A stretch of 64,000 bases of DNA from DHVE2 group archaeon (GCA_026993785.1 JALWRZ010000010.1:275199-339198); one strand, 5' to 3'; positions 1-64,000 are shown, counted from the stretch's first letter. Numbers and translations are program-made. Notes: generated by a model not told the origin, from the letters alone.

Positions 1-1
1 C

Positions 2-214
2 CACGTGGATGATGCCGAGCTGAGCCACGAGGCGGCCATAGGCAAGATAAGAGAGGAAGAGCTCTTTTATCTCATGAGTCGCGGACTAAAAGAGGAAGAA
101 GCAACTCAGCTCATAGTGAAGGGATTTGTGGATCCCCTGCTTAAAGATATTCCCATGGAGTTCGTAGTGGAAATAAGAAAGATAATAGAAATGGCCGTGA
201 GTGGGGGATTTTAG
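2..214 (+). CDS. SufB/SufD family Fe-S assembly protein, C-terminal end (partial)
   Basis: The window opens inside this gene; only the last 70 residues are present. SufB/SufD proteins form the scaffold of the SUF iron-sulfur cluster assembly complex in the cytosol. The visible part has the family's C-terminal pattern: a D-A-E-L-SHEAAIGKI segment, then EEELFYLMSRGL followed by an A-x-x-L-I-V-x-GF helix and a final hydrophobic helix. The family's conserved core lies upstream of the window, so SufB and SufD cannot be separated here. The gene ends with TAG and is followed by a convergent tRNA gene. Confidence 0.85.
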   Translation, partial: HVDDAELSHEAAIGKIREEELFYLMSRGLKEEEATQLIVKGFVDPLLKDIPMEFVVEIRKIIEMAVSGGF

Positions 215-259
215 ATCCCCATGAGGTGGCTCCTCAGCGTCTATAATCTTAAAAGAAGT

Positions 260-333
260 GCTCCGGCCGGGATTTGAACCCGGGTCGAGGGGTTGAGAGC
301 CCCTAATGCTTGGCCGGGCTACACCACCGGAGC
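260..333 (-). tRNA. tRNA-Glu (anticodon CTC)
   Basis: Read on the minus strand the 74 nt fold as a tRNA: acceptor GCTCCGG/CCGGAGC, anticodon stem AGGGG/CCCCT enclosing the loop CTCTCAA with anticodon CTC, and T arm CCGGG-TTCAAAT-CCCGG. CCA is not encoded and there is no intron. The D arm matches the usual archaeal tRNA-Glu form. It decodes GAG. Confidence 0.95.
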
Positions 334-341
334 ATGGATTT

Positions 342-383
342 GGTGGTTTGCCTGCCCATCGGGCGGGCCTAACCACCGGAGCA
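342..383 (-). repeat. Hairpin plus copy of the tRNA-Glu 5' end
   Basis: Just upstream of tRNA-Glu on its own strand, the 12-nt sequence TGCTCCGGTGGT (372-383) repeats the start of the tRNA (323-334). It overlaps a long imperfect palindrome: 342-348 pairs with 371-377, and 350-357 pairs with 361-368 around a 3-nt loop, with one G-T pair. A second inverted repeat lies at 395-401/410-416. Whether it belongs to a pre-tRNA leader or is a recombination scar cannot be decided by eye. Confidence 0.6.
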
Positions 384-448
384 GTTTGTGCGCTTCAGCA
401 TTTGGCGTAATGCTGAGCCACATATAAAATTTTCCTTTTATAAATCAT

Positions 449-1303
449 CTAATGTCTGCTGACGGCTGCAACTATCTCTTGAATTAATCTCGCTGCGAGC
501 ACAGAGGTGTTGCCATTGTCGCAAGGGGGACAAACTTCTACGATATCAGCACCTATTAATCTTGGGCCCAGAAAATCTATAATACGCTTGACATCCAGTG
601 GTGTGAGTCCGAAATATTCAGGAGTCCCTGTGCCAGGGGCAAAAGATGGATCTATCCCATCGATATCTATGGAGAGATAAACATTATCCGCGCTGAGAAT
701 CTCTAGGGCATTTTCTATGGCGTCTTTCCATCCCATTTCAAGGAAATCGTAGGAGGTTATCCACCGGTATCCAATTTTTCTTGCATATAAAATCTCTTCC
801 TGGGATGCGGATCTTACCCCTATGGACACCACTTTGCCCCTTAGATACTCGTAGGCTCTTCTTGCCACACAGGCATGGCTGTATTTATTGCCCAGATACT
901 CATCTCTGAAATCCGCATGTGCATCTATGAATATTATCCCCGTATCCTCCTGCTCTGCCAAGGCCTTTGCAGCACCAATTGTTATAGAATGCTCTCCTCC
1001 AATCATTATGGGAAACTTATCCCTGAGAGAGAGAGATGTAGAGTATACTGCTTCAATAACACTTTCTGCAGAGCCAAATTCATCCAGGCTGCCAATATTG
1101 CCCATATCGTGCATTTTAACCTGACGCATAGAAAAGTTGTGCTCTAAAAGATAGCTCTCAAGATTGTAGGATGCCTTCCTTATCTCATCCGGGGCAAATT
1201 TAGAACCGGCACGATAGGATGAAGTACCATCAAATGGCACCCCAAATATTATAAAATAGGAATTTTCGAAATCCGAATCTGCATCGGCAAAATGCAATCG
1301 CAT
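449..1303 (-). CDS. speB: Agmatinase (ureohydrolase family)
   Basis: A 284-residue ureohydrolase that should convert agmatine to putrescine and urea in the cytosol. The binuclear Mn ligands are all visible: H105 in GGEHS, D127/H129/D131 in IDAHAD, and D213/D215 in SIDIDGIDP. The longer open frame to 1354 is rejected because it runs into the aIF5A gene; ATG at 1303 follows the aIF5A stop by 2 nt and fits the family N-terminus. Co-transcription with aIF5A makes sense, since hypusine formation on aIF5A needs a polyamine made from putrescine. Arginase activity cannot be excluded by sequence alone, but archaeal members of this type are usually agmatinases. Confidence 0.85.
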   Translation of the reverse strand: MRLHFADADSDFENSYFIIFGVPFDGTSSYRAGSKFAPDEIRKASYNLESYLLEHNFSMRQVKMHDMGNIGSLDEFGSAESVIEAVYSTSLSLRDKFPIMIGGEHSITIGAAKALAEQEDTGIIFIDAHADFRDEYLGNKYSHACVARRAYEYLRGKVVSIGVRSASQEEILYARKIGYRWITSYDFLEMGWKDAIENALEILSADNVYLSIDIDGIDPSFAPGTGTPEYFGLTPLDVKRIIDFLGPRLIGADIVEVCPPCDNGNTSVLAARLIQEIVAAVSRH

Positions 1304-1305
1304 AT

Positions 1306-1701
1306 CTATTCGCCCATCACACGCATGATGGCCCTCTTGCCCAGAGCCTCCCAATACTGCACGGTCTTACCCGGAGCAATTTGGTCCTTGAGATTTTCAG
1401 GAATTTTGAGCTCGAAAGTTTCAAAGGTTTCGGAATCCATGAGCTGAACTTCATCGCCCATTACCGCAAGAATCTGCGCCTCTTTCTTCTCTATAATGGG
1501 AACCTTCACCTTATGCTTCACAGGATAGACAACGCTTCGCTTCTGACCGTCGAAAACTCCTATGGCCACTATTCTTGCTTTGGCTTCACCATGCTTCCCC
1601 GGCTTGCTGGTGGTCATCTCAACTATCTTGCAGGGCTCATCGTCAATAACCATATACCCGCCAACCTTAAGTTCTCTAACTTCCACATCTCTCCACGACA
1701 T
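1306..1701 (-). CDS. Translation factor aIF5A
   Basis: A 131-residue archaeal homologue of eIF5A, which binds the ribosome and relieves stalling at difficult peptide bonds. The hypusination loop [12 protein letters not shown] is intact; the modified lysine is K36 in GKHG. An N-terminal SH3-like and a C-terminal OB domain fill the normal length. The frame opens at a TTG (1707), but ATG at 1701 gives the standard MSW start, with GAGGGA upstream. A TATA box lies at about 1731-1741. It is the first gene of a two-gene unit with agmatinase. Confidence 0.95.
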
Positions 1702-1730
1702 TTTCAATCCCTCGACGGTAAATGGGATTC

Positions 1731-1748
1731 TCTTTATATAGATTTTTG
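1731..1748 (-). promoter_or_regulatory. TATA promoter of aIF5A-agmatinase
   Basis: On the minus strand an A-rich stretch followed by CTATATAAAGA is placed to start transcription about 25 nt downstream, just before the aIF5A ATG at 1701. Confidence 0.6.
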
Positions 1749-1792
1749 TTAAAGAACTGAAGCACGCCTATGAACACAGAATCAGCAAAAGA

Positions 1793-1803
1793 ATTAAATA
1801 AGA
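1793..1803 (+). promoter_or_regulatory. TATA box of RNase P RNA
   Basis: ATTAAATAAGA sits about 22 nt before the predicted 5' end of the RNase P RNA at 1818, the usual archaeal spacing. Confidence 0.6.
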
Positions 1804-1817
1804 GCAAGGCTAAAAAC

Positions 1818-2259
1818 AGAGGGTCAAGAGCCCGAGGGCGGCCACGGGAAGCGGACATCTACGGCCCTAAATTCCGGAAGGGAAGGGTTTGGAAAGGGAA
1901 ACCGTAGGTGTCCCTTCCTGAGGAAAGTCCCCCCTCCATCGGGCAGCCGGCCCCGCGCAAGCGGGGGTCCCGAGAGGGATGGCAACGGAGCAGAAACGAC
2001 ACAGCCCGCGGGGCAGGATGATTCCCTGCGGATGACGTTCCCGCGGGATTTGTTGAAACGGCCGACCCCGGCGGAGCAAGCCCAAGCCGCGCCTGTGAGT
2101 TGCCCGACGAGGCGCAGGTAGGGCGCTTAGTCGGATGCCGCCAGGAGGGGGCACCGCGTCTCTCCCTTGCCCTCCTCCCTTCAGGGAGGGGGTTAGAAGG
2201 GGGAACCGTAGGTGCCCCTTCGTAACAGAAGGGGGCTTACTCCGGGCACTTGACCCTCT
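1818..2259 (+). ncRNA. rnpB: RNase P RNA, archaeal
   Basis: The catalytic RNA that trims the 5' leader of pre-tRNAs. Conserved blocks are present in order: GAGGAAAGTCC at 1920-1930 (5' strand of P4), the GCAACGGAGCAGAAACGACA block near 1982-2003, and ACAGAAGGGGGCTTAC at 2225-2240 (3' strand of P4). The ends are set by an 11-bp perfect pairing of 1818-1828 with 2249-2259. P2 is GGAAGGGA (from 1876) with TCCCTTCC (1911-1918). An extra stem-loop (1835-1839 with 1864-1868) sits between the terminal pairing and P2. The hairpin core AACCGTAGGTG occurs twice (1900-1910 and 2204-2214). Exact ends are approximate; antisense frames here are not genes. Confidence 0.9.
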
Positions 2260-3641
2260 CACTCTATATCTTTTTTGAGAATTTCCGCAATTTTTTCCAC
2301 GTTGTCCTTTATTATCTTCTGCATATCCTCCCTTTCTATGTTCTCTGATGCAAAAAGAAGATTCTGAACAGGATTTCTAAGGGAGTCCAGCATCTCGTTG
2401 ATTTCCTCAAACCTTCTCTTGTCCCTTCTCTCCATGACCTTCAGGGAGGTCACATCGATAAAGCTGAGAATGTATCCATTGCGATATCTTATTTTTCTCA
2501 CCAAGAGCCATTTCTCCTTCCCATCCTTGGCAACTATGCTTATCTCCTCCCCACCCATAAGAATATCCGTAATACCCAGGTCGTTTATTTCCTTTATTGA
2601 ATAGCCCAAAATTTTTGACCCCTCGGGGTTTATGTAGTAACATTTTCCTTCCACAATGTACATAATTCCCACAGGCATCTTTTCTAACAGAAGTCGTGAG
2701 AGCTGCATTAAATTCATTGCCCTTCGGGCTACGTTTCTTTCTCTCTTCCAGGTTCTTATGTACTCCACTCCGAGAACTAGGGTTAGCGCAAGGATGATAC
2801 CCACAGCAATCCAGGCGTAGTTGAAGCCCCTTGGCTTCTGTTCAGAAATAAGCCATTTGGAGTAAATTTCACTGTATTCCCCGGATTCTTTAACCTTAGC
2901 AAGCGCGGTATTGAGGATATTTAAAAGCTTTGTATCACCTTTTCTTACAGCCATGCATATGGGCAGAGAGAAAAATCTCACACTGGTAGGTATCACATTT
3001 TGAAGATGAAGGGAGGATATCACAAAGATACCCGTTTTTTCCTCGTAGATGAAATACTCAGCATATCCATCATTCAGGTATATAAGCCCCTGCTGGGTGG
3101 TGTCCACTTCTATAAGATTTATCTCTATACCTGTTTCATTCATATACTCCTTCAACTTTATTTCCGTAATATCCTCCTTAATGACCGCCACTTTATGTCC
3201 CTCAAGCTCACCAATAGATCCCACATTAGGCGCGTTTTTATTCTTAAATAGGATGAAATTAAGTGTTGTGTAAGGTTCTGTGAAACTGAGTGTCCTGTTT
3301 CTCTGGGGTGTAGGGACAACACCTATTATAGCGTCTACATACCCTGTTTCCAAGGAATCGATAACTCTATCCCAGTTCATGGGCACGTAGACAAAGGAAT
3401 AGGGCGTGTATTTCTCCATGGCATTAAGCAGATCGATATGGAAACCTACGAGGTTTCCCTTCTCATTGTAATACGCGTATGGGGGGATATTCTTATCCAG
3501 CCCTATTCTAAGCTTAGGCTTATTTTCGCTGGGCTGAGATGGTGCATAGTAAACTTTGATGAGAGTATACGAGAAGATTATTAACAACACTATGAGGATT
3601 ACAAGCATTGCCCCTACTATCCGATTTGAGATTTTCCTCAT
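2259..3641 (-). CDS. Membrane sensor: solute-binding domain, PAS and His-less dimerisation helix
   Basis: A 460-residue membrane protein. An N-terminal TM helix (about 9-29) is followed by an extracellular SBP_bac_3 domain (about 43-270: IGLDKNIPPYAYYNEKGNLVGF, then YVDAIIGVVPTPQRNRTLSFTEPY), a second TM helix (about 275-295), a PAS domain (about 320-400) and a C-terminal helical segment with LRNP. That segment resembles the HisKA dimerisation helix, but the phosphoacceptor histidine is absent and no HATPase domain follows. It likely senses an amino acid-like ligand outside the cell; how it signals is unknown. A TATA element near 3664-3675 serves it, and its stop touches the RNase P RNA 3' end. 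Confidence 0.75.
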   Translation of the reverse strand: MRKISNRIVGAMLVILIVLLIIFSYTLIKVYYAPSQPSENKPKLRIGLDKNIPPYAYYNEKGNLVGFHIDLLNAMEKYTPYSFVYVPMNWDRVIDSLETGYVDAIIGVVPTPQRNRTLSFTEPYTTLNFILFKNKNAPNVGSIGELEGHKVAVIKEDITEIKLKEYMNETGIEINLIEVDTTQQGLIYLNDGYAEYFIYEEKTGIFVISSLHLQNVIPTSVRFFSLPICMAVRKGDTKLLNILNTALAKVKESGEYSEIYSKWLISEQKPRGFNYAWIAVGIILALTLVLGVEYIRTWKRERNVARRAMNLMQLSRLLLEKMPVGIMYIVEGKCYYINPEGSKILGYSIKEINDLGITDILMGGEEISIVAKDGKEKWLLVRKIRYRNGYILSFIDVTSLKVMERRDKRRFEEINEMLDSLRNPVQNLLFASENIEREDMQKIIKDNVEKIAEILKKDIE

Positions 3642-3753
3642 TATTTTTTAACATACCCAACTATTCTATAAAAACTTTGCCGCAAAATTCGCTCAAATGA
3701 GAAAGACCTCAAGATTCCAAAATTATTTATCGGTTGCAGAGATAGGGAGATAT

Positions 3754-4401
3754 ATGCTTAGGCTCGCTCTATTTGACCTTGACCAAACCCTGCTCAACAC
3801 GCTTCCCAGGTTTCATAAGATATTCAACTTGGCCCTGAAGCATTTCCATGCTAAGGAAATCTCCTGGGAGGAGTTTATAAAGCATTACAAGAACGATGAT
3901 CTCCATATATTCATCCCCGTAGAGCATCGCCAGTTTTGGGACTATTTTCTGGAACATTACAACGATTTGGAATGCGTGAAAGACACACCAATAGATGGAT
4001 CACTTGAAACCTTGCAATTTTTAAAGCGAAGAGGCATAAAGGTGGGCATAATAACCGGCAGAATGGTTCCCCGCGAAGAGGTGTGGAAGGACCTGAAGAA
4101 ATTCAACATGGATGCCTATGTGGATTTTGTATACACCCGCAGGGATAACTATGAGGATGGAAGGAAGAGAACAGAACTTATAAAAAGGGCCCTGAGGGAG
4201 ATGGGCGTTGAGCCCCGAGAAACCATCTTTGTGGGAGACTACTGGCCAGATATGCAATCTGGAAGAGAAGCAGGCGTAATAACCGTAGGGGTTCTCACAG
4301 GATTCGAAAGTGAGGAGAAGCTAAAGAAATATGGCGCAGATTATGTTATTCCTAGCGTGAAATATTTGCCAACTCTTTTGGAAAAAATTGAGGGAAAATA
4401 G
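3754..4401 (+). CDS. HAD-superfamily hydrolase
   Basis: A 215-residue phosphatase-like protein of the HAD superfamily. Motif I FDLDQT gives nucleophile D8 and acid/base D10; motif II is the T of GIITGR; a lysine follows in RTELIKRAL; motif IV is FVGDYWPDMQSG. A helical cap lies between motifs I and II, as in phosphoglycolate phosphatase relatives. The substrate cannot be told from sequence. The frame extends upstream to 3697, but ATG 3754 gives the family start and follows a TATA element at about 3719-3731 with correct spacing. Confidence 0.8.
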   Translation: MLRLALFDLDQTLLNTLPRFHKIFNLALKHFHAKEISWEEFIKHYKNDDLHIFIPVEHRQFWDYFLEHYNDLECVKDTPIDGSLETLQFLKRRGIKVGIITGRMVPREEVWKDLKKFNMDAYVDFVYTRRDNYEDGRKRTELIKRALREMGVEPRETIFVGDYWPDMQSGREAGVITVGVLTGFESEEKLKKYGADYVIPSVKYLPTLLEKIEGK

Positions 4402-4420
4402 GCATTCTATTGGAAAAGGG

Positions 4421-4430
4421 CTTAAATATT
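4421..4430 (+). promoter_or_regulatory. TATA box, leaderless start at 4454
   Basis: CTTAAATATT is centred about 27 nt before ATG 4454 and supports that start over the upstream ATGs in the same frame. Confidence 0.55.
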
Positions 4431-4453
4431 TTGAATGCATGTCGATTTTTTAC

Positions 4454-5854
4454 ATGAGCAATGCTCCTATTCACTATCATCAGCTATTTCAATTCGCAAC
4501 TTTGGGAGTTTATCGCATCAGGGAGGATGGGCACATCGTTTATATCAATTCTTTTCTGGCAAAACTTTTGGGATATGAAAATCCAGAGGAATTGATATCC
4601 CAAAAAGAATTTTTTCGTCAGAAATACGACGAAGATAGATTTTTGAAGGCAATGGAGGAGCATGGCTATTTTGTAGGGGTTTCCCGATGGAAGAGGAAAG
4701 GAGGTGAGGTTCTATATTTGAAGGAATATGCTATAAAATTCAAAGATAAGGATGGCAGAGTATATTATGAGGGAATCGTGGAGGATATAACTCCCATGAT
4801 AGAGGAGTATCATAGAGAGAAGAGAGCAAGAGAAGAGTGGAAAATTCTTTTTAATTCTATACCTGATCCCGTTATGATTCTCTCTCCTGAGCAAGAGATA
4901 CTGGATGCGAATCAAGCGACTCTCAACCTTCTCAACAGGCCAAGGGAAGAAGTTATTGGACAGAAATGCTACACTCTTTTTCATGGAAGCCCCTCTCCAC
5001 CTCCGGGGTGTCCCTTTGTGGAGATGATAAAGAGAGGATCATCCATGGAAATCAATGAGGTGGTGATGGAGACTGTGGGCGGTAGATTTTTAGTGAGTGT
5101 AAGCACCTATAAACCTCCTTATCAGGAGTTGAGATTTCTTCACTTTGCCAAGGATGTAACTCTCATAGAGAGCATAGGGGAAAAGATGATAGAGTCCTTG
5201 GAAAGATACGGAAAACTTCTCAATATGGTAAACTCTATTGGCAGGATATTTCTGAAAGAGAAGAAAATTGGAAAAATAGTGGAACTTGTATGCAGGAGAC
5301 TGAATCGAGAGGAGTACTTTGGAAACGTATGCGTATTTTTAAGGGAAGGTAGTGGTGCATTAAAACCTCGCTGCAAATGCCGGGAAGATGCGGAAAAAGA
5401 GATTGAGAGAAGGATCATTGATTGGAGAGGAATCAAAGAAATGGAGATAAAAGGTAGAAAATTCCTTATTCTTCCCCTCCCCGATGAAGGTAGACCCCTA
5501 GGTTTTCTGGTTCTTGAATTAAAGAGTGAGTTAGAAAAGAGTGAGATTGCACTTCTGGAGATGCTTGCTGAAGATTTTGCATTCTCCATTAAATCCGCCA
5601 AACTAGAGAAAGCACGTAGAATAGCGTACAGGGAAATCGAAAGGGTCATGGAAGATCTCATGGCTCTTGCAGATGGCATAAGGAATCCTCTAGCGGTAAT
5701 TGAAGGATTGGCAGAGCTCAAAGTACCTCGTGAGCTAAGAGATGAGATGCTTAAGGAGGTAGAGAAAATAAATGATGCTACGAGAAAAATTGATGAGCTT
5801 TGGGGAAGATCATATTACCTTAGAAATTTTCTCAGGGAAGAGAAGCAGCGATGA
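4454..5854 (+). CDS. PAS-PAS-GAF-type sensor without kinase domain
   Basis: A soluble 466-residue sensor. Two PAS domains come first (about 10-115, with GVYRIREDGHIVYINSFLAKLLGY; and about 130-245, with NSIPDPVMILSPEQEILDAN), then a GAF-like domain (about 250-375, containing CKCRE), then an amphipathic helix ending in IRNPLAVIEGLAEL. That last part resembles a HisKA helix, but the HxxRNP histidine is replaced and no ATPase domain follows. The second PAS domain contains GCPF near a Cys-rich loop. It shares the truncated, His-less output with the sensor at 2259-3641. Function is unknown. Confidence 0.7.
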   Translation: MSNAPIHYHQLFQFATLGVYRIREDGHIVYINSFLAKLLGYENPEELISQKEFFRQKYDEDRFLKAMEEHGYFVGVSRWKRKGGEVLYLKEYAIKFKDKDGRVYYEGIVEDITPMIEEYHREKRAREEWKILFNSIPDPVMILSPEQEILDANQATLNLLNRPREEVIGQKCYTLFHGSPSPPPGCPFVEMIKRGSSMEINEVVMETVGGRFLVSVSTYKPPYQELRFLHFAKDVTLIESIGEKMIESLERYGKLLNMVNSIGRIFLKEKKIGKIVELVCRRLNREEYFGNVCVFLREGSGALKPRCKCREDAEKEIERRIIDWRGIKEMEIKGRKFLILPLPDEGRPLGFLVLELKSELEKSEIALLEMLAEDFAFSIKSAKLEKARRIAYREIERVMEDLMALADGIRNPLAVIEGLAELKVPRELRDEMLKEVEKINDATRKIDELWGRSYYLRNFLREEKQR

Positions 5855-5857
5855 AAA

Positions 5858-5868
5858 AATTTATTTCA
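5858..5868 (+). promoter_or_regulatory. TATA box of CBS-antiporter unit
   Basis: AAATTTATTTC lies about 25 nt before ATG 5891, implying a leaderless message for the CBS protein and the overlapping antiporter. Confidence 0.55.
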
Positions 5869-5890
5869 AATCTTTTCATATCTTTAGTTC

Positions 5891-6340
5891 ATGAGAAAAA
5901 TGAAGGTGCGGGACATAAGAAACCTCATCACCCAAGAGGCATCTGTGGTAGATGAGGACGATGATCTTTTGAGGGTGGCAGAAGAAATTGTGAAGGATCC
6001 TAAAACCCGCGCAGTATATGTGGTGAATAAGGATAAGAAGCTAGTGGGTATAATTCCTGTGGTAGAACTGGTGCAGTATCTCTACTCAGAATACATCCCT
6101 CAGGAGTATATACTTTACAGGTTTCCTATTCTTCTCAGCGGCAATCCACGGGCCAAGGATATAATGCTCCCACCGGTGTATGTGAGAGATAATGAAAATA
6201 TAACGGACGCCTTTGTAAAAATGTTCAAGAACAATCTCAAGGAGCTGCCGGTGGTGGATGATGATATGCACATTATCGGCGATCTCAACATTCTGGAGAT
6301 GATAGTTGCCTGGATTGAGAGTGTTAAAAATGCTCATTGA
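5891..6340 (+). CDS. Two-CBS-domain protein
   Basis: A 149-residue protein made of two CBS motifs: VRDIRNLITQEASVV...GIIPVVELV, and AKDIMLPPVYVRDNENI...KELPVVDDDMHIIGDLNI. A CBS pair folds into one Bateman module that usually binds adenine nucleotides. The gene overlaps the start of the Na+/H+ antiporter by 11 nt, so the natural inference is that this module senses cellular energy or ionic state and controls that transporter. Magnesium-transporter-type CBS regulation is an analogy only. Confidence 0.85.
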   Translation: MRKMKVRDIRNLITQEASVVDEDDDLLRVAEEIVKDPKTRAVYVVNKDKKLVGIIPVVELVQYLYSEYIPQEYILYRFPILLSGNPRAKDIMLPPVYVRDNENITDAFVKMFKNNLKELPVVDDDMHIIGDLNILEMIVAWIESVKNAH

Positions 6341-7508
6341 GCTCGCTCTAGCCCTGATTCTTGTGAAAATAGTCGATGAGATTTTTATGCGAAAAAATCA
6401 GCCGGCGGTGATAGGAGAGATAATGATTGGTATCCTTTTCTCCCTTTTCAATTTCGTGCTTCCAGAAACAGGATTCATCGGAAGCTACGCATTCTCTCTC
6501 AACCTGGAGGTAGCTCATCCAGCGTTCCAATTTTTTGCAGAGACAGGTATTCTTCTTCTTCTCTTTCTTTCCGGTCTGGAAACGAATCTGGACGACCTCA
6601 AGCGAAGCGGAAAATCGGGGATTCTCACAGGTGCTCTTGGGGTCCTCATAACCTTCCTTCTTGTGCTATCAATTGCCATATATCTTCTTCATTTTCCTCT
6701 GCGGATAGGCATAGTTCTTGCCACAATATTCACGGCGACCAGTGTGGGAGTTACCGTGAGAACCATGATGGACCTAGGCATTCTCAACACCAAGGTAGGC
6801 AATACTGTGCTAACTGCGGCAGTGGCGGATGATGTCTTTGGCATAATTCTCGTCACCATAGTTTTAAGCCATGGAGAGGCCATAGAACTAACTATCGGGC
6901 TACTTATATTTTTTGTGACCATATACATTATGGCAAAATTCAAGCTCATTGAGAAGGTTATGAACTATGCGGATAGAGTGTTCCACGGACCTTATGCTCT
7001 TGTTACCATATCTCTGGGATTGATGTTTCTCTTTGCCTACTTTGCCGATGTATCCCATATAGCAACAATAACAGGCGCATTTTTCGTAGGACTTTTCATA
7101 GGGCAGTCAACCCAGGAAAGAAAGATAATAAATCCCCTGAAGGTTATAGCTTACTCCCTCTTCATCCCCATCTTCTTCGTGAATGTGGGAACTCTGGTAG
7201 ATATACCCATGCTTGAAAACTTCAATCTCTATCTCCTTGCTATAATACCCGTGGTTTTCATCGGGAAAATCTTGGGCTGCGCTCTTGGCTCAAGAATTGG
7301 TGGTTTAAAGATGTCCGATTCCTGGAGGGTGGGCGTGGGCATGGTCCCCGAGATGGAAGTAGCGCTTGTTATCGCCACTTTAGCTTATGCCAAAGGCATA
7401 TTCGGGCAACCTCTGGGAAGCCAGGTGATGGCACTCACCATAACCTATGTGATAATCTCCTCGCTTACAGTGCCCCTTCTCCTAAAACGTCTTTATCGGA
7501 GGAAATGA
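6330..7508 (+). CDS. Cation:proton antiporter, CPA2 family
   Basis: A 392-residue integral membrane protein with about 12 TM helices and the CPA2 hallmark TAAVADDVFGI, whose paired aspartates carry the ions. It should exchange Na+ or K+ for protons at the cell membrane. Start ATG 6330 gives MLIELALALILVKIVDEI; the upstream TTG at 6306 lies deep inside the CBS gene. There is no C-terminal TrkA-N domain, so the separate upstream CBS protein may supply regulation. The gene ends 1 nt before the next start, making a tight operon. Confidence 0.85.
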   Translation: MLIELALALILVKIVDEIFMRKNQPAVIGEIMIGILFSLFNFVLPETGFIGSYAFSLNLEVAHPAFQFFAETGILLLLFLSGLETNLDDLKRSGKSGILTGALGVLITFLLVLSIAIYLLHFPLRIGIVLATIFTATSVGVTVRTMMDLGILNTKVGNTVLTAAVADDVFGIILVTIVLSHGEAIELTIGLLIFFVTIYIMAKFKLIEKVMNYADRVFHGPYALVTISLGLMFLFAYFADVSHIATITGAFFVGLFIGQSTQERKIINPLKVIAYSLFIPIFFVNVGTLVDIPMLENFNLYLLAIIPVVFIGKILGCALGSRIGGLKMSDSWRVGVGMVPEMEVALVIATLAYAKGIFGQPLGSQVMALTITYVIISSLTVPLLLKRLYRRK

Positions 7509-7509
7509 G

Positions 7510-8571
7510 ATGCGTATTCTTCCAGATTTCAGAAGGGGAGTATTCAACATCCCCCACACAATTCTCAACTTCTTTGGATTAAAAAACACCATGGCGCTTG
7601 AAGATTACAAAGATGCGCAGGGAGACAGGCTCATATTAATCCTTGTTGATGGCCTTGGAATGAATCTCTGGAAGAAATACGCGCTACACCGAAGATTTCC
7701 GCAGTTTTCCATTCTTCGCTCCCTGTTTCCCAGCACCACTGCCAATGTTCTTACAACCCTCTACACAGGCTTGGCACCCAAAGAGCATGGAATTCTGGAG
7801 TTTAGAATGTATTACGAGGAATACGGCGGTGTGATAAAAACTCTGCCGTTCACCACTCTAGACTCCGATAGAAATGATCTGCTTGTGGAGATGGGCTATT
7901 CGCCGACACCCCTTTTCAGGCTTCCCACAATATTTGAGAAGCAGCGTAGAGAAGGAATTTCAAGTGCCTCTCTATTCCGTGAAGATTATGCTGACGCATC
8001 CTATACCCATTACCTTATGCAAGGGTCTAAAATCGTGCCTTACAAAAATCTGGAGGATGCATTTCTCCAGCTCAGAAAGAGAAAGGAGAATTTCATTTAT
8101 CTCTACATAGATTACCTGGATACGACAGAGCATCAATATGGGGTGCATTCCAGGGAAACGGGAGAGCTTATTGCAAGAATTTTTAGAGAGATAGAGAAGC
8201 TCTGGAAAGAAAGTAAAGCGGCAATATTCATCACCGCGGACCATGGGCAGATAGATATAGAAAAGAAAGAGATAATTCCGTGGAATTGCGAGAATCCTCC
8301 GGCAGGCTCTCCCAGGGACGTTTTTGTTTACCACTGCGATGTCCCGGAGGAGGGAGATTGGGATATATGGAGCAAAGAATATATCCTTCGCTCAGGAATT
8401 CTCGGAGAGGGAAAAGAGCAGAGGAATTTGAGGAAGAGATTGCCCGATTACATAATTCTCCCCCGAGGTAATACTGGCGTGTGGAGCGATGCGTTTAGAG
8501 CCGTTGGTCTACATGGAGGCTTATCTCCTCAGGAGATGCTCGTTCCCTTCGTGCTTCTTGAGAAAAGTTAA
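7510..8571 (+). CDS. Alkaline phosphatase-superfamily phosphodiesterase
   Basis: A 353-residue member of the type I phosphodiesterase/nucleotide pyrophosphatase group. Metal ligand D47 sits in LILVDGLG; FPSTTANVLTTLYTG holds the threonine nucleophile (T77 by alignment with the NPP motif); ITADHGQ and LHGG give the remaining metal ligands. It begins 1 nt after the antiporter stop, so the two are co-transcribed. The leaving group and substrate are not evident. No signal peptide is visible, so it is likely cytosolic. Confidence 0.8.
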   Translation: MRILPDFRRGVFNIPHTILNFFGLKNTMALEDYKDAQGDRLILILVDGLGMNLWKKYALHRRFPQFSILRSLFPSTTANVLTTLYTGLAPKEHGILEFRMYYEEYGGVIKTLPFTTLDSDRNDLLVEMGYSPTPLFRLPTIFEKQRREGISSASLFREDYADASYTHYLMQGSKIVPYKNLEDAFLQLRKRKENFIYLYIDYLDTTEHQYGVHSRETGELIARIFREIEKLWKESKAAIFITADHGQIDIEKKEIIPWNCENPPAGSPRDVFVYHCDVPEEGDWDIWSKEYILRSGILGEGKEQRNLRKRLPDYIILPRGNTGVWSDAFRAVGLHGGLSPQEMLVPFVLLEKS

Positions 8572-8605
8572 TTATTTTCAAATTCATGGGGACTGAGGTG
8601 AAAGA

Positions 8606-9658
8606 ATGGAGCCGCAGGAGATAATGAGGGCGTATAAAGAGAAGATAGAAGGGTGTTTACGGGAATTCTTTGAGCAAAAGAAAAAAGCGCTGGAGCACTG
8701 GAGCTCTCGGGAGGCATGCGAGATTCTGGAGGAATATACGCTTAGAGGTGGGAAAAGGATAAGGGCCATACTCATGGTTCTCGGTTACCAGCTGTATGGT
8801 GGTAGCGGTGATGAGATATTCAGGGCATCCAGCTCCCTGGAGCTGATACAATCTTATCTTCTCATTCACGACGATATCATGGATGAGAGTGATCTGAGAC
8901 GCGGGAAAAAGACGGTGCATAAGATTTACGAGGATATACATCTCAAAAAGGGGTTCGGCGGCAGACCTCATAGATTCGGGGAGAATATGGGCATAATCCT
9001 CGGAGATCTGGCGAATGCTTATGCCATGGAGATACTCGCATCCTCCAATTTCCCCAGTGAGAGGAAGGTGAAAGCAATAGAGAAGCTCAATGAAATAATC
9101 GAATACACGGGATACGGGCAGATAATAGACATATATTCCGGTATGGTGCAGGAATTCGGGGAAGATGATCTTCTCCTCCTGCACAAGTACAAGACGGCAA
9201 GATACACCATCGAAGGCCCCCTTGTTCTAGGCGCAATTCTCGCAGGAGCCTCGCCTGAAGGTCTGGAAAACTACGCCATCCCGGTGGGCATAGCCTTCCA
9301 GCTGCAGGACGATATCCTCGGGTTATTTGGTAGCGAGGAGAAGCTCGGTAAGCCGGTGACAAGCGATCTGGCGGAGGGTAAGAAGACACTGCTCATAATC
9401 AAAGCTCTGGAAAAGGCAAGCGAGAAGGAGAGAAAAGTTATAGAGAGTGCTCTGGGCAATCCTGCGGTCACGCTGGAGCAGCTGGAGAGGGTGAGAGAGA
9501 TAGTGAGAAAAACAGGCTCTTTGGATTACAGCAGGAAGCTCGCGGAGAAGCTGGTAAGCGAGGGAAAGAGAGCACTCAACGCCCTTAATGTAAAGAACCA
9601 AGAGGCCAAGGATTTCCTGCTCTGGCTTGCGGATTATATGATTAAGAGAAGCTACTGA
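8606..9658 (+). CDS. Isoprenyl diphosphate synthase (GGPP synthase type)
   Basis: A 350-residue trans-prenyltransferase that condenses isopentenyl diphosphate with allylic diphosphates to make precursors of archaeal ether lipids. The first Asp-rich motif is HDDIMDESDLRRGK (D89, D90, D93); the second is FQLQDDILGLFG, followed by the basic GKPVTSDLAEGKKT loop. RGGKRIR near residue 47 binds isopentenyl diphosphate. GAGGTGA precedes ATG 8606. Chain length (C15, C20 or longer) cannot be fixed by inspection. Confidence 0.9.
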   Translation: MEPQEIMRAYKEKIEGCLREFFEQKKKALEHWSSREACEILEEYTLRGGKRIRAILMVLGYQLYGGSGDEIFRASSSLELIQSYLLIHDDIMDESDLRRGKKTVHKIYEDIHLKKGFGGRPHRFGENMGIILGDLANAYAMEILASSNFPSERKVKAIEKLNEIIEYTGYGQIIDIYSGMVQEFGEDDLLLLHKYKTARYTIEGPLVLGAILAGASPEGLENYAIPVGIAFQLQDDILGLFGSEEKLGKPVTSDLAEGKKTLLIIKALEKASEKERKVIESALGNPAVTLEQLERVREIVRKTGSLDYSRKLAEKLVSEGKRALNALNVKNQEAKDFLLWLADYMIKRSY

Positions 9659-9694
9659 AAGTATTATATATTCTCTCCTCCATTCTATTCTCCC

Positions 9695-10603
9695 ATGTCT
9701 CCGATAGGTGGAGAGATAGCCGCACTTCTGGCGGCGCTAATGTGGAGTTTTTCCTCCGCCATATTCACTACTGTTGGGCGCAGAATAGGAGCGCTCAATT
9801 TAAATGCTCTCAGGATCGCCATAAGCGGTTTTCTATTTTCCCTCTCTCACTTCATCCTCTTTGGCTCCTTCTTTCCTCACATAAATGAGATGCAGCTTCT
9901 GATTTTATCGCTAAGCGGTATAGTGGGCCTTGCTGTGGGAGACCTTGCCTATTTTGGAGCTCTTATCGAAATCGGGCCCCGAAAGGCGGTTCTCGTTTCA
10001 TCCATGGCACCCATTTTTTCCCTGGTGGGCGGCTATGCGATTCTCCACGAGATACCAAGCTTGATGGCTCTTATAGGCATATTCCTCGTTCTCCTAGGTA
10101 TATGGATAGTTATTATAGAGAGGGGAGAAGATGAGGTGCCTGTGAGGAAGAACAGAAGCCTGATGTTAGGAGTGACCCTTGCGGTCATAGCGGCTGCTGG
10201 CCAGGGTATAGGAGTCGTATTCTCTAAATACGGGATGCTCTTTGCTGGCTCATCTCTATCTCCCCTGTCAACCACTGTAGTTAGGGTAACGGCAGCCGCA
10301 CCTATAATATGGCTCACTCTGCTTCTATGGAAAAAGCCAGGGCATCTTTTGAAGGGGTTGAAGGATGTTTATGCTATGAAACTGGTCTTTCTTGGCTCTT
10401 TGATAGGTCCCTTCGTGGGGCTCTGGCTCTCCATGATTTCCATAAAGTACGCACAGGTGGGAATTGCATCCACCTTGATGTCCATGACTCCCATAATGAT
10501 AATCCCCGTAGTCTATTTCATGTACGGGGAGAAGGTAAATCTGCGGGGAGTATTTGGAGCGGTGCTTGCAGTTGTGGGCGTAGCACTAATCTTCCTTTTC
10601 TGA
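9695..10603 (+). CDS. DMT-superfamily transporter (EamA repeats)
   Basis: A 302-residue membrane protein with ten predicted TM helices arranged as two EamA repeats (residues 5-140 and 155-300), the second ending in the usual YGEKVNLRGVFGAVLAVVGVALI. Such proteins export or import small metabolites; the substrate is unknown. A TATA element at 9661-9670 sits 25 nt before the leaderless ATG 9695. Confidence 0.8.
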   Translation: MSPIGGEIAALLAALMWSFSSAIFTTVGRRIGALNLNALRIAISGFLFSLSHFILFGSFFPHINEMQLLILSLSGIVGLAVGDLAYFGALIEIGPRKAVLVSSMAPIFSLVGGYAILHEIPSLMALIGIFLVLLGIWIVIIERGEDEVPVRKNRSLMLGVTLAVIAAAGQGIGVVFSKYGMLFAGSSLSPLSTTVVRVTAAAPIIWLTLLLWKKPGHLLKGLKDVYAMKLVFLGSLIGPFVGLWLSMISIKYAQVGIASTLMSMTPIMIIPVVYFMYGEKVNLRGVFGAVLAVVGVALIFLF

Positions 10604-10643
10604 GGTGCGGATACCTTAATATTCGAGAAGAGAATATGGAAAT

Positions 10644-11567
10644 ATGCATCTTGCCGAGCTGGGAGAGCGTCGCATTATCGATAGAATATGGGAAACGCTG
10701 GGAAAGAGGGAAGAATACGATGATTGCGTTTATGTTCCTCGCGGAGATTATTATGATCTCATAACCACGGATTTCATAGGCGAGGGAACACATTTCATGG
10801 GCGAGTGGGATCCTCGATTAATCGGAAGCTTCTTTGCCGCCATAAATCTGAGCGATATAGCGGCCATGGGAGGCATTCCCGAGCTCTTTATGGCATCCAT
10901 GTTCTTTCCCCCCGATTATCCCATGGAGAATTTAGAGGAGCTCGTAGGGGGTATTAATTCTCTTCTCTCTCAATACCACGTGGAGTATAGAGGCGGAGAT
11001 CTGAAGGAATCTCGTATAGCAGGAATGAGCGGTATAGCCATAGGCAGGGTGGAGAGAAATAAAATACTGAAAAGAAGAGGCGCTAGGCTCGGTGATGGTA
11101 TATATGTAACTGGAGCCTTGGGAAAGCAGGCTGCGGGGTATTATCTCTGGAAGCATGGGTTTAAGGAAGCCTATGAGCATTTGCTGGATGTGCATCCAAG
11201 AATAGAGGAGGGAAGAAGCCTTGCCGGTAGAGCCACCTCATGTATGGACATTTCCGATGGTTTGAGCTCAACTATTACGCAGCTTGAGAATATAAACAAT
11301 CTCGCCTTTCTGGTGGATTTTGATGAGATTCCCGTGCACAAGCTTGCCTACGAGGTATCGGAGGATTACAATATTCCCCTGGAGCATCTTGTTATTGATT
11401 TTGGCGGTGAGTACGAGCTGATTTACACCTCTGATGCTAAGATCCTGGGTAAAAGAATCGGTGAAGTTTCCAAGGGCAAAGGAGGAATATTCAGGGATGG
11501 AAAGAAGGTGGGAGGTAGAGGATATGAGCATTTTAGCGAAGTACTGGACAAAGTTAGAGGACAATAA
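10644..11567 (+). CDS. thiL: Thiamine-monophosphate kinase
   Basis: A 307-residue PurM/ThiL-fold protein. ThiL phosphorylates thiamine monophosphate to the diphosphate cofactor with ATP. Recognisable parts are LGERRII at the N-terminus, DLITTDFIGEGTHF for metal and substrate binding, NLSDIAAMGGIPE, the GGDL motif, and MDISDGLSSTITQLE. A TATA box (10614-10623) is placed for a leaderless start at ATG 10644. The last 44 nt overlap the radical SAM gene. Confidence 0.85.
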   Translation: MHLAELGERRIIDRIWETLGKREEYDDCVYVPRGDYYDLITTDFIGEGTHFMGEWDPRLIGSFFAAINLSDIAAMGGIPELFMASMFFPPDYPMENLEELVGGINSLLSQYHVEYRGGDLKESRIAGMSGIAIGRVERNKILKRRGARLGDGIYVTGALGKQAAGYYLWKHGFKEAYEHLLDVHPRIEEGRSLAGRATSCMDISDGLSSTITQLENINNLAFLVDFDEIPVHKLAYEVSEDYNIPLEHLVIDFGGEYELIYTSDAKILGKRIGEVSKGKGGIFRDGKKVGGRGYEHFSEVLDKVRGQ

Positions 11568-12540
11568 GGTGAGATGCGAGCTCTGTCCCTTCAGATGCGT
11601 CCTAAAAGAAGGGCAGGTGGGTGTGTGCAGGGTCAGAAAGAATATTGGAGGAAAGCTCTATACGCTCAATTACGGAAAGGTATCCTCCATAGCGGTGGAT
11701 CCCATTGAGAAGAAGCCCCTGTTTCACTTCTTTCCCACCTCTGAGGTTCTCTCGCTCTCCACGGTAGGCTGCAACCTCCGATGCCGCCACTGCCAGAACT
11801 GGGAGATAAGTCAGGTAGGCGTCGAAGCTCCATTCTTGCGAGATATGAGCCCCCAGGATGTGATGAAAATAGCGGAAAATTATGAAGGCATAGCCTGGAC
11901 CTACAACGAGCCTGTAATATGGCATGAGTTCACCATGGATGTATCGAAGATGGCCAAGAAGGAGGGCCTATACACCGTTTATGTGACCAATGGATATATA
12001 AATGAAGAGCCCCTGGATGAAGTTCTCAGATACATTGACGCATTCAATATAGATGTGAAGGCCTTTAGCGAAGATTTTTACAGGCGAATTACGGGAGGCT
12101 CTCTTGCTCCTGTGCTACGAAGCGTGGAGAAAGTAAAGAGGGCTGGAAAGCATGTGGAGCTCACATATCTGATAATTCCCACATTGAACGATAGCGAGGA
12201 GGAGATAAGAAACTTCGCTTCCTGGGTAGCAGATCTAGATGCGGAGATACCCGTGCATTTCTCCCGCTTCTTCCCAATGTACAAGCTTACAGAGCTTCCA
12301 CCAACGCCTGTTAAAACTCTTCATAGGGCATATAAGATAGCGAAGGACGTAGGGCTTGAGTATGTTTACCTGGGAAACACATGGGAGCCGGAGTATGAGA
12401 GCACCTATTGCCCAGAATGCGGAAATCTCCTCATAGAGAGGGTATATTACCACACCAGAATAGTTGGGCTCAGCAAAGAGGGAAGATGCAAAAAATGCGG
12501 CAGGAGGATAAATGTGGTGCTCCCACCAAGATTTTTATAG
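11524..12540 (+). CDS. AmmeMemoRadiSam-system radical SAM enzyme
   Basis: A 338-residue radical SAM protein related to pyruvate formate-lyase activases. The [4Fe-4S] motif is CNLRCRHC within STVGCNLRCRHCQNW. An N-terminal CELCPFRC...GVCRVR cluster and a C-terminal zinc ribbon (CPECG...CKKCG) are family features. The start at ATG 11524 (MSILAKYW) is preferred; the frame extends further up inside thiL. Family partners AMMECR1 and Memo are not in this window. The reaction is not established for the family, though it is conserved across archaea. Confidence 0.85.
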   Translation: MSILAKYWTKLEDNKVRCELCPFRCVLKEGQVGVCRVRKNIGGKLYTLNYGKVSSIAVDPIEKKPLFHFFPTSEVLSLSTVGCNLRCRHCQNWEISQVGVEAPFLRDMSPQDVMKIAENYEGIAWTYNEPVIWHEFTMDVSKMAKKEGLYTVYVTNGYINEEPLDEVLRYIDAFNIDVKAFSEDFYRRITGGSLAPVLRSVEKVKRAGKHVELTYLIIPTLNDSEEEIRNFASWVADLDAEIPVHFSRFFPMYKLTELPPTPVKTLHRAYKIAKDVGLEYVYLGNTWEPEYESTYCPECGNLLIERVYYHTRIVGLSKEGRCKKCGRRINVVLPPRFL

Positions 12541-12583
12541 TATGCCAGCATCCCTTAATTAAATATAATTAAAGGTGATGAGA

Positions 12584-12811
12584 ATGGCAGAAGAGAAGGA
12601 GAAGAAGTATACAACGGTGTCCATACCAACACCTCTATTCAAGAAGATTGAGGAGCGCATAAAGGGCACAGGATTCACCAGTGTGAGCAGCTATGTTACC
12701 TATGTGCTTCGTGAGATCATAGCAGAGGATGAAGAAGGCGAGGAGCCATTCAGCAAGGAAGATGAAGAGAGGGTAAAGGAGAGGCTCCGGGCTCTGGGTT
12801 ATCTGGACTGA
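12584..12811 (+). CDS. Ribbon-helix-helix-like small protein
   Basis: A 75-residue acidic protein with a CopG/MetJ-like N-terminal pattern: a KYTTVSIPTPLFKKIEERI strand and helix, then GFTSVSSYVTYVLREII, then a charged tail ending KERLRALGYLD. Start ATG 12584 follows GGTGATG. It precedes the ATP sulfurylase gene by 10 nt. It could be the operon's transcriptional regulator, but the DNA-binding residues are not obviously strong and a structural partner role is possible. Confidence 0.65.
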   Translation: MAEEKEKKYTTVSIPTPLFKKIEERIKGTGFTSVSSYVTYVLREIIAEDEEGEEPFSKEDEERVKERLRALGYLD

Positions 12812-12821
12812 GGTGTTTTTA

Positions 12822-13958
12822 ATGGTCAAGCCCCATGGAGGAAAGCTCATAGAGAGGATAGATTTCAGCGATAGGGTCAGGGAGGAGGCGATGGAGCTAC
12901 CTAGATTATCAATAACCCTTGATGAGGCGAGGGATCTTGGCAACATAGGCCACGGTGTTTTTTCGCCCCTTGAGGGTTATATGAGCCGTGAGGATTTTGA
13001 GAACGTTCTTGAGGAGGGAAGACTGGCCAATGACTTGCCATGGACGATCCCCATTGTGAAGGATGTGGATAAGGAAGATGTGGATATGCTTCTAAAGGAG
13101 GACGAAGTTGCCCTGGTTTACAGTAATCTGCCAATTGCAATTCTCAAGGTTGAGGAAATATATCCCTACGATAAGAAGGAGTATGCGGAGAAGGTATACG
13201 GGACGACGAGCATAGAGCATCCGGGAGTAGCGGCGCTTATGAATAAGAAGGAGCATCTTGTGGGTGGGAAGATAACCCTGATAAACGATCCACCAACAGA
13301 GTTTGCGAGATACAAGCTCTGGCCAAAAGAGACCAGGGTACTTTTCAAGGAGAAGGGCTGGAAAACCGTGGTGGGCTTTCAGACGAGAAACGCGCCCCAT
13401 GTGGGCCACGAGTATGTGCAGAAAACCGCGCTCACCTTCGTGGACGGTTTGTTTATAAATCCACTCATAGGCAGGAAGAAGAAGGGAGATTTCCGTGATG
13501 AGGTAATAATAGCGGCGTACGAAGCTCTTTTTGAGCATTACTATCCAAAGAATGTGGCAACCCTAGGAATCCTAGAAACTGAGATGCGCTATGCGGGTCC
13601 CCGCGAGGCCATATTCCACGCAATAATGCGCAAAAATTTTGGATGCACACATTTCATAGTAGGTCGTGATCATGCGGGCGTGGGCAACTTCTACGGTCCA
13701 TACGATGCCCAGGAGATATTCTACGAGTACCCTGATCTCGGTATAACTCCTCTATTCTTCCGCTCCTTCTTCTACTGCAAGAAGTGCGGGACGGTGGTCA
13801 ATGAGAAGATATGCCCCCATAGCGAAGAGTACCACGTGAACTTCTCGGGAACGAAGATTCGAGAGATGCTTCTGCGTGGTGAGAAGCCTCCCGAGATTAT
13901 GATGCGCCCTGAAGTGGCCGAGGTAATCCTCTCCTTTAAGAACCCCTTCGTGGAGTGA
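12822..13958 (+). CDS. sat: Sulfate adenylyltransferase (ATP sulfurylase)
   Basis: A 378-residue enzyme that joins sulfate and ATP to form APS and pyrophosphate, the first step of sulfate activation. The nucleotide-binding motifs QTRNAPHVGHE and VGRDHAGVG are intact, and a zinc-binding CKKCGTVVNEKICPH stretch lies near the C-terminus. ATG 12822 follows GAGGTG. It opens a run of closely packed genes that includes APS kinase, sulfotransferase and a sulfate-type transporter, so here it likely serves PAPS synthesis. Confidence 0.95.
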   Translation: MVKPHGGKLIERIDFSDRVREEAMELPRLSITLDEARDLGNIGHGVFSPLEGYMSREDFENVLEEGRLANDLPWTIPIVKDVDKEDVDMLLKEDEVALVYSNLPIAILKVEEIYPYDKKEYAEKVYGTTSIEHPGVAALMNKKEHLVGGKITLINDPPTEFARYKLWPKETRVLFKEKGWKTVVGFQTRNAPHVGHEYVQKTALTFVDGLFINPLIGRKKKGDFRDEVIIAAYEALFEHYYPKNVATLGILETEMRYAGPREAIFHAIMRKNFGCTHFIVGRDHAGVGNFYGPYDAQEIFYEYPDLGITPLFFRSFFYCKKCGTVVNEKICPHSEEYHVNFSGTKIREMLLRGEKPPEIMMRPEVAEVILSFKNPFVE

Positions 13959-13962
13959 TGGG

Positions 13963-14883
13963 ATGATAGTGCATCACTGGGACACCGATGGCATAGCTTC
14001 CGCTGCCATTTATATAAGAATCCATGGGGAGGATGAGCTTTTCACTCCCAAGATTGGCAATTTCTACCTGGATGCCGAGGATTTTGAAAGGGTCAAAGAT
14101 TCCGGGAAAGTAGTGATTCTGGATATGAACCTGCCAGAAGCGAAGAGGCTTTGCAATTACGCTGAGGTATACATCTACGATCATCATCGGGCCACGAGGG
14201 TGGAATGCGCGAGAGAGCACTACAACCCTTATCTTATGGGCGTTATGTATCCATCTTGCACCAGAGTTCTTATGGAAAGATTCTCGTATCCCCCTGATTA
14301 TCTTGTTGCTCTAGGAATACTGGGCGATAAGGGTCCGGATGCAGAGAAAATAGAAGAGTGGAAAATCGTGGAGAAAGTGATGCACGATGAAAAATTGAGC
14401 CTTGATGATTTGCTTCTTGCCGTAGAGCTCTTAGATTCAAGCTTCAAGCTCAACGATAGAAAAGAGGTGACGGATAATGTGCATCTCCTTCTCCAAGGAA
14501 TAAGGGAAGTGATTGAGAACGATAAACTCCACAGGAACCTGGAGTTCATATCCAGGGAGATTGAGGCATGGAGCCGCAGAGCGGAAGATTGTGGAAACTA
14601 CGCGTATCTTGAGATGAGCAGCCCATATATGATCATATCCTCGGTTACCAGGAGAATAGCATGGGGTATGAGAAAGCCTGCAATGGTGGTGAACCACAAG
14701 GATGATAGGGACGAGTTTTACATAAGATTCCCCAACGGCGAAGCTTCTGCACTGCATCTTATTGAGATGGCAAAAAGATTGGGATACAACGCGGGTGGCA
14801 AGGAGGAAGTTATGGGAGCAATACTTCCCCGAGGCAAGGGAAAAGAGCTCGTTTCTCAAATTCTGGAGGTACTAGGATGGTGA
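13963..14883 (+). CDS. DHH-family phosphoesterase, candidate PAP phosphatase
   Basis: A 306-residue DHH phosphoesterase. DTDG (residues 7-10), VILDMN and the DHH triad YDHH carry the metal site; a C-terminal DHHA1-type domain ends with YNAGGKEEVMGA. Family members cleave nanoRNA, cyclic dinucleotides or 3'-phosphoadenosine 5'-phosphate (PAP). It lies 4 nt after sat and overlaps a sulfotransferase gene by 7 nt. Since sulfotransfer from PAPS leaves inhibitory PAP, a PAP-clearing role fits the setting, but this is inference from position. Confidence 0.8.
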   Translation: MIVHHWDTDGIASAAIYIRIHGEDELFTPKIGNFYLDAEDFERVKDSGKVVILDMNLPEAKRLCNYAEVYIYDHHRATRVECAREHYNPYLMGVMYPSCTRVLMERFSYPPDYLVALGILGDKGPDAEKIEEWKIVEKVMHDEKLSLDDLLLAVELLDSSFKLNDRKEVTDNVHLLLQGIREVIENDKLHRNLEFISREIEAWSRRAEDCGNYAYLEMSSPYMIISSVTRRIAWGMRKPAMVVNHKDDRDEFYIRFPNGEASALHLIEMAKRLGYNAGGKEEVMGAILPRGKGKELVSQILEVLGW

Positions 14884-15440
14884 ACTACATAGTCTCAGGG
14901 CTTGAAAGATCAGGTACGTCTATGATGATGCAGATCCTCTATCTTGGGGGTATGAAAGTTGCATTTGACAACAAAAGAAAGCCTGATGAGCACAATCCAC
15001 GGGGCTATTTTGAACTTGAGGGGGGAAAGATAATAAATCGTCTTATGAAGGGCGAGTTTCCCATGGAGAAATATGAGGGTATGGTGATAAAAATCACGGC
15101 CTTCGGGCTTCGATACCTTCCCCGGGGTTTCAAGTACAAGATAATCTACATGCGAAGGGATATGGAGGAGATATTTGCATCCATGGAGAAGATGTCCGGG
15201 AAGCCGCTAAGCGAGGAGGAGAAGATAGCCTTCGTGAAGCTCAATGAATATGCGCTCTCTCTCCTTGAGCACAGGAGAGATGTGGATTATATAACTGTGT
15301 GGTACAACAAGGTTATAGAGAATCCTCGCAGGGAGATTGAGAGGGTGAACGATTTTCTTGGCGGAATCCTAGATGTGGATTCTGCGGTTAAGGCTGTGGA
15401 TCCATCGTTATATAGAAGTAGAGTGGAGGTGAATGAATGA
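14877..15440 (+). CDS. Small PAPS-type sulfotransferase
   Basis: A compact 187-residue sulfotransferase. The 5'-phosphosulfate loop is GLERSGTSM near the N-terminus, and IIYMRRDMEEIFASMEK supplies the 3'-phosphate site. It is shorter than the other three sulfotransferases in the window (293-340 residues), with little room for an acceptor domain. It overlaps the DHH gene upstream (ATG 14877 inside its end) and the APS kinase downstream by 4 nt, which ties it to PAPS supply. The acceptor is unknown. Confidence 0.8.
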   Translation: MVNYIVSGLERSGTSMMMQILYLGGMKVAFDNKRKPDEHNPRGYFELEGGKIINRLMKGEFPMEKYEGMVIKITAFGLRYLPRGFKYKIIYMRRDMEEIFASMEKMSGKPLSEEEKIAFVKLNEYALSLLEHRRDVDYITVWYNKVIENPRREIERVNDFLGGILDVDSAVKAVDPSLYRSRVEVNE

Positions 15441-15976
15441 AAGGTGCAACTATATGGTTTACCGGTTTGCCATGCAGCGGAAAGACCACAATCGCAGATA
15501 GAGTGTACGAGATATTGAAAAGCAAAGGCTACAGGGTTGAGCGTCTGGATGGAGATATAATAAGAAAGAGCCCCATATCCCGGGATCTGGGCTTCACAAA
15601 GGAGGATCGACGCAAGAATTTAGAGAGAGTAGCATTTATTGCAAAATTGCTATCAAGGAACGATGTCATCGTGCTGGCCACCTTCGTCTCGCCATACAAC
15701 GAGATTCGCAGAGATATACGGAATATAATAGGGCCCGAAAGGTTCCATCTGGTGTGGACTCGATGTCCCCTGAAAGTATGCATCGAGAGGGATGTAAAAG
15801 GGATGTACAAGAAGGCGCTCAACGGAGAGATACAGAATTTCACTGGTATAGACGATCCCTTTGAAGAGCCCACAGATCCTCCTGCAGACCTGATCCTCGA
15901 CACGGATAAAGAGAGTGTGGAGAAGAGTGTTGAGAAGGTCCTTGCCTATATGAAGAGGCGAGGGTTAATTGAATGA
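15437..15976 (+). CDS. cysC: Adenylylsulfate kinase
   Basis: A 179-residue APS kinase that phosphorylates APS at the 3' position to give PAPS. The P-loop is GLPCSGKTT (residues 10-18), followed by RLDGDIIR, the DLGFTKEDRRKN substrate loop and FVSPYNEIR, all typical. The Arg-rich WTRCPLKVCIERDVKGMYKKA region matches the lid. With sat upstream and a sulfotransferase overlapping, this completes a PAPS route. Confidence 0.93.
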   Translation: MKGATIWFTGLPCSGKTTIADRVYEILKSKGYRVERLDGDIIRKSPISRDLGFTKEDRRKNLERVAFIAKLLSRNDVIVLATFVSPYNEIRRDIRNIIGPERFHLVWTRCPLKVCIERDVKGMYKKALNGEIQNFTGIDDPFEEPTDPPADLILDTDKESVEKSVEKVLAYMKRRGLIE

Positions 15977-17312
15977 AAAGAAACTCGCGTATCTTTTAAT
16001 CGCATTGCTCATTCTTGCGAGTTTTTATTTTATCCCCACACCGAATGGATTGTCATATGATGGAAAGATGATGCTCGGAATGCTGGTATTCGCGGCGTTT
16101 CTATTCATAAGCGAGGCTCTGCCCCTGGGCATGGCAGGATTGCTGGTCATGGCCATTCCCCCTGTCTTGGGCATATTTCCTCCCCAAGAAGTTTTCGGGT
16201 TCTTTGGCAATGAGGCTGTGTTCTTCCTCATAGGCGCGTTCATCCTCGCTGCGGGTGTGCAGAAGAGCGGGATGCACAGGAGAATTGCGTATCATCTTCT
16301 TCGCATGTTTGGAAGATCCTCCAGGCTCTATATTCTCGGAATTCTAGTGCTCGCGTCAAGCATGTCCTTCATAATTTCCGAGCATGCGGTGGTAGCGCTT
16401 CTTCTGCCAATAATAGGCGCCTCGCTTATCGCCGTGGAAAAGGGCAGCAATATGGGCAAGGCGGGCATGATCTCGCTAACATATGGAGCAACAGCTGGAA
16501 GCGTAGCCACGCTCATGGGCGGAGCACGCAACCCTTACACCGTGGCATATCTCGCGGAGAATTACGGAATACATGTATCCTTCGCAGAGTGGCTTCTCAT
16601 GGCACTTCCCATCACCCTCATCATGCTTCCCATACTATGGCTTATAATTACCACGCTGCACAGACCTGAGAAGTTTGTGCCTCCAAAAATAGAGGGCATG
16701 CAAAAAATGGGGAAACAGGAGGGCATAGTGCTGGCCATAATTCTCCTAACTCTTGCGATTCTTCTCACCGTAAGAAGCTGGGGAATCGCCGTAGCGGTGA
16801 TAATAGGCGCAGTCCTTCTATTCGTTTTCAATATCCTCTCCTGGAAGGATATTGAGAGGAGCATGCCCTGGGGTGTGATATTGCTATACGGCGGTGCCAT
16901 GACTCTGGGCAAGGGGTTGCAGATAACAGGCGCATCTCAGTGGCTAGCATCCTCAATAATCGCTGTTGTGGGAGAGAACCCCTACTTAATTCTCCTCATA
17001 CTCCTCCTTATAACCGTGCTGATGACCGAGACAATGAGCCATGCCGCCGCCGTGGCTTTAATGCTGCCCATAGGCGCAGGAATAGCATCCGCCATGGGCA
17101 TGAGCGTGCTCATGGTGAGCATGGCCATCGCCATTGCCGGAGGATTTGGCTACGCGCTGCTCATGGGCACCCCAGGCAATATAATGACCTATGGCACAGG
17201 TTATTTTAGGCAGAAGGATATCCTGAAGACGGGAATGCTCGCAGATGCTGCGGGCATAGCTCTCGTGTTTCTCATGGCCACGGTACTGTGGCCCTTGATG
17301 GGGGTTTCGTGA
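15969..17312 (+). CDS. DASS (SLC13) anion symporter, probable sulfate importer
   Basis: A 447-residue polytopic membrane protein of the divalent anion:sodium symporter family, with the paired halves typical of the fold: SEHAVVALLLPIIGASL in the first and TETMSHAAAVALMLPIG plus GTPGNIM in the second. The start is TTG 15969, the only in-frame start after a stop at 15966; it overlaps the end of cysC by 8 nt. Family members carry sulfate or dicarboxylates. Position directly after the PAPS genes argues for sulfate. Confidence 0.85.
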   Translation: MNEKKLAYLLIALLILASFYFIPTPNGLSYDGKMMLGMLVFAAFLFISEALPLGMAGLLVMAIPPVLGIFPPQEVFGFFGNEAVFFLIGAFILAAGVQKSGMHRRIAYHLLRMFGRSSRLYILGILVLASSMSFIISEHAVVALLLPIIGASLIAVEKGSNMGKAGMISLTYGATAGSVATLMGGARNPYTVAYLAENYGIHVSFAEWLLMALPITLIMLPILWLIITTLHRPEKFVPPKIEGMQKMGKQEGIVLAIILLTLAILLTVRSWGIAVAVIIGAVLLFVFNILSWKDIERSMPWGVILLYGGAMTLGKGLQITGASQWLASSIIAVVGENPYLILLILLLITVLMTETMSHAAAVALMLPIGAGIASAMGMSVLMVSMAIAIAGGFGYALLMGTPGNIMTYGTGYFRQKDILKTGMLADAAGIALVFLMATVLWPLMGVS

Positions 17313-17954
17313 ATGAGATGTCTCATACCCATCCATCAGGAAAATTATGCGAATAATTCGCTGAAAAGAGCAACGCAGCTCTGCGATGAGATAACGATTC
17401 TTTACATCCTCGATAAGAAGCTAATAGAGAAGGTGCAGAGCGAAGCATCCTATATTCTGCCAAGTTACGCATTGGATAATGTGGAAGAGTTCATAATCAA
17501 CATCCACAGGCAAGAGGCGGAGAAGATAAAGAAGAGTGTGGGAAAAGAGAGCGTAGAACTAAGATTCGTCGTGGGTGAATACTATGAAAGTGTTGAGAGA
17601 GAGACGCTCAGAGCTTCTCCAGATTTGCTAATGTGCGATTCTTATCTGCGTGGATTATTGAGCATCGGTACGCCCATCTGGATAGATAGGGGAGGGAAGA
17701 TAAAAGAATGTACCCTGGTGATAAACTCGCTGAAGAGAATAAAGAAGCTCAAAAAAAGTGTGGACTTCCTTAATAGAATTTGTGAGAGATTGGGGGCAGA
17801 GCTCTATCTTTACTATCCTCAGGGGGATGAAGAGGGCATCGCAGCTCTATCTCCTCTTGGCACTCTCACTTCTGAGCTGCGGGGAGAGCTCATTGCAGTT
17901 TTCAGAGAGGGATTTAACACTCTGTGGAAGGGACGAAACATCCTTATTTTATGA
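17313..17954 (+). CDS. Universal stress (UspA)-like protein
   Basis: A 213-residue protein with weak similarity to tandem UspA folds: an N-terminal MRCLIPI strand, then an alternating alpha/beta pattern, and a second half starting KECTLVINSLKRIKK. The ATP-binding GxxGxxxxS signature is not clear. It starts directly after the transporter stop. A second Usp-transporter pair lies at 48391-50483, so a regulatory link with SLC13/ArsB-type transporters is possible. Confidence 0.6.
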   Translation: MRCLIPIHQENYANNSLKRATQLCDEITILYILDKKLIEKVQSEASYILPSYALDNVEEFIINIHRQEAEKIKKSVGKESVELRFVVGEYYESVERETLRASPDLLMCDSYLRGLLSIGTPIWIDRGGKIKECTLVINSLKRIKKLKKSVDFLNRICERLGAELYLYYPQGDEEGIAALSPLGTLTSELRGELIAVFREGFNTLWKGRNILIL

Positions 17955-17991
17955 GGCAAATAATTATATTGCAGAGTTCAATCCCTTCAGC

Positions 17992-18600
17992 ATGGAGAAT
18001 ACGAGCTACAAGCTTATTGGCAGGGTGCATCTGGGGAAGAATGTAAAAATCGGGGATTTCGTTGTCATCGGTGTGCTTCCTCGAGGATATGAAATAGGAG
18101 AGATCGAGACCTACATAGGCGACGATTCCGTTATAAGGTCCCACACCAGCATATACGCTGGTAACAGGATAGGCAAGAATTTTCAGACAGGTCATGGCAC
18201 GAGGATAAGAGAGTTCAACGAAATCGGAGATAACGTGAGCATAGGCACAAATACCGTTATAGAGTTCAAGGTGAAAATCGAAGACGGGGTGCGCATACAT
18301 TCCCAGGCCTTCATTCCGGAATATTGCGTGTTGAAGAAAAACGCGTGGATCGGGCCGCGGGTAGTGCTCACCAATGCGAAATATCCCAGATATCCCGGGG
18401 TGAAAGAACATCTTGAGGGCGTGATAGTGGAGGAGAATGCCAAGATAGGTGCAAATGCCACGATACTTCCGGGAGTAAGAATTGGAAAGAACGCGGTTGT
18501 AGGTGCAGGTGCCGTGGTTACCAAGGATGTACCCGATAACGCTGTAGTCGCTGGCAATCCTGCGAAAATAATTAAATGGGCAGATGAGTTATCCTATTAA
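17992..18600 (+). CDS. Hexapeptide N-acetyltransferase, WbpD-like
   Basis: A 202-residue left-handed beta-helix acyltransferase with repeated hexads (IGDFVVIG, IGDDSVIRS, IGKNFQTGHG, IGDNVSIGTN, IGANATILPG, IGKNAVVGAGAVV). It resembles enzymes that acetylate UDP-3-amino-sugar uronates. The frame extends back to 17758 inside the Usp gene, but ATG 17992 has a TATA element (about 17961-17970) at the correct distance. It heads a unit with an aminotransferase and an oxidoreductase, the usual trio for 3-acetamido sugars. Confidence 0.85.
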   Translation: MENTSYKLIGRVHLGKNVKIGDFVVIGVLPRGYEIGEIETYIGDDSVIRSHTSIYAGNRIGKNFQTGHGTRIREFNEIGDNVSIGTNTVIEFKVKIEDGVRIHSQAFIPEYCVLKKNAWIGPRVVLTNAKYPRYPGVKEHLEGVIVEENAKIGANATILPGVRIGKNAVVGAGAVVTKDVPDNAVVAGNPAKIIKWADELSY

Positions 18601-18613
18601 AAAGGGTGATATT

Positions 18614-19693
18614 ATGAAATACAATCTGGTAGAGATGTATGTGGATGATGAGATAATCAACGCTGCTGTTGAGGTCATAAAATCCAAGAGATACATAAAA
18701 GGACCCCAGGCCAGGGCGTTTGAGGAGGAGTTTGCAAATTATATAGGAGTTAAGAAAGCTGTGAGCACAAGCTCCGGAACTACCGCTCTATGGCTCATCT
18801 ATGATGCCCTGGGCATAAAGAACGGGGCAGAGTTCATAGCACCCTCCCACACTTTTATAGCGACTGTGACTCCAGCGATGCATATGGGCGCCAAGCCAAT
18901 TTTTGCGGATATAGACGAGGAAACCTACACCATTGATGTGGATGATGCAAAAAGGAAGATAACTCCTAAGACTAAGGCCATAGTGGCGGTGCATCTTTAC
19001 GGTCATCCTGCAGATATAAAGCCGCTTAAGGAGCTTGCGGAAGATAAAGGGCTCTATTTAATTGAGGACTGCGCGCAGGCTCATGGAGCCCTATACTACG
19101 GAAAGAAGGTGGGCACATTTGGAGACGCTGCCGCCTTTTCTTTCTTTCCCTCCAAGGTCATAACCGTTGGTGGGGACGGCGGCATGGCAGTCACAAACAA
19201 CGAGGAGATAGGCGAGCTCATAAGCATTCTCCATGATCAGGGTAGAAGAGAAAAGTACACCCATGAATATCTCGGCTACAATTTCAGAATGAGCGAGATT
19301 CTCGCAGCCATAGGAAGGGTGCAGCTCCAACATCTTGAAGAGTGGCTAAACAGGAGAAATGAAGTAGCGAGGCTTTACAACGAGCTTCTGGAGGACGTGG
19401 TTCTCGTTCCCAAGACCAAAGAATGGGCCAGGCATGCGTATTACGTATATACTATAAGGGCGAGGGAGAGGGATAAGCTTAGAGAGCATCTCAAAGAGAG
19501 GGGAATAGCTACCGGGCTATATTATCCCATTCCTGTTCATCTGCAGCCAGCCATAACAAAGCTTGTTCCTCCTGTAAAGCTCCCAGTCACCGAGAAAATA
19601 GTGGATGAGATACTCTCGCTGCCTATGCATCCATTCTTAAGCGAGGAGGATGTGCAATTTATAGCGGATAAGGTTAAAGAGTTCTACAGGTGA
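18614..19693 (+). CDS. Sugar aminotransferase, DegT/DnrJ family, WbpE-like
   Basis: A 359-residue PLP enzyme that transfers an amino group to a keto nucleotide sugar. SSGTTALW binds phosphate, EDCAQAHGA gives the cofactor Asp, and the Schiff-base lysine is K181 in FFPSKVITVGGDGG. The C-terminal RGIATGLYYPIPVHLQPA stretch is typical. AAGGGTGAT precedes ATG 18614. Together with its two neighbours it should make a UDP-3-acetamido-3-deoxy sugar. Confidence 0.9.
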   Translation: MKYNLVEMYVDDEIINAAVEVIKSKRYIKGPQARAFEEEFANYIGVKKAVSTSSGTTALWLIYDALGIKNGAEFIAPSHTFIATVTPAMHMGAKPIFADIDEETYTIDVDDAKRKITPKTKAIVAVHLYGHPADIKPLKELAEDKGLYLIEDCAQAHGALYYGKKVGTFGDAAAFSFFPSKVITVGGDGGMAVTNNEEIGELISILHDQGRREKYTHEYLGYNFRMSEILAAIGRVQLQHLEEWLNRRNEVARLYNELLEDVVLVPKTKEWARHAYYVYTIRARERDKLREHLKERGIATGLYYPIPVHLQPAITKLVPPVKLPVTEKIVDEILSLPMHPFLSEEDVQFIADKVKEFYR

Positions 19694-19698
19694 TGAAT

Positions 19699-20676
19699 AT
19701 GAAGATCGCATTAATAGGCACAGGCTATTGGGGCAGGAACCATGCGAAGGTCTGGCGCGAACTCAAGGATGAAGGAAAGATTGAAGATGTGGTTCTCTGC
19801 GATATAAGAGAGGACGCAGTCAAGCCCATTGCCAAGGATTTCGGGTTCCAGTACTCCACAGACCCCAGAGAGCTACTCAGCAGGGGGGATATAGATGCCG
19901 TGGATATTGCATCCTCCACGCCCAGCCATTATCCTCTGGCCAAGAACGCCATGCTCCAGGGTAAAGATGTTCTCGTTGAAAAGCCCATGGCGGAGAATAG
20001 CGAAGAGTGCAGGGAGCTCATCTCCATAGCGGAAAAGGAGAAGAGGATACTCATGGTAGGCCATATCTTCCGCTATCATCCAGCGCTGAACGAGCTGCGG
20101 GGGATGATAAAGAGGGGTGAATTGGGAGAGATCGTCACACTCAGCACTCGAAGGTTATCTTTAAGATATCCCCGCAGCGATATGGGCGTGCTTTTAGCCC
20201 TGGCCATCCATGATGTGGACATCTACACCTATCTCCTTGGAGAGGAGCCGAAGGAGATAATGAGCATTACCAGCAGCAAGTATGTGAAGGGCATAGAGGA
20301 GGAAGCTTTCATCTATATGGGCTTCTCTCGAGCCCAGGGCTATATCTGGGAATCGTGGAACTATCCCTTCGGGAAGAAGATAAGGGTTCTGGAAGTTGTG
20401 GGCACAGAGAGTGCGGCGAGAATAGATTATCTCAAGCCAGATGAGCTCATGATTTACGATGCGGCCATTGTGGATGAGAAGGTGAAGAACGAAGGAGAGT
20501 TTGTCAGGAGAGTGCCCTACATCGAGCCTCTGAAGGCCGAGCTTATAGATTTTGTGAACAGCGTGGAGAGGAGGAAGAGACCTCAGGCGGATATGTTTGT
20601 GGGCCTGAAAGCCGTTGAGATTATTGAGAGAGCCATGGAAAGCGCCAAGAGCAAAAAGCTTGTGAGATGGGAGTAG
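19699..20676 (+). CDS. Gfo/Idh/MocA oxidoreductase, WbpB-like
   Basis: A 325-residue NAD(P)-dependent sugar oxidoreductase. The N-terminal Rossmann motif is IALIGTGYWGRNHAK; EKPMAENSEEC carries the EKP signature, and the C-terminal domain begins around HIFRYHPAL. It would oxidise the 3-position of a UDP-sugar uronate before transamination by the upstream enzyme. ATG 19699 is favoured by CAGGTGAT at good spacing. Confidence 0.88.
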   Translation: MKIALIGTGYWGRNHAKVWRELKDEGKIEDVVLCDIREDAVKPIAKDFGFQYSTDPRELLSRGDIDAVDIASSTPSHYPLAKNAMLQGKDVLVEKPMAENSEECRELISIAEKEKRILMVGHIFRYHPALNELRGMIKRGELGEIVTLSTRRLSLRYPRSDMGVLLALAIHDVDIYTYLLGEEPKEIMSITSSKYVKGIEEEAFIYMGFSRAQGYIWESWNYPFGKKIRVLEVVGTESAARIDYLKPDELMIYDAAIVDEKVKNEGEFVRRVPYIEPLKAELIDFVNSVERRKRPQADMFVGLKAVEIIERAMESAKSKKLVRWE

Positions 20677-20680
20677 AAAA

Positions 20681-21703
20681 ATGATACCCCTATTCATAGG
20701 AGGCACTGGAAGAAGCGGGACCACAGTGCTCGGCAGAACCCTATCACTACATCGCGACATATTCACCATACCCTTTGAATCAAGGTTCATCGTAGACCCT
20801 TACGGGCTCAGAGATCTGGTATTCTCCTTATCTTATGAATGGGACCAGTATCACGGGCAAGAGGCAATCGTGAATTTTCTTCGTCTCATGGATGAGCTTT
20901 ATCCATCGAAGCTAAGATATTTCTACAAGATAGCAGCGTGGAAAATTTATCCAAAGTTCCACATCTCCCCGCCAAAGTATCATATTACCATGGATGGAAA
21001 ATGGAAAGATGAGCCTTTCTTCGATTATAAGAAGATACCTTTCTCTTTGCTGATCTCAAGGGATAAGTTTAAGCGCCTTCTAAATGATTTTATGAGCAAG
21101 CTTATCATCGCGGAATACAGCGGCTACTGGCAGGGTTATGGCACGAAAATATCTCCCCGTATGTATGTGACCCGGCACTTTGAGTATAGCGAGGTGGTAG
21201 CTCTTGCGAGGAATTTCGTCGCAGGAATATGGGAAGAGACTGCAAAAAGGTACAATGCCAAGATTGTGGCAGAGCAGACACCCACCAACTTGAATCATGC
21301 CCTATTTCTCCGGGACCTATTTCCAGAGATGCGGCTAATCCACATATATCGCGATCCCAGGGATGTTGTGAGCTCGTATAAGCGCCAGACCTGGGGCGGA
21401 AATAGAGCGGCGGAGGCAGTGCCCATAATAAAGAACACGCTTCTAAAGTGGGAGCAGGATAAGAGAGAGCTGCCCAAGGATTCCTATATTGAGATCTCTT
21501 TGGAAGAGTTGGTATCCCATACAAAGGAGACCTTACAGCGAATATGCGATTTTATAGGCGTGCACTTTGATGCCCGCATGCTCAATATGGATCTGAGCAA
21601 GAGCCATTCAGGACGCTGGAAAAAGGATTTGAGCGAGGAAGAAGTGGAGCTTGTGGAACGCGAATTAGGATGGTTTATGCGGGCCAAGGGCTATTTAGAT
21701 TAG
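20681..21703 (+). CDS. PAPS-type sulfotransferase
   Basis: A 340-residue sulfotransferase. GGTGRSGTTVLGR is the 5'-phosphosulfate loop, and LIHIYRDPRDVVSSYKR the 3'-phosphate binding helix. EQTPTN and the C-terminal IEISLEELVSH region are also typical. No signal peptide or TM segment is visible, so it acts on the cytosolic side. It is 4 nt past the Gfo gene, in the sugar operon, suggesting a glycan or sugar acceptor. Confidence 0.85.
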   Translation: MIPLFIGGTGRSGTTVLGRTLSLHRDIFTIPFESRFIVDPYGLRDLVFSLSYEWDQYHGQEAIVNFLRLMDELYPSKLRYFYKIAAWKIYPKFHISPPKYHITMDGKWKDEPFFDYKKIPFSLLISRDKFKRLLNDFMSKLIIAEYSGYWQGYGTKISPRMYVTRHFEYSEVVALARNFVAGIWEETAKRYNAKIVAEQTPTNLNHALFLRDLFPEMRLIHIYRDPRDVVSSYKRQTWGGNRAAEAVPIIKNTLLKWEQDKRELPKDSYIEISLEELVSHTKETLQRICDFIGVHFDARMLNMDLSKSHSGRWKKDLSEEEVELVERELGWFMRAKGYLD

Positions 21704-22513
21704 CCCCTCCTTTTTCCCCAGGAATATATTGGCTTTGAGCCACGATTCTGGAGAGCCTATATCCAAGCGCGTGCCTTGCAACTCTAAGGCTAGCAATCTG
21801 CGGGAAAAAGCAAAGAGCTTAAGTGCATCTGTGAGCTGATATTCCCCACCCTTGCCCCTCTGGATATTCTTAAGATACGTGAATATCTCGGGGGTGAGAA
21901 GATACCGGCCCACAACTGCAAGATTGGATGGCGCCTTTTCAGGCTCAGGCTTCTCCACAAGCTCATCCACCACATAAACCGGCGGCTTGCTCAGCGCCGA
22001 GGGTTTGATTATTCCGTATTTGCTAGTCTCTTCCCGGGGCACCTTCATAACGCCTATCACTGGATCGTCGCTCTGTGAGAAAATATCAATAAGCGTTTTT
22101 GTTGCCGGCGTATCGTTGATTATTATATCATCACCGAGCAGGATGACAAAGGGCTCATCACCCACAAATTTCTCGGCTATGAGAATCGCGTGTCCCAATC
22201 CCAGGGGCTCTTTCTGGCGCACGTACATTATGTTTGCCATCTCCGATATTCTCTTTATCTCCTCAAGCTCTTTTTCCTTCCCCTTTTTCTTCAGGAACTC
22301 TTCCAGCTCGGGGCTGCGGTCAAAATAGTCCTCAATAGCTCTCTTGGTTCGTCCTGTGATAATGAGTATATCCTCGCATCCCGAGTTTACGGCTTCTTCT
22401 ACAACATAATGAATTGCAGGCTTGTTGAGTATAGGAAGCATCTCCTTGGGCTGGGTCTTTGTCACGGGAAGCATCCTGGTGCCAAGTCCGGCGGCGGGTA
22501 TCACAGCCTTCAT
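21695..22513 (-). CDS. galU: UTP--glucose-1-phosphate uridylyltransferase
   Basis: A 272-residue nucleotidyltransferase making UDP-glucose from UTP and glucose 1-phosphate. The N-terminus MKAVIPAAGLGTRMLPVTKTQPKEM is the diagnostic loop; LLGDDII carries the metal-binding Asp. The open frame extends upstream to 22735, but ATG 22513 is the family start. It is divergent from the UDP-sugar dehydrogenase gene with a shared 48-bp promoter, and overlaps the sulfotransferase tail to tail by 9 bp. A thymidylyltransferase role is less likely. Confidence 0.9.
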   Translation of the reverse strand: MKAVIPAAGLGTRMLPVTKTQPKEMLPILNKPAIHYVVEEAVNSGCEDILIITGRTKRAIEDYFDRSPELEEFLKKKGKEKELEEIKRISEMANIMYVRQKEPLGLGHAILIAEKFVGDEPFVILLGDDIIINDTPATKTLIDIFSQSDDPVIGVMKVPREETSKYGIIKPSALSKPPVYVVDELVEKPEPEKAPSNLAVVGRYLLTPEIFTYLKNIQRGKGGEYQLTDALKLFAFSRRLLALELQGTRLDIGSPESWLKANIFLGKKEGLI

Positions 22514-22531
22514 GGTTGAGAATGAGATTAA

Positions 22532-22543
22532 CTCTATATATAT
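22532..22543. promoter_or_regulatory. Palindromic TATA box between divergent leaderless genes
   Basis: CTCTATATATAT is the only strong TATA candidate in the 48 bp between the starts of galU (22513, minus) and the dehydrogenase (22562, plus). It lies about 23-26 nt from each start, so one symmetric element could drive both. Confidence 0.55.
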
Positions 22544-22561
22544 GTTTGCAGATTTGGGGCT

Positions 22562-23830
22562 ATGAAGATAGCCGTTGTGGGCACAGGATATGTAGGTTTG
22601 ACTACCGCCTTGCTTTTTGCTGAGCTCGGGCACGATGTTCTCGCCATAGATATAGATGAGGAGAAGGTGAAGAAGATAAACGAGGGGTTTTGTCCCATCT
22701 ACGAGCCTGGTGCCGATGAGCTTTTGAAAAAGCATGCGGGCAAGAACCTAAAAGCTACGAAAGATTACGATATTGAGGATCGCGATCTAATCTTCATATG
22801 CGTGGGCACGCCTTCCCGGGAGGATGGGGGCATGGAAACCAAGTATCTGGAGGAGGCGGCCCGGCAAATAGGAAGAAGGTTGAAGAGGGGGAGCGTAGTT
22901 GTTGTAAAAAGCACCGTGCTTCCCGGCACCACGGAAAAGCTCGTAGTGCCTATAATTGAGGAGGAGAGCGGGTTGAAGCGGGGCGAGTTTGGAGTGGCCA
23001 TGAACCCTGAGTTTTTAAGAGAAGGGCTCGCAATATACGATACATTCCATCCGGACAGAATTGTGATTGGCGAACTTGATAAGAGAAGCGGAGATGCTCT
23101 TGAAGAATTATATAGGCCGCTAAAAGCACCTATTCTGCGCACCTCTATCAAGGTAGCGGAGATGATAAAATATGCGAGCAACGCATTTCTTGCCATGAAG
23201 ATCTCCTTTGCCAACGAAATTGCAATTCTATGTGAGAAGCTGGGCATAGATGTCTACGAGGTTATGAAGGGCGTGGGCATGGACCATCGCATCTCTCCCT
23301 ACTTTCTCAATGCGGGTGCTGGATTTGGAGGCTCATGCTTTCCCAAGGATGTCAAGGCCCTTATATACCTTGCCAAGAAGCTGGGCTACGAGCCCAAGCT
23401 CCTCACGGGAACCTTGGAAATCAATGAGTATATGCCCAGGCATGTGGTGGAGCTGGCTGAGCGCGAGCTGGGCTCTCTTAAAGGCATGAAGATCGCAATT
23501 TTAGGACTCGCTTTCAAGCCCGAGACCGATGATATACGCGAGACCAGAGCTTTGCCCATAGTGAAGGAGCTTCTAAAAAGAGGAGCTCGAGTGATAGGCT
23601 ACGATCCCAAGGCCATGGAGAATTTCAAGAAGCTCGTGCCTGAGATAGAGTATGCTAAAACTGCGGAGGAGGCAATAAGCAACGCGGATGTGGTGATAAT
23701 CCAGGCAGACTGGGAAGAGTTCAAAAATATAGATTTTGACAGCTTTGAGAATCTCAAGCTTGTGGTGGATGGTAGAAGAACCGCGAGACCCAAGAAGGTG
23801 AGATACGTAGCCGTAGGTCGGGGAGATTGA
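22562..23830 (+). CDS. UDP-sugar 6-dehydrogenase
   Basis: A 422-residue UDP-glucose/GDP-mannose dehydrogenase family enzyme that oxidises the C6 hydroxyl of a UDP-sugar to a uronate in two NAD-dependent steps. The Rossmann motif is VVGTGYVGLTTA; catalytic cysteine C259 lies in AGAGFGGSCFPKD; FKPETDDIRETRA is the C-terminal signature. Adjacent galU suggests UDP-glucose as substrate; the WbpB/E/D set nearby would instead need UDP-GlcNAc. The sequence does not decide. Confidence 0.9.
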   Translation: MKIAVVGTGYVGLTTALLFAELGHDVLAIDIDEEKVKKINEGFCPIYEPGADELLKKHAGKNLKATKDYDIEDRDLIFICVGTPSREDGGMETKYLEEAARQIGRRLKRGSVVVVKSTVLPGTTEKLVVPIIEEESGLKRGEFGVAMNPEFLREGLAIYDTFHPDRIVIGELDKRSGDALEELYRPLKAPILRTSIKVAEMIKYASNAFLAMKISFANEIAILCEKLGIDVYEVMKGVGMDHRISPYFLNAGAGFGGSCFPKDVKALIYLAKKLGYEPKLLTGTLEINEYMPRHVVELAERELGSLKGMKIAILGLAFKPETDDIRETRALPIVKELLKRGARVIGYDPKAMENFKKLVPEIEYAKTAEEAISNADVVIIQADWEEFKNIDFDSFENLKLVVDGRRTARPKKVRYVAVGRGD

Positions 23831-23831
23831 G

Positions 23832-24944
23832 TTGCATATTTTGATGCTCCTCTCCAACCCTTTCAAGCCGGATCCTCGCGTCTATGAGGAAGCTAAGGCA
23901 CTCGTGGAGGACGGGCATCACGTCACCATACTCGCCTGGGACAGAGAGCTGCGATTTTCCGAGAGAGAGAAAATAGGGAAGATAGAGATAATCCGCGTCA
24001 AGGTTAAGGGCAGCTACGGCAAGTTCAGCGGGTTCTTCTTCCCGCTGCTGCTCTACTACAAAAAGGCAAAGGAATTTGCAGGGAGGATAGATTATCAGGC
24101 TGTGCACGCCCACGATTTTGACACGCTGCCTCTGGGCATATGCTTAGCGCGGAGAAGAAAAGTGCCGCTGATCTACGATGTGCATGATGATTACGCATCT
24201 ATGATAGCGGAATCCGTTCCTTCGTTCCTCGCATCTTTCGTAGATTTGCTGCAGCGAGCGTTGATGAGATTTGCAACCCACATAATCTATGCGAATGAAG
24301 CGCTGCATCGCCTGTTTGGAATTCCCGGGCACGTGGTGATGAACTGCAAGGACCCGGAAGATTATGAGATAAGCGTGGAGGAGCTTCGCACAAGCTTAAA
24401 GCTTGAGGGATTTACCATCGTCTACATCGGCATATTTCGGCAGGGAGAATTTCTCAGACTTCTCATAGAAGCAGCGAAGAGAAGCGGCGCTTATCTAATT
24501 CTTGGCGGCGACGGCCCCTATCGCGAGGAGGTTCTTCGTCTAATCTCGGGGGAGGAGAGGATAAAATACGTGGGCTGGGTTCCTGCAGATGAGATTCCCA
24601 AGTACACGAAGCTGGCGGATGCCATAGTGGTGCTTAATGATCCCTCCAAGAGATACGACAGGGTGAGCACCCCTGTGAAGATGTTTGAGGCCATGGCCGC
24701 CGGCATACCGGTCATCGTGGCCAGGGGCACAGAGGCTGAGAAAATCGTGAGCGAGGAGAACTGCGGCCTCGCCATCGATTTTGGAAACTTGAACTCCTTA
24801 ATCCTTGCGTTGCAGAAGCTGCAGGATAAGCAACTGTGGAAAAAATTGAGCGAGAATGCGATAAAAGCAGCTATGAAGAAATACAATCGCCGCGTTCAGA
24901 TGGCGCGGCTGAAGAAGCTGTACAGAGAGCTCAATGCTCAATGA
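23832..24944 (+). CDS. Glycosyltransferase, GT4 family
   Basis: A 370-residue GT-B-fold retaining glycosyltransferase. The N-terminal acceptor domain starts LMLLSNPFKPDPRVYEEAKAL; the donor domain has FRQGEFLRLLIEAAKR, LGGDGPY, and the EX7E-like segment KMFEAMAAGIPVIV. TTG 23832, one nt after the dehydrogenase stop, is the only start near the family N-terminus. Probably adds a sugar to a lipid-linked glycan in the cytosol. The donor is unknown. Confidence 0.8.
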   Translation: MHILMLLSNPFKPDPRVYEEAKALVEDGHHVTILAWDRELRFSEREKIGKIEIIRVKVKGSYGKFSGFFFPLLLYYKKAKEFAGRIDYQAVHAHDFDTLPLGICLARRRKVPLIYDVHDDYASMIAESVPSFLASFVDLLQRALMRFATHIIYANEALHRLFGIPGHVVMNCKDPEDYEISVEELRTSLKLEGFTIVYIGIFRQGEFLRLLIEAAKRSGAYLILGGDGPYREEVLRLISGEERIKYVGWVPADEIPKYTKLADAIVVLNDPSKRYDRVSTPVKMFEAMAAGIPVIVARGTEAEKIVSEENCGLAIDFGNLNSLILALQKLQDKQLWKKLSENAIKAAMKKYNRRVQMARLKKLYRELNAQ

Positions 24945-25012
24945 GTTAATGGGCATTATGGTGATTAGAGCCGAGAGATTGTATCACTTTCCTAGCGTTC
25001 TGGTAACCCAAT

Positions 25013-25307
25013 TTACCTCTTTGCATTCCTTTTTATCACGGCCACAATCTTCTCTCTATCCTCGCTGCTAATCAGAGGATGCACAGGAATGGATATCACT
25101 TCTCTGCATATTCTCTCTGTCATCGCTAATTTTGTCGCAAATCCAAGTTTCTGCATAATTGGCTGCTGATGATTGCCCATGGGATAGTATATGCCAAATC
25201 CAATGCCCTCTTTCTTAAATCCATCACTCCAGCCAGATATCCAAGCCCGCTGAGCACCGGGCATGGTTCTTTCCCATCACTCCTGTGCCTATTATTGCAA
25301 CTCTCAC
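25013..25307 (-). pseudogene. Fused remnant: Gfo/Idh N-terminus and DegT aminotransferase C-terminus
   Basis: On the minus strand, GTG 25307 with GGAGG upstream opens a Gfo/Idh start (VRVAIIGTGVMGKNHAR). The next stretch continues in another frame as VLSGLGYLAGVMDL, so a frameshift lies near 25257. Around 25230 it runs into a third reading, KKEGIGFGIYYPMGNHQQP...ICREVISIPVHPLISSEDREK, which matches the last 65 or so residues of a DegT aminotransferase. Most of both genes is gone. It appears to be the scar of a second oxidoreductase-aminotransferase pair. Confidence 0.75.
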
Positions 25308-25425
25308 CCAAATTCCTCCAATGAGGGAGATTGAGATGATAGCATTTTAATCTTCTTTCGAAGATTCTAAAAAATAGGTTTTTTGAGGCAATAATCTTTA
25401 AATTGCAGAGCATGTGGGAAAGAGC

Positions 25426-26094
25426 ATGAAAGAGAAGGTTATTCTCTCCTGGAGCGGCGGCAAGGATAGCGCCATGGCCCTCTATGAGCTACAACAATCG
25501 GCTAATTACGAAATATGCTCCCTGCTAACCACACTTACCAGAGATTACGATAGAATAAGCATGCACGGAGTCCGCCGCGCACTTCTTGAAAAGCAGGCGG
25601 AGAGCCTGGGTATTCCTCTTGAGAAGGTCTATATCGGTAAGAATGCCACCAATGAAGAGTACGAGAAAATAATGAAGGATGTGATGCTGAAATATAAAAA
25701 GATGGGCATATCCCTCGTAGCCTTCGGCGATATATTTCTTGAAGATGTACGAAGATATCGAGAATCAAATCTGGCAAAGATAGGGATGAGGGGGATCTTT
25801 CCCTTGTGGAATAGAAGCACTGGGGATCTCGCTTATAAGTTCATAGAGCTCGGATTCAGGGCAATTGTCACCATGGTAGACACCCAGTTCCTGGATGGCA
25901 GCTTTGTAGGCAGAGAATACAATGAAGAATTCTTAAACGATTTGCCAAGCGGCGTGGATCCCTGCGGCGAGAATGGAGAGTTTCATTCCTTTGTCTACGA
26001 TGGCCCCATCTTTCGAAGTCCTGTTCCTTTTAAGATCGGTGCCACGGTGCTTCGAGAAAATCGTTTCTATTTTGTGGATCTGGTGCCCCTTTAA
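25426..26094 (+). CDS. dph6: Diphthine--ammonia ligase (PP-loop ATPase)
   Basis: A 222-residue ATP-pyrophosphatase. The PP-loop is SWSGGKDSAMAL, followed by HGVRRALLEKQAESLGIPL and FGDIFLEDVRRYRE; the C-terminal GVDPCGENGEFHSFVYDGP is diagnostic. The enzyme performs the final amidation of diphthamide on elongation factor 2. ATG 25426 matches a TATA-like ATCTTTAAATTG centred 25 nt upstream. It sits inside the sugar region but is a housekeeping gene. Confidence 0.88.
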   Translation: MKEKVILSWSGGKDSAMALYELQQSANYEICSLLTTLTRDYDRISMHGVRRALLEKQAESLGIPLEKVYIGKNATNEEYEKIMKDVMLKYKKMGISLVAFGDIFLEDVRRYRESNLAKIGMRGIFPLWNRSTGDLAYKFIELGFRAIVTMVDTQFLDGSFVGREYNEEFLNDLPSGVDPCGENGEFHSFVYDGPIFRSPVPFKIGATVLRENRFYFVDLVPL

Positions 26095-26134
26095 ACTCCC
26101 AAACTCTTTTTCAATATTGATAGTTCGTGAAAAA

Positions 26135-26142
26135 AATTATAT
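26135..26142 (+). promoter_or_regulatory. TATA box, leaderless AglH-like gene
   Basis: AATTATAT lies 26 nt before ATG 26165 and marks that start rather than the long upstream extension of the frame. Confidence 0.55.
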
Positions 26143-26164
26143 CTGGCTAATAAATCCCTCTTTT

Positions 26165-27196
26165 ATGGATATTCCTTATTTGCCATCTCTCGCAATTTTC
26201 ACTCTGGCATTGATAGTTGCGTATGCAACTTCTTATATCCTGGCAAAGATGTGGATTCCGGCAGCTAAGTATTTCAAGCTGGTGGGAAAAGATATGAATA
26301 AATACGGACATCCAGAAGTGCCAGAGGCTGGAGGGGTCGCCGTTATATTTGGACTGGCGTTTGGACTCTTTACCTATCTTTTCTTAAAAGCTCTAGATGG
26401 CAGTTCTCAGCATCTAACAGCGATCTATGCTCTTATTTCCACGGTGTTATTAGCTGGGTTCTTGGGATTTGCAGATGATATACTTGGCTGGAAAAAAGGA
26501 ATTGCGCAAAAAAAGAAAGCTCTATTCTCCACAGCTTTAGCGCTACCTCTTATGACATTCACGCTCCTTCATTCTCAATATAATAGCTTTTCTAGCTGGG
26601 GTATACCTCTATGGGTATACGCTCTCATAATCGTTCCAATAGGCATAGTTGGCGCCTCTAATGCTATAAACATGGTGGCAGGCTATAATGGCCTAGAAGC
26701 AGGGTTGGGGATAATAACTCTCGTCACTTTATCTATAAAAGCCTATATGGATAGCAATTTTTGGATTATGTTCATGGCACTCATTGGAGTGGCTGCACTT
26801 TTGGGATTTCTAGCATTCAACTGGTATCCTGCTAAATTATTTCCGGGGGATTCGCTTACGTATCCTCTAGGAGCTTATATAGGTGCTCTTGTCATCTTAG
26901 GGAATATGGAAATATTCGGAGCGCTCTTATTTCCCATCTACTATTTAAAATTATATCTCTACATTAAAGCCAAAAAAATTGATAAGATTGGGGATATTGA
27001 TGAATTTGGGATCCCGAATGAAAATAATCATATTGAAATGCCCTCACAGAAAATTTATGGTGTTGCACATATAGTGATTCTTCTCCAAAAGAAACTAAGA
27101 GGATATGCTACTGAAAGAGGCGTTGTGACAACTTTGTATATATTCCATAGTTTAATATGTGGGATCGTTTTATCTCTGTATCTGTTAATGTATTAA
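26165..27196 (+). CDS. Polyprenyl-phosphate GlcNAc-1-phosphate transferase family (AglH/MraY-like)
   Basis: A 343-residue membrane protein with about ten TM helices. The family core is visible: PEAGGVAVIFGLAFG, LGFADDILGWKKGI with the paired aspartates, NAINMVAGYNGLEAGLG, and FPGDSLTYPLGA. Such enzymes start lipid-linked glycans by moving a sugar phosphate from a UDP-sugar to dolichyl phosphate. The EMPSQKIYG loop near residue 290 is also found in relatives. It opens the AT-rich glycan island. Confidence 0.88.
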   Translation: MDIPYLPSLAIFTLALIVAYATSYILAKMWIPAAKYFKLVGKDMNKYGHPEVPEAGGVAVIFGLAFGLFTYLFLKALDGSSQHLTAIYALISTVLLAGFLGFADDILGWKKGIAQKKKALFSTALALPLMTFTLLHSQYNSFSSWGIPLWVYALIIVPIGIVGASNAINMVAGYNGLEAGLGIITLVTLSIKAYMDSNFWIMFMALIGVAALLGFLAFNWYPAKLFPGDSLTYPLGAYIGALVILGNMEIFGALLFPIYYLKLYLYIKAKKIDKIGDIDEFGIPNENNHIEMPSQKIYGVAHIVILLQKKLRGYATERGVVTTLYIFHSLICGIVLSLYLLMY

Positions 27197-27213
27197 AATT
27201 AAGAGGTGAAGCT

Positions 27214-28335
27214 ATGATCCCAGAAATATCTATTGGAGTTTTTGGCGCGAAAACGTATCCTCCAAAAATAGGTGGCATTGAAACACACATATATCATCTT
27301 ACCAAAAAAATTAAAAGAATGAGAGTAAGATTTTTCATATTTGTAGGTGTGGAAAAAAATCAATCTATTGAGGAGAGTATAGATGAATATATAAATATAA
27401 TAAGAGTAAGACATTCAAGCCATAGATACCTGCTAAAGATAAGTATGGTTCCACCTATTCTCATGAAAGTTAGAAAACTCAGAGATAAAATAGATATTTA
27501 TCACGCGCATGATGTTGTATTTGGATTTTTTCTGGGTATATTGGGATATCATCCATTAATATATACTGCCCATGGTTGTTCTTTTCTTAGATCAGATTGG
27601 CCTTTTGGTATTAAACATATTTTAAAATTTATGGAAAAAACCATATTTAAAAAAGCAGATGCGATTATATGCGTGGATTTTAAAACCAAAGAAATTATTG
27701 AGAGGTACAGAAAAAAGAATCTTTTTGTTATACCAAATGGAGTGGATATAGAAAAATTCAAAAATCTGGCAAAGCCTCTAGAATATAAAAATGATAAAAT
27801 AATCATTTTTTCTGCAGGCAGAATGATCCCTTCAAAAGGATTTCAGGACTTAATAGATGCGTATTTAATGCTGAATGAGGATTTGAAAAATAAGGCTGAG
27901 CTTTTTATATCAGGTACTGGCCCATATCTAGATTTTTTAAAGAAAAAAGCAAAATTAGATAAAAGAATTCATATACTTGGTTATGTACCAAAAATAGAAC
28001 CTTATTTTGCGTATGCGGATATATTTGTGCTACCATCTCACTATGAAGGCTTTCCATTTACACTACTTGAAGCAATGGCAGCAAAAACAGCCTCTATATC
28101 CACAGATGTTGGAGATATATCTCAAAGATTTAAAAATAATAAAGAGATTCTCATCGTTCCTCCTGGAGATGTTGAACAGCTTTCACACTCAATTGAAACT
28201 TTAATAAAAGATGAAAAACTCAGAAATACTCTTGCCAACCATTCTCATAAAAAAATAAAAGAAGAATATTCCTGGGATATAATCTCAAAAGAGATTTATA
28301 GTGTTTATTCTCTCTTCGTAAAAAGAGATAAATAA
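27214..28335 (+). CDS. Glycosyltransferase, GT4 family
   Basis: A 373-residue GT-B glycosyltransferase: N-terminal YPPKIGGIETHIYHLTKKI, an IYHAHD segment, YTAHG, IPNGVDIEKFKN, then SAGRMIPSKGFQDLI and SHYEGFPFTLLEAMAAKTASI with the EX7E-type Glu pair. ATG 27214 follows AGAGGTGA, and overlap with the preceding gene is avoided by this start. It adds a sugar to a growing glycan; donor unknown. Confidence 0.88.
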   Translation: MIPEISIGVFGAKTYPPKIGGIETHIYHLTKKIKRMRVRFFIFVGVEKNQSIEESIDEYINIIRVRHSSHRYLLKISMVPPILMKVRKLRDKIDIYHAHDVVFGFFLGILGYHPLIYTAHGCSFLRSDWPFGIKHILKFMEKTIFKKADAIICVDFKTKEIIERYRKKNLFVIPNGVDIEKFKNLAKPLEYKNDKIIIFSAGRMIPSKGFQDLIDAYLMLNEDLKNKAELFISGTGPYLDFLKKKAKLDKRIHILGYVPKIEPYFAYADIFVLPSHYEGFPFTLLEAMAAKTASISTDVGDISQRFKNNKEILIVPPGDVEQLSHSIETLIKDEKLRNTLANHSHKKIKEEYSWDIISKEIYSVYSLFVKRDK

Positions 28336-28357
28336 TACGAGATATTTCTCATTTTCA

Positions 28358-29386
28358 ATGAGTCATCGTGTTAAAGACCCAGCAGAGGGAATAGTGGCAG
28401 TAACTTATCGATGTAATGCCCGATGCTATATGTGCAACATATGGAAAAATCCAAGCGATCCAAAGGAAGAAATTAGAGCGGAGGATTTGATTTCTTTACC
28501 TGGTAATAAGAAAAAAATGAGGTCTCTTAATCTTACTGGTGGGGAACCATTTATAAGAACTGACTTGGGTGATATTATCAACGTGCTTCGTCCTAAAACA
28601 AAAAGACTTGTAATCTCTACAAATGGATATTTTACAGATAGAATAGTGAAAGTGGCAGAAGAATTTCCTGATATCGGCATACGCGTTAGTCTAGAAGGAC
28701 TTCCAGCGGTGAGTGATAAGCTTAGAGGCTTACCTAACGGATTTGATCATGCCCTAAGAACTCTTCTAAAATTGCACGAGATGGGATTTAAAGATATAGG
28801 ATTTGGAATCACAGTCTCCGATTTAAACTATAAAGACATGCTAGAGCTCTATACCTTAGCTGAGGCTACTGGCTGGGAATTCGCTACTGCGGTATTGCAC
28901 AATTCTTTCTATTTCCATAAATATGATAATAAGATAGATAAACAAAAGGAAGTAGCTAAATCATTTGAAATATTGATAAATAAACTTTTGAGAACAAAAA
29001 GAGTGAAAAATTGGTACCGAGCTTTTTTTAATTATGGAATTATAAATAGGGTTTATGGCAATCCTAGATTGCTACCCTGCGGTGCAGGTACTGATCTATT
29101 CTATGTAGATCCTTACGGAAATGTTAGACCATGTAATGCTATGGATTTTGTGATAGGCAATATTAAAGAGGAGCCTTTTGATAAAATTTGGAAAAGTGAT
29201 AAAGCAAAGGAGATGAGAGAACGTGTTAGAAGATGCACTATGAACTGCTGGATGATTGGAAGTGCCTCACCGGCCATAAGAAATGAATTCTGGAAAGTTA
29301 CTCGATGGGTTTTAAAAGCTAAATTCTATGCTATTATAGGAAAAGAAATAAAATATGAGGATATGGAAAGATGGTGGAGGAAATGA
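28358..29386 (+). CDS. Radical SAM/SPASM protein in glycan island
   Basis: A 342-residue radical SAM enzyme. The cluster motif is CNARCYMC (VTYRCNARCYMCNIW); LNLTGGEP binds SAM. A C-terminal SPASM-like region has CGAGTDLFYVDPYGNVRPCNAM and CTMNC for auxiliary clusters. SPASM enzymes often modify peptides or sugars. Its last 4 nt overlap the following glycosyltransferase start (ATGA), so it is co-expressed with glycan genes. Substrate not evident. Confidence 0.82.
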   Translation: MSHRVKDPAEGIVAVTYRCNARCYMCNIWKNPSDPKEEIRAEDLISLPGNKKKMRSLNLTGGEPFIRTDLGDIINVLRPKTKRLVISTNGYFTDRIVKVAEEFPDIGIRVSLEGLPAVSDKLRGLPNGFDHALRTLLKLHEMGFKDIGFGITVSDLNYKDMLELYTLAEATGWEFATAVLHNSFYFHKYDNKIDKQKEVAKSFEILINKLLRTKRVKNWYRAFFNYGIINRVYGNPRLLPCGAGTDLFYVDPYGNVRPCNAMDFVIGNIKEEPFDKIWKSDKAKEMRERVRRCTMNCWMIGSASPAIRNEFWKVTRWVLKAKFYAIIGKEIKYEDMERWWRK

Positions 29387-30576
29387 ACCTCCTGGTCATT
29401 ACCGATCGCTTTCCTCACCAATACGATCCTTATTCTGCTGCATTTGTTAAAGAATTAATAAACTATGAGAAATATTTTTTTGATCAGGTGTATGTTATTT
29501 CTCTCAATCCTTGGCTACCTTCGTTCATAGCAAAGAGATTGAATAATCCCAGATGGTATAGAGATTCTATTGCAACAGATTATTCGTATGATAATGTTTC
29601 AGTATATTTTGCTAAATACTTTACTGGAAAAGGTAAGTTTTTTCTTAGAAATAGGGATGCAACAGCCTACAAAAAAATTAAAAAAATCATTAAAAAAAAC
29701 AGCTTGCGATTTGATATAATTCATGCGCATTTTGTTCATCCTTCTGGTACAGCTGCATTAAAAATCAAAAAAGAGTTTAATAAGCCTCTAATAATCACTG
29801 GGCACGCACATGATATAAGAGAATATCCATTTATGGATCCAATACTTAAAGAGAAAATTCTAAATGCCCTTAATAACGCTGATGCATTTATAACAGTATC
29901 TCGAGATAATGCAGATAAGGTAAGAAAAATTGGATTTAAAGGATCCATCGAAATAATACCCAACGGTTTTGATCATAGGATTTTTCATCCTATTGATAAA
30001 TATGAATGCAGAAAAAGATTGCATCTACCATTTAACAAGAAAATAGCTGTTTCCGTGGCCCGTTTGATAGAAATTAAGGGATATGACTATCTAATCCAAT
30101 GTGTCAAGAAGATAGTAAAATCTAGGAAAGATATACTGTTTGTTATTGTGGGAGAGGGCCCAGTAGAAAATAATCTACAGCAAATGATTAGGGACTATGT
30201 TTTATCTGATTATATCAAAATGGTTGGTGCAAAGCCTCACGAAGAAATTCCGCTGTGGATTAATGCTGCAGATATATTTGTATTGCCAAGTCTAGATGAG
30301 GGAAATCCAACAGTGATGTTTGAATCCCTCGGATGCGGTATACCTTTCGTAGGTACTAAAGTTGGCGGTGTCCCAGAGATAATAACATCTGAGGATTACG
30401 GATTGCTTTGTGAGCCGCGGGACGTTGACTGTTTGGTGAAAAATATTCGGCTTGCTTTAGATAAAGAGTGGAATAGGGAGAAGATAGTAAAGTATGCCCA
30501 ACAATTTACTTGGGAAGGGATTGCCGATAGAACTTTAAAAATCTATCAAAGAGTTCTTAACTATTCTAACCACTGA
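29383..30576 (+). CDS. Glycosyltransferase, GT4 family
   Basis: A 397-residue GT-B enzyme with FDIIHAHFVHPSGTAAL, ITGHAHDIREYP, IPNGFDHRIFHPI, ARLIEIKGYDYLI and LPSLDEGNPTVMFESLGCGIPFVGT. GGAGG precedes ATG 29383, which overlaps the stop of the radical SAM gene. It converges on the sulfotransferase at 30561 with a 16-bp tail overlap. Probable role: extension of a lipid-linked glycan. Confidence 0.88.
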   Translation: MNLLVITDRFPHQYDPYSAAFVKELINYEKYFFDQVYVISLNPWLPSFIAKRLNNPRWYRDSIATDYSYDNVSVYFAKYFTGKGKFFLRNRDATAYKKIKKIIKKNSLRFDIIHAHFVHPSGTAALKIKKEFNKPLIITGHAHDIREYPFMDPILKEKILNALNNADAFITVSRDNADKVRKIGFKGSIEIIPNGFDHRIFHPIDKYECRKRLHLPFNKKIAVSVARLIEIKGYDYLIQCVKKIVKSRKDILFVIVGEGPVENNLQQMIRDYVLSDYIKMVGAKPHEEIPLWINAADIFVLPSLDEGNPTVMFESLGCGIPFVGTKVGGVPEIITSEDYGLLCEPRDVDCLVKNIRLALDKEWNREKIVKYAQQFTWEGIADRTLKIYQRVLNYSNH

Positions 30577-31442
30577 GACAAATCCCTGTTAATCATCTTG
30601 CTTAGTCTCTCAGTATGAGGTCTATAATATTCTATAAGTTTCTTTCGTGTTTCTGGATTCATGGGAGGATATTTAAAAGGTTTGCTGTTTATCTCACGAA
30701 ATTTCAGGTATATTTTATTAATAAAAATTCGCATCTCAGGAGGTAATCTTCTATAAATTTTTGCATGGAACCCCTCTGCCATTAAAAAGCGTTGTAGCCA
30801 TAATGCTTTTGATATAGAGGACACATTTCTTTTTCTTTTAAAATCAATATAAGAAACATCGGGAGTTGCACCAATCCATAACAATAATTTTCTTAAGGTT
30901 TCTGCAGGATTTGTTTTAAGATCTTCTGTTAAAATTATATAGATCTGCTCTTTAGGGAATACCTTGAAGTAATGTTCCAACTGTTCGTCATAATGACCAT
31001 GCTCAAGATATGTTAATATTCCTCTTTCTCTTAAAGTTCCATGCCTTCTCTCTTTCTCTTTTTCCAAAGCTTCTTCAAAAGTTTTACAAGTTTCAAAACC
31101 ATCTCTTACCGCTGCCCAATAGGCTGAGTAAGCTCGATCTACTGGGTTTCTAAGTATGGCTATCAATTTTATTTTTGGATTGTATTTGTATATTCTTTCA
31201 GCAACATAATAGAAATACAGAAGATTGACATCAGACCCACCTATAAATTTCTCGTCATTTAGATTTTTATATATTATATTTAAAATATCCTCTAACTGCT
31301 TATAATACTCATCTCTCTCAAAATATTGTATATCCTTTAACTCAGGCATAAATATTTCTGGATGTTGTGAAAGATAATAATGAAGCGAAGAACTCCCAGC
31401 TTTTTGCGCACCGATGATCATGAAATCTATTTTTCTTTTCAT
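30561..31442 (-). CDS. PAPS sulfotransferase, heparan N-sulfotransferase-like
   Basis: A 293-residue sulfotransferase related in pattern to glycan N- or O-sulfotransferases: 5' loop GAQKAGSSSLHYYLSQHP and 3' site LIAILRNPVDRAYSAYW, with FEEALEKE and YLEHGHYDEQLEHYF following as in heparan-sulfate enzymes. ATG 31442 follows GGTGAT and a TATA-like element near 31462-31470. Among the four sulfotransferases this looks most like one acting on a carbohydrate. Confidence 0.87.
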   Translation of the reverse strand: MKRKIDFMIIGAQKAGSSSLHYYLSQHPEIFMPELKDIQYFERDEYYKQLEDILNIIYKNLNDEKFIGGSDVNLLYFYYVAERIYKYNPKIKLIAILRNPVDRAYSAYWAAVRDGFETCKTFEEALEKEKERRHGTLRERGILTYLEHGHYDEQLEHYFKVFPKEQIYIILTEDLKTNPAETLRKLLLWIGATPDVSYIDFKRKRNVSSISKALWLQRFLMAEGFHAKIYRRLPPEMRIFINKIYLKFREINSKPFKYPPMNPETRKKLIEYYRPHTERLSKMINRDLSQWLE

Positions 31443-31556
31443 ATTAATCACCATTAGTTAGTAATATTTGATATCTGCACAAAAAGTTTTTGTTTAATGC
31501 TTGAGCATATAAATTTTTCGTCACTAAGGAGGCAGGATAAAAAGGATATCTAGAAT

Positions 31557-33458
31557 TCATTTATTAAAGACTATTAAATAGACTCTTTGACCTCCATTTG
31601 ATTGATAAATTTTCAAAAGATTTGGAGAGTTATCATATTTTTTCACAGGTAAAGCTGTATCATATCTAAAATGCTCATTATAACCCACCACCATATATCT
31701 GGTGGGCTTATAAGCATTGCAGAATACTTGCAAATTTAAAGTGTTTGGATTTCTCAATGCAGTATAAGTGATTACCCAAAGTTTATGATTCTTGAAATAT
31801 GTCACATACCTTTTTACTGGAGGCTTTATCCATGTTATTGCACCTAATGAATCTATAGAGTAATAATTTCCAAGTAGATACTCATCTTTTTCTGTAATAT
31901 GGTTTACATATATTGCAAAAGAGGGGGTTATTTCTTGAGCAGATATGGTGCCAAATCTTAACGGATTACTTATGTTAAAATTATCTCTTACGACCGGGTC
32001 TTTATTTATGGTAGTCACTGTTGATGTGCCCAAGAAAAGCGAAATTATGAGCAATAAAATAGTGAGTCTTATTGCTTTTCTAATATTACTTCCATTGAAT
32101 CCAATATTTGAACACTTTTTAAAGAGCATGCTCACACCACCTGCTAAAATAAAGGGTAGTATATAATTAAAATAAATTATTCTACTTGCATAGTATTTAT
32201 ATATAAATCCAAACATCCACCATATTATAAAAAATAATAAAAACATCATGCCTATATTTAAAAAAGAAAGGTTAGTTTTCCATTTCTTTAGTAACCCATA
32301 AATACTAAAAATAGAAAAAATATACGCAATAAATCCCACAGTGATTGAGAGAAGTGATATAAGTGGGAGGTTGTGAAATGGTAGATATAAAGGAAAAGGA
32401 GAGAATATTAAGGTAAAACTATAGTGATATTCTGTTGGGTTAAAAGTAACCGCATACAATGAATACAGATAAATGATTATATAGAGAGATATAATGCCTG
32501 CAATAAAAATGAGTTTTCCTCTTGATGATAAGGGCTCTGAAACTACTCTATCAAATTTCTTCTTCAAAAGAATCATAGATACTGGAAGTAATATGATTAA
32601 CCCACCCAATAGTATCTGCGGCAAGTTTCGTATAAATAATGGAGGGATAAATTTAGGAAAAAAATGGACTATGTGATAATTCTCTCCAAGAAGTGCAGGG
32701 TACATTGGAAAATAGTAAATAAAAAACACAAAGATCAAAGAGATATAGGTCAAGAAAAAATATTTAATACCAATATTTTTTAATTTTTCATTGCGTTTCA
32801 TGAATCCATATATGCTCAAGGATATGAAAAATAAGGAGAAGTTGAAAACAAAGCCCATATATGTACTAATGTGTGATATTCCATGCACAATTAGAAATAA
32901 GAGAAAAATTATATCAAAAATATAAAATTTCTTAGCACTCTTCAAAGAGAGCAAAAATACCACCAATGCGCCATATAGAGTAACTGATGTGATGTTTTGA
33001 GCAGCAACAGCATTGGTATTAACAAACATGTAAACATAATAACTTTTGGAATTTGTGAAAATAAAGAACGAAGTAATATAGAAAAATGCAGAGAACAATC
33101 CGATTTTCTTGCTTATTTTTAGTCCAGCTAAAAATACCAATAGAGTAGGTATAATTGCAAACATTATTTTGAATATAAAAGATATCAAATAAATATTAAA
33201 GGTACTTCCCATCAACATAAAAGAGGAAAGTAGCACATGAATCCCTGCTGGATATAATTCATATACTGCAGGATTATCCCAAACATGATAAAAATCGATG
33301 TTATGAGATGCTATTTGTCTAGCTCTTGCAAAATTTCTTAGCTCATCACTGCTATAGATGGTATTAAACCCCCAGAGATAATGAGTAAGAGTGTTTAATA
33401 TAATAGTTGTCATGATTAAAAGAATTAAACCCAATATCAACGATGCTTTTTTGTTCAT
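31557..33458 (-). CDS. Large membrane protein, possible GT-C glycosyltransferase
   Basis: A 633-residue polytopic protein with roughly 12-14 TM helices and a C-terminal soluble part (about 490-633). The first external loop has YSSDELRNFARAR, reminiscent of the acidic motif in GT-C transferases that use lipid-phosphate sugars. The WWDYG motif of oligosaccharyltransferase AglB/STT3 is not present. Its ATG overlaps the end of the upstream GT4 gene by 4 nt. A polymerase or ligase role is also possible. Confidence 0.6.
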   Translation of the reverse strand: MNKKASLILGLILLIMTTIILNTLTHYLWGFNTIYSSDELRNFARARQIASHNIDFYHVWDNPAVYELYPAGIHVLLSSFMLMGSTFNIYLISFIFKIMFAIIPTLLVFLAGLKISKKIGLFSAFFYITSFFIFTNSKSYYVYMFVNTNAVAAQNITSVTLYGALVVFLLSLKSAKKFYIFDIIFLLFLIVHGISHISTYMGFVFNFSLFFISLSIYGFMKRNEKLKNIGIKYFFLTYISLIFVFFIYYFPMYPALLGENYHIVHFFPKFIPPLFIRNLPQILLGGLIILLPVSMILLKKKFDRVVSEPLSSRGKLIFIAGIISLYIIIYLYSLYAVTFNPTEYHYSFTLIFSPFPLYLPFHNLPLISLLSITVGFIAYIFSIFSIYGLLKKWKTNLSFLNIGMMFLLFFIIWWMFGFIYKYYASRIIYFNYILPFILAGGVSMLFKKCSNIGFNGSNIRKAIRLTILLLIISLFLGTSTVTTINKDPVVRDNFNISNPLRFGTISAQEITPSFAIYVNHITEKDEYLLGNYYSIDSLGAITWIKPPVKRYVTYFKNHKLWVITYTALRNPNTLNLQVFCNAYKPTRYMVVGYNEHFRYDTALPVKKYDNSPNLLKIYQSNGGQRVYLIVFNK

Positions 33459-34663
33459 TTACTTTCCTCCATGTGCTCAACTAAACTCTTTGCGATATTC
33501 TTCCAATCATATTTCATTATTTCGCTCCAATTTCTCTCTAAATAAACTTTACTCTGCATCATTTTCAAAGCTATTTCCTCTGCCTTATTGTACTCATATT
33601 TCTCAAATACCCAGCCACTTTTTGTTTCATTTATAACCTCTGCAACCATGCTGTCTCTTGCAACAAATGCTAAAATTGGCACACCTGAGCGGAGGTATTC
33701 AGGTAACCGACTAGGAAACACATCCCAATAATCATATTTCATATTAAAAACTAACACATCTGCAGAAATAAGATACTGAATAATATCTTTATGCTGCCGC
33801 CGCCCTAAAATTTTTACTGATTTCAATTTCATTTTTTCTATTTTCTCTTTTTGGGATGGAGCAATGGATCCTATGAATAAAAGTTGAAAGTCATATCCTG
33901 CATTTTCAAACTTTTTAAACAAAGTAAGGAAAGAGAGATCAAACTGGCGATACACTGTTCCCATATGAAGAAATGTAAATTTTTCTAATTTTATTGGAGT
34001 GACCTTTTCAAAATCCTCTTCGTCATAGCCATTAGGAAGCCAGAAACTCTTATGTTGCAAATTAAGTTCTGGATATTTTTGGAAGTATCTTTTCATCTGA
34101 TACTTGCTTGCGAACGTTAATTTATCAGCAGTTTCAACTATTTTCTTCTCCATACTCTCTTCAAATTTTTTATGTAATAATGAGGGGGAAAAATAAAGAT
34201 GATTTTGTGTCCAAGGATCTGCAAAATCTACCATCCACTTTATTTTATCTCTCAGCCGTTTCTTAATTAGATATCCAAGAATTAGTCCAGAGGGGGGCGT
34301 AGACGTAAGTAAATACCTAATATTTAATCTCTCAATTAAACGAAGTATGTCCTTTAAATAAAGAAGCATATATCCTTTCAAATCAGGTAGTAAAAAAATT
34401 TTAAATGCTTTTGCAAGGTGAGCCTTGTTCAGAGAAGGATGAAGTTGTTTACCTATATAATAAACCTTTACACCATATTTTGATACATCCATATAAAGCT
34501 CCTCATCCCTTAAAGATTTAGGATGAGGCGGTGGAGCTATTACGATAGGCTCTACTCCGTAAAGAGGTAAATACTTTGCAATTTTACTCAATCTTAATAT
34601 CTGTGCCCTAAATTCTGGAGGCCATCCTAGCTGAGAAATTAATAGCATTTTTTTTGAGTTCAT
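33455..34663 (-). CDS. Glycosyltransferase, GT4-like
   Basis: A 402-residue GT-B protein. The N-terminus LLISQLGWPPEFRAQILRLSKIAKYL and WMVDFADPWTQNH match the Fut/WcaI-like GT4 subgroup, followed by LPNGYDEEDFEKV, FLHMGTVYRQFDLSFL, and FPSRLPEYLRSGVPILAF. It is the first gene of a minus-strand unit with the membrane protein and sulfotransferase. A TATA element at 34684-34697 sits 25 nt before the leaderless ATG. Confidence 0.82.
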   Translation of the reverse strand: MNSKKMLLISQLGWPPEFRAQILRLSKIAKYLPLYGVEPIVIAPPPHPKSLRDEELYMDVSKYGVKVYYIGKQLHPSLNKAHLAKAFKIFLLPDLKGYMLLYLKDILRLIERLNIRYLLTSTPPSGLILGYLIKKRLRDKIKWMVDFADPWTQNHLYFSPSLLHKKFEESMEKKIVETADKLTFASKYQMKRYFQKYPELNLQHKSFWLPNGYDEEDFEKVTPIKLEKFTFLHMGTVYRQFDLSFLTLFKKFENAGYDFQLLFIGSIAPSQKEKIEKMKLKSVKILGRRQHKDIIQYLISADVLVFNMKYDYWDVFPSRLPEYLRSGVPILAFVARDSMVAEVINETKSGWVFEKYEYNKAEEIALKMMQSKVYLERNWSEIMKYDWKNIAKSLVEHMEESK

Positions 34664-34683
34664 TCATGCTCTAAAAGATTTTG

Positions 34684-34736
34684 AGATATATAAATCTAAT
34701 CAGATTTTACCTTTCAACGAATAGGAAAATTTATTA
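34684..34736. promoter_or_regulatory. Divergent TATA promoters
   Basis: GATTTATATATCTC (minus strand, 34684-34697) serves the glycosyltransferase at 34663, and AAATTTATTA (plus, about 34726-34736) serves the sulfotransferase at 34760. Both lie about 25 nt from their start codons. Confidence 0.5.
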
Positions 34737-34759
34737 TCTGTAATTTTTTTAAAAGGCAT

Positions 34760-35668
34760 ATGGCAGATCCATCAAAAACTATAATAATTGCAGGATCACC
34801 ACGCAGTGGAACTACCTTGCTTCTAGATTTGTTAGGTGCATCATTGAAATATAGAAAAGTTTTTGAGCCGCTTCATCCCTTGAATGTTAAAGGGGCTCAA
34901 AACTTTTATTATCTCTATGTAAGGCCTGAGGAGGATCGTCCAGACCTAGAATCCTTTATGAAAAAAGCCCTTACTGGTAAAATAAATACCCCATGGACCA
35001 ATGAGATGGGTATTGTAAAAGACGTAAAAACTTTTTTAAAGATGCTGTTAAAGATTCACAAGTGGCGGTGGTGGGCGCCTAATAGAATAATGAAAATAAT
35101 TCGTGGAAACCTTATGTTAGGATGGCTTGAAAAGACATTCGGATGCAAGATAGTGTTTATTATGAGACATCCATGCGCTGTTATTGAATCTCAGAAAAGA
35201 ATAGGTTGGGAAAAAGATAGAGAAGCAGAACTTATTAGGGTTGTATCTCAAGTGAAACTTATAGAAGATTATTTACAGCCATTCCAAAGAGATATTGAAA
35301 GGATAGTAAAAGTAGGAGATTATTGGGAAAAAAGTGCTCTTTTGTGGTCTATTGAAAATATGGTGCCCCTAAAGCAGATGAAAGCAGGCCATCTTCATGC
35401 TTTACTTATTTTCTATGAAAATCTTATTCTGAATCCTAGAGAAGAAGCTGCCAAGATAGAAAAATATACAGGAATAAAAAAGATAAATTTAAGTGCCTTG
35501 CTACATCCATCTAGCACAGCTGATAAACGCACATTTAGCACTTCCAAAAAAAAGATGCTAGCAAAATGGAAAGATAGGTTATTAGATGAAGAGGCCTCTA
35601 AAATATTAAGTATAGTAAAAAAAATGGAGATACCAATCTATGACTATGATCTATTGCCACACTTATAG
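34760..35668 (+). CDS. PAPS-type sulfotransferase
   Basis: A 302-residue sulfotransferase: 5' loop AGSPRSGTTLLLDLLG, 3' site KIVFIMRHPCAVIESQKR, and the C-terminal LLIFYENLILNPREEA region that ends the fold. It stands alone between two opposing units of the glycan island. The acceptor is unknown, but neighbours suggest a surface sugar. Confidence 0.85.
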   Translation: MADPSKTIIIAGSPRSGTTLLLDLLGASLKYRKVFEPLHPLNVKGAQNFYYLYVRPEEDRPDLESFMKKALTGKINTPWTNEMGIVKDVKTFLKMLLKIHKWRWWAPNRIMKIIRGNLMLGWLEKTFGCKIVFIMRHPCAVIESQKRIGWEKDREAELIRVVSQVKLIEDYLQPFQRDIERIVKVGDYWEKSALLWSIENMVPLKQMKAGHLHALLIFYENLILNPREEAAKIEKYTGIKKINLSALLHPSSTADKRTFSTSKKKMLAKWKDRLLDEEASKILSIVKKMEIPIYDYDLLPHL

Positions 35669-35704
35669 ATATATTCCCTTTTAAGTATATATATAAAAAT
35701 ACTT

Positions 35705-36934
35705 CTATGCACTTATTATCTTTTTATATTTCCTATAAAGCATGATGTTAGTTACAACTGTTGATCCAAAAGCTGCTACATATGCCCAAGGAACTCCTAT
35801 TTTTCCTATGGTGTTTATTAAGTAAATAGCAAGTATAAGGTTAACTCCAGCAGCAATACCAACACTAGTAGCAGCATATTCTGGTTTATTTACACCACCC
35901 CAAAATGCACCAAAAGCAGTTTCAATAACTCGAAATATATATCCTATCGAAAGAATTAATAAAATATAATATGAATTAATATATTTTAGACCAAAAAGAA
36001 TTTCTAATCCCAATTTTCCAAAAATTATAATAATAGTATATACTAAAATTACATAGAGAATATTAAGAATAATTGCCTCTTTCAGTCTATAAGAGTTAAT
36101 ACTAAAGCCTCCATCAGCCACTTTAGGCATAAGTAGAGTGTTTACAGATTTGGGAAGGAATGTATATAAAGTTGCTAGAGTTAAGGCCATGGAGTACTCA
36201 GCAACTGCAGCATATCCATAATCACACTCTAATAGCCAGTATCCTACAGTAATTAAAGAAGAAGAAAAAACATTAGAAAGTACAGAAAATGTTGAAAATC
36301 TTGCCAGTTGAAAAATTATCTTCTTCTTGATTCTCTTAAGATTAAAATGAATATTAGTTCTTATAAATATTTCTATTAAAAAGATGGCAATCCAACCACT
36401 AAATGCATATGATCCAATAATGTAAATTGGGATTTTAAGGACTGTAATCACTAAAATAAGACTTATTAAAGCTAATATAATTCCTCCTCTCAGGATATTA
36501 AATAATGCTATTTTCTTGTAATCAATAAATCCTCGAATTACCCCATAATAAATCAGAGAAATAGAATACCCAATCACAACCATATATATTAGGATATCAA
36601 TATGAAAAACTAAAAAGATTGGTACCAAAATCAGAAAAGATAGAAGCATTATGACAATCACTGCTGTGAAATACTTGTCCACTTCGCTTCTTTGAGCTGC
36701 CACAAATCTTGTAAGAGCTGAAGAGAATCCAGCGGCAATAAACATAACAATGAAATTACCTATCTGGAGTATATATCTAATATACCCATATTCTTCTTTA
36801 CTCAAAATCCATGCTAAGATCAATGATACAAAAAATAACACACCCTGAAAAATTATATTACTAATGCTAAGCATACCTACGGACTTAAGAGTTTTTTTAT
36901 TAATTAATATCTTCTTAGAAATGAGCTTTTTCAT
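35705..36934 (-). CDS. Polysaccharide flippase, Wzx/MATE-like
   Basis: A 409-residue protein with about 12 TM helices of the polysaccharide biosynthesis/MOP type. N-terminal LKSVGMLSISNIIFQGVLFFVSLILAWILSKEEYGYIRY is the family pattern, with FVAAQRSEVDKY after the second helix. It would flip the lipid-linked glycan across the membrane. Start overlaps the archaeosortase end by 20 nt, so the two are translated from one message. Confidence 0.85.
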   Translation of the reverse strand: MKKLISKKILINKKTLKSVGMLSISNIIFQGVLFFVSLILAWILSKEEYGYIRYILQIGNFIVMFIAAGFSSALTRFVAAQRSEVDKYFTAVIVIMLLSFLILVPIFLVFHIDILIYMVVIGYSISLIYYGVIRGFIDYKKIALFNILRGGIILALISLILVITVLKIPIYIIGSYAFSGWIAIFLIEIFIRTNIHFNLKRIKKKIIFQLARFSTFSVLSNVFSSSLITVGYWLLECDYGYAAVAEYSMALTLATLYTFLPKSVNTLLMPKVADGGFSINSYRLKEAIILNILYVILVYTIIIIFGKLGLEILFGLKYINSYYILLILSIGYIFRVIETAFGAFWGGVNKPEYAATSVGIAAGVNLILAIYLINTIGKIGVPWAYVAAFGSTVVTNIMLYRKYKKIISA

Positions 36935-37934
36935 GATTATCCGACCCCGGCGATTTATTGAATTTCAGATCTACCAAATACCAATATGGAATAATAAACA
37001 AGAGAGATATAACATTGCCAAGCCATGCATGAGCTTCCTGCAATCCCTGCTGCCCATAATAGTATGCAGTCACAAAAATCAGGCATATTCTGAGAACATT
37101 CAAAAAGAACATAACTATTGCTGCAAGAGTTATGGCTATAATCCTCAATCTATAAGAAATATAGGAACCCATAAAAAGCAAAATAAGTATAACAATAGAA
37201 AATGTAATTCCCTCAACACCTGAACACAGTCCTGCTATAGTTGCAGATACTTTAGAGCCATTGATAGTTATAATGGTTATAGTGGTTCCTTGGAGATATA
37301 CTGGATATCCGAAGAATCTCAGCATTCCATAAGCCATCCTCGATGATGCTGTAGCAAGATTGATTCCGATTGCCGATCTTCCCAATACATTCCAGAGAAA
37401 ATTAAGAATTATAAATATCCCGTAGAGCAAGCCATAAGAAATAATCGTTTGGTATTTTCTTACTCCATAAAAAATTAGAAATACTCCAAAAATAAACATT
37501 CCTCCATTCAATACCCCAAAAATGCGTGTGTCAGGGAAATAAATGTGTTTTATGGGAGTCACAATAGTAAATGATGAGATTATGACTACTATTCCCATAA
37601 TAATTTCCCACAAGCGTACCTCTTTAATCTTATAAAATGCCCTATAATTTATGGCCATACCCATTAACCAGAGAAGGGTAGAAATAGCTAAGGTATAACT
37701 ATTTATGTTATCAGGAAGATTCCGTATTCCCCCCCAAATGACTATTTCCAGAAGCCCAGAAATAATAAGGACTAAAATCAAAAATATTTTTAATTTCTTT
37801 TCAGGTGAAATATTAAATTTCTTGGTTAGATAGCCCCACACATCGTAGTTCAGAATTCCGTGCTCTTCCGAATTCACAGGGAGAGAAAAGAATAGAGATA
37901 AATTAAGTTTCCTCTTTTGACATGATATCACCAA
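36915..37934 (-). CDS. Archaeosortase (exosortase family transpeptidase)
   Basis: An integral membrane protein with about nine TM helices and the three family residues in place: C237 in AGLCSGVEG, R282 in FFLNVLRIC, and H302 in EAHAWLGN (numbered from the first possible start). Archaeosortases cut and re-anchor surface proteins at a C-terminal tripartite tail. The start is unresolved: TTG 37934, GTG 37931 and GTG 37877 are options, and a TATA box at about 37937-37950 would place transcription near 37920, inside the first two. A likely substrate lies divergently at 38345. Confidence 0.85.
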   Translation of the reverse strand: MVISCQKRKLNLSLFFSLPVNSEEHGILNYDVWGYLTKKFNISPEKKLKIFLILVLIISGLLEIVIWGGIRNLPDNINSYTLAISTLLWLMGMAINYRAFYKIKEVRLWEIIMGIVVIISSFTIVTPIKHIYFPDTRIFGVLNGGMFIFGVFLIFYGVRKYQTIISYGLLYGIFIILNFLWNVLGRSAIGINLATASSRMAYGMLRFFGYPVYLQGTTITIITINGSKVSATIAGLCSGVEGITFSIVILILLFMGSYISYRLRIIAITLAAIVMFFLNVLRICLIFVTAYYYGQQGLQEAHAWLGNVISLLFIIPYWYLVDLKFNKSPGSDNHEKAHF

Positions 37935-38003
37935 AACAAATTTATTTAAGTATGTTTCCCTTCTTTTAAGAAATCGTAAGAGATGATAGATGATGAAGTC
38001 TAA

Positions 38004-38219
38004 AATATCTCGCTTGATATTGCCAAATTTGACTATGAAGGTTGTGAATACTCTCTCCTCTCTGTGCCCTGTGAAATTTTGAGAAAGGTGTCAAAATATG
38101 TGATTGAGTATCATAGAGGATTTGCTCCTCTCAAAAAGAAGTTTGAAAAGTGCGGATACCGTGTAAAGCATTTGTGGAAAATACAGGAAAGAATTGGAGG
38201 TTTAAAGGCAGAAATATAA
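38004..38219 (+). pseudogene. FkbM-family methyltransferase C-terminal remnant
   Basis: A frame after a TAA at 38001 reads ISLDIAKFDYEGCEYSLLSV, then VSKYVIEYHRGFAPLKKKFEKCGYRVKHLW, ending with TAA at 38217. The pattern D-x-EGxE...LL followed by a strand ending in EYH and a C-terminal GY-V segment is the FkbM methyltransferase C-terminus. The SAM-binding N-terminal half is absent and no start codon fits, so it is a fragment. FkbM enzymes methylate sugars in glycan loci. Confidence 0.65.
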
Positions 38220-38344
38220 CCTTATTTAAATTAAAATCTTAAAAGTTATTATAGTATAATAAATATTCTTGGAATATTTAGTTAATCTGATTTGAAATTA
38301 AAAATTATATACACCAAAATCCATGAGTGCATGGTGATTAAAGA

Positions 38345-40078
38345 ATGCCCCAGACAGTGTGTATAGGGATTATAGTCTTCCTGATAATTTCTAGTTTCAC
38401 TATTCTTCCAGTGCCGATACCTAGTAGAGATGCCAAAGTATCGGCGCCTGCCCAGCTTACTGTACTCGATGTACCGTTCAACAGTGAGGTGCAGGTAAAT
38501 AAATATATAGGGTATTACTACCATTTTCCAACTGATATGATTAAAAATCTGAGTTATTCTTATGACTCAAACGAAAATGCAGCAAAACTCAGTGTTACAT
38601 ATCCATACACAGGGCATTTTGCGCTGGGAGGGTTTACACCAGCACTCGAAACAAACATTAGTTTAGAGGTGAAAATGATAGACTATGGATTTAACAATGG
38701 TGCCTTTTCCTTAGAAAGCTATCAGATTTATCTTGCTTTAGCAAACTATCCATCAACATCTAAATATAAATTCTTTGTATATTACTACAATGATACTGGA
38801 TTACAAGCTATGTATCAGAATGGTCCAGTAGGATACTATAATAAATATGTGAAGATTGAGATTTCATGGTATGCAAATAGGACATACCACTATGCCTTTT
38901 GCGCGGAGAATGGTACCGTATTCTGGCAAGGATGGATAAAAACTAGACAGGATTACAACTATACTGAGCAACAATCAATGTTTGCTCCGTTCATAATGAT
39001 GGACTTTTACCCTGGTTCTGGAATGACAAATGGAGCAACATACTCTATGTACCTCAAGAATCTTACGCAGACAATCCCGCTTCAAAGTTCAAATAATGTG
39101 TTCGGATATATACCACAGCACACTTATGCAGCTCTAGGTTTCGATCATATATACAAGGGAACATACAAGAATGTTACACCTGCATTACGTCAATACGGAT
39201 ATCATGCCACCTACTTTTGGGATACAAACAATGAAAATACGAGTAACGGATGGAATGATAGTATAATGAAAGACGCTATTGAGCATGGTGATGAGTTTGG
39301 AATACATCTTAGCAATAAGTTTGACAGTTACAATGCATCTAACATAGTGGAAATAAATAAGGAGGTTAGGATCCTCATTTCAAAAGCAGAGAGTCTTGGT
39401 TGGAAGAATAGCTCATTTGTATGGACTTCTTTAGGTAACCAGTATGCATGGCAGTATAATGATTACATGTGGGAACAATGGAACGCAGTAGGCCGCAAAA
39501 TTTGGGGCCATAGTTTTGGTTATCAGGGTTATTTGAGCAATCATGATGTTGGATTAAACGTGCAATTTGCAGCAGAGAGAGGCTGGAGTTGGATTGCGTA
39601 TACCCATTGCGTTGGTTCTATATGGGTAGATGGACAATACCACAGCGATATTACACCTGCACAGTTTGATTCGTTCCTTGCTAACAACAGCAAGAATAAT
39701 ATCCACGTCGTTGGTTACTTCGAGTACTGGAGCAGATATGCAGCACCCTGGTGGGTAAGCGGCACAGTTATAAAGATTACGGAGCAGGATTACAAAGTCA
39801 CGGTACGATATGACAAGTTCATAGTTCCAAACGGATTCAGAGTAGCAGTGAAAATCATAGGTTTGAACGCAAGCAATTTAGTAATACACGATAACACCCT
39901 GGACACAAATATAACTGATTACAATATCTACGACTGGGGTATAGTGTTCGAAGCTCATGACGGGCACACATATGAAATCTATGAAGAAAATAACATTCCT
40001 GAATTTTCACTTACTTTCGTTCCCCTTATCTTCACAATAATATTGGCTACATTTATCAGAAGATTGAAAATAGATTAA
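38345..40078 (+). CDS. Secreted PEF-CTERM protein with deacetylase-like domain
   Basis: A 577-residue exported protein. An N-terminal signal (about 4-25) precedes a beta-rich lectin-like region (about 35-265). A polysaccharide-deacetylase-like domain follows (about 275-470: ALGFDHIYKGTYKNVTPALRQYGYHATYFW, DAIEHGDEFGIHLSNK), but its DD and HxxxH metal motifs are incomplete. The tail is IPEFS (PEF at 552-554), a 16-residue hydrophobic helix and RRLKID, a PEF-CTERM signal for archaeosortase. About 15 N-x-S/T sequons are present. GGTGAT precedes ATG 38345. It is divergent from the archaeosortase gene. Confidence 0.85.
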   Translation: MPQTVCIGIIVFLIISSFTILPVPIPSRDAKVSAPAQLTVLDVPFNSEVQVNKYIGYYYHFPTDMIKNLSYSYDSNENAAKLSVTYPYTGHFALGGFTPALETNISLEVKMIDYGFNNGAFSLESYQIYLALANYPSTSKYKFFVYYYNDTGLQAMYQNGPVGYYNKYVKIEISWYANRTYHYAFCAENGTVFWQGWIKTRQDYNYTEQQSMFAPFIMMDFYPGSGMTNGATYSMYLKNLTQTIPLQSSNNVFGYIPQHTYAALGFDHIYKGTYKNVTPALRQYGYHATYFWDTNNENTSNGWNDSIMKDAIEHGDEFGIHLSNKFDSYNASNIVEINKEVRILISKAESLGWKNSSFVWTSLGNQYAWQYNDYMWEQWNAVGRKIWGHSFGYQGYLSNHDVGLNVQFAAERGWSWIAYTHCVGSIWVDGQYHSDITPAQFDSFLANNSKNNIHVVGYFEYWSRYAAPWWVSGTVIKITEQDYKVTVRYDKFIVPNGFRVAVKIIGLNASNLVIHDNTLDTNITDYNIYDWGIVFEAHDGHTYEIYEENNIPEFSLTFVPLIFTIILATFIRRLKID

Positions 40079-40592
40079 CTTTCCCTTGGTAAGACGTGCA
40101 GTATCTCCGAAGAGCAATGGTTCAAAGGAGAGAGGAGAGCAAGAAAGGATATGCAAAACTTCTCGAACTGTGACATTGTGCTAAAGGAATAGAGTTTGAG
40201 TATCTCATCTCTGTACTGTTTTGCCTAGTTTAGTAGTTTTGAAGTATCACTAGGGTAGAACTACTTTCTTTCCCATCTTGATGATATTCATCCTATAGAA
40301 ATACATATAATATCCTATAAGGATATTTACTCTTAGGGTCTGTAATTGTAAAGAACAGAGAGACTGGAGTATAGAAGAAAATCGAGAAATGGTTTTTCTC
40401 AACCCTTCTCACCTTCCCGATTTTCTCAAAAAAATTAAAGTAAGAAAGTGTGAAGAGATCATGCAACTTGATGGAATGCTTGGGGGAGAGATGCAAGAAG
40501 GAAGTAGGCATATCTCATAGAGAGAAAGAGAGGCTTGATAATCTCGATATACATATAAAACAGGGGCAAAAAGAGGCAAAAGATGGGGGATC
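40079..40592. other. Intergenic, no gene recognised
   Basis: About 510 bp between the PEF-CTERM gene and the first ATPase. Short frames exist (for example from ATG 40450) but none matches a family I know. Short stretches such as GERRARKDMQNFSNC read like decayed coding sequence. No transposase, tRNA or clear repeat is visible. Confidence 0.4.
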
Positions 40593-41837
40593 TTATTCTA
40601 TTCCCAGCAACCACTTCCACAATGGGATATAATTTATCTCTCCCTCCCCCTCATAATCCCATGTTATCACGGTCTTCCTCTTACACCCTAACTCTTCCAC
40701 AGCTTTACCCAAGGCTCTTATCTCTCGCCTATCAATTTCATCTTTCCCGCTTGCGTAAGTTACCTGGATGCACTCTTCCACTTTCGTATTATTTACCAGA
40801 ACAAAATCAACTTCCCCAATTCTATCGTTAAAATAAAACAAGTTTCTGTTTGGCATATAACCTCTCTTTACTAATTCTGAAAATACCAGACCTTCCATTA
40901 GCTTTCCCGCATCCTCTCTTCTCTCAATATAGGTGTATAAACCATTATCCACCAAGAAACTCTTAGGAACCGACAGCTCCATTTTTCTGTAGCTAAAATC
41001 ATATTTTCTCAGGAAGAAGCATAGGAAAACATCCTCCAGATACCTCTGAAAATTGTAAAGTGTGTCTTTTCCTATCTTCACACCTCTTGATTTAAGCGTA
41101 TTGTACACTTTGTTTGTTGAAAACTGCTTTGTATGCGAGGCTATTGCAGAGCGTATGAACAGCTCAAGTGCAGCTCTATTGCGCACCCCATACCTTTCCT
41201 CTATGTCCTTGTGAATCACGAGATCTATGTATTCTGCAAAAAATGCGCTGGGTACAATGTTTCTGAGAACAATATCGGGAAAGAATCCCTTTTTCATACG
41301 CTCACTTATAATATGCTTTAATTTCGATTCTGTGTAGGAGGATACGATATTATCAATTTTCACATTTTCTATCTTCAATATCTCTGCAAAGGAAAATGGA
41401 TATATGCTAGTTGTTTTTGTTCTGCCCCTTAACTCGGTTGCAATCTCCCTGCTTAAAAATCTGGAGTTGGAACCCGTTATGAACATAATATATCTCTTTT
41501 TCTCATAAAGCGCGTAAATAGGCTTTTTCCAGTTCTCCACCTCCTGTATCTCATCAAAGAAAAGGTATCTGGGGAATTTGCCATATATCTCATTGTGCAG
41601 ATGCGGAACCTCAAGAGGATCTACATCAATTTCAGCAAAGTTAACAAATGCATAATTCTCATCCCTAAGATTGTGAGTCTTTATAAAATGATATAAAAAA
41701 TAACTCTTTCCTGCCCTGCGTGGACCTACAATCGAGTTTATGAAATTAACATTCTCATCTATTTTAACAAGCCTGTCCTTTACATCTATGCCTCGAATCT
41801 CTTCCTTGCGGTCCACAAAGTATCTTTTCACATCCAT
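40593..41837 (-). CDS. AAA ATPase with DUF4143-type domain, paralogue 1
   Basis: A 414-residue ATPase. Walker A is GPRRAGKSYFLYH, Walker B YLFFDEIQEVENW, then the TGSNSRFLSREIATELRGR sensor stretch. The C-terminal part carries GEVDFVLVNNTKVEECIQVTYASGKDEI, like a degenerate nuclease-type fold of DUF4143 proteins (Gln where active nucleases have Lys). Function of the family is not established. Its 3' end is close to those of the three paralogues at 42531, 43983 and 45272. Confidence 0.85.
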   Translation of the reverse strand: MDVKRYFVDRKEEIRGIDVKDRLVKIDENVNFINSIVGPRRAGKSYFLYHFIKTHNLRDENYAFVNFAEIDVDPLEVPHLHNEIYGKFPRYLFFDEIQEVENWKKPIYALYEKKRYIMFITGSNSRFLSREIATELRGRTKTTSIYPFSFAEILKIENVKIDNIVSSYTESKLKHIISERMKKGFFPDIVLRNIVPSAFFAEYIDLVIHKDIEERYGVRNRAALELFIRSAIASHTKQFSTNKVYNTLKSRGVKIGKDTLYNFQRYLEDVFLCFFLRKYDFSYRKMELSVPKSFLVDNGLYTYIERREDAGKLMEGLVFSELVKRGYMPNRNLFYFNDRIGEVDFVLVNNTKVEECIQVTYASGKDEIDRREIRALGKAVEELGCKRKTVITWDYEGEGEINYIPLWKWLLGIE

Positions 41838-41915
41838 ATCTACATATATAAGGAAATTGTTAATAAATATTTCCCTACAAATAAGGAAAAATATACTTGC
41901 GAATCATTTGGCTCA

Positions 41916-42029
41916 TTACTCTTCCCTCAGAGCTTTCCGCAGCTCTTTCTTATAGCTCCAGTAAATAACAGTCTTATTCTTGTATCTCAATTCCTCGTTT
42001 GCTTTTTGCAAAGCTTCTCTCAATTTCAT
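41916..42029 (-). pseudogene. Remnant of ATPase C-terminus
   Basis: A 37-residue frame reads LREALQKANEELRYKNKTVIYW followed by a divergent tail. It parallels the conserved end of the ATPases (ALEKAAEELRCKKKTVITWDYE). The rest of the gene is missing; a fifth copy seems to have decayed here. Confidence 0.55.
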
Positions 42030-42075
42030 ATTTAGCAAGAAAAACTTTAAAATAGAATAAGATGATATTTAAAAT

Positions 42076-42288
42076 ATGGAAAAAAAAGAATTTACTGTGC
42101 TAATAGAGAAGGATGAGGACGGATATTATGTGGGAGAAGTAATTGAGTTACCCGGATGTTTTACACAGGCAAAAACCTTGGAAGAGCTTATGAAAAGAAT
42201 AAAAGAAGCCATAGCCCTTTATCTTGAAGAGATGGGAGAAGTAGAGATAAAACACCAGTTCATAGGAATACAGAAGGTAACTGCATGA
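42076..42288 (+). CDS. hicB: HicB-family antitoxin
   Basis: A 70-residue HicB-type protein: FTVLIEKDEDGYYVGEVIELPGCFTQAKTLEELMKRIKEAI is the RNase H-like partial fold of the family. It lacks a C-terminal DNA-binding domain. It overlaps hicA by 4 nt. The pair forms a toxin-antitoxin module between two ATPase genes. Confidence 0.85.
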   Translation: MEKKEFTVLIEKDEDGYYVGEVIELPGCFTQAKTLEELMKRIKEAIALYLEEMGEVEIKHQFIGIQKVTA

Positions 42289-42515
42289 GGAAACTCACTC
42301 CCTTACCAGCAGAGAGGGTTATTAAAGCACTTGAGAAGATAGGTTTTGTCCCCGTTAGGCAGAGAGGATCTCATATTATTTTGAAAAATGAGGCGGGAAC
42401 TATGATAGTTGTGCCTAACCATGCAGGGGAGGAAATTGGGCGGGGATTATTGATGAAAATAATAAAACAGGCAGGTATAACAAAGGAGAAATTTCTGGAA
42501 CTTGTTGAAAAATAG
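42285..42515 (+). CDS. hicA: HicA-family mRNA interferase toxin
   Basis: A 76-residue HicA toxin with a dsRNA-binding-like fold: LPAERVIKALEKIGFVPVRQRGSHIILKN, where the conserved histidine of GSH is catalytic, then VPNHAGEEIGRGLLMKIIKQAGI. It should cleave mRNA when free of HicB. Translationally coupled to hicB through ATGA. Confidence 0.9.
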   Translation: MRKLTPLPAERVIKALEKIGFVPVRQRGSHIILKNEAGTMIVVPNHAGEEIGRGLLMKIIKQAGITKEKFLELVEK

Positions 42516-42530
42516 AAGAGAAAATTACTG

Positions 42531-43805
42531 TTAACCCATAATATTCTGAGTTTCTATCTCCAGCAGCCATCTCCAAAGTGGAACAAAATTTATCTCTCCC
42601 TCCTCCTCATAATCCCAAGTTATTACTGTCTTTTTCTTGCATCTCAATTCCTCCGCTGCTTTCTCTACTGCTCTTATCTCTCTTCTCTCTATCTCATCCT
42701 TAGCGCTTGCGTAAGTTACCTGGATGCATTCTCTTATCTCTGAGCCTTCTTTTATTACGAAATCTACCTCTCTCTGCTGGTAATCTTTCCAGTAGTATAT
42801 CTCCCATCCGTTATGCCAATAAGATCTTCTCCTCATGAGTTCTATCGCAACGATATTCTCTATACTCTGCCCCAGATTCCTGGAAATTCTAAAACCCAAA
42901 TTCATGAATCCTGGATCGGTAGTATAAACTTTCTTTGCACTCTTCACCGATCTCTTAAAAGAGGGATCAAATTTTGTTAAAGTGAAAAATAGATACCCTT
43001 CATTCAGATACTCAACAAAATTCTTCGTAGTGTGTTCACTACCAAGATTGAAGGTATTTTTCAATTTATTGTAAGATACATATTTTCCCACATTCGCAAG
43101 CAAATAGTATGCTATCTCTCTAAATGTAGATTCTTCCCTTATTCTATATCTAGAGATTATGTCTTTCTCTATTATGTCCTCAAAAAGCGCTCGAAGATAA
43201 ATTCTTGGGTTCTCTCCTTCGACAACTATCTCCGGAAAGCCCCCAGCATTCATATACTCTTCCAACTCCCTTTTTATTAATGCTCTCCCTCTTGTTGTCT
43301 CGGTATTCTCTTTAAAATTTCTTGCCTCTATGTACTCTCTGAAAGAAAAAGGATAAATTTCCATATCTATATGTCTGCCGGTTAGCCTATCAGCCAGCTC
43401 TCTGCTCAACATTTTTGAATTTGAGCCCGTGATGAAAACATTGTACCCTGCTCTGTGAAGTTTATTTACAAAAAGCTCCCATCCATTCATGTTCTGGATC
43501 TCATCAAAGAAAAAAGTATCAACATTCCCATAAACTTCAATTAGCTTGGCCAATATCTCATTTGGCTCAGTGCTAAGAAGTATCTTCTCATCAAAATTTG
43601 CATACGCAAATTTCTTGTTTCTAAGAAGTAAATAGGTTGAGAAAGATTTGCCGCTTCTCCTTATTCCCATTGTGACCTTTATAAGTCTGCTCTTCATAAA
43701 TTCTCTGTACTCTCTTTCAAATTCTCTTTTAACAACATTCCTTACCCTCTTGTATTTCTCCTCAAGCTCATATCTCTGATCCGCTAGCACGATTTTTAGC
43801 TCCAT
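42531..43805 (-). CDS. AAA ATPase with DUF4143-type domain, paralogue 2
   Basis: A 424-residue ATPase: Walker A GIRRSGKSFSTYL, Walker B TFFFDEIQNMNGWE, then FITGSNSKMLSRELADRLTGRH. The C-terminal domain has YWKDYQQREVDFVIKEGSEIRECIQVTYAS. Its last 240 or so bases (42565-42805) match 45315-45555 nearly base for base, without gaps, while the N-terminal halves differ, pointing to gene conversion. Confidence 0.85.
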   Translation of the reverse strand: MELKIVLADQRYELEEKYKRVRNVVKREFEREYREFMKSRLIKVTMGIRRSGKSFSTYLLLRNKKFAYANFDEKILLSTEPNEILAKLIEVYGNVDTFFFDEIQNMNGWELFVNKLHRAGYNVFITGSNSKMLSRELADRLTGRHIDMEIYPFSFREYIEARNFKENTETTRGRALIKRELEEYMNAGGFPEIVVEGENPRIYLRALFEDIIEKDIISRYRIREESTFREIAYYLLANVGKYVSYNKLKNTFNLGSEHTTKNFVEYLNEGYLFFTLTKFDPSFKRSVKSAKKVYTTDPGFMNLGFRISRNLGQSIENIVAIELMRRRSYWHNGWEIYYWKDYQQREVDFVIKEGSEIRECIQVTYASAKDEIERREIRAVEKAAEELRCKKKTVITWDYEEEGEINFVPLWRWLLEIETQNIMG

Positions 43806-43982
43806 ATATAATCATATTGCGAACTTTTATTTAAATATTCGCAGTAATAGTGCGTTAATTATTAACCATCTCCACGACGTGATATGTCTAATCTCCTATA
43901 GAATTTCAATACGTATTATATCAAGATGGCGTGCAGAAAAACGCTTCAGGATGCAGAAGAGTTTATCTGAGTGCACAAACCC

Positions 43983-45260
43983 TTATTTTATCTCCAGCAA
44001 CCACTTCCACAATGGGATATAATTTATCTCTCCCTCTTCCTCGTAATCCCAAGTTATCACCGTCTTTTTCTTGCATCTCAGCTCTTCGCTTGCCTTCTCC
44101 AACGCTTTTATCTCTCTTTCTTTTATCTCCTCTCTCCCGTAGGTAACCTGAATGAGCTCATCTACCCTTGAGCCTTTAACTACCACAAAATCAACCTCTC
44201 TCTGCTGCTGATCTTTCCAGTAATATATTTTTCCCGCTCTTCTTCTTAATAGTTCCACAGCCACGAGATTTTCCATAAGCCTTCCTCTATCTTCTGAGAA
44301 CTTAAATCCAAAATAATTAACAAATCCTGTATCAACACAATATACCTTGCGAGGATGCTGAATCTGGTCCTTTATTTTAAAAGAGTAAACCATCGTATCA
44401 AAGAATAGAAAAGCGTCCTTCATATAATAAAAATATTTCTCAAGCGTGGGTACGGAGATTTTTATGCCCCGTGATGCAAGGATCCTGGATAATTTTGAGA
44501 AACTCACATTTTTTCCAGAGAGGGAAGTAAGTAAATAGGCTAAATCCTCCAAAACTGCAGGATTCTTAACGAGCGGAGAGACATCCCTCATAATGATATC
44601 TGTAAACAGGGTTTCAATATACTCTTCTTTATTATCCCTCAGAACAACCTCCGGAAAGCCCCCATACTCAATATACTCCTCCAGAAGTTTTTTTATTCTT
44701 GCAATATCCTGCTCTGTTAGAACCTCCGGCACCTCAAATCCCTTGAACCCAAGAAACTCTTTAAAACTGAGGGGAAAAACATAGGTGGTTATATGCCTCC
44801 CAGTTAAAAGCATACTTAATGAGGATTTGGTTAATTTTGAAGTAGATCCCGATACAAATATCTTAACCTTATCTCTAAACTCATCATAAAGGCTCCTTAC
44901 AAACCGCTCCCATCCTTCTATCCTCTGCACCTCATCCAAAAAAATGTAAAGTTTGTTTTCAAGCAGATCCTCCCCATAGATTATCTCAACTAAATCATTA
45001 AAATACTCGGGAGTGAGCGGATTCAGCAATCTCCTCTCAAAATTCACATAAAGCGTCTGACTCTTATCCACACCGCTCTCAAGCAATTTTTTTATGATCA
45101 AATACATAAAGTACGTTTTTCCTGCACGGCGAGGCCCTACAATATCTACTATCAGATTAGAGGATAAATCAACTTTTAAGTCTCTCTCACGAACATCGGG
45201 CAAATTTTTTCTACGATATTCCTCAACAAGCATCATCAACTTATCTTTATGATTTTTCAT
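43983..45260 (-). CDS. AAA ATPase with DUF4143-type domain, paralogue 3
   Basis: A 425-residue ATPase: Walker A GPRRAGKTYFMY, Walker B YIFLDEVQRIEGW, then SGSTSKLTKSSLSMLLTGRH. The C-terminal half contains FSEDRGRLMENLVAVELLRRRAG and YYWKDQQQREVDFVVVKG. The SEDRGRLMENLVAVELLRRR segment is nearly identical in DNA to paralogue 4 (44263-44297 against 45600-45634), although the flanks differ. Confidence 0.85.
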   Translation of the reverse strand: MKNHKDKLMMLVEEYRRKNLPDVRERDLKVDLSSNLIVDIVGPRRAGKTYFMYLIIKKLLESGVDKSQTLYVNFERRLLNPLTPEYFNDLVEIIYGEDLLENKLYIFLDEVQRIEGWERFVRSLYDEFRDKVKIFVSGSTSKLTKSSLSMLLTGRHITTYVFPLSFKEFLGFKGFEVPEVLTEQDIARIKKLLEEYIEYGGFPEVVLRDNKEEYIETLFTDIIMRDVSPLVKNPAVLEDLAYLLTSLSGKNVSFSKLSRILASRGIKISVPTLEKYFYYMKDAFLFFDTMVYSFKIKDQIQHPRKVYCVDTGFVNYFGFKFSEDRGRLMENLVAVELLRRRAGKIYYWKDQQQREVDFVVVKGSRVDELIQVTYGREEIKEREIKALEKASEELRCKKKTVITWDYEEEGEINYIPLWKWLLEIK

Positions 45261-45271
45261 ATTATCATTAA

Positions 45272-46564
45272 TTAAATTTTACGATTTAAAACTTTCTCCG
45301 TGTTCTTTTTTAGAAGCCATCTCCAAAGTGGAACAAAATTTATCTCTCCCTCTTCCTCATAATCCCAAGTTATCACTGTCTTTTTCTTGCATCTCAATTC
45401 CTCCGCTGCTTTCTCCAGAGCTCTTATCTCTCTTCTCTCTATCTCATCCTTTCCAGATGCGTATGTAACCTGGATGCATTCTCTTATTTCTGAGCCTTCT
45501 TTTATTACGAAATCTACCTCTCTCTGCTGGTAATCTTTCCAGTAGTATATCTCCCGTTCTCGATTCCAGTAGCTCCTGCGACGCAATAGTTCTACCGCTA
45601 CGAGATTTTCCATAAGCCTTCCTCTATCTTCTGAGATTTTAAAAGCCACGGTCTTGGCGAGTCCTGGATCTATAGGATAGAATTTTCTGGGAGCGATCAT
45701 CTGCTCCTTGAGCTTGTAGGAAAATCTGTTAAGCGTGAATCCTAGATATGCATCCTGTATACCATTCATCCAGTTTTTGAGCGTGTGCACATCTTTCACG
45801 TTTAAAATATTTGCAATTTTCCGATAGGTAAACTCTCTGGAGACATTAGAAAACAGGTATTTTACATACTCCTTCATCACCGCCCTTTTTCTCACACCCA
45901 GACGTCTTACAATATCTTTTTCAAGAATGTCGCCATAGATCCTCACAAGAATCTCCCTCCCAAAAAGATGCCGCTCTGGAAAGCCACCCCATTCCATATA
46001 CTTCTCCAATTCTCTTTTAATCTCCGCAATCTTGAGAGTTGAATAGTATCTCTCCTCAAAATTCACGCCCACACATCTTAGAAACTCTCGAAAGGAGAAG
46101 GGATAGAGTTCTATGTCTAGATATCTACCTGTAAGCACTGTTGCAAGCTCTCCCGAGAGCATCTTAGAATTGCTTCCAGTGATGATGACTTTTTTAGTTC
46201 TTCTAAGCCTGCTTGCAAAAAGTTCCCATCCGCGCACATTTTGAGGCTCATCGAGTATGACACTTTCTACATTTCCATAAATTTCATACATGGCCTGAAG
46301 CACACGGTTTAGATCCTTCGCATCCAGATCTATGAACCTCTCATCGTCAAAATTCACATAACCTGCATTTTCCATAATTTGCCAGGAGAACACGGATTTG
46401 CCGCATCTGCGCACACCCAGAATGGCAACTATATTGGGATACTTTAAAAACTCTCTTACCTTCTCTTTATCTAATTCCCTCTCAATTATTTTCTCTCTCT
46501 CAAATTTCTCTCTTATCTCCTCCCTTTGAGATAATAGCACATCGATTATTTCTCCAAGCTTCAT
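45272..46564 (-). CDS. AAA ATPase with DUF4143-type domain, paralogue 4
   Basis: A 430-residue ATPase: Walker A GVRRCGKSVFSW, Walker B SVILDEPQNVRGW, then TGSNSKMLSGELATVLTGRY. It is a mosaic: a middle segment shared with paralogue 3 and a 3' segment of about 240 bp shared with paralogue 2. It starts the minus-strand ATPase array, 11 bp from the next copy. Confidence 0.85.
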   Translation of the reverse strand: MKLGEIIDVLLSQREEIREKFEREKIIERELDKEKVREFLKYPNIVAILGVRRCGKSVFSWQIMENAGYVNFDDERFIDLDAKDLNRVLQAMYEIYGNVESVILDEPQNVRGWELFASRLRRTKKVIITGSNSKMLSGELATVLTGRYLDIELYPFSFREFLRCVGVNFEERYYSTLKIAEIKRELEKYMEWGGFPERHLFGREILVRIYGDILEKDIVRRLGVRKRAVMKEYVKYLFSNVSREFTYRKIANILNVKDVHTLKNWMNGIQDAYLGFTLNRFSYKLKEQMIAPRKFYPIDPGLAKTVAFKISEDRGRLMENLVAVELLRRRSYWNREREIYYWKDYQQREVDFVIKEGSEIRECIQVTYASGKDEIERREIRALEKAAEELRCKKKTVITWDYEEEGEINFVPLWRWLLKKNTEKVLNRKI

Positions 46565-46601
46565 AAAAAGATAACTGCATACTTTTTAAAAAAGTTTGCG
46601 G

Positions 46602-46709
46602 TTATTTATCTAATAAGCAACAATCTCCAGACAGGAGAATCTCGTAGCTCCCCTCTTCCTCATAGTCCGGGATCTCCGTTTCCATTAATCTTGTCAACCT
46701 AGCGAGCAT
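46602..46709 (-). pseudogene. Possible further ATPase 3' remnant
   Basis: A 35-residue frame containing IPDYEEEGSYEILL is preceded by no recognisable gene. The DYEEEG stretch and surrounding bases resemble the ATPase 3' ends (WDYEEEGEIN), so it may be a decayed sixth copy. The match is short and may be chance. Confidence 0.3.
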
Positions 46710-46752
46710 ACTTCTTCAAAAAAAATTTATAGATGATGGTGCATTGTGAAAT

Positions 46753-47337
46753 GTGGGATTGCTCAACGAGCTGGAAGAGATAAAGCGTAGAGAAAAAAGT
46801 AGAAAAAAGGAGCTTGAAAAGCTCCGTCCCAATTTCTATTCTGATGTTGTTAAGAAAATAGGAGAGATGCAGGCCCAGGCTCGCGTTCTTATAGAGAAGA
46901 TGGACATAAAAGAGGCCGGAAAGCTTATGGACAATATAAAGAAGATCCAGAACTCCCTGGAGAATATAATCTCGCTGCGTGTTAGAAAAATTCTTCTATT
47001 TTCCATATGGAAGGATGAAAGAGAGGTTAAGAATCTAACTCCCGAAGAGAAGCTCCTGTATCTTGAGGTTAAGAGCGCCGTGGAGAGACACAAGAATCGC
47101 GTTCTTGGTAAGGAAGAGGTGGAAGAAAAGGAAGAGTCTGGAGAGAAGGCGAAAAGCGAAACAAAGCCTACCGCCGTGGAAGAAAAGGAGGAAAACTATG
47201 TGCTCGTTCGAGTCAAGGTACCCTTTCGCGTGGCGCTTCCCGATGGAGAGCTGAATCTAAGAAAGGAAGACGTTCTTCATTTGCCCGAGAGAATTTTTAA
47301 AATTCTGAGGAAAAAAGATATAGTGGAGGAAGTATGA
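46753..47337 (+). CDS. GINS subunit (Sld5/Psf1-type, Gins51)
   Basis: A 194-residue subunit of the GINS complex, which joins the MCM helicase to the replisome. The N-terminal helical A domain has LRPNFYSDVVKKIGEMQ and EKLLYLEVKSAV; an acidic, low-complexity linker (about 120-145) leads to a C-terminal B domain (VRVKVPFRVALPDGELNLRKEDVLHLPERIFKIL). The GTG at 46753 matches a TATA box at 46721-46730. Psf2/3-type partner is not in this window. Confidence 0.85.
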   Translation: MGLLNELEEIKRREKSRKKELEKLRPNFYSDVVKKIGEMQAQARVLIEKMDIKEAGKLMDNIKKIQNSLENIISLRVRKILLFSIWKDEREVKNLTPEEKLLYLEVKSAVERHKNRVLGKEEVEEKEESGEKAKSETKPTAVEEKEENYVLVRVKVPFRVALPDGELNLRKEDVLHLPERIFKILRKKDIVEEV

Positions 47338-48297
47338 TCAGACAATATCTTTTCCAAACTTCTTTCCTATGTTATGGAGCATATCCTTAACCATGAGAGG
47401 CAGATCATACTGGGGTTTCCAGCCCCATTCTTCCCGGGCAGCACTATCATCAATGCTTCTTGGCCAGGAATCCGCGATCTCTTGCCTGTAATCGGGCTTA
47501 TACTCTACCTCAAACTCAGGGATATATTTCTTTATCTCCTTTTCCAGCTCTTTTGGGCAAAAGCTCATGGCGGAAAGATTGAAATCGGTATGGTGCTTTA
47601 ACTTCTCCACAGGAGCCTCTGCCAGCTCAACCAGGGCTCTTATGGCATCGGGCATGTACATCATGGGAAGATACGTATCCTCCCTGAGGAAGCACGTATA
47701 CTTTTTACCCTGAACTGCATAGTAAAACATCTCCACAGCGTAATCGGTGGTTCCACCCCCAGGCAGGGTCTTCCAGCTTATTATGCCCGGGAAGCGCACT
47801 CCTCGCACATCCACTCCGAATCTTTTAAAATAATAGTTGCCAAGAAGCTCGCCAGTAACCTTGGTTATGCCGTACATGGTGGTTGGCCTTAGCACTGTCT
47901 CGTTGGGCGTATTGTCCTTGGGTGTTTCAGGTCCAAAAACAGCGATGGAACTGGGAATTATTATTCTCTCAAGTTCATACTTCACTCCCGCCTCTAGAAC
48001 ATTGTAGGTACCTAAGATATTCACCTTGAACGCCAGCTGGGGATTTTTCTCTCCCCTCGCCGATAGAATTGCCGCTAGATGATATATGGTATCTATTTCA
48101 TAATCTTCAATGATCCTGTTAATATTGGAGGCATCGGTCACATCAAGCTTCTCCCAGGGCCCTTCCTCTTTAATCTCCTCAGCAGGCTCCCTAATATCGG
48201 TTGCAAGTACATTGTTCTTCCCGTATCTATCTCTGAGATAAACAATAAGGTCCGAGCCTATCTGGCCTGCGGCCCCAGTTACCAAAATTCTCTTCAA
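47338..48297 (-). CDS. SDR-type L-threonine 3-dehydrogenase
   Basis: A 319-residue extended short-chain dehydrogenase. N-terminal VTGAAGQIGSDLIVYL binds NAD; SSIAVFGP and YGITKVTGE carry the catalytic Ser and YxxxK; RFPGIISWKTLPGGGTTDYAVEMFYYA is specific to the short-chain threonine dehydrogenases. It oxidises L-threonine to 2-amino-3-ketobutyrate. Sugar epimerases share the fold, but the GGGTTDYA motif favours threonine. It converges with the GINS gene. Confidence 0.85.
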   Translation of the reverse strand: MKRILVTGAAGQIGSDLIVYLRDRYGKNNVLATDIREPAEEIKEEGPWEKLDVTDASNINRIIEDYEIDTIYHLAAILSARGEKNPQLAFKVNILGTYNVLEAGVKYELERIIIPSSIAVFGPETPKDNTPNETVLRPTTMYGITKVTGELLGNYYFKRFGVDVRGVRFPGIISWKTLPGGGTTDYAVEMFYYAVQGKKYTCFLREDTYLPMMYMPDAIRALVELAEAPVEKLKHHTDFNLSAMSFCPKELEKEIKKYIPEFEVEYKPDYRQEIADSWPRSIDDSAAREEWGWKPQYDLPLMVKDMLHNIGKKFGKDIV

Positions 48298-48390
48298 TTA
48301 CATCACCAAGGGGGAATCTCAATAAATTATTTTTAGTTTTTCTCACAAGAAGAAAGAATAAATAGAGAAAGGATATTACTCTTTCTCAAC

Positions 48391-49221
48391 ATGATAAAGA
48401 ATATTCTTATCCCCACAGATGGATACGGATTGGAAGATCATGTGATAAGATACGTGGCTAGAGCCTTCCCTTTTGCGAAATTTTATGTGATAAGCGTGAT
48501 AAACACTTATGAGCGCGGTGTTCAGCTCACCGATATTCTATACAAAGAGATGCGAGAAAGTGCAGTTAGGGCCATAGAGAGAGCGGAGGAGCTGCTCAAG
48601 CAGGAGGGAATAGATTTTGTCCATGCTAACATTCTTGAAGGACTTCCCTCCAGAAGTATATTAAAGTTTGCCAAGAGCCATGATATTGATTTAATCGCTA
48701 TGCGGGTTTACTGCAGAAAATCCACGGCGTCTGCACATCGTCTCGGTTCCACCCTGAGAAATGTGCTAAGGAGAACATCTATTCCAGTATTAACCCTGGC
48801 GGAAGAATGCTACAAGGTTCCTATAAAAAGAATTCTTCTGCTCACGGATGGTAGCGGGAAATCCAAGATGGCAGAGAATTATGCAATTCTTCTGAGCTCC
48901 TCTTACAAAGCAGACCTAGAGATTTTATATATCCAAGAACCTGGAGAGGAGTATCATAGAAAAAAATTAGAAAATGTGGCGTGGAAAGCCAGCCACTGGA
49001 ATATCAATGTGAACCTGGCAGAGAAGAAACTGGAAAATATGAATGCGATAATTGAGCATTTTGAGAATAATGACCTGGCAGTAATGGGCATAGGAAAGAA
49101 GAGATTGTTCTGGAGGGAAATAGGACATCTTTCCCGATTTGTAGCCACCCATTCACCTATACCTGTGATATTTGTTGGTTCGCTTAAAACGAGGTGGTTC
49201 CAACGAATGCGGCGCAAATAG
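48391..49221 (+). CDS. Tandem universal stress protein
   Basis: A 276-residue protein of two UspA domains: first IKNILIPTDGYGLEDHVI with GLPSRSILKFAKSHDIDLIAM and the GSTLRNVLRRTSIPVLT nucleotide motif; second IKRILLLTDGSGKSKMAENY ending in HLSRFVATHSPIPVIFVG. The TATA-like AATAAATAG at 48357-48365 precedes a leaderless ATG. It overlaps the following transporter gene by 28 nt. Confidence 0.85.
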   Translation: MIKNILIPTDGYGLEDHVIRYVARAFPFAKFYVISVINTYERGVQLTDILYKEMRESAVRAIERAEELLKQEGIDFVHANILEGLPSRSILKFAKSHDIDLIAMRVYCRKSTASAHRLGSTLRNVLRRTSIPVLTLAEECYKVPIKRILLLTDGSGKSKMAENYAILLSSSYKADLEILYIQEPGEEYHRKKLENVAWKASHWNINVNLAEKKLENMNAIIEHFENNDLAVMGIGKKRLFWREIGHLSRFVATHSPIPVIFVGSLKTRWFQRMRRK

Positions 49222-50483
49222 TAACGCTTATAATCTTCATATTCAGCTATATCTTAATATTTAGCGGCAAGGTTGATCGTACTACCGCGGCTCTCTTTGG
49301 CCTATTTCTCATGCTCAGTGCTGGTTACGCTCTCCACTTTATGACTTTTGAAGAATTGCTGCAACACGTGGACTGGGAAGTCATCCTTCTCCTATTCGGA
49401 ATGATGACATATGTGGGTCAGCTGGCCCGCACAGGATTCTTCAAATATCTGGGCGTGAAAGCAATAAGGCTCTCTCACGGGAAAGTTTGGCTACTATTTG
49501 TGTATCTCACCATGTTAACAACCTTCGTATCCATGGTGATAGATAACGTGACTACCATTCTCCTTATGATTCCCCTAACAGTGGAGGTCTCTGAGCTTCT
49601 GGAGATAAATCCAATACCCGTTATACTGGGTGAGGCAATACTATCCAATGTTGGCGGTGTAGCTACCATGATAGGTGACCCACCAAACATTCTAATAGCC
49701 GTAGCTTCTAATTATTCCTTTAACGCCTTCATCATTCACCTTTTCCCGCCCGTAATGGCTGCGCTTGGAGTTGCATTGTTTCTCGCCAAGATAGTGTACA
49801 GAAGATGGATAGAAAAAGGCGCCGGAAATGTGGAGAATCTCATAAAGCTTGAGCCTGAAGAGTATATTGAGAACAGAAAATTGATGAATCAGCTCCTCAT
49901 ACTCCTCTTCTTCATGATCTTTTTCTTTGCACTCCAAGATTACTTGAAAATCTCTCCCGCACTTGTAGCCATGGTGGGTGGCACCTTAGCATTGGTAATA
50001 ACCATGGAAGAGCCCAAGAAAGCGTTTGAGGCGGTAGAATGGCCCACGCTGGTGTTTTTCATAGCCCTCTTTATGCTAGTTGGTGGTCTTGAGGAAACCG
50101 GGTTGCTAAAGGACCTGGCTGAGGGGTTATCTTCCATATCCTCCAATCCTTTAATCGCGGCAATAATCATTCTCTGGGTCTCTGGGATAACCTCCTCATT
50201 TGTGGACAATATCCCGATTACAGCAGCGTTCATACCCGTGATAGCTGTAATGACCCAGACCTACCATACTGGGCTGCTCTGGTGGGCCCTAGCGTTGGGT
50301 GTGGGACTGGGTGGCAATATCACACCCATAGGCTCTTCTGCAGGCGTGATATCTCTATCTCTCTCGCGGAGATATGGATATCATATTACCAACAGAGAGT
50401 GGTTCCATTTTGGCTCTCTTGTGGGTATAGCCACCATGATCGTGGGAACTGCTTTTCTTTTCGTCCTGCAATATATGAGCTAA
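49194..50483 (+). CDS. ArsB/NhaD-type ion transporter
   Basis: A 429-residue transporter of the ion-transporter superfamily (same wider group as DASS). Two repeats are visible: MVIDNVTTILLMIPLTVEV with GEAILSNVGGVATMIGDPPNILIA, and SSFVDNIPITAAFIPVI with GGNITPIGSSAGV. Substrate may be Na+, arsenite or a carboxylate; no ars gene is nearby. GTG 49194 begins inside the Usp gene, so translation is coupled. Confidence 0.82.
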   Translation: MVPTNAAQIVTLIIFIFSYILIFSGKVDRTTAALFGLFLMLSAGYALHFMTFEELLQHVDWEVILLLFGMMTYVGQLARTGFFKYLGVKAIRLSHGKVWLLFVYLTMLTTFVSMVIDNVTTILLMIPLTVEVSELLEINPIPVILGEAILSNVGGVATMIGDPPNILIAVASNYSFNAFIIHLFPPVMAALGVALFLAKIVYRRWIEKGAGNVENLIKLEPEEYIENRKLMNQLLILLFFMIFFFALQDYLKISPALVAMVGGTLALVITMEEPKKAFEAVEWPTLVFFIALFMLVGGLEETGLLKDLAEGLSSISSNPLIAAIIILWVSGITSSFVDNIPITAAFIPVIAVMTQTYHTGLLWWALALGVGLGGNITPIGSSAGVISLSLSRRYGYHITNREWFHFGSLVGIATMIVGTAFLFVLQYMS

Positions 50484-50521
50484 GCCGAAAATTTTAATTC
50501 CTGATTTTATTATGGCTCTCT

Positions 50522-51508
50522 GTGAGAATTTACGGAAATATTATGTTAGATGGCGATTTTTTTCGTGGCACCATTGAGATTAAAGAAGGGATAATTGAAA
50601 ATGTATGGCACCATAGAAAGGAGAATTACGAAATAAAGGGTACGGTGATACCCACATTCATAAACATGCACACCCATATAGGAGATTTTTACACACAGGA
50701 TGAGCCAAAAGGTAGCCTGGAAGAAATAGTGGGTCCCGGAGGCTACAAGTACCGGGTTCTTAGAAACAGGAGAAAGGTGTATCAGGGAATGAGGAGGGCC
50801 ATGAAACTTATGGAGAAGGGAGGCATATCGCACTTTGTAGATTTCCGCGAAGGGGGAAGCGAAGGCATTGAACTGCTTCTAAAGGCTTCCAAGGGTATGA
50901 GCATTACGCCTATAATTCTAGGAAGGGCGAAGGACATGCGGGCACAAGGTATCGGGTTGAGCAGCTTGACAGATCACCCCTGGGAACTCATATGGGACAT
51001 GACGCAGTGGGCAAGGGAAAACAAGAAAATCTTTGCCATACACTTCTCTGAAAGGATAAGGGAGGATGTGGATAAGCTCGTGAAATTAAAGCCCCACTTT
51101 GTGGTTCATGCTCTAAAATGCACCGAGGGAGATTTGATGAAGTTGAAGAAAGAGAACATCGCAATTGTAATTACTCCACGAGCCAACCTTTTTTTCGGAA
51201 ATATGCCCGACATTCCAAGACTCTTAAAAATAGGTCTCACGGTGGCCCTGGGCACCGATAACGGCATGATCTCTCTCCCATCTATGTTTAGAGAAATGGA
51301 GCTTGCATACAAGCTCTCCAGGCTTTTTGGAGGCGTAGAGCCTATTGAAATTCTGAAAATGGTCACCCTAAATCCTCGAAAAATATTGGGTATAAAGGAT
51401 AATCAAATTGGAGAGAAGGCCCGGCTCATAGTTTTCAGAAGACTTATGAGCCCCTACGAGCTGGTTAATAAATCCGGGGTGATGGATATTAGAAAGATAA
51501 TATTTTGA
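50522..51508 (+). CDS. Amidohydrolase-superfamily protein
   Basis: A 328-residue TIM-barrel amidohydrolase. MHTHIGD carries the HxH metal site; HFSERIREDV and HALK give further histidines; LGTDNGMISLPSMFREME holds the catalytic Asp. Similar in layout to deaminases of nucleoside or guanine type, but the substrate is not evident. GTG 50522 follows an AT-rich TATA-like element at 50487-50500. It overlaps the DP1 gene tail to tail by 20 bp. Confidence 0.75.
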   Translation: MRIYGNIMLDGDFFRGTIEIKEGIIENVWHHRKENYEIKGTVIPTFINMHTHIGDFYTQDEPKGSLEEIVGPGGYKYRVLRNRRKVYQGMRRAMKLMEKGGISHFVDFREGGSEGIELLLKASKGMSITPIILGRAKDMRAQGIGLSSLTDHPWELIWDMTQWARENKKIFAIHFSERIREDVDKLVKLKPHFVVHALKCTEGDLMKLKKENIAIVITPRANLFFGNMPDIPRLLKIGLTVALGTDNGMISLPSMFREMELAYKLSRLFGGVEPIEILKMVTLNPRKILGIKDNQIGEKARLIVFRRLMSPYELVNKSGVMDIRKIIF

Positions 51509-52901
51509 GCTCATCAGTATGGAAATTAAGAAGCCCAACTTTTCCAGGATCTGGATTGAAGTTCATCATCTTCTGATATTTTGTTTGAGCCTGCCAGCAT
51601 GACGCGTTTATGAGATGTATCCCCTTATATTTTTGATAGGAGAAGGCGTGCACATGCCCGGTGATGAATACATCGGGCACCACATCCACCGTCAGAAAAT
51701 CTCTGGGAAGCGGAGCTAGGGAGACCTTTCCACCGTAGGTGGGCACAAGATGGCGCATCTCAAGCATGTATTTCATTATCTCCCCAATTTTCTCGTAACT
51801 CATGCCAGGAATCATCTCTACCAGATCGTTAAGGCTCGTGCCGTGGTACATCAAAAATTTATAGCCGTGAATGGCGAATATTGCAGGATTGGGGAGAGAC
51901 TCCACATTCCCGTTGAAGAGCTTTTGTATCTCTGCAGGCAAAGGTGGCTGCGGCTCTGTGTTCCTCACTATATCATGGTTTCCCGGGATCATTATCACCT
52001 TTATGTAATCGGGAAGCTCTTCAAGATACGTTGCAAAAATCTCGTATTGTTTGTAGATATCCAGCACCTCCAGCTCCTCCTCCTGGTTTGGATATATGCC
52101 TATTCCATCCACAAGGTCTCCGCCTATGATTAGATATTTCACAGTTGCCGCATCACCTTTTCCTTCCTTTAACCACCCCAAGAATTTTTTCCATCTCTTC
52201 TCTAGAAACATCTTGCTTCCAATGTGGGTATCGGAGATAATCACCGCGGATATATTCTCTGGGATACCTCTCTTCCTACGTAATAGAGGTATTCCTGGCC
52301 TTATTATCTCCTTCACATAGACCCTCTGGGTATTCTCGTTGTAGGTACCTATGATTCCCACAACTTCATCGTTGAGCAGAAACGAAGCTTCTGGAGAGTA
52401 GCAATCAACTTTTCCTGTGGGATCTTCCAGGGAAAAGATAAGAGAGCCCTTTGATGTGATGCGAACCTCATCCACCATTCCTATGAGCTTTACCTCTCCC
52501 CTGCTTATTTTAGAGATATCCACATGTCCGCGGAGCTGATGATGCCCTCTAAGTATTCTCGCCAATCGATTATATCGGTCAAGAAACATGTTGCGGAAAT
52601 CCTCAACTCCGCTGCCCCTCACCTTCATCTCTCCAAAATCCATTAAGAGCTTGAAATCCCAATCATACTCCTCGGCTTCAGGCTTAGTAAAAACGCTTTT
52701 CTCGACAGGCTTCTCACCCTGCTTTTCCTCTTTTTTTCTCTCTAAATAGGATGCAGAAACTACTCCTAACTCTCCATATTTCTCTATAAATTCAGGAAGA
52801 TAGCTCAATCCCCCGTGACTTATGATGTAATCAACAACCTCCGGTTCCACGAGGATATCCTGCTTGAGAAGCCTCTCAACGATCTCCTTCCTCAGGCTCA
52901 T
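51489..52901 (-). CDS. DNA polymerase D small subunit (DP1)
   Basis: A 470-residue subunit of the archaeal D-family replicative polymerase. The OB-fold (about 150-210) leads to a calcineurin-like phosphoesterase domain with ISDTHIGS, IGGDLVDG, PGNHD and ITGHVHAF, the 3'-5' exonuclease active site of DP1. The N-terminal 50 residues are a small helical domain. No intein. ATG 52901 is preferred to TTG 52904. The DP2 catalytic subunit lies outside this window. Confidence 0.93.
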   Translation of the reverse strand: MSLRKEIVERLLKQDILVEPEVVDYIISHGGLSYLPEFIEKYGELGVVSASYLERKKEEKQGEKPVEKSVFTKPEAEEYDWDFKLLMDFGEMKVRGSGVEDFRNMFLDRYNRLARILRGHHQLRGHVDISKISRGEVKLIGMVDEVRITSKGSLIFSLEDPTGKVDCYSPEASFLLNDEVVGIIGTYNENTQRVYVKEIIRPGIPLLRRKRGIPENISAVIISDTHIGSKMFLEKRWKKFLGWLKEGKGDAATVKYLIIGGDLVDGIGIYPNQEEELEVLDIYKQYEIFATYLEELPDYIKVIMIPGNHDIVRNTEPQPPLPAEIQKLFNGNVESLPNPAIFAIHGYKFLMYHGTSLNDLVEMIPGMSYEKIGEIMKYMLEMRHLVPTYGGKVSLAPLPRDFLTVDVVPDVFITGHVHAFSYQKYKGIHLINASCWQAQTKYQKMMNFNPDPGKVGLLNFHTDELKILSF

Positions 52902-52938
52902 CAACTTCCCCTAATCTGGCCAAAGAGATAAAGTTTTC

Positions 52939-53763
52939 CTATTCAATGGGATGAGCTCTTGGACCAAGGGTAACCTCGTATGTTTCATAATCGTCCAGCC
53001 ATGAAGCTTTGCAATCATCAAAAATTACGATAGAGTTGCCAATCATCGCCACCGCAGCATTCTCACAATCTTCCAGTATGTTTTTTGCCTCCTCACTTAT
53101 TAACCCAGTAACCATGGCGAACTCTCGGGCCAATTTTATTGCGTGCTCCAGAGTTGGCATCTCAAGAAACCTATCCATGGCTCTTTTTCCAGCTTTTTTT
53201 ATCACCTCTCTCCTCTCTGCATCTTCCAGAATATCTTGCGTCGCTATACCCCTATCCTTGAGAATAAGTAGCTTTAGCTTGGAGATAGGCGCGAATAATC
53301 TATCCACAATGCCCCAGGGCTGTATGCCTTCCCTTATTCTCACAGTTATGCCTCCCTCATACTGGGTTGCCACATCGCCCAACCCTGTTTTTCTCCTTAC
53401 TTCAACCATATGCGCAATGTGCGCCGCGTGGAGATAAGTTTTCTCGAAAAGGGAGGCAAGGGCTATACTCGTGCTTAGTGCAGCAGCACCACTCATACCA
53501 AAGCCTTGAGATACAGGAAGCTCAACTTTGCTCTCAATTCTTCCATGAAATCCATAGCTCCGGGCAACTTCCTCCTGAATGCTTTCCCTTACTTTCTTTC
53601 CATTTATATATACTTCAAGCTCATCTCCCTCTATTATCTTTGTTCTCACACCCTTAGATACGCATATCCCAACACCCCGGGACCCTCTTCTCAAGGGATC
53701 CTTGCTCTCATCCCTTATCTCGAAAAAGAGTGTTATGCTGCCGGGAGAGAATGCTTCTCTCAT
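52939..53763 (-). CDS. Pantoate kinase
   Basis: A 274-residue GHMP kinase of the archaeal pantoate kinase group, which makes 4-phosphopantoate on the archaeal CoA route. PVSQGFGMSGAAALSTSIALA is the glycine-rich ATP loop; GLGDVATQYEGGITVRIREG is the substrate-side motif. It overlaps the CoaBC gene by 4 nt, supporting the role. The polymerase subunit gene follows after 37 bp. Confidence 0.9.
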   Translation of the reverse strand: MREAFSPGSITLFFEIRDESKDPLRRGSRGVGICVSKGVRTKIIEGDELEVYINGKKVRESIQEEVARSYGFHGRIESKVELPVSQGFGMSGAAALSTSIALASLFEKTYLHAAHIAHMVEVRRKTGLGDVATQYEGGITVRIREGIQPWGIVDRLFAPISKLKLLILKDRGIATQDILEDAERREVIKKAGKRAMDRFLEMPTLEHAIKLAREFAMVTGLISEEAKNILEDCENAAVAMIGNSIVIFDDCKASWLDDYETYEVTLGPRAHPIE

Positions 53764-54923
53764 AATGACTCCGCCATGATTTCCACTATTCTCTTTGCAA
53801 CCTTCTCCTTCTTTCCTTCTACCTTCTCCATATCATCGTCAAAGATTATTATGGCTTTTGTGCTCTCTCTATCCACATCCTCCAGTAGATTCGCAATTAC
53901 CATATCTAAAGAATACTCCTTCATCCTCTCTCTGGCTCTTCTTATCAGCTCTTCTTCACTTATTCCGCTCTCCGCCTTGAAGCCTATGAGGAAACCATCA
54001 TAGACCTTTCGAAGCTCCTTCAAAAATTTGGGATTTTCTCCATATTCTATTTTTCTGAAGCTTTCAAGGTCCTTTATCTTCCCTTCCATCTTCTTTGGTT
54101 TAAAATCCGGAAGCGCAGCGGGAACTATGATGGCATCGTATTCTCTGAACCTATCAAGCATGGAAAGGAGATCCTCAACCCCACTAAAGCTCTCTTGCGG
54201 GATATAATGAGGAATCTCCACGGAATGTAGAGAGATGAGGAGCTTTACATCTCCACCATAATAGTAGGCATATCTTGCCAGCTCCAGGGCCATTTTTCCT
54301 GTGGAGAGATTTGTAATTATTCTAAAATTATCAATTTTTTCGTACCCTGCACCTCCGATAACAAGAATTTTCTTACCTTTTAAATCCTCGCGAAGAATAT
54401 GCATGACCTCCGCTGCCAGGGTTTCGGCATCGGGAATTTTTAGTTTTCCCTCTTCCCTGCGCGGCTCAAGCAACCTGCAGTACTTCTCCAGCTTCCTTAT
54501 GTTTTCCTGAAAGATTGGATTTTCCATCATCTTTTCGGCCATAGTAGGCACAAAAACGCATCTGCGAAGATTTGCAAGGATAAGGGTACTCACCGCATCA
54601 TCCGCTATACCGCAGGCAGCCTTGGAGATGATATTGGCGGTGGCAGGTGCTACAAGCACCAGATCAAAAGGTTCCAGATGCTCATCCTTGCCTGTTAGTT
54701 TATCCACTACAGGGTTTCCTGTGGCAAATAGAAGCGCATCTTTTCCCAAAAATTGGAGGGCCGATGATGTGGCATAGGGATAAACTTCTGCCCCATGCCT
54801 AATAAGCTCTCTTGCCAGTTTCACGCTCTCAACCGCCGCTATGCTGCCAGTCACACATAAAGCGATTCTCCTCCCCTTAAGAATATCGCTTTTTTCGCCC
54901 CTTATCTCATCGGAAGGATGCAT
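53760..54923 (-). CDS. coaBC: Bifunctional phosphopantothenoylcysteine synthetase/decarboxylase
   Basis: A 387-residue CoA-synthesis enzyme. The N-terminal flavoprotein half has CVTGSIAAVESVKLARELIRHG, PATANIISKAACGIADD and PTMAEKMMENPI (CoaC, decarboxylase); the second half from about 190 has GGAGYEKIDNFRIITNLSTGKM and the DFKPKKMEGKIK loop (CoaB, synthetase). A TATA element at 54943-54952 precedes a leaderless ATG 54923. Confidence 0.92.
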   Translation of the reverse strand: MHPSDEIRGEKSDILKGRRIALCVTGSIAAVESVKLARELIRHGAEVYPYATSSALQFLGKDALLFATGNPVVDKLTGKDEHLEPFDLVLVAPATANIISKAACGIADDAVSTLILANLRRCVFVPTMAEKMMENPIFQENIRKLEKYCRLLEPRREEGKLKIPDAETLAAEVMHILREDLKGKKILVIGGAGYEKIDNFRIITNLSTGKMALELARYAYYYGGDVKLLISLHSVEIPHYIPQESFSGVEDLLSMLDRFREYDAIIVPAALPDFKPKKMEGKIKDLESFRKIEYGENPKFLKELRKVYDGFLIGFKAESGISEEELIRRARERMKEYSLDMVIANLLEDVDRESTKAIIIFDDDMEKVEGKKEKVAKRIVEIMAESL

Positions 54924-54955
54924 ACTTCTGTAATTGAGCCCAATTATAAAGTTTT

Positions 54956-55363
54956 TTACTCAAACACGCAATTCTCGGGAAGCTTGTCCCTTATCTCGGC
55001 GAACACGCTTTTCTTAATGTAGTAATATCCCGAGTCCACAAAGAAATAATAGCCATCCTTGAAGAATGTTTGCACCCTCTTTACCCTCTTCACATCACTT
55101 AGCCTGAATATCTCCTCCTTTGCGTGTCTCCAGAGCCTGGGGACATAAACGGAATCTTCAAAGATCACGTAGAGGGACGTGCCCAGGGATATGTATGTGG
55201 TGGCGAGGAAAAGTGTCGCAGATATGCCAAGATAAATAAGGGCAGAGAGCCAATAGTGGATGAAAAATTCCACGATGCCGCCAAGAAGAAAAAGAAGAGA
55301 AAGAAGATATCCAAGGAGTATTATGCTCATTCGCAGTACCTTGAACCTCAGCTCCCGCTCCAT
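54956..55363 (-). CDS. Small membrane protein, PH-like
   Basis: A 135-residue protein with two TM helices (about 13-35 and 40-60) and a soluble C-terminal region (YVIFEDSVYVPRLWRHAKEEIFRLSDVKRVKRVQTF) like the bacterial PH-domain membrane proteins. It begins 2 nt after the peptide transporter operon and is likely co-transcribed. Function unknown. Confidence 0.6.
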   Translation of the reverse strand: MERELRFKVLRMSIILLGYLLSLLFLLGGIVEFFIHYWLSALIYLGISATLFLATTYISLGTSLYVIFEDSVYVPRLWRHAKEEIFRLSDVKRVKRVQTFFKDGYYFFVDSGYYYIKKSVFAEIRDKLPENCVFE

Positions 55364-55365
55364 TT

Positions 55366-56436
55366 TTATCTCTTCTGGTAGAGGTGACAGGCTACATAGT
55401 GCCCGTTACCCACATCCACCAGTGGAGGTTCGAGCCTATCGCATACACCTTCTATCGCGTATGGACAGCGGGGATGGAACCTACAGCCCTTAGGTGGATT
55501 GATTGCGCTTGGAACCTCGCCCGTGAGCAGTTTTCTTTCCTTCTTGCGCTTTGTGGGATCGGGGATTGGAATGGATTCAAGGAGAAGCTTTGTATAGGGG
55601 TGCAGAGGATTCTCAAATAGCTCGTCCACAGGAGCAATCTCAACCAACTTGCCCACATACATCACGCCTATTCTCTGAGCCATATGCTTGACAACGCTCA
55701 AATCGTGGGTGATGAAAATGTACGTGAGATTTCTCTCCTTCTGCAGTTTCTTGAGAAGATTCAGGATCTGCGCCTGCACGGATACATCCAGCGCTGAAGT
55801 TGGCTCATCAAGCACTATGAACTCGGGATTTAACGATAGTGCCCTTGCTATGCCTATTCTCTGTCTCTGTCCTCCGCTGAACTCGTGGGGGAATCTGTGA
55901 AGATGCTCCTTCTTAAGGCCTACCGCTTCCAGGAGCTCCAGAACCTTCTTTTCGATTTTTTCTCGGGGAACTATCCTGTGGGTAAGCATGGGCTCGGCGA
56001 TGAGCTTCTTTATCGTCATCCTTGGATCCAGGGAGGACTGTGGATCCTGAAATACTATCTGCATCCTTCTCTTATATGGAAGAAGCCTCTTCTCCTTCAT
56101 TCTCGTGAGATCGTATCTCATCCTTATTCTTTCCAGCTCCTGCTTGCTCCTCTCATCTTTCTTCGTAACAAGCTCCCGAACCTTCTCTTGAACTTCGGGC
56201 GGAAGTCCGAAGAACACCATTCCATCGTCGGCCCTTATCAATCCCAGCACCGTTCTTCCAAAGGTGGTCTTGCCGCATCCAGACTCACCTACCAATCCGA
56301 AGGTCTCGCCTTTTTTGATCTCCAGCGATACGCCGTCTACCGCCTTAACCTGTGCGATGACCTTACCGAATATGCCGCCCTTCACAGGAAAGTATTTTTT
56401 GAGGTTGTAGACCTGCAACAGGGTTCCGTTATTCAT
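55366..56436 (-). CDS. Peptide ABC transporter ATPase, OppF/DppF-like
   Basis: A 356-residue ATPase. Walker A GESGCGKTT, signature SGGQRQRIGIARAL, Walker B FIVLDEPTSALD; the C-terminal oligopeptide domain ends in CRFHPRCPYAIEGVC...HYVACH, a cysteine cluster of these proteins. ATG 56436 is chosen because the longer frame lies inside the upstream gene; 8 nt still overlap. It powers the permeases at 57444-59370. Confidence 0.92.
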   Translation of the reverse strand: MNNGTLLQVYNLKKYFPVKGGIFGKVIAQVKAVDGVSLEIKKGETFGLVGESGCGKTTFGRTVLGLIRADDGMVFFGLPPEVQEKVRELVTKKDERSKQELERIRMRYDLTRMKEKRLLPYKRRMQIVFQDPQSSLDPRMTIKKLIAEPMLTHRIVPREKIEKKVLELLEAVGLKKEHLHRFPHEFSGGQRQRIGIARALSLNPEFIVLDEPTSALDVSVQAQILNLLKKLQKERNLTYIFITHDLSVVKHMAQRIGVMYVGKLVEIAPVDELFENPLHPYTKLLLESIPIPDPTKRKKERKLLTGEVPSAINPPKGCRFHPRCPYAIEGVCDRLEPPLVDVGNGHYVACHLYQKR

Positions 56437-57439
56437 TGGCCTCGCCCCCATACAGATGGCAAGCCACAAAGTGGCCGGGCTCTATCTCTATGAGCTTTGG
56501 CTTCTCCTTCTTGCAAATGGGTTTAGCGTAGTCACAGCGGGGATGGAACCTGCACCCTGGAGGTGGATAGATGAGATTTGGCACTGAGCCGCGAATCTGC
56601 CTGAGCTCTTCCTTCTTCTCCGTGATTTTCGGTATGGCTTCCATTAGTCCCACAGTATAGGGGTGCTTTGGATTTTGGAAAATGGTGAATGTGTCGGCAA
56701 TTTCCACAATGTTTCCAGCATACATGACTCCAACCCTATCCGTAACCTCCGCTATAACGCTAAGGTCGTGAGTAATTAGAAGTATGGATACTCCAAGCTT
56801 GTCCCGCATATCAGTCAATATTTTTAGAATCTGCGCCTGCACAGTCACATCCAAGGCGGTGGTTGGCTCATCTGCTATCAAAAGCGAGGGATTGGTGGCA
56901 AGCATCATAGCAATCATAGCCCTCTGCCTCATTCCGCCACTTAGCTCATGGGGATAGCTGTCTATTGTTCTCTCGGGATCCGGCATTCGCACCAATCGGA
57001 GCATCTCTATGGCCTTTTTCCTCTTTTCCTTCTTCAGCTCTTTTGGGGCCTTCTTTATATTGGCAATGCCCTCCTCATGGAGAAGAAGCAATTCTATTAT
57101 CTGGTCCCCTATTGTATACACGGGATTCAGTGCGGTCATGGGCTCCTGGAAAATCATGCTTATTTCCTTGCCTCTTATCTTCCTCTTTTCCTCTTCGCTC
57201 ATCTCCAGCAGGTTCTTACCCTTGAAAATTATCTTCCCACCCACGATTTTTCCCGGTTCATCTATGAGTCCTATTATAGAGAGTGCAGTCACAGATTTCC
57301 CGCATCCTGTCTCGCCCACTAATCCAAATATTTCACCTTTCTTTATGTCGAAGCTCACACCATCCACAGCTTTGACCACTCCCTCATATGTGTAGAAGTA
57401 TGTGTGCAGGTCCTCCACTTTTAAGAGAATATCGTTCAT
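56429..57439 (-). CDS. Peptide ABC transporter ATPase, OppD/DppD-like
   Basis: A 336-residue ATPase: Walker A GETGCGKSVT, signature SGGMRQRAMIAMML, Walker B LLIADEPTTALD, and the C-terminal CRFHPRCDYAKPIC cluster. It pairs with the OppF-like protein as the heterodimeric motor of the same transporter. The spacing to the permease gene is 4 nt. Confidence 0.93.
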   Translation of the reverse strand: MNDILLKVEDLHTYFYTYEGVVKAVDGVSFDIKKGEIFGLVGETGCGKSVTALSIIGLIDEPGKIVGGKIIFKGKNLLEMSEEEKRKIRGKEISMIFQEPMTALNPVYTIGDQIIELLLLHEEGIANIKKAPKELKKEKRKKAIEMLRLVRMPDPERTIDSYPHELSGGMRQRAMIAMMLATNPSLLIADEPTTALDVTVQAQILKILTDMRDKLGVSILLITHDLSVIAEVTDRVGVMYAGNIVEIADTFTIFQNPKHPYTVGLMEAIPKITEKKEELRQIRGSVPNLIYPPPGCRFHPRCDYAKPICKKEKPKLIEIEPGHFVACHLYGGEANE

Positions 57440-57443
57440 CTCT

Positions 57444-58358
57444 TCACCTCCTCAGCCTCGGGTCAAGGATATCCCTGAGTCCGTCGCCAAACAGATTAAA
57501 GGCGAGCACTGTGATGAATATGGCCAATCCGGGGAATGTAGACCACCACCATTTGCCTGCAAGAATCCACGAGCGACCCTGACTCACCATTACCCCCCAG
57601 TCTGCCGTGTACGCTGCAGCTCCAAGACCAAGAAACGCAAGACCGGCAGCTGTAAGAATAACGTTACCAAGGTCCATGGTTGCTTGTACCAGAATAGGTG
57701 GTAGGGAGTTGGGAATAACATGTCTCCATATGATCTTGAACCTGCTCACACCCACAGCTCTGGCAGCCTCTATGTATTGATTCTGCTTCACCGAAAGCAC
57801 CTGGCCTCTTACGATTCTCGTGTACGCAGGCCACCATACCACCATAAGCGCGTACATCACATGGGTTAATCCGGGACCAAGCGCTGCGGTTATCGCCATA
57901 GCCAGTATAAGACCGGGAAATGCGAAGAACATATCGCAAATGCGCATGAGAACCTCATCAAACCAGCCACCCACATATCCCGAATAGGCGCCGAGTATCA
58001 CACCAATGAGCATGGCAACTATGACAACGATGAAACCCACATAGAGAGCTTCCCGGGTGCCGTAAATAACCATGCTGTAGATATCGTGCCCCATATCATC
58101 GGTGCCGAAGGGATGCTTCCAGCTTGGCGGCTGAAATGTTTGAGAGAAATCAGAATACCATGTCTGCTGCCCTCCAATGTACTTGGGATGATCTATGGCA
58201 AGGTATGGGGCAAATATGGCCACTAGGAATATGAGTATGAGAAGAATGAGCCCTGCCAGGGTAAGCGGGCTTTTTCTAATGAGATGAAGCGTGTATTTGA
58301 ACTCCTTTATCTGTGATTCGTATTTGCTTCCGAAGGTTTGAACAGCATTCTCCGCCAT
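57444..58358 (-). CDS. Peptide ABC transporter permease, OppC/DppC-like
   Basis: A 304-residue permease with six TM helices. The cytoplasmic EAA loop is EAARAVGVSRFKIIWRHVIPNSLPPIL. An N-terminal cytosolic extension with KYTLHLIRKSPLTLAGLILL is usual for DppC. Forms the channel with the DppB-like protein. Confidence 0.92.
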   Translation of the reverse strand: MAENAVQTFGSKYESQIKEFKYTLHLIRKSPLTLAGLILLILIFLVAIFAPYLAIDHPKYIGGQQTWYSDFSQTFQPPSWKHPFGTDDMGHDIYSMVIYGTREALYVGFIVVIVAMLIGVILGAYSGYVGGWFDEVLMRICDMFFAFPGLILAMAITAALGPGLTHVMYALMVVWWPAYTRIVRGQVLSVKQNQYIEAARAVGVSRFKIIWRHVIPNSLPPILVQATMDLGNVILTAAGLAFLGLGAAAYTADWGVMVSQGRSWILAGKWWWSTFPGLAIFITVLAFNLFGDGLRDILDPRLRR

Positions 58359-58362
58359 TTTC

Positions 58363-59370
58363 TCACTCTCCCAACTTTATCCTCGGGTCAAGATATGCAT
58401 ACAGAATATCCACAATCAGATTCGCGATGACGAATATCACTGCCATGAGAAATGTCACACCCATTATCGCTGGAAAATCCAATGTGGAGATTGCGTGGTA
58501 AGCGTATCTTCCCATTCCAGGCCAGGAAAATATTGTCTCGGTGAGAACCGCGCCGCCGAGAAGACCTGCAAAGGCGAGACCGGACACTGTGAGGGTGGGA
58601 ATCATAGCATTTCTCAAGGCGTGTCGATATATGACTACCCTATCTGGAAGCCCTTTCGCTTTGGCCGTCTTTATATAATCCAAGCGAAGTACCTCAAGCA
58701 TGCTGGATCTGGTCATCCTGGTTATCACTGCCAAGGTTGCATAGGAGAGGGTAATTGATGGTAATATTATATGCCATACATCATCCACAAGAGCATGGAA
58801 ATCTAAAGAAAGAATGCTATCGAGGATGTAAAGGCCTGTGTAGGTATGCGATGGTGCTATACCTCTACCGCTGGCCGGGAATATTCCTAAGTAGGTATAG
58901 AACACGAGGATCAGAAGCAATCCGAGCCAGAATATGGGCATAGACACCCCACTCAGCGCAAAAACCCTGGAGAGATGATCCGGAACTTTGTTTCTTTTTA
59001 CCGCCGACACCACTCCCAGATATATGCCAAGGGGTATGGCAATCATCATAGCCCAAAGAGTGAGTTCAAAGGTGGCCGGAAAATAATCTGCAAGACATGC
59101 TATTACCGGTCGATGTTCAGAATGTGAGTATCCCCAGTCTCCTTTTACGAGTCCTGCAAGGTAGTAGTAATATTGGACGTAAAGGGGGTCATTGAGATGA
59201 TATTTCTCTGCAATCCTTTTAACAACTTCTTCAGGAGCTTTCTGACCAGCCCATGCTCTTGCCGGATTAGCTGGAATTACATGGGAGATAGTAAAGGTAA
59301 TCAACGTAACACCGATAACCACTGGAATAAGCATTATGAGTCTTCTTACCACATACTGCCACAGCTTCAT
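58363..59370 (-). CDS. Peptide ABC transporter permease, OppB/DppB-like
   Basis: A 335-residue permease: N-terminal YVVRRLIMLIPVVIGVTLITF, EAA-loop-type TAKAKGLPDRVVIYRHALRNAMIPTL, and C-terminal TLDFPAIMGVTFLMAVIFVIANLIVDILYAYLDPRI. It heads the five-gene operon; a TATA element at about 59392-59405 precedes its leaderless ATG. A substrate-binding protein gene is not in the window, so that component is encoded elsewhere. Confidence 0.92.
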   Translation of the reverse strand: MKLWQYVVRRLIMLIPVVIGVTLITFTISHVIPANPARAWAGQKAPEEVVKRIAEKYHLNDPLYVQYYYYLAGLVKGDWGYSHSEHRPVIACLADYFPATFELTLWAMMIAIPLGIYLGVVSAVKRNKVPDHLSRVFALSGVSMPIFWLGLLLILVFYTYLGIFPASGRGIAPSHTYTGLYILDSILSLDFHALVDDVWHIILPSITLSYATLAVITRMTRSSMLEVLRLDYIKTAKAKGLPDRVVIYRHALRNAMIPTLTVSGLAFAGLLGGAVLTETIFSWPGMGRYAYHAISTLDFPAIMGVTFLMAVIFVIANLIVDILYAYLDPRIKLGE

Positions 59371-59483
59371 GTAAGGGGGAGAAAGATGTCAGTTTATTTA
59401 AATTTAACTCGTATTATAGTGAAAATACTGCAGTGTTTATCTGTAAACTATAGGGATTCATGAGGGTTTAAATGATAAAATTC

Positions 59484-59656
59484 TTCCCCACGGAGGGGGT
59501 TCATCCCCTCTCTACACCCCCACAGGTTTTGTTGGTTGCTGGAAGTACTAGAAACCCGCTGGAGGTATCTAGTGCAGGAGGTAAAGGAACTCGCTAGATA
59601 TCCCCCAACGGCGTCTGGTTGCAGGAGGGAATGGGAACCCGCTGGTGGTTCCCATT
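59484..59656. repeat. Three-unit structured repeat with covarying hairpins
   Basis: Between dppB and hutI. Two hairpins share a design: 59547-59556 pairs with 59564-59573 around the loop CGCTGGA, and 59630-59639 pairs perfectly with 59647-59656 around CGCTGGT. The stems differ in sequence yet keep pairing. A third, weaker unit lies around 59574-59605 (TGCAGGAGG, then AACTCGCTAGA). TGCNGGA-type stretches occur before each. A separate GAGGGG/CCCCTC hairpin is at about 59493-59511. Strand and function unknown. Confidence 0.65.
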
Positions 59657-60857
59657 AGTAGACGATTTTTCCTCTTTTTATTACCCTTTTCACGAGATTA
59701 ACGCCGAAGTGGTAGCCTAGATGCATATAATTGGGGGCATCCAGGATAACTATATCCGCCTGCTTTCCCTTCTCTATGGAGCCTATCTTATCTTGCATCC
59801 CTATGGCGGCAGCGGCGTTTAATGTGCTTGCTATTATTGCCTCTTCGGCACTCATTCTCATTTGCGTTACTGCAAGAGAGATGACCATCTGCATGCTCTC
59901 TGTGTAACAATTGGGATTCAAATCCGTGGCCAAAGCAACAGGTATCCCATGCTCTATGAATCTTCTGGCAGGAGCGTATTCATGGCTCAGAAGCATGTAA
60001 GGCGTTGCTGGGAGAAGCGTTGCAATAATATCACTTTGGGCCATATACTCCATGCTCTCCTTGGACGTCTTCACGAGATGATCCGCAGAAATGGCGCCTA
60101 CATCAACCGCTACTCTTGTGCATCCTATATCGCATATCTCATCCGCGTGTATTTTAGGAATGAGTCCAAATTTTTTACCTTCTTCTAAATACTCTCTGGA
60201 TTCCTCGGCGCTAAATACGCCCTTCTCGCAGAATATATCGATGAATTTTGCCAGATCTTTTATATGAGGGATAACGCCCTTCATATACTCTATGAATTCG
60301 CCGGAATCTTTGAATTCAGAGGGAAGGGCATGTGCGCCTAAAAATGTGGGCACAAGCTCCAGAGGATGCTGAATCTCTTTTATCACTTCGAGCATCTTCT
60401 TCTCCGTCTCAAGATCTAGGCCATAACCACTTTTAGCCTCAGCGGTGGTAGTTCCATTGGCAAGCATGTAATCCATTCTCTTCTTTGCCTCCACCATAAG
60501 TTGCTCTTTGCTTGCGGCGCGTGTTGCCCTAACAGTACGCAGGATTCCACCACCCATTTTAAGAATGTCAAGATAGGAGTAGCCCTTTAGCTTGAGATAA
60601 AGCTCGTCCTCTCTACTCCCTGCGAAAATCAGGTGGGTATGGGGATCCACAAATCCCGGCATAACAATCTGACCAGAGGCATCTATTTCCTCCTCTGCGC
60701 TGCTCTTCAACTCTCTAGTGGTTCCAACCTCCACAATTTTATCCCCATCTATGAGCACTGCACCGTTCTCAATTATTTGAAGTTTGTAATCCTCTGCCTC
60801 TCTTCTTATTCCGCCTTCTAAGGTTAGGAGCTGTGAAGCATTCTTTATGAGCAACAT
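59655..60857 (-). CDS. hutI: Imidazolonepropionase
   Basis: A 400-residue amidohydrolase that opens the imidazolone ring in histidine degradation to give N-formimino-glutamate. PGFVDPHTHLIFAGSREDE has the metal site; RATRAASKEQL and AEAKSGYGLDLETE are characteristic; IHADEI and ATDLNPNCYTESM complete the site. TATA at 60876-60886 precedes the leaderless start. Other hut genes are not within the window. Confidence 0.92.
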   Translation of the reverse strand: MLLIKNASQLLTLEGGIRREAEDYKLQIIENGAVLIDGDKIVEVGTTRELKSSAEEEIDASGQIVMPGFVDPHTHLIFAGSREDELYLKLKGYSYLDILKMGGGILRTVRATRAASKEQLMVEAKKRMDYMLANGTTTAEAKSGYGLDLETEKKMLEVIKEIQHPLELVPTFLGAHALPSEFKDSGEFIEYMKGVIPHIKDLAKFIDIFCEKGVFSAEESREYLEEGKKFGLIPKIHADEICDIGCTRVAVDVGAISADHLVKTSKESMEYMAQSDIIATLLPATPYMLLSHEYAPARRFIEHGIPVALATDLNPNCYTESMQMVISLAVTQMRMSAEEAIIASTLNAAAAIGMQDKIGSIEKGKQADIVILDAPNYMHLGYHFGVNLVKRVIKRGKIVY

Positions 60858-60901
60858 AATGTGTTATATTTCTGGATATATATATCTCTTTCTTGGCATC
60901 A

Positions 60902-60910
60902 GATTTATAT
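60902..60910 (+). promoter_or_regulatory. TATA box of Taw1 gene
   Basis: GATTTATAT is centred 29 nt before ATG 60935. Confidence 0.5.
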
Positions 60911-60934
60911 CCCACCTCTCCTTAAAGTTTCACC

Positions 60935-61873
60935 ATGAATCCTGAGATCGAGAGGATACTGCGAAAACAGGGATATGCAATTGTGGGCAGGCATAGCGCG
61001 GTCAAGCTCTGTCACTGGCTCAGGGAAAGCCTGCTCCATAATAGACCTTGTTACAAGCAAACCTTCTACGGGATACGGTCTCATCGGTGTCTCCAGATGA
61101 GCCCTGCGGTAAACAATTGCACTCAGAACTGCCTGTTCTGCTGGCGCTTTCAGGGCTTCAATGAAGTGTATTTAAAAGAAGTGGATGAGCCCGAGTTCAT
61201 AGTGGAGGAGAGTATAAGGCAGCAGAGAAGATTGATAGTGGGATATAAGGGAGATCCACGGGTCTCACTGGAAAAATGGGAAGAAGCGATGAATCCTCGG
61301 CATGTGGCCATATCACTCATAGGTGAGCCAACCCTGTATCCTCGCCTGGGAGAGCTGATAGAGGAGTATCACAAAAGGGGATTCACAACGTTCTTGGTAA
61401 CCAATGGAACAATGCCAGAGGTACTGGAGAATTTAGATCCTTTACCTACGCAGCTTTATGTAACAATGGCAGCTCCCAACGAGGAGATCTACAAGAGACT
61501 TCTCGTCCCGCTTATCAAGAATGGATGGTCCCGACTGCTTAGAACCCTGGAACTTCTTCCCTCTCTTGATACGAGAAAGGTCATACGCCACACCCTCGTA
61601 AAGGGATGGAATATGGAAGACTACGAGAAGGACTATGGAAAGCTGGATACCCTTGCGGATCCAGATTTCATAGAGCCCAAAGCCTATGTGTTCGTGGGTT
61701 ATTCAAGGGAGAGATTGAGTCTGGAGAATATGCCCTCCCATGAGGAGATAAGAAGCTTTGCACACAAGCTTGCTGAGGAAACGGGGTATCATTTCATATC
61801 TGAGCGTGAGGATAGCCGTGTGGTTCTTCTCTCCAAGCACACCTCGGAGGATAAGATAAAGATAAAGCTATAA
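60935..61873 (+). CDS. taw1: tRNA 4-demethylwyosine synthase (Taw1)
   Basis: A 312-residue radical SAM enzyme that builds the tricyclic base imG-14 at G37 of tRNA-Phe using pyruvate. The SAM cluster motif is CTQNCLFCWR; additional cysteines (PCYK, HRC) upstream bind the second cluster. SLIGEPTLYPRLGELIEEYHKRGFTTFLVTNG is a conserved core. The bacterial flavodoxin domain of eukaryotic TYW1 is absent, as in archaea. Confidence 0.93.
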   Translation: MNPEIERILRKQGYAIVGRHSAVKLCHWLRESLLHNRPCYKQTFYGIRSHRCLQMSPAVNNCTQNCLFCWRFQGFNEVYLKEVDEPEFIVEESIRQQRRLIVGYKGDPRVSLEKWEEAMNPRHVAISLIGEPTLYPRLGELIEEYHKRGFTTFLVTNGTMPEVLENLDPLPTQLYVTMAAPNEEIYKRLLVPLIKNGWSRLLRTLELLPSLDTRKVIRHTLVKGWNMEDYEKDYGKLDTLADPDFIEPKAYVFVGYSRERLSLENMPSHEEIRSFAHKLAEETGYHFISEREDSRVVLLSKHTSEDKIKIKL

Positions 61874-61914
61874 TGATACGCTAATTTTTTCTATGTGAAT
61901 GAGGATATCCTTCT

Positions 61915-62928
61915 ATGAAGGCATGGATTGTGGAAGAACAAAAACCAATTGAAGAAGGTCCTCTTAAATTGGTGGAGTTACCAATTCCCGAGCCGAGAGG
62001 TCGGGAGATAAGGGTTCGCGTTACCCACTGCGGTATTTGTCGCACTGATCTTCATATTGCGGAGGGGGACATTCCTCTTTCAAAAAAGCCTGTGGTACCG
62101 GGACATGAGATTGTGGGTGTGGTGGATGCCCTTGGCCCGGAGGCACGGAGATTCAAAATTGGAGATCGTGTGGGCATCTCCTGGCTCAATTACACCTGCG
62201 GGGAATGCAAATACTGCAAGCGCGGAGAGGAGAATTATTGCCCGCATATAAAGCGCACCGGTTACGATGTGGACGGTGGCTTTGCAGAATATACCATAAT
62301 TCGCGAGGATTTCGCCTTTGATCTGCGTAGACATTCTCTATCTTCTGAGGATCTTGCACCCATAATGTGTCCTGGAATAACCGGGCATTTTGCGTTCAAA
62401 TTATCTGAAATTCGAGAGGGTGAACGTTTGGGAATGCTTGGATTCGGACCCACCGCCTATTACCTTCTCAGGGTAGCCAAGAGCATGGATATTGAGGTCT
62501 ACATAAGCACCAGGAGCGAGGAGCATAAGAGAGTTGCGCTGCAATACGGTGCAGACTGGGTGGGCAACCTGGCCCACCAGGATTTTCCCCATAAGGTAGA
62601 TGCGTTTATATTCTTCCCCACCGCGGGGCATCTTGTGGAACGGGCTCTGGCCAATACCCTCCCTGCTGCTACCCTGGTGCTCGGTGCCGTGGCCATGACG
62701 CCTATAACCATAAAAGATTACACCAGTAATCTCTGGGGAAGGAGGATAAAGACAGTGTATCAGGTCCGCCGGGATTACGGAATTGAATTTCTGGAGATTG
62801 CGGATAAACTCAAGCTCACCATTGAGAAGGAGATTGTGTCTTTCAATGATGTCCCTGATGCGATGCTCAGGCTCAAGAGAGGGGAAATCAATGGCATGGT
62901 TCAGGTGATAGATTTTGGAGTGGAATAG
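61915..62928 (+). CDS. Zinc-dependent alcohol dehydrogenase family protein
   Basis: A 337-residue MDR enzyme. CGICRTDLHIAEG and VVPGHEIVG hold the catalytic zinc ligands; CGECKYCKRGEENYC binds the structural zinc. The nucleotide motif is LGFGPTAYY, slightly off the usual GxGxxG. Oxidises an alcohol or reduces an aldehyde with NAD(P); substrate unknown. Confidence 0.87.
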   Translation: MKAWIVEEQKPIEEGPLKLVELPIPEPRGREIRVRVTHCGICRTDLHIAEGDIPLSKKPVVPGHEIVGVVDALGPEARRFKIGDRVGISWLNYTCGECKYCKRGEENYCPHIKRTGYDVDGGFAEYTIIREDFAFDLRRHSLSSEDLAPIMCPGITGHFAFKLSEIREGERLGMLGFGPTAYYLLRVAKSMDIEVYISTRSEEHKRVALQYGADWVGNLAHQDFPHKVDAFIFFPTAGHLVERALANTLPAATLVLGAVAMTPITIKDYTSNLWGRRIKTVYQVRRDYGIEFLEIADKLKLTIEKEIVSFNDVPDAMLRLKRGEINGMVQVIDFGVE

Positions 62929-62941
62929 TTTGCACAGGGGA

Positions 62942-62950
62942 AAAATATAA
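62942..62950 (+). promoter_or_regulatory. TATA box of HTH regulator
   Basis: AAAATATAA is centred about 30 nt before ATG 62976, so the message may be leaderless. Confidence 0.45.
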
Positions 62951-62975
62951 ACCCTATCTTCCCATTCTTTTTTCT

Positions 62976-63734
62976 ATGATTTTAAGGGATAAAAGCAAGA
63001 TAACCGAGATGCTCATTCTGTTGGAAATCCTGAAGGGAAAGAGGAAGCTCAGGGAGATAGCCGAGGAAGTAAATATCACGGTTCAGGGAGTCTCGGAGTA
63101 TATGAAAACCCTGGAGAAGGAGGGGTACGTGAAAGATGGAAAAATCACCCACAGTGGTTGGGATTTTTTGAACGCATGCATAGAAGAGCTTGGAGAATTT
63201 GTGCATGAAGCAAACAGCATTATGGAGAAGAGAAAGGTTGTGGAGGCCATAGCTGGGGAGGATATAGAAAAGGGAGAATCCGTTGGTCTTTTTCTGGAGA
63301 ATGGGTATTTGTATGCGTATCGAAGAAGCTCCTCGTCCACAGGTATCGCATTGACCTCCGCTAAAAGAGGAGAGGATATCGGCGTGGGAAATCTCCGTGG
63401 CATCTTGGATATTGATTTTGGGAAAGTCGAAATATTCGTCATGCCCTCTGTGGAGGAAGGAGGTAGCAGAGCAGTGAATAGGGAGAAAGTAGAGAAGCTT
63501 ATTCAACAAGCAGAGGGGAAAAAGATAGGGGTTTGCGGAGTCGTAGCCTATATAACTCTCCACAACCTAGGAAGGATAGACTTCGAGTTCTCTTCGGCCA
63601 ACTCTGCAGTGGAAGCTGCTTACAGGGGAATAAGCACCCTGCTATTCGTATCCCATGAGATGCTTCCCTATGTGGTGAAAATAATGGCAGATAAAGGGGT
63701 TAAATACAGGGTAAGGGATATTCGCGATTTATAG
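62976..63734 (+). CDS. Archaeal winged-helix regulator (COG1497-like)
   Basis: A 252-residue protein with an N-terminal winged helix (about 5-75: LREIAEEVNITVQGVSEYMKTLEKEGYV) and a larger C-terminal domain (about 85-250) with no obvious ligand motif. It resembles a conserved group of archaeal regulators of unknown target. It converges with purM, overlapping it by 6 bp. Confidence 0.75.
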   Translation: MILRDKSKITEMLILLEILKGKRKLREIAEEVNITVQGVSEYMKTLEKEGYVKDGKITHSGWDFLNACIEELGEFVHEANSIMEKRKVVEAIAGEDIEKGESVGLFLENGYLYAYRRSSSSTGIALTSAKRGEDIGVGNLRGILDIDFGKVEIFVMPSVEEGGSRAVNREKVEKLIQQAEGKKIGVCGVVAYITLHNLGRIDFEFSSANSAVEAAYRGISTLLFVSHEMLPYVVKIMADKGVKYRVRDIRDL

Positions 63735-64000
63735 ATAGGAGGAGTATCTTATCCGGAGCATGGGTAGCTCCACGCTACTGCCCTCTTCCACATGGCCCAC
63801 AACTTTGGCATCTCTTATCTCCCTCTTTATGGGTATTTCGCATTCTTCCGGCGCTATTATGGCGAAACCCATCCCCATATTATATGTGCGATACATCTCC
63901 TGGTAATCCACATTGGCAAACTCCATAATGAGCTTGAAGATTTTATGCGGCTCTAGAGGCTCCTCTATTATGTACTTCATCCTCTTCAATCTCAAAAGAT
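63729..64000 (-). CDS. purM: Phosphoribosylformylglycinamidine cyclo-ligase, C-terminal part (partial)
   Basis: The last 90 or so residues of AIR synthase (purine synthesis step 5); the gene continues past the window end. VDYQEMYRTYNMGMGFAIIAPEE is the characteristic motif, followed by IPIKREIRDAKVVGHV. The amino-terminal ATP-binding half lies outside. Confidence 0.9.
   Translation of the reverse strand, partial: LLRLKRMKYIIEEPLEPHKIFKLIMEFANVDYQEMYRTYNMGMGFAIIAPEECEIPIKREIRDAKVVGHVEEGSSVELPMLRIRYSSYL

Follow-up and report, generated by a model that had tools for sequence, protein, structure and literature searches.

A divergent, flippase-linked archaeosortase beside one of several PEF-type tailed proteins in a DHVE2-group archaeon

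We analyzed a stretch of 64 000 nucleotides (the window) from the 1.66-Mb, 99.8% complete genome of a DHVE2-group member of the phylum Thermoplasmatota. The GC content drops sharply at positions 26000–46000 (30–39% from 26 to 46 kb, compared with mostly 41–49% in the flanks), and this drop marks a glycan island containing glycosyltransferases, a WecA/MraY-type starter enzyme, two sulfotransferases and a flippase. An archaeosortase gene and the gene for an exported protein of 577 aa lie within this low-GC island in divergent orientation. The features are as follows, with the evidence for each in parentheses.

25973..27196, + strand: WecA/MraY-type glycan starter enzyme at the island edge (PF00953, 6.4e-32)
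30561..31454, – strand: sulfotransferase (PF00685, 7.2e-16)
31557..33458, – strand: polytopic protein of 633 aa (37% identity over 644 positions to P0001)
33455..34663, – strand: group 1 glycosyltransferase (PF00534, 8.7e-14)
34760..35668, + strand: sulfotransferase (PF00685, 1.6e-10)
35705..36934, – strand: Wzx/MATE-type flippase (PF01943, 8e-18)
36915..37934, – strand: divergent archaeosortase, not ArtC (PF09721, 1.5e-16)
37224–37226, 37089–37091 and 37029–37031, – strand: codons of the putative catalytic residues C237, R282 and H302, respectively (alignment)
38004..38219, + strand: remnant of an FkbM-type methyltransferase gene, C-terminal 71 codons, between the archaeosortase and tailed-protein genes (tblastn)
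38345..40078, + strand: exported protein of 577 aa with 15 sequons and a C-terminal PE-type tail (sequence features)
39125..39307, + strand: polysaccharide-deacetylase-like half domain (PF01522, 24.4 bits against a cut-off of 23.1)
39995..40078, + strand: C-terminal tail IPEFSLTFVPLIFTIILATFIRRLKID plus stop (TIGR03024, 12.4 bits; family-trained model, 20.9 bits)

The archaeosortase passed the superfamily cut-offs of both PF09721 (61 bits, cut-off 25.7) and TIGR04178 (44.2 bits, cut-off 23), and contains at least seven hydrophobic segments. The Cys, Arg and His triad described in an earlier note on this DNA was recovered as C237, R282 and H302, which were invariant across seven aligned homologues; family membership and these conserved residues suggest a membrane cysteine peptidase or transpeptidase. 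The start codon (TTG, 37934) is uncertain, and an alternative GTG at 37877 better matches the N-terminus of the ortholog in the DHVE2 genome G021. We rejected the assignment of the enzyme to archaeosortase C (ArtC), as its score against TIGR03762 was 49.6 bits, compared with a cut-off of 100; its two orthologues, from G009 and G021, scored 62–63 bits, and two ArtC-bearing relatives scored 341 and 361 bits. Tree building with 29 Thermoplasmatota sequences gave the window-type enzyme a clade of its own (100/99), the branching of which among the other archaeosortases is not fixed by this tree. This type was present in three DHVE2 genomes (the window genome, G009 and G021), and ArtC was found in G004, which we take to be Aciduliprofundum boonei-like, G033 and G039. 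Profile searches found no second archaeosortase in the window genome. Relatives of the enzyme in a collection of named genomes were confined to a single DHVE2 MAG, in what is evidently the G021 locus, and none were found in viral contigs. The AlphaFold model of the enzyme (pLDDT 49.7) was too poor for use.

Among the other genes of the island, the polytopic protein of 633 aa had no Pfam or NCBIfam match; a homologue (37% identical) sits immediately after the flippase in G009, and the protein is perhaps a GT-C-type glycosyltransferase. The methyltransferase remnant showed 74% identity (1e-30, tblastn) to an intact FkbM-type gene (L077:18443-19288, PF05050) that is part of an A. boonei-like ArtC locus, and its position between the archaeosortase and the tailed-protein genes is a sign of rearrangement. 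Further along, four tandem AAA_14/DUF4143 ATPase genes (40593–46564, – strand) share a near-identical C-terminal motif (ITWDYEEEGEI..PLWKWLL), and copies of this kind also adjoin the archaeosortase loci of G009 (L075:5346-8009) and G033 (L079:2704-3996). Approximately 5 kb from the G009 archaeosortase lies an asparagine-synthase-type amidotransferase (L075:3024-4916, – strand; TIGR01536, 490 bits), which scored 408 bits against the XrtA/PEP-CTERM amidotransferase model TIGR03108, under the cut-off of that model; its proximity to the enzyme recalls bacterial exosortase loci.

The protein of 577 aa contains a hydrophobic N-terminus (residues 5–23), IPEF from residue 551, a C-terminal helix (553–571) and the terminal sequence RRLKID, and shows the PEF-CTERM architecture of signal sequence, PEF motif, helix and basic end. 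It carries exactly 15 N-X-S/T sites, compared with 6.1 in shuffled sequence (P = 0.00035), and this enrichment suggests that the protein may be heavily glycosylated or sulfated. The earlier note had likewise reported an exported divergent protein ending in IPEFS, a helix and RRLKID, about 15 sequons and nearby sulfation and flippase genes, all of which were borne out (sulfotransferases at 30561–31454 and 34760–35668, flippase at 35705–36934). The PF01522 match, the flippase overlap and the methyltransferase remnant are features beyond that note. The PF01522 match covers half the profile, and the Asp-His-His metal-site motifs of this CE4 domain appeared degenerate by eye: GFDH replaces TFDD, and motif 2 is without the second His. 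Homologues of the protein were not detected in 390 genomes of the phylum, including those with an orthologous archaeosortase, and no relatives were found in viral contigs, PDB or plasmids. Its AlphaFold model (pLDDT 36.8) was also too poor for use.

We then asked whether the tail is genuine. Against the PEF-CTERM model TIGR03024, it scored 12.4 bits, below the curated cut-off of 23, which two other tails of the same genome passed at 25.1–25.2 bits in one search and 25.4–25.5 bits in another. However, with a lineage model trained on 37 tails, all from DHVE2 genomes other than the window genome, the neighbour tail scored 20.9 bits (E = 6e-6 among 398 C-termini), whereas the next-best C-terminus of the window reached only 2.1 bits. 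With this difference, we rejected the possibilities that the tail is a chance resemblance or that it is any ordinary anchor. One A. boonei-like C-terminus showed a weaker resemblance to the model (16 bits). The sequence thus indicates that the PEF-type tail of the neighbour is genuine.

The genome contains 24 IPEF-coding sites, compared with 13 for the reversed control pattern; three sites fall 25–27 codons ahead of the stop codon in long ORFs for exported proteins, and all three of these belong to helix-plus-basic tails. Searches detected other PE tails at C11:15707, C1:100863, C10:162111 and C14:68812, and samples of the genome added two more (L206:11705-13618 on contig C8 and L211:13607-15457 on contig C14), with tail classes in the samples set by a simple hydropathy rule. 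At least seven exported proteins, including the neighbour, accordingly carry PE[FLI] tails for one archaeosortase, a lower bound obtained from searches and 20-kb samples. The absence of any other PEF-CTERM protein, which the earlier note had named as evidence against its reading, is therefore not what was found: there are at least six others.

The conserved partner of the archaeosortase is the flippase gene, not the gene of the tailed protein. The flippase gene overlaps the 3' end of the archaeosortase gene in five of the six DHVE2 archaeosortase loci, the exception being G004; the overlap is 19 bases in G009, 20 in the window and 23 in G021, G033 and G039, so that the same order is common to true ArtC loci (G033 and G039) and the window type. 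Such overlap points to co-expression of the two genes. The flippases share only about 22–28% identity between lineages, compared with 94% between G033 and G039, which indicates that the arrangement itself has been kept and is not a recent copy. ArtC and the window-type enzyme were together in no DHVE2 genome; this exclusion, in combination with the shared flippase arrangement, suggests that they are interchangeable enzymes with one job. At the other Thermoplasmatota archaeosortase loci that we examined, no such flippase was seen within about 1.5 kb of flank.

We further compared the distributions of tails and enzyme. PE[FL] tails were found in all 18 DHVE2-family genomes and an archaeosortase in 6 of the 18 (two models), and the two thus do not share one distribution. 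The mean number of tail hits per genome was 6.5 with an archaeosortase and 6.0 without (P = 0.78). When only tails above the curated cut-off were counted, there was a weak trend toward more in enzyme-bearing genomes (P = 0.10), which was driven by the ArtC genomes; high-scoring tails were few in the three window-type genomes. In G021, which has the enzyme, and G013, which lacks it (96% complete), a stretch of 525 aa is 98% identical and ends in the tail in both (PEFSSMALPLL... and PEFSSIALPLL..., respectively). In an unbiased 269-kb sample of the archaeosortase-free G017, the motif was present on 6 of 10 C-terminal anchors, compared with 0.57 expected by shuffling. The tails are likewise kept in G024 and other DHVE2 genomes without a recognisable exosortase or archaeosortase. 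The weak TIGR04178 matches in the enzyme-free genomes all fell below the cut-off, and a loose C..R..H scan returned one match, which was spurious. Most of these relatives are draft MAGs, from which glycan islands could be missing; it is unlikely, however, that incompleteness accounts for the missing enzyme in every genome, given its absence in several at 93–96% completeness.

The earlier note had tied this tail type to a dedicated sortase. The archaeosortase and the tail are both real, whereas a dedicated enzyme–substrate pair, in which the enzyme serves mainly the adjacent protein, is unlikely, and we would give it only a slim chance. Such a pair would account for the adjacency of the two genes, their divergent orientation, the tail and the shared low-GC island, and a polysaccharide deacetylase gene can occur in bacterial exosortase loci (Nitrosomonas eutropha, PMC7468200). 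However, neither orthologous locus (G009 and G021) has a tailed neighbour, the protein of 577 aa is an orphan among the 390 phylum genomes even where the orthologous enzyme is present, its tail is similar to those found elsewhere in the genome, and the methyltransferase remnant lies between the two genes. The presence of tails in all 18 family genomes but of an archaeosortase in only 6, the failure of the enzyme to group with the PEF-CTERM-associated family archaeosortase C, and its conserved association with the flippase also disfavor the pairing.

The explanation that we favor, which we consider about as likely to be right as wrong, is that an island-borne, flippase-linked and dispensable archaeosortase acts on the PE[FL] tails of the lineage generally, with the neighbour as one of the substrates. 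The conserved catalytic residues, the mutual replacement of ArtC and the window-type enzyme beside the same flippase, the additional tails in the genome, the fit of the neighbour tail to the lineage model and the orphan status of the neighbour are consistent with this explanation. Against it, the tails do not track the enzyme, one virtually unchanged protein keeps its tail in G013 where no archaeosortase was found, and high-scoring tails are scarce in the window-type genomes. The first two of these observations, together with the motif-bearing anchors of G017 and the flippase as the conserved link of the enzyme, argue for a rival explanation that we consider quite possible, though probably not correct: tails and archaeosortase have separate functions in this lineage. 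In that case, the PE[FL] tail would be a plain membrane anchor, or DHVE2 archaea would share an unrelated enzyme that handles it, and the archaeosortase would have a different target connected with the glycan island. Yet the orthologous loci show no other substrate, the literature links PEF-CTERM to ArtC, which is functionally close to the window enzyme, and many of the genomes are draft MAGs from which glycan islands may be missing.

Archaeosortases cut at the tail motif and may hand the new C-terminus to an acceptor. The window archaeosortase is part of the low-GC glycan island and is encoded with the flippase gene that overlaps its 3' end; according to the favored explanation, its most likely substrates would be PE[FL]-type tails in general. 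Cleavage would take place close to the PE motif, on the outer side of the membrane, with release of the helix, and the new C-terminus would then go to an acceptor, which may be a lipid or a lipid-linked glycan. What we observed are sequence features, gene order and distribution, whereas cleavage, substrate range and acceptor are inferred. The position of the neighbour would be a product of shuffling inside the island and no mark of a dedicated pair. Since most relatives lack an archaeosortase and yet keep the tails, the enzyme would be an accessory one. The two genes are best regarded as those of a divergent archaeosortase with a flippase link and of one of several PEF-type tailed proteins, which happens to be encoded beside it.

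The decarboxylase PssD was not found in the DHVE2 genomes, save for one weak, broken match in G004, which makes an acceptor other than an ethanolamine lipid likely, if transfer happens at all, and the flippase link suggests a lipid-linked glycan as a candidate. We offer, as a speculation with a small chance of being correct, the idea that the overlapping archaeosortase and flippase genes form one functional unit. A glycan carried on a lipid, and possibly sulfated, would reach the outer membrane face through the flippase and would then serve the archaeosortase, instead of an ethanolamine lipid, as the acceptor for the cut C-terminus, yielding glycolipid-anchored archaeal surface proteins. To our knowledge, no acceptor has so far been identified for archaeosortases other than ArtA, for which the clue came from the gene neighbourhood. 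The archaeosortase–flippase overlap in two divergent enzyme lineages may similarly point at a glycan-lipid acceptor, and makes the idea testable. In addition, the retention of a sorting-type tail by a lineage in which no sorting enzyme can be recognised means either that an enzyme remains to be discovered or that PEF-type tails should not be taken as proof of archaeosortase processing.

With respect to known systems, the PorU sortase of type IX secretion is a distant precedent, in that a protein C-terminus is attached to a glycan carried on a lipid (PMC7468200), a role on which we only speculate for the flippase link; PorU belongs to an unrelated enzyme family and an outer-membrane system. In the bacterial exosortase (EpsH/XrtA)/PEP-CTERM system, as in DHVE2, the enzyme gene sits within a polysaccharide locus and many tailed proteins are encoded elsewhere (PMC1569441); however, the phylogenetic profile of the enzyme there coincides with that of the tails (PMC1569441), unlike in DHVE2. 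ArtA of Haloferax volcanii, which acts with PGF-CTERM, is also a polytopic membrane cysteine enzyme associated with a motif–helix–basic tail, but the motif in the window is PE, not PGF, and the neighbouring gene encodes a flippase and is not pssA or pssD. Transfer to the ArtA acceptor depends on these two ethanolamine-lipid genes, and lipid genes adjoining in some methanogens had hinted at that acceptor (PMC7157517). Another close system is ArtC (TIGR03762) with PEF-CTERM (TIGR03024), which are paired in two reports (PMC5244752, PMC9723798). The window enzyme differs from ArtC in falling far short of the family cut-off and in forming a separate clade, the adjacent tail scores under the PEF-CTERM cut-off, and the tails of the lineage do not follow the enzyme. 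The window enzyme and ArtC share the superfamily, the catalytic residues, the kind of tail and the order of archaea, and the ArtC genes of G033 and G039 have the same flippase neighbour as the window enzyme.
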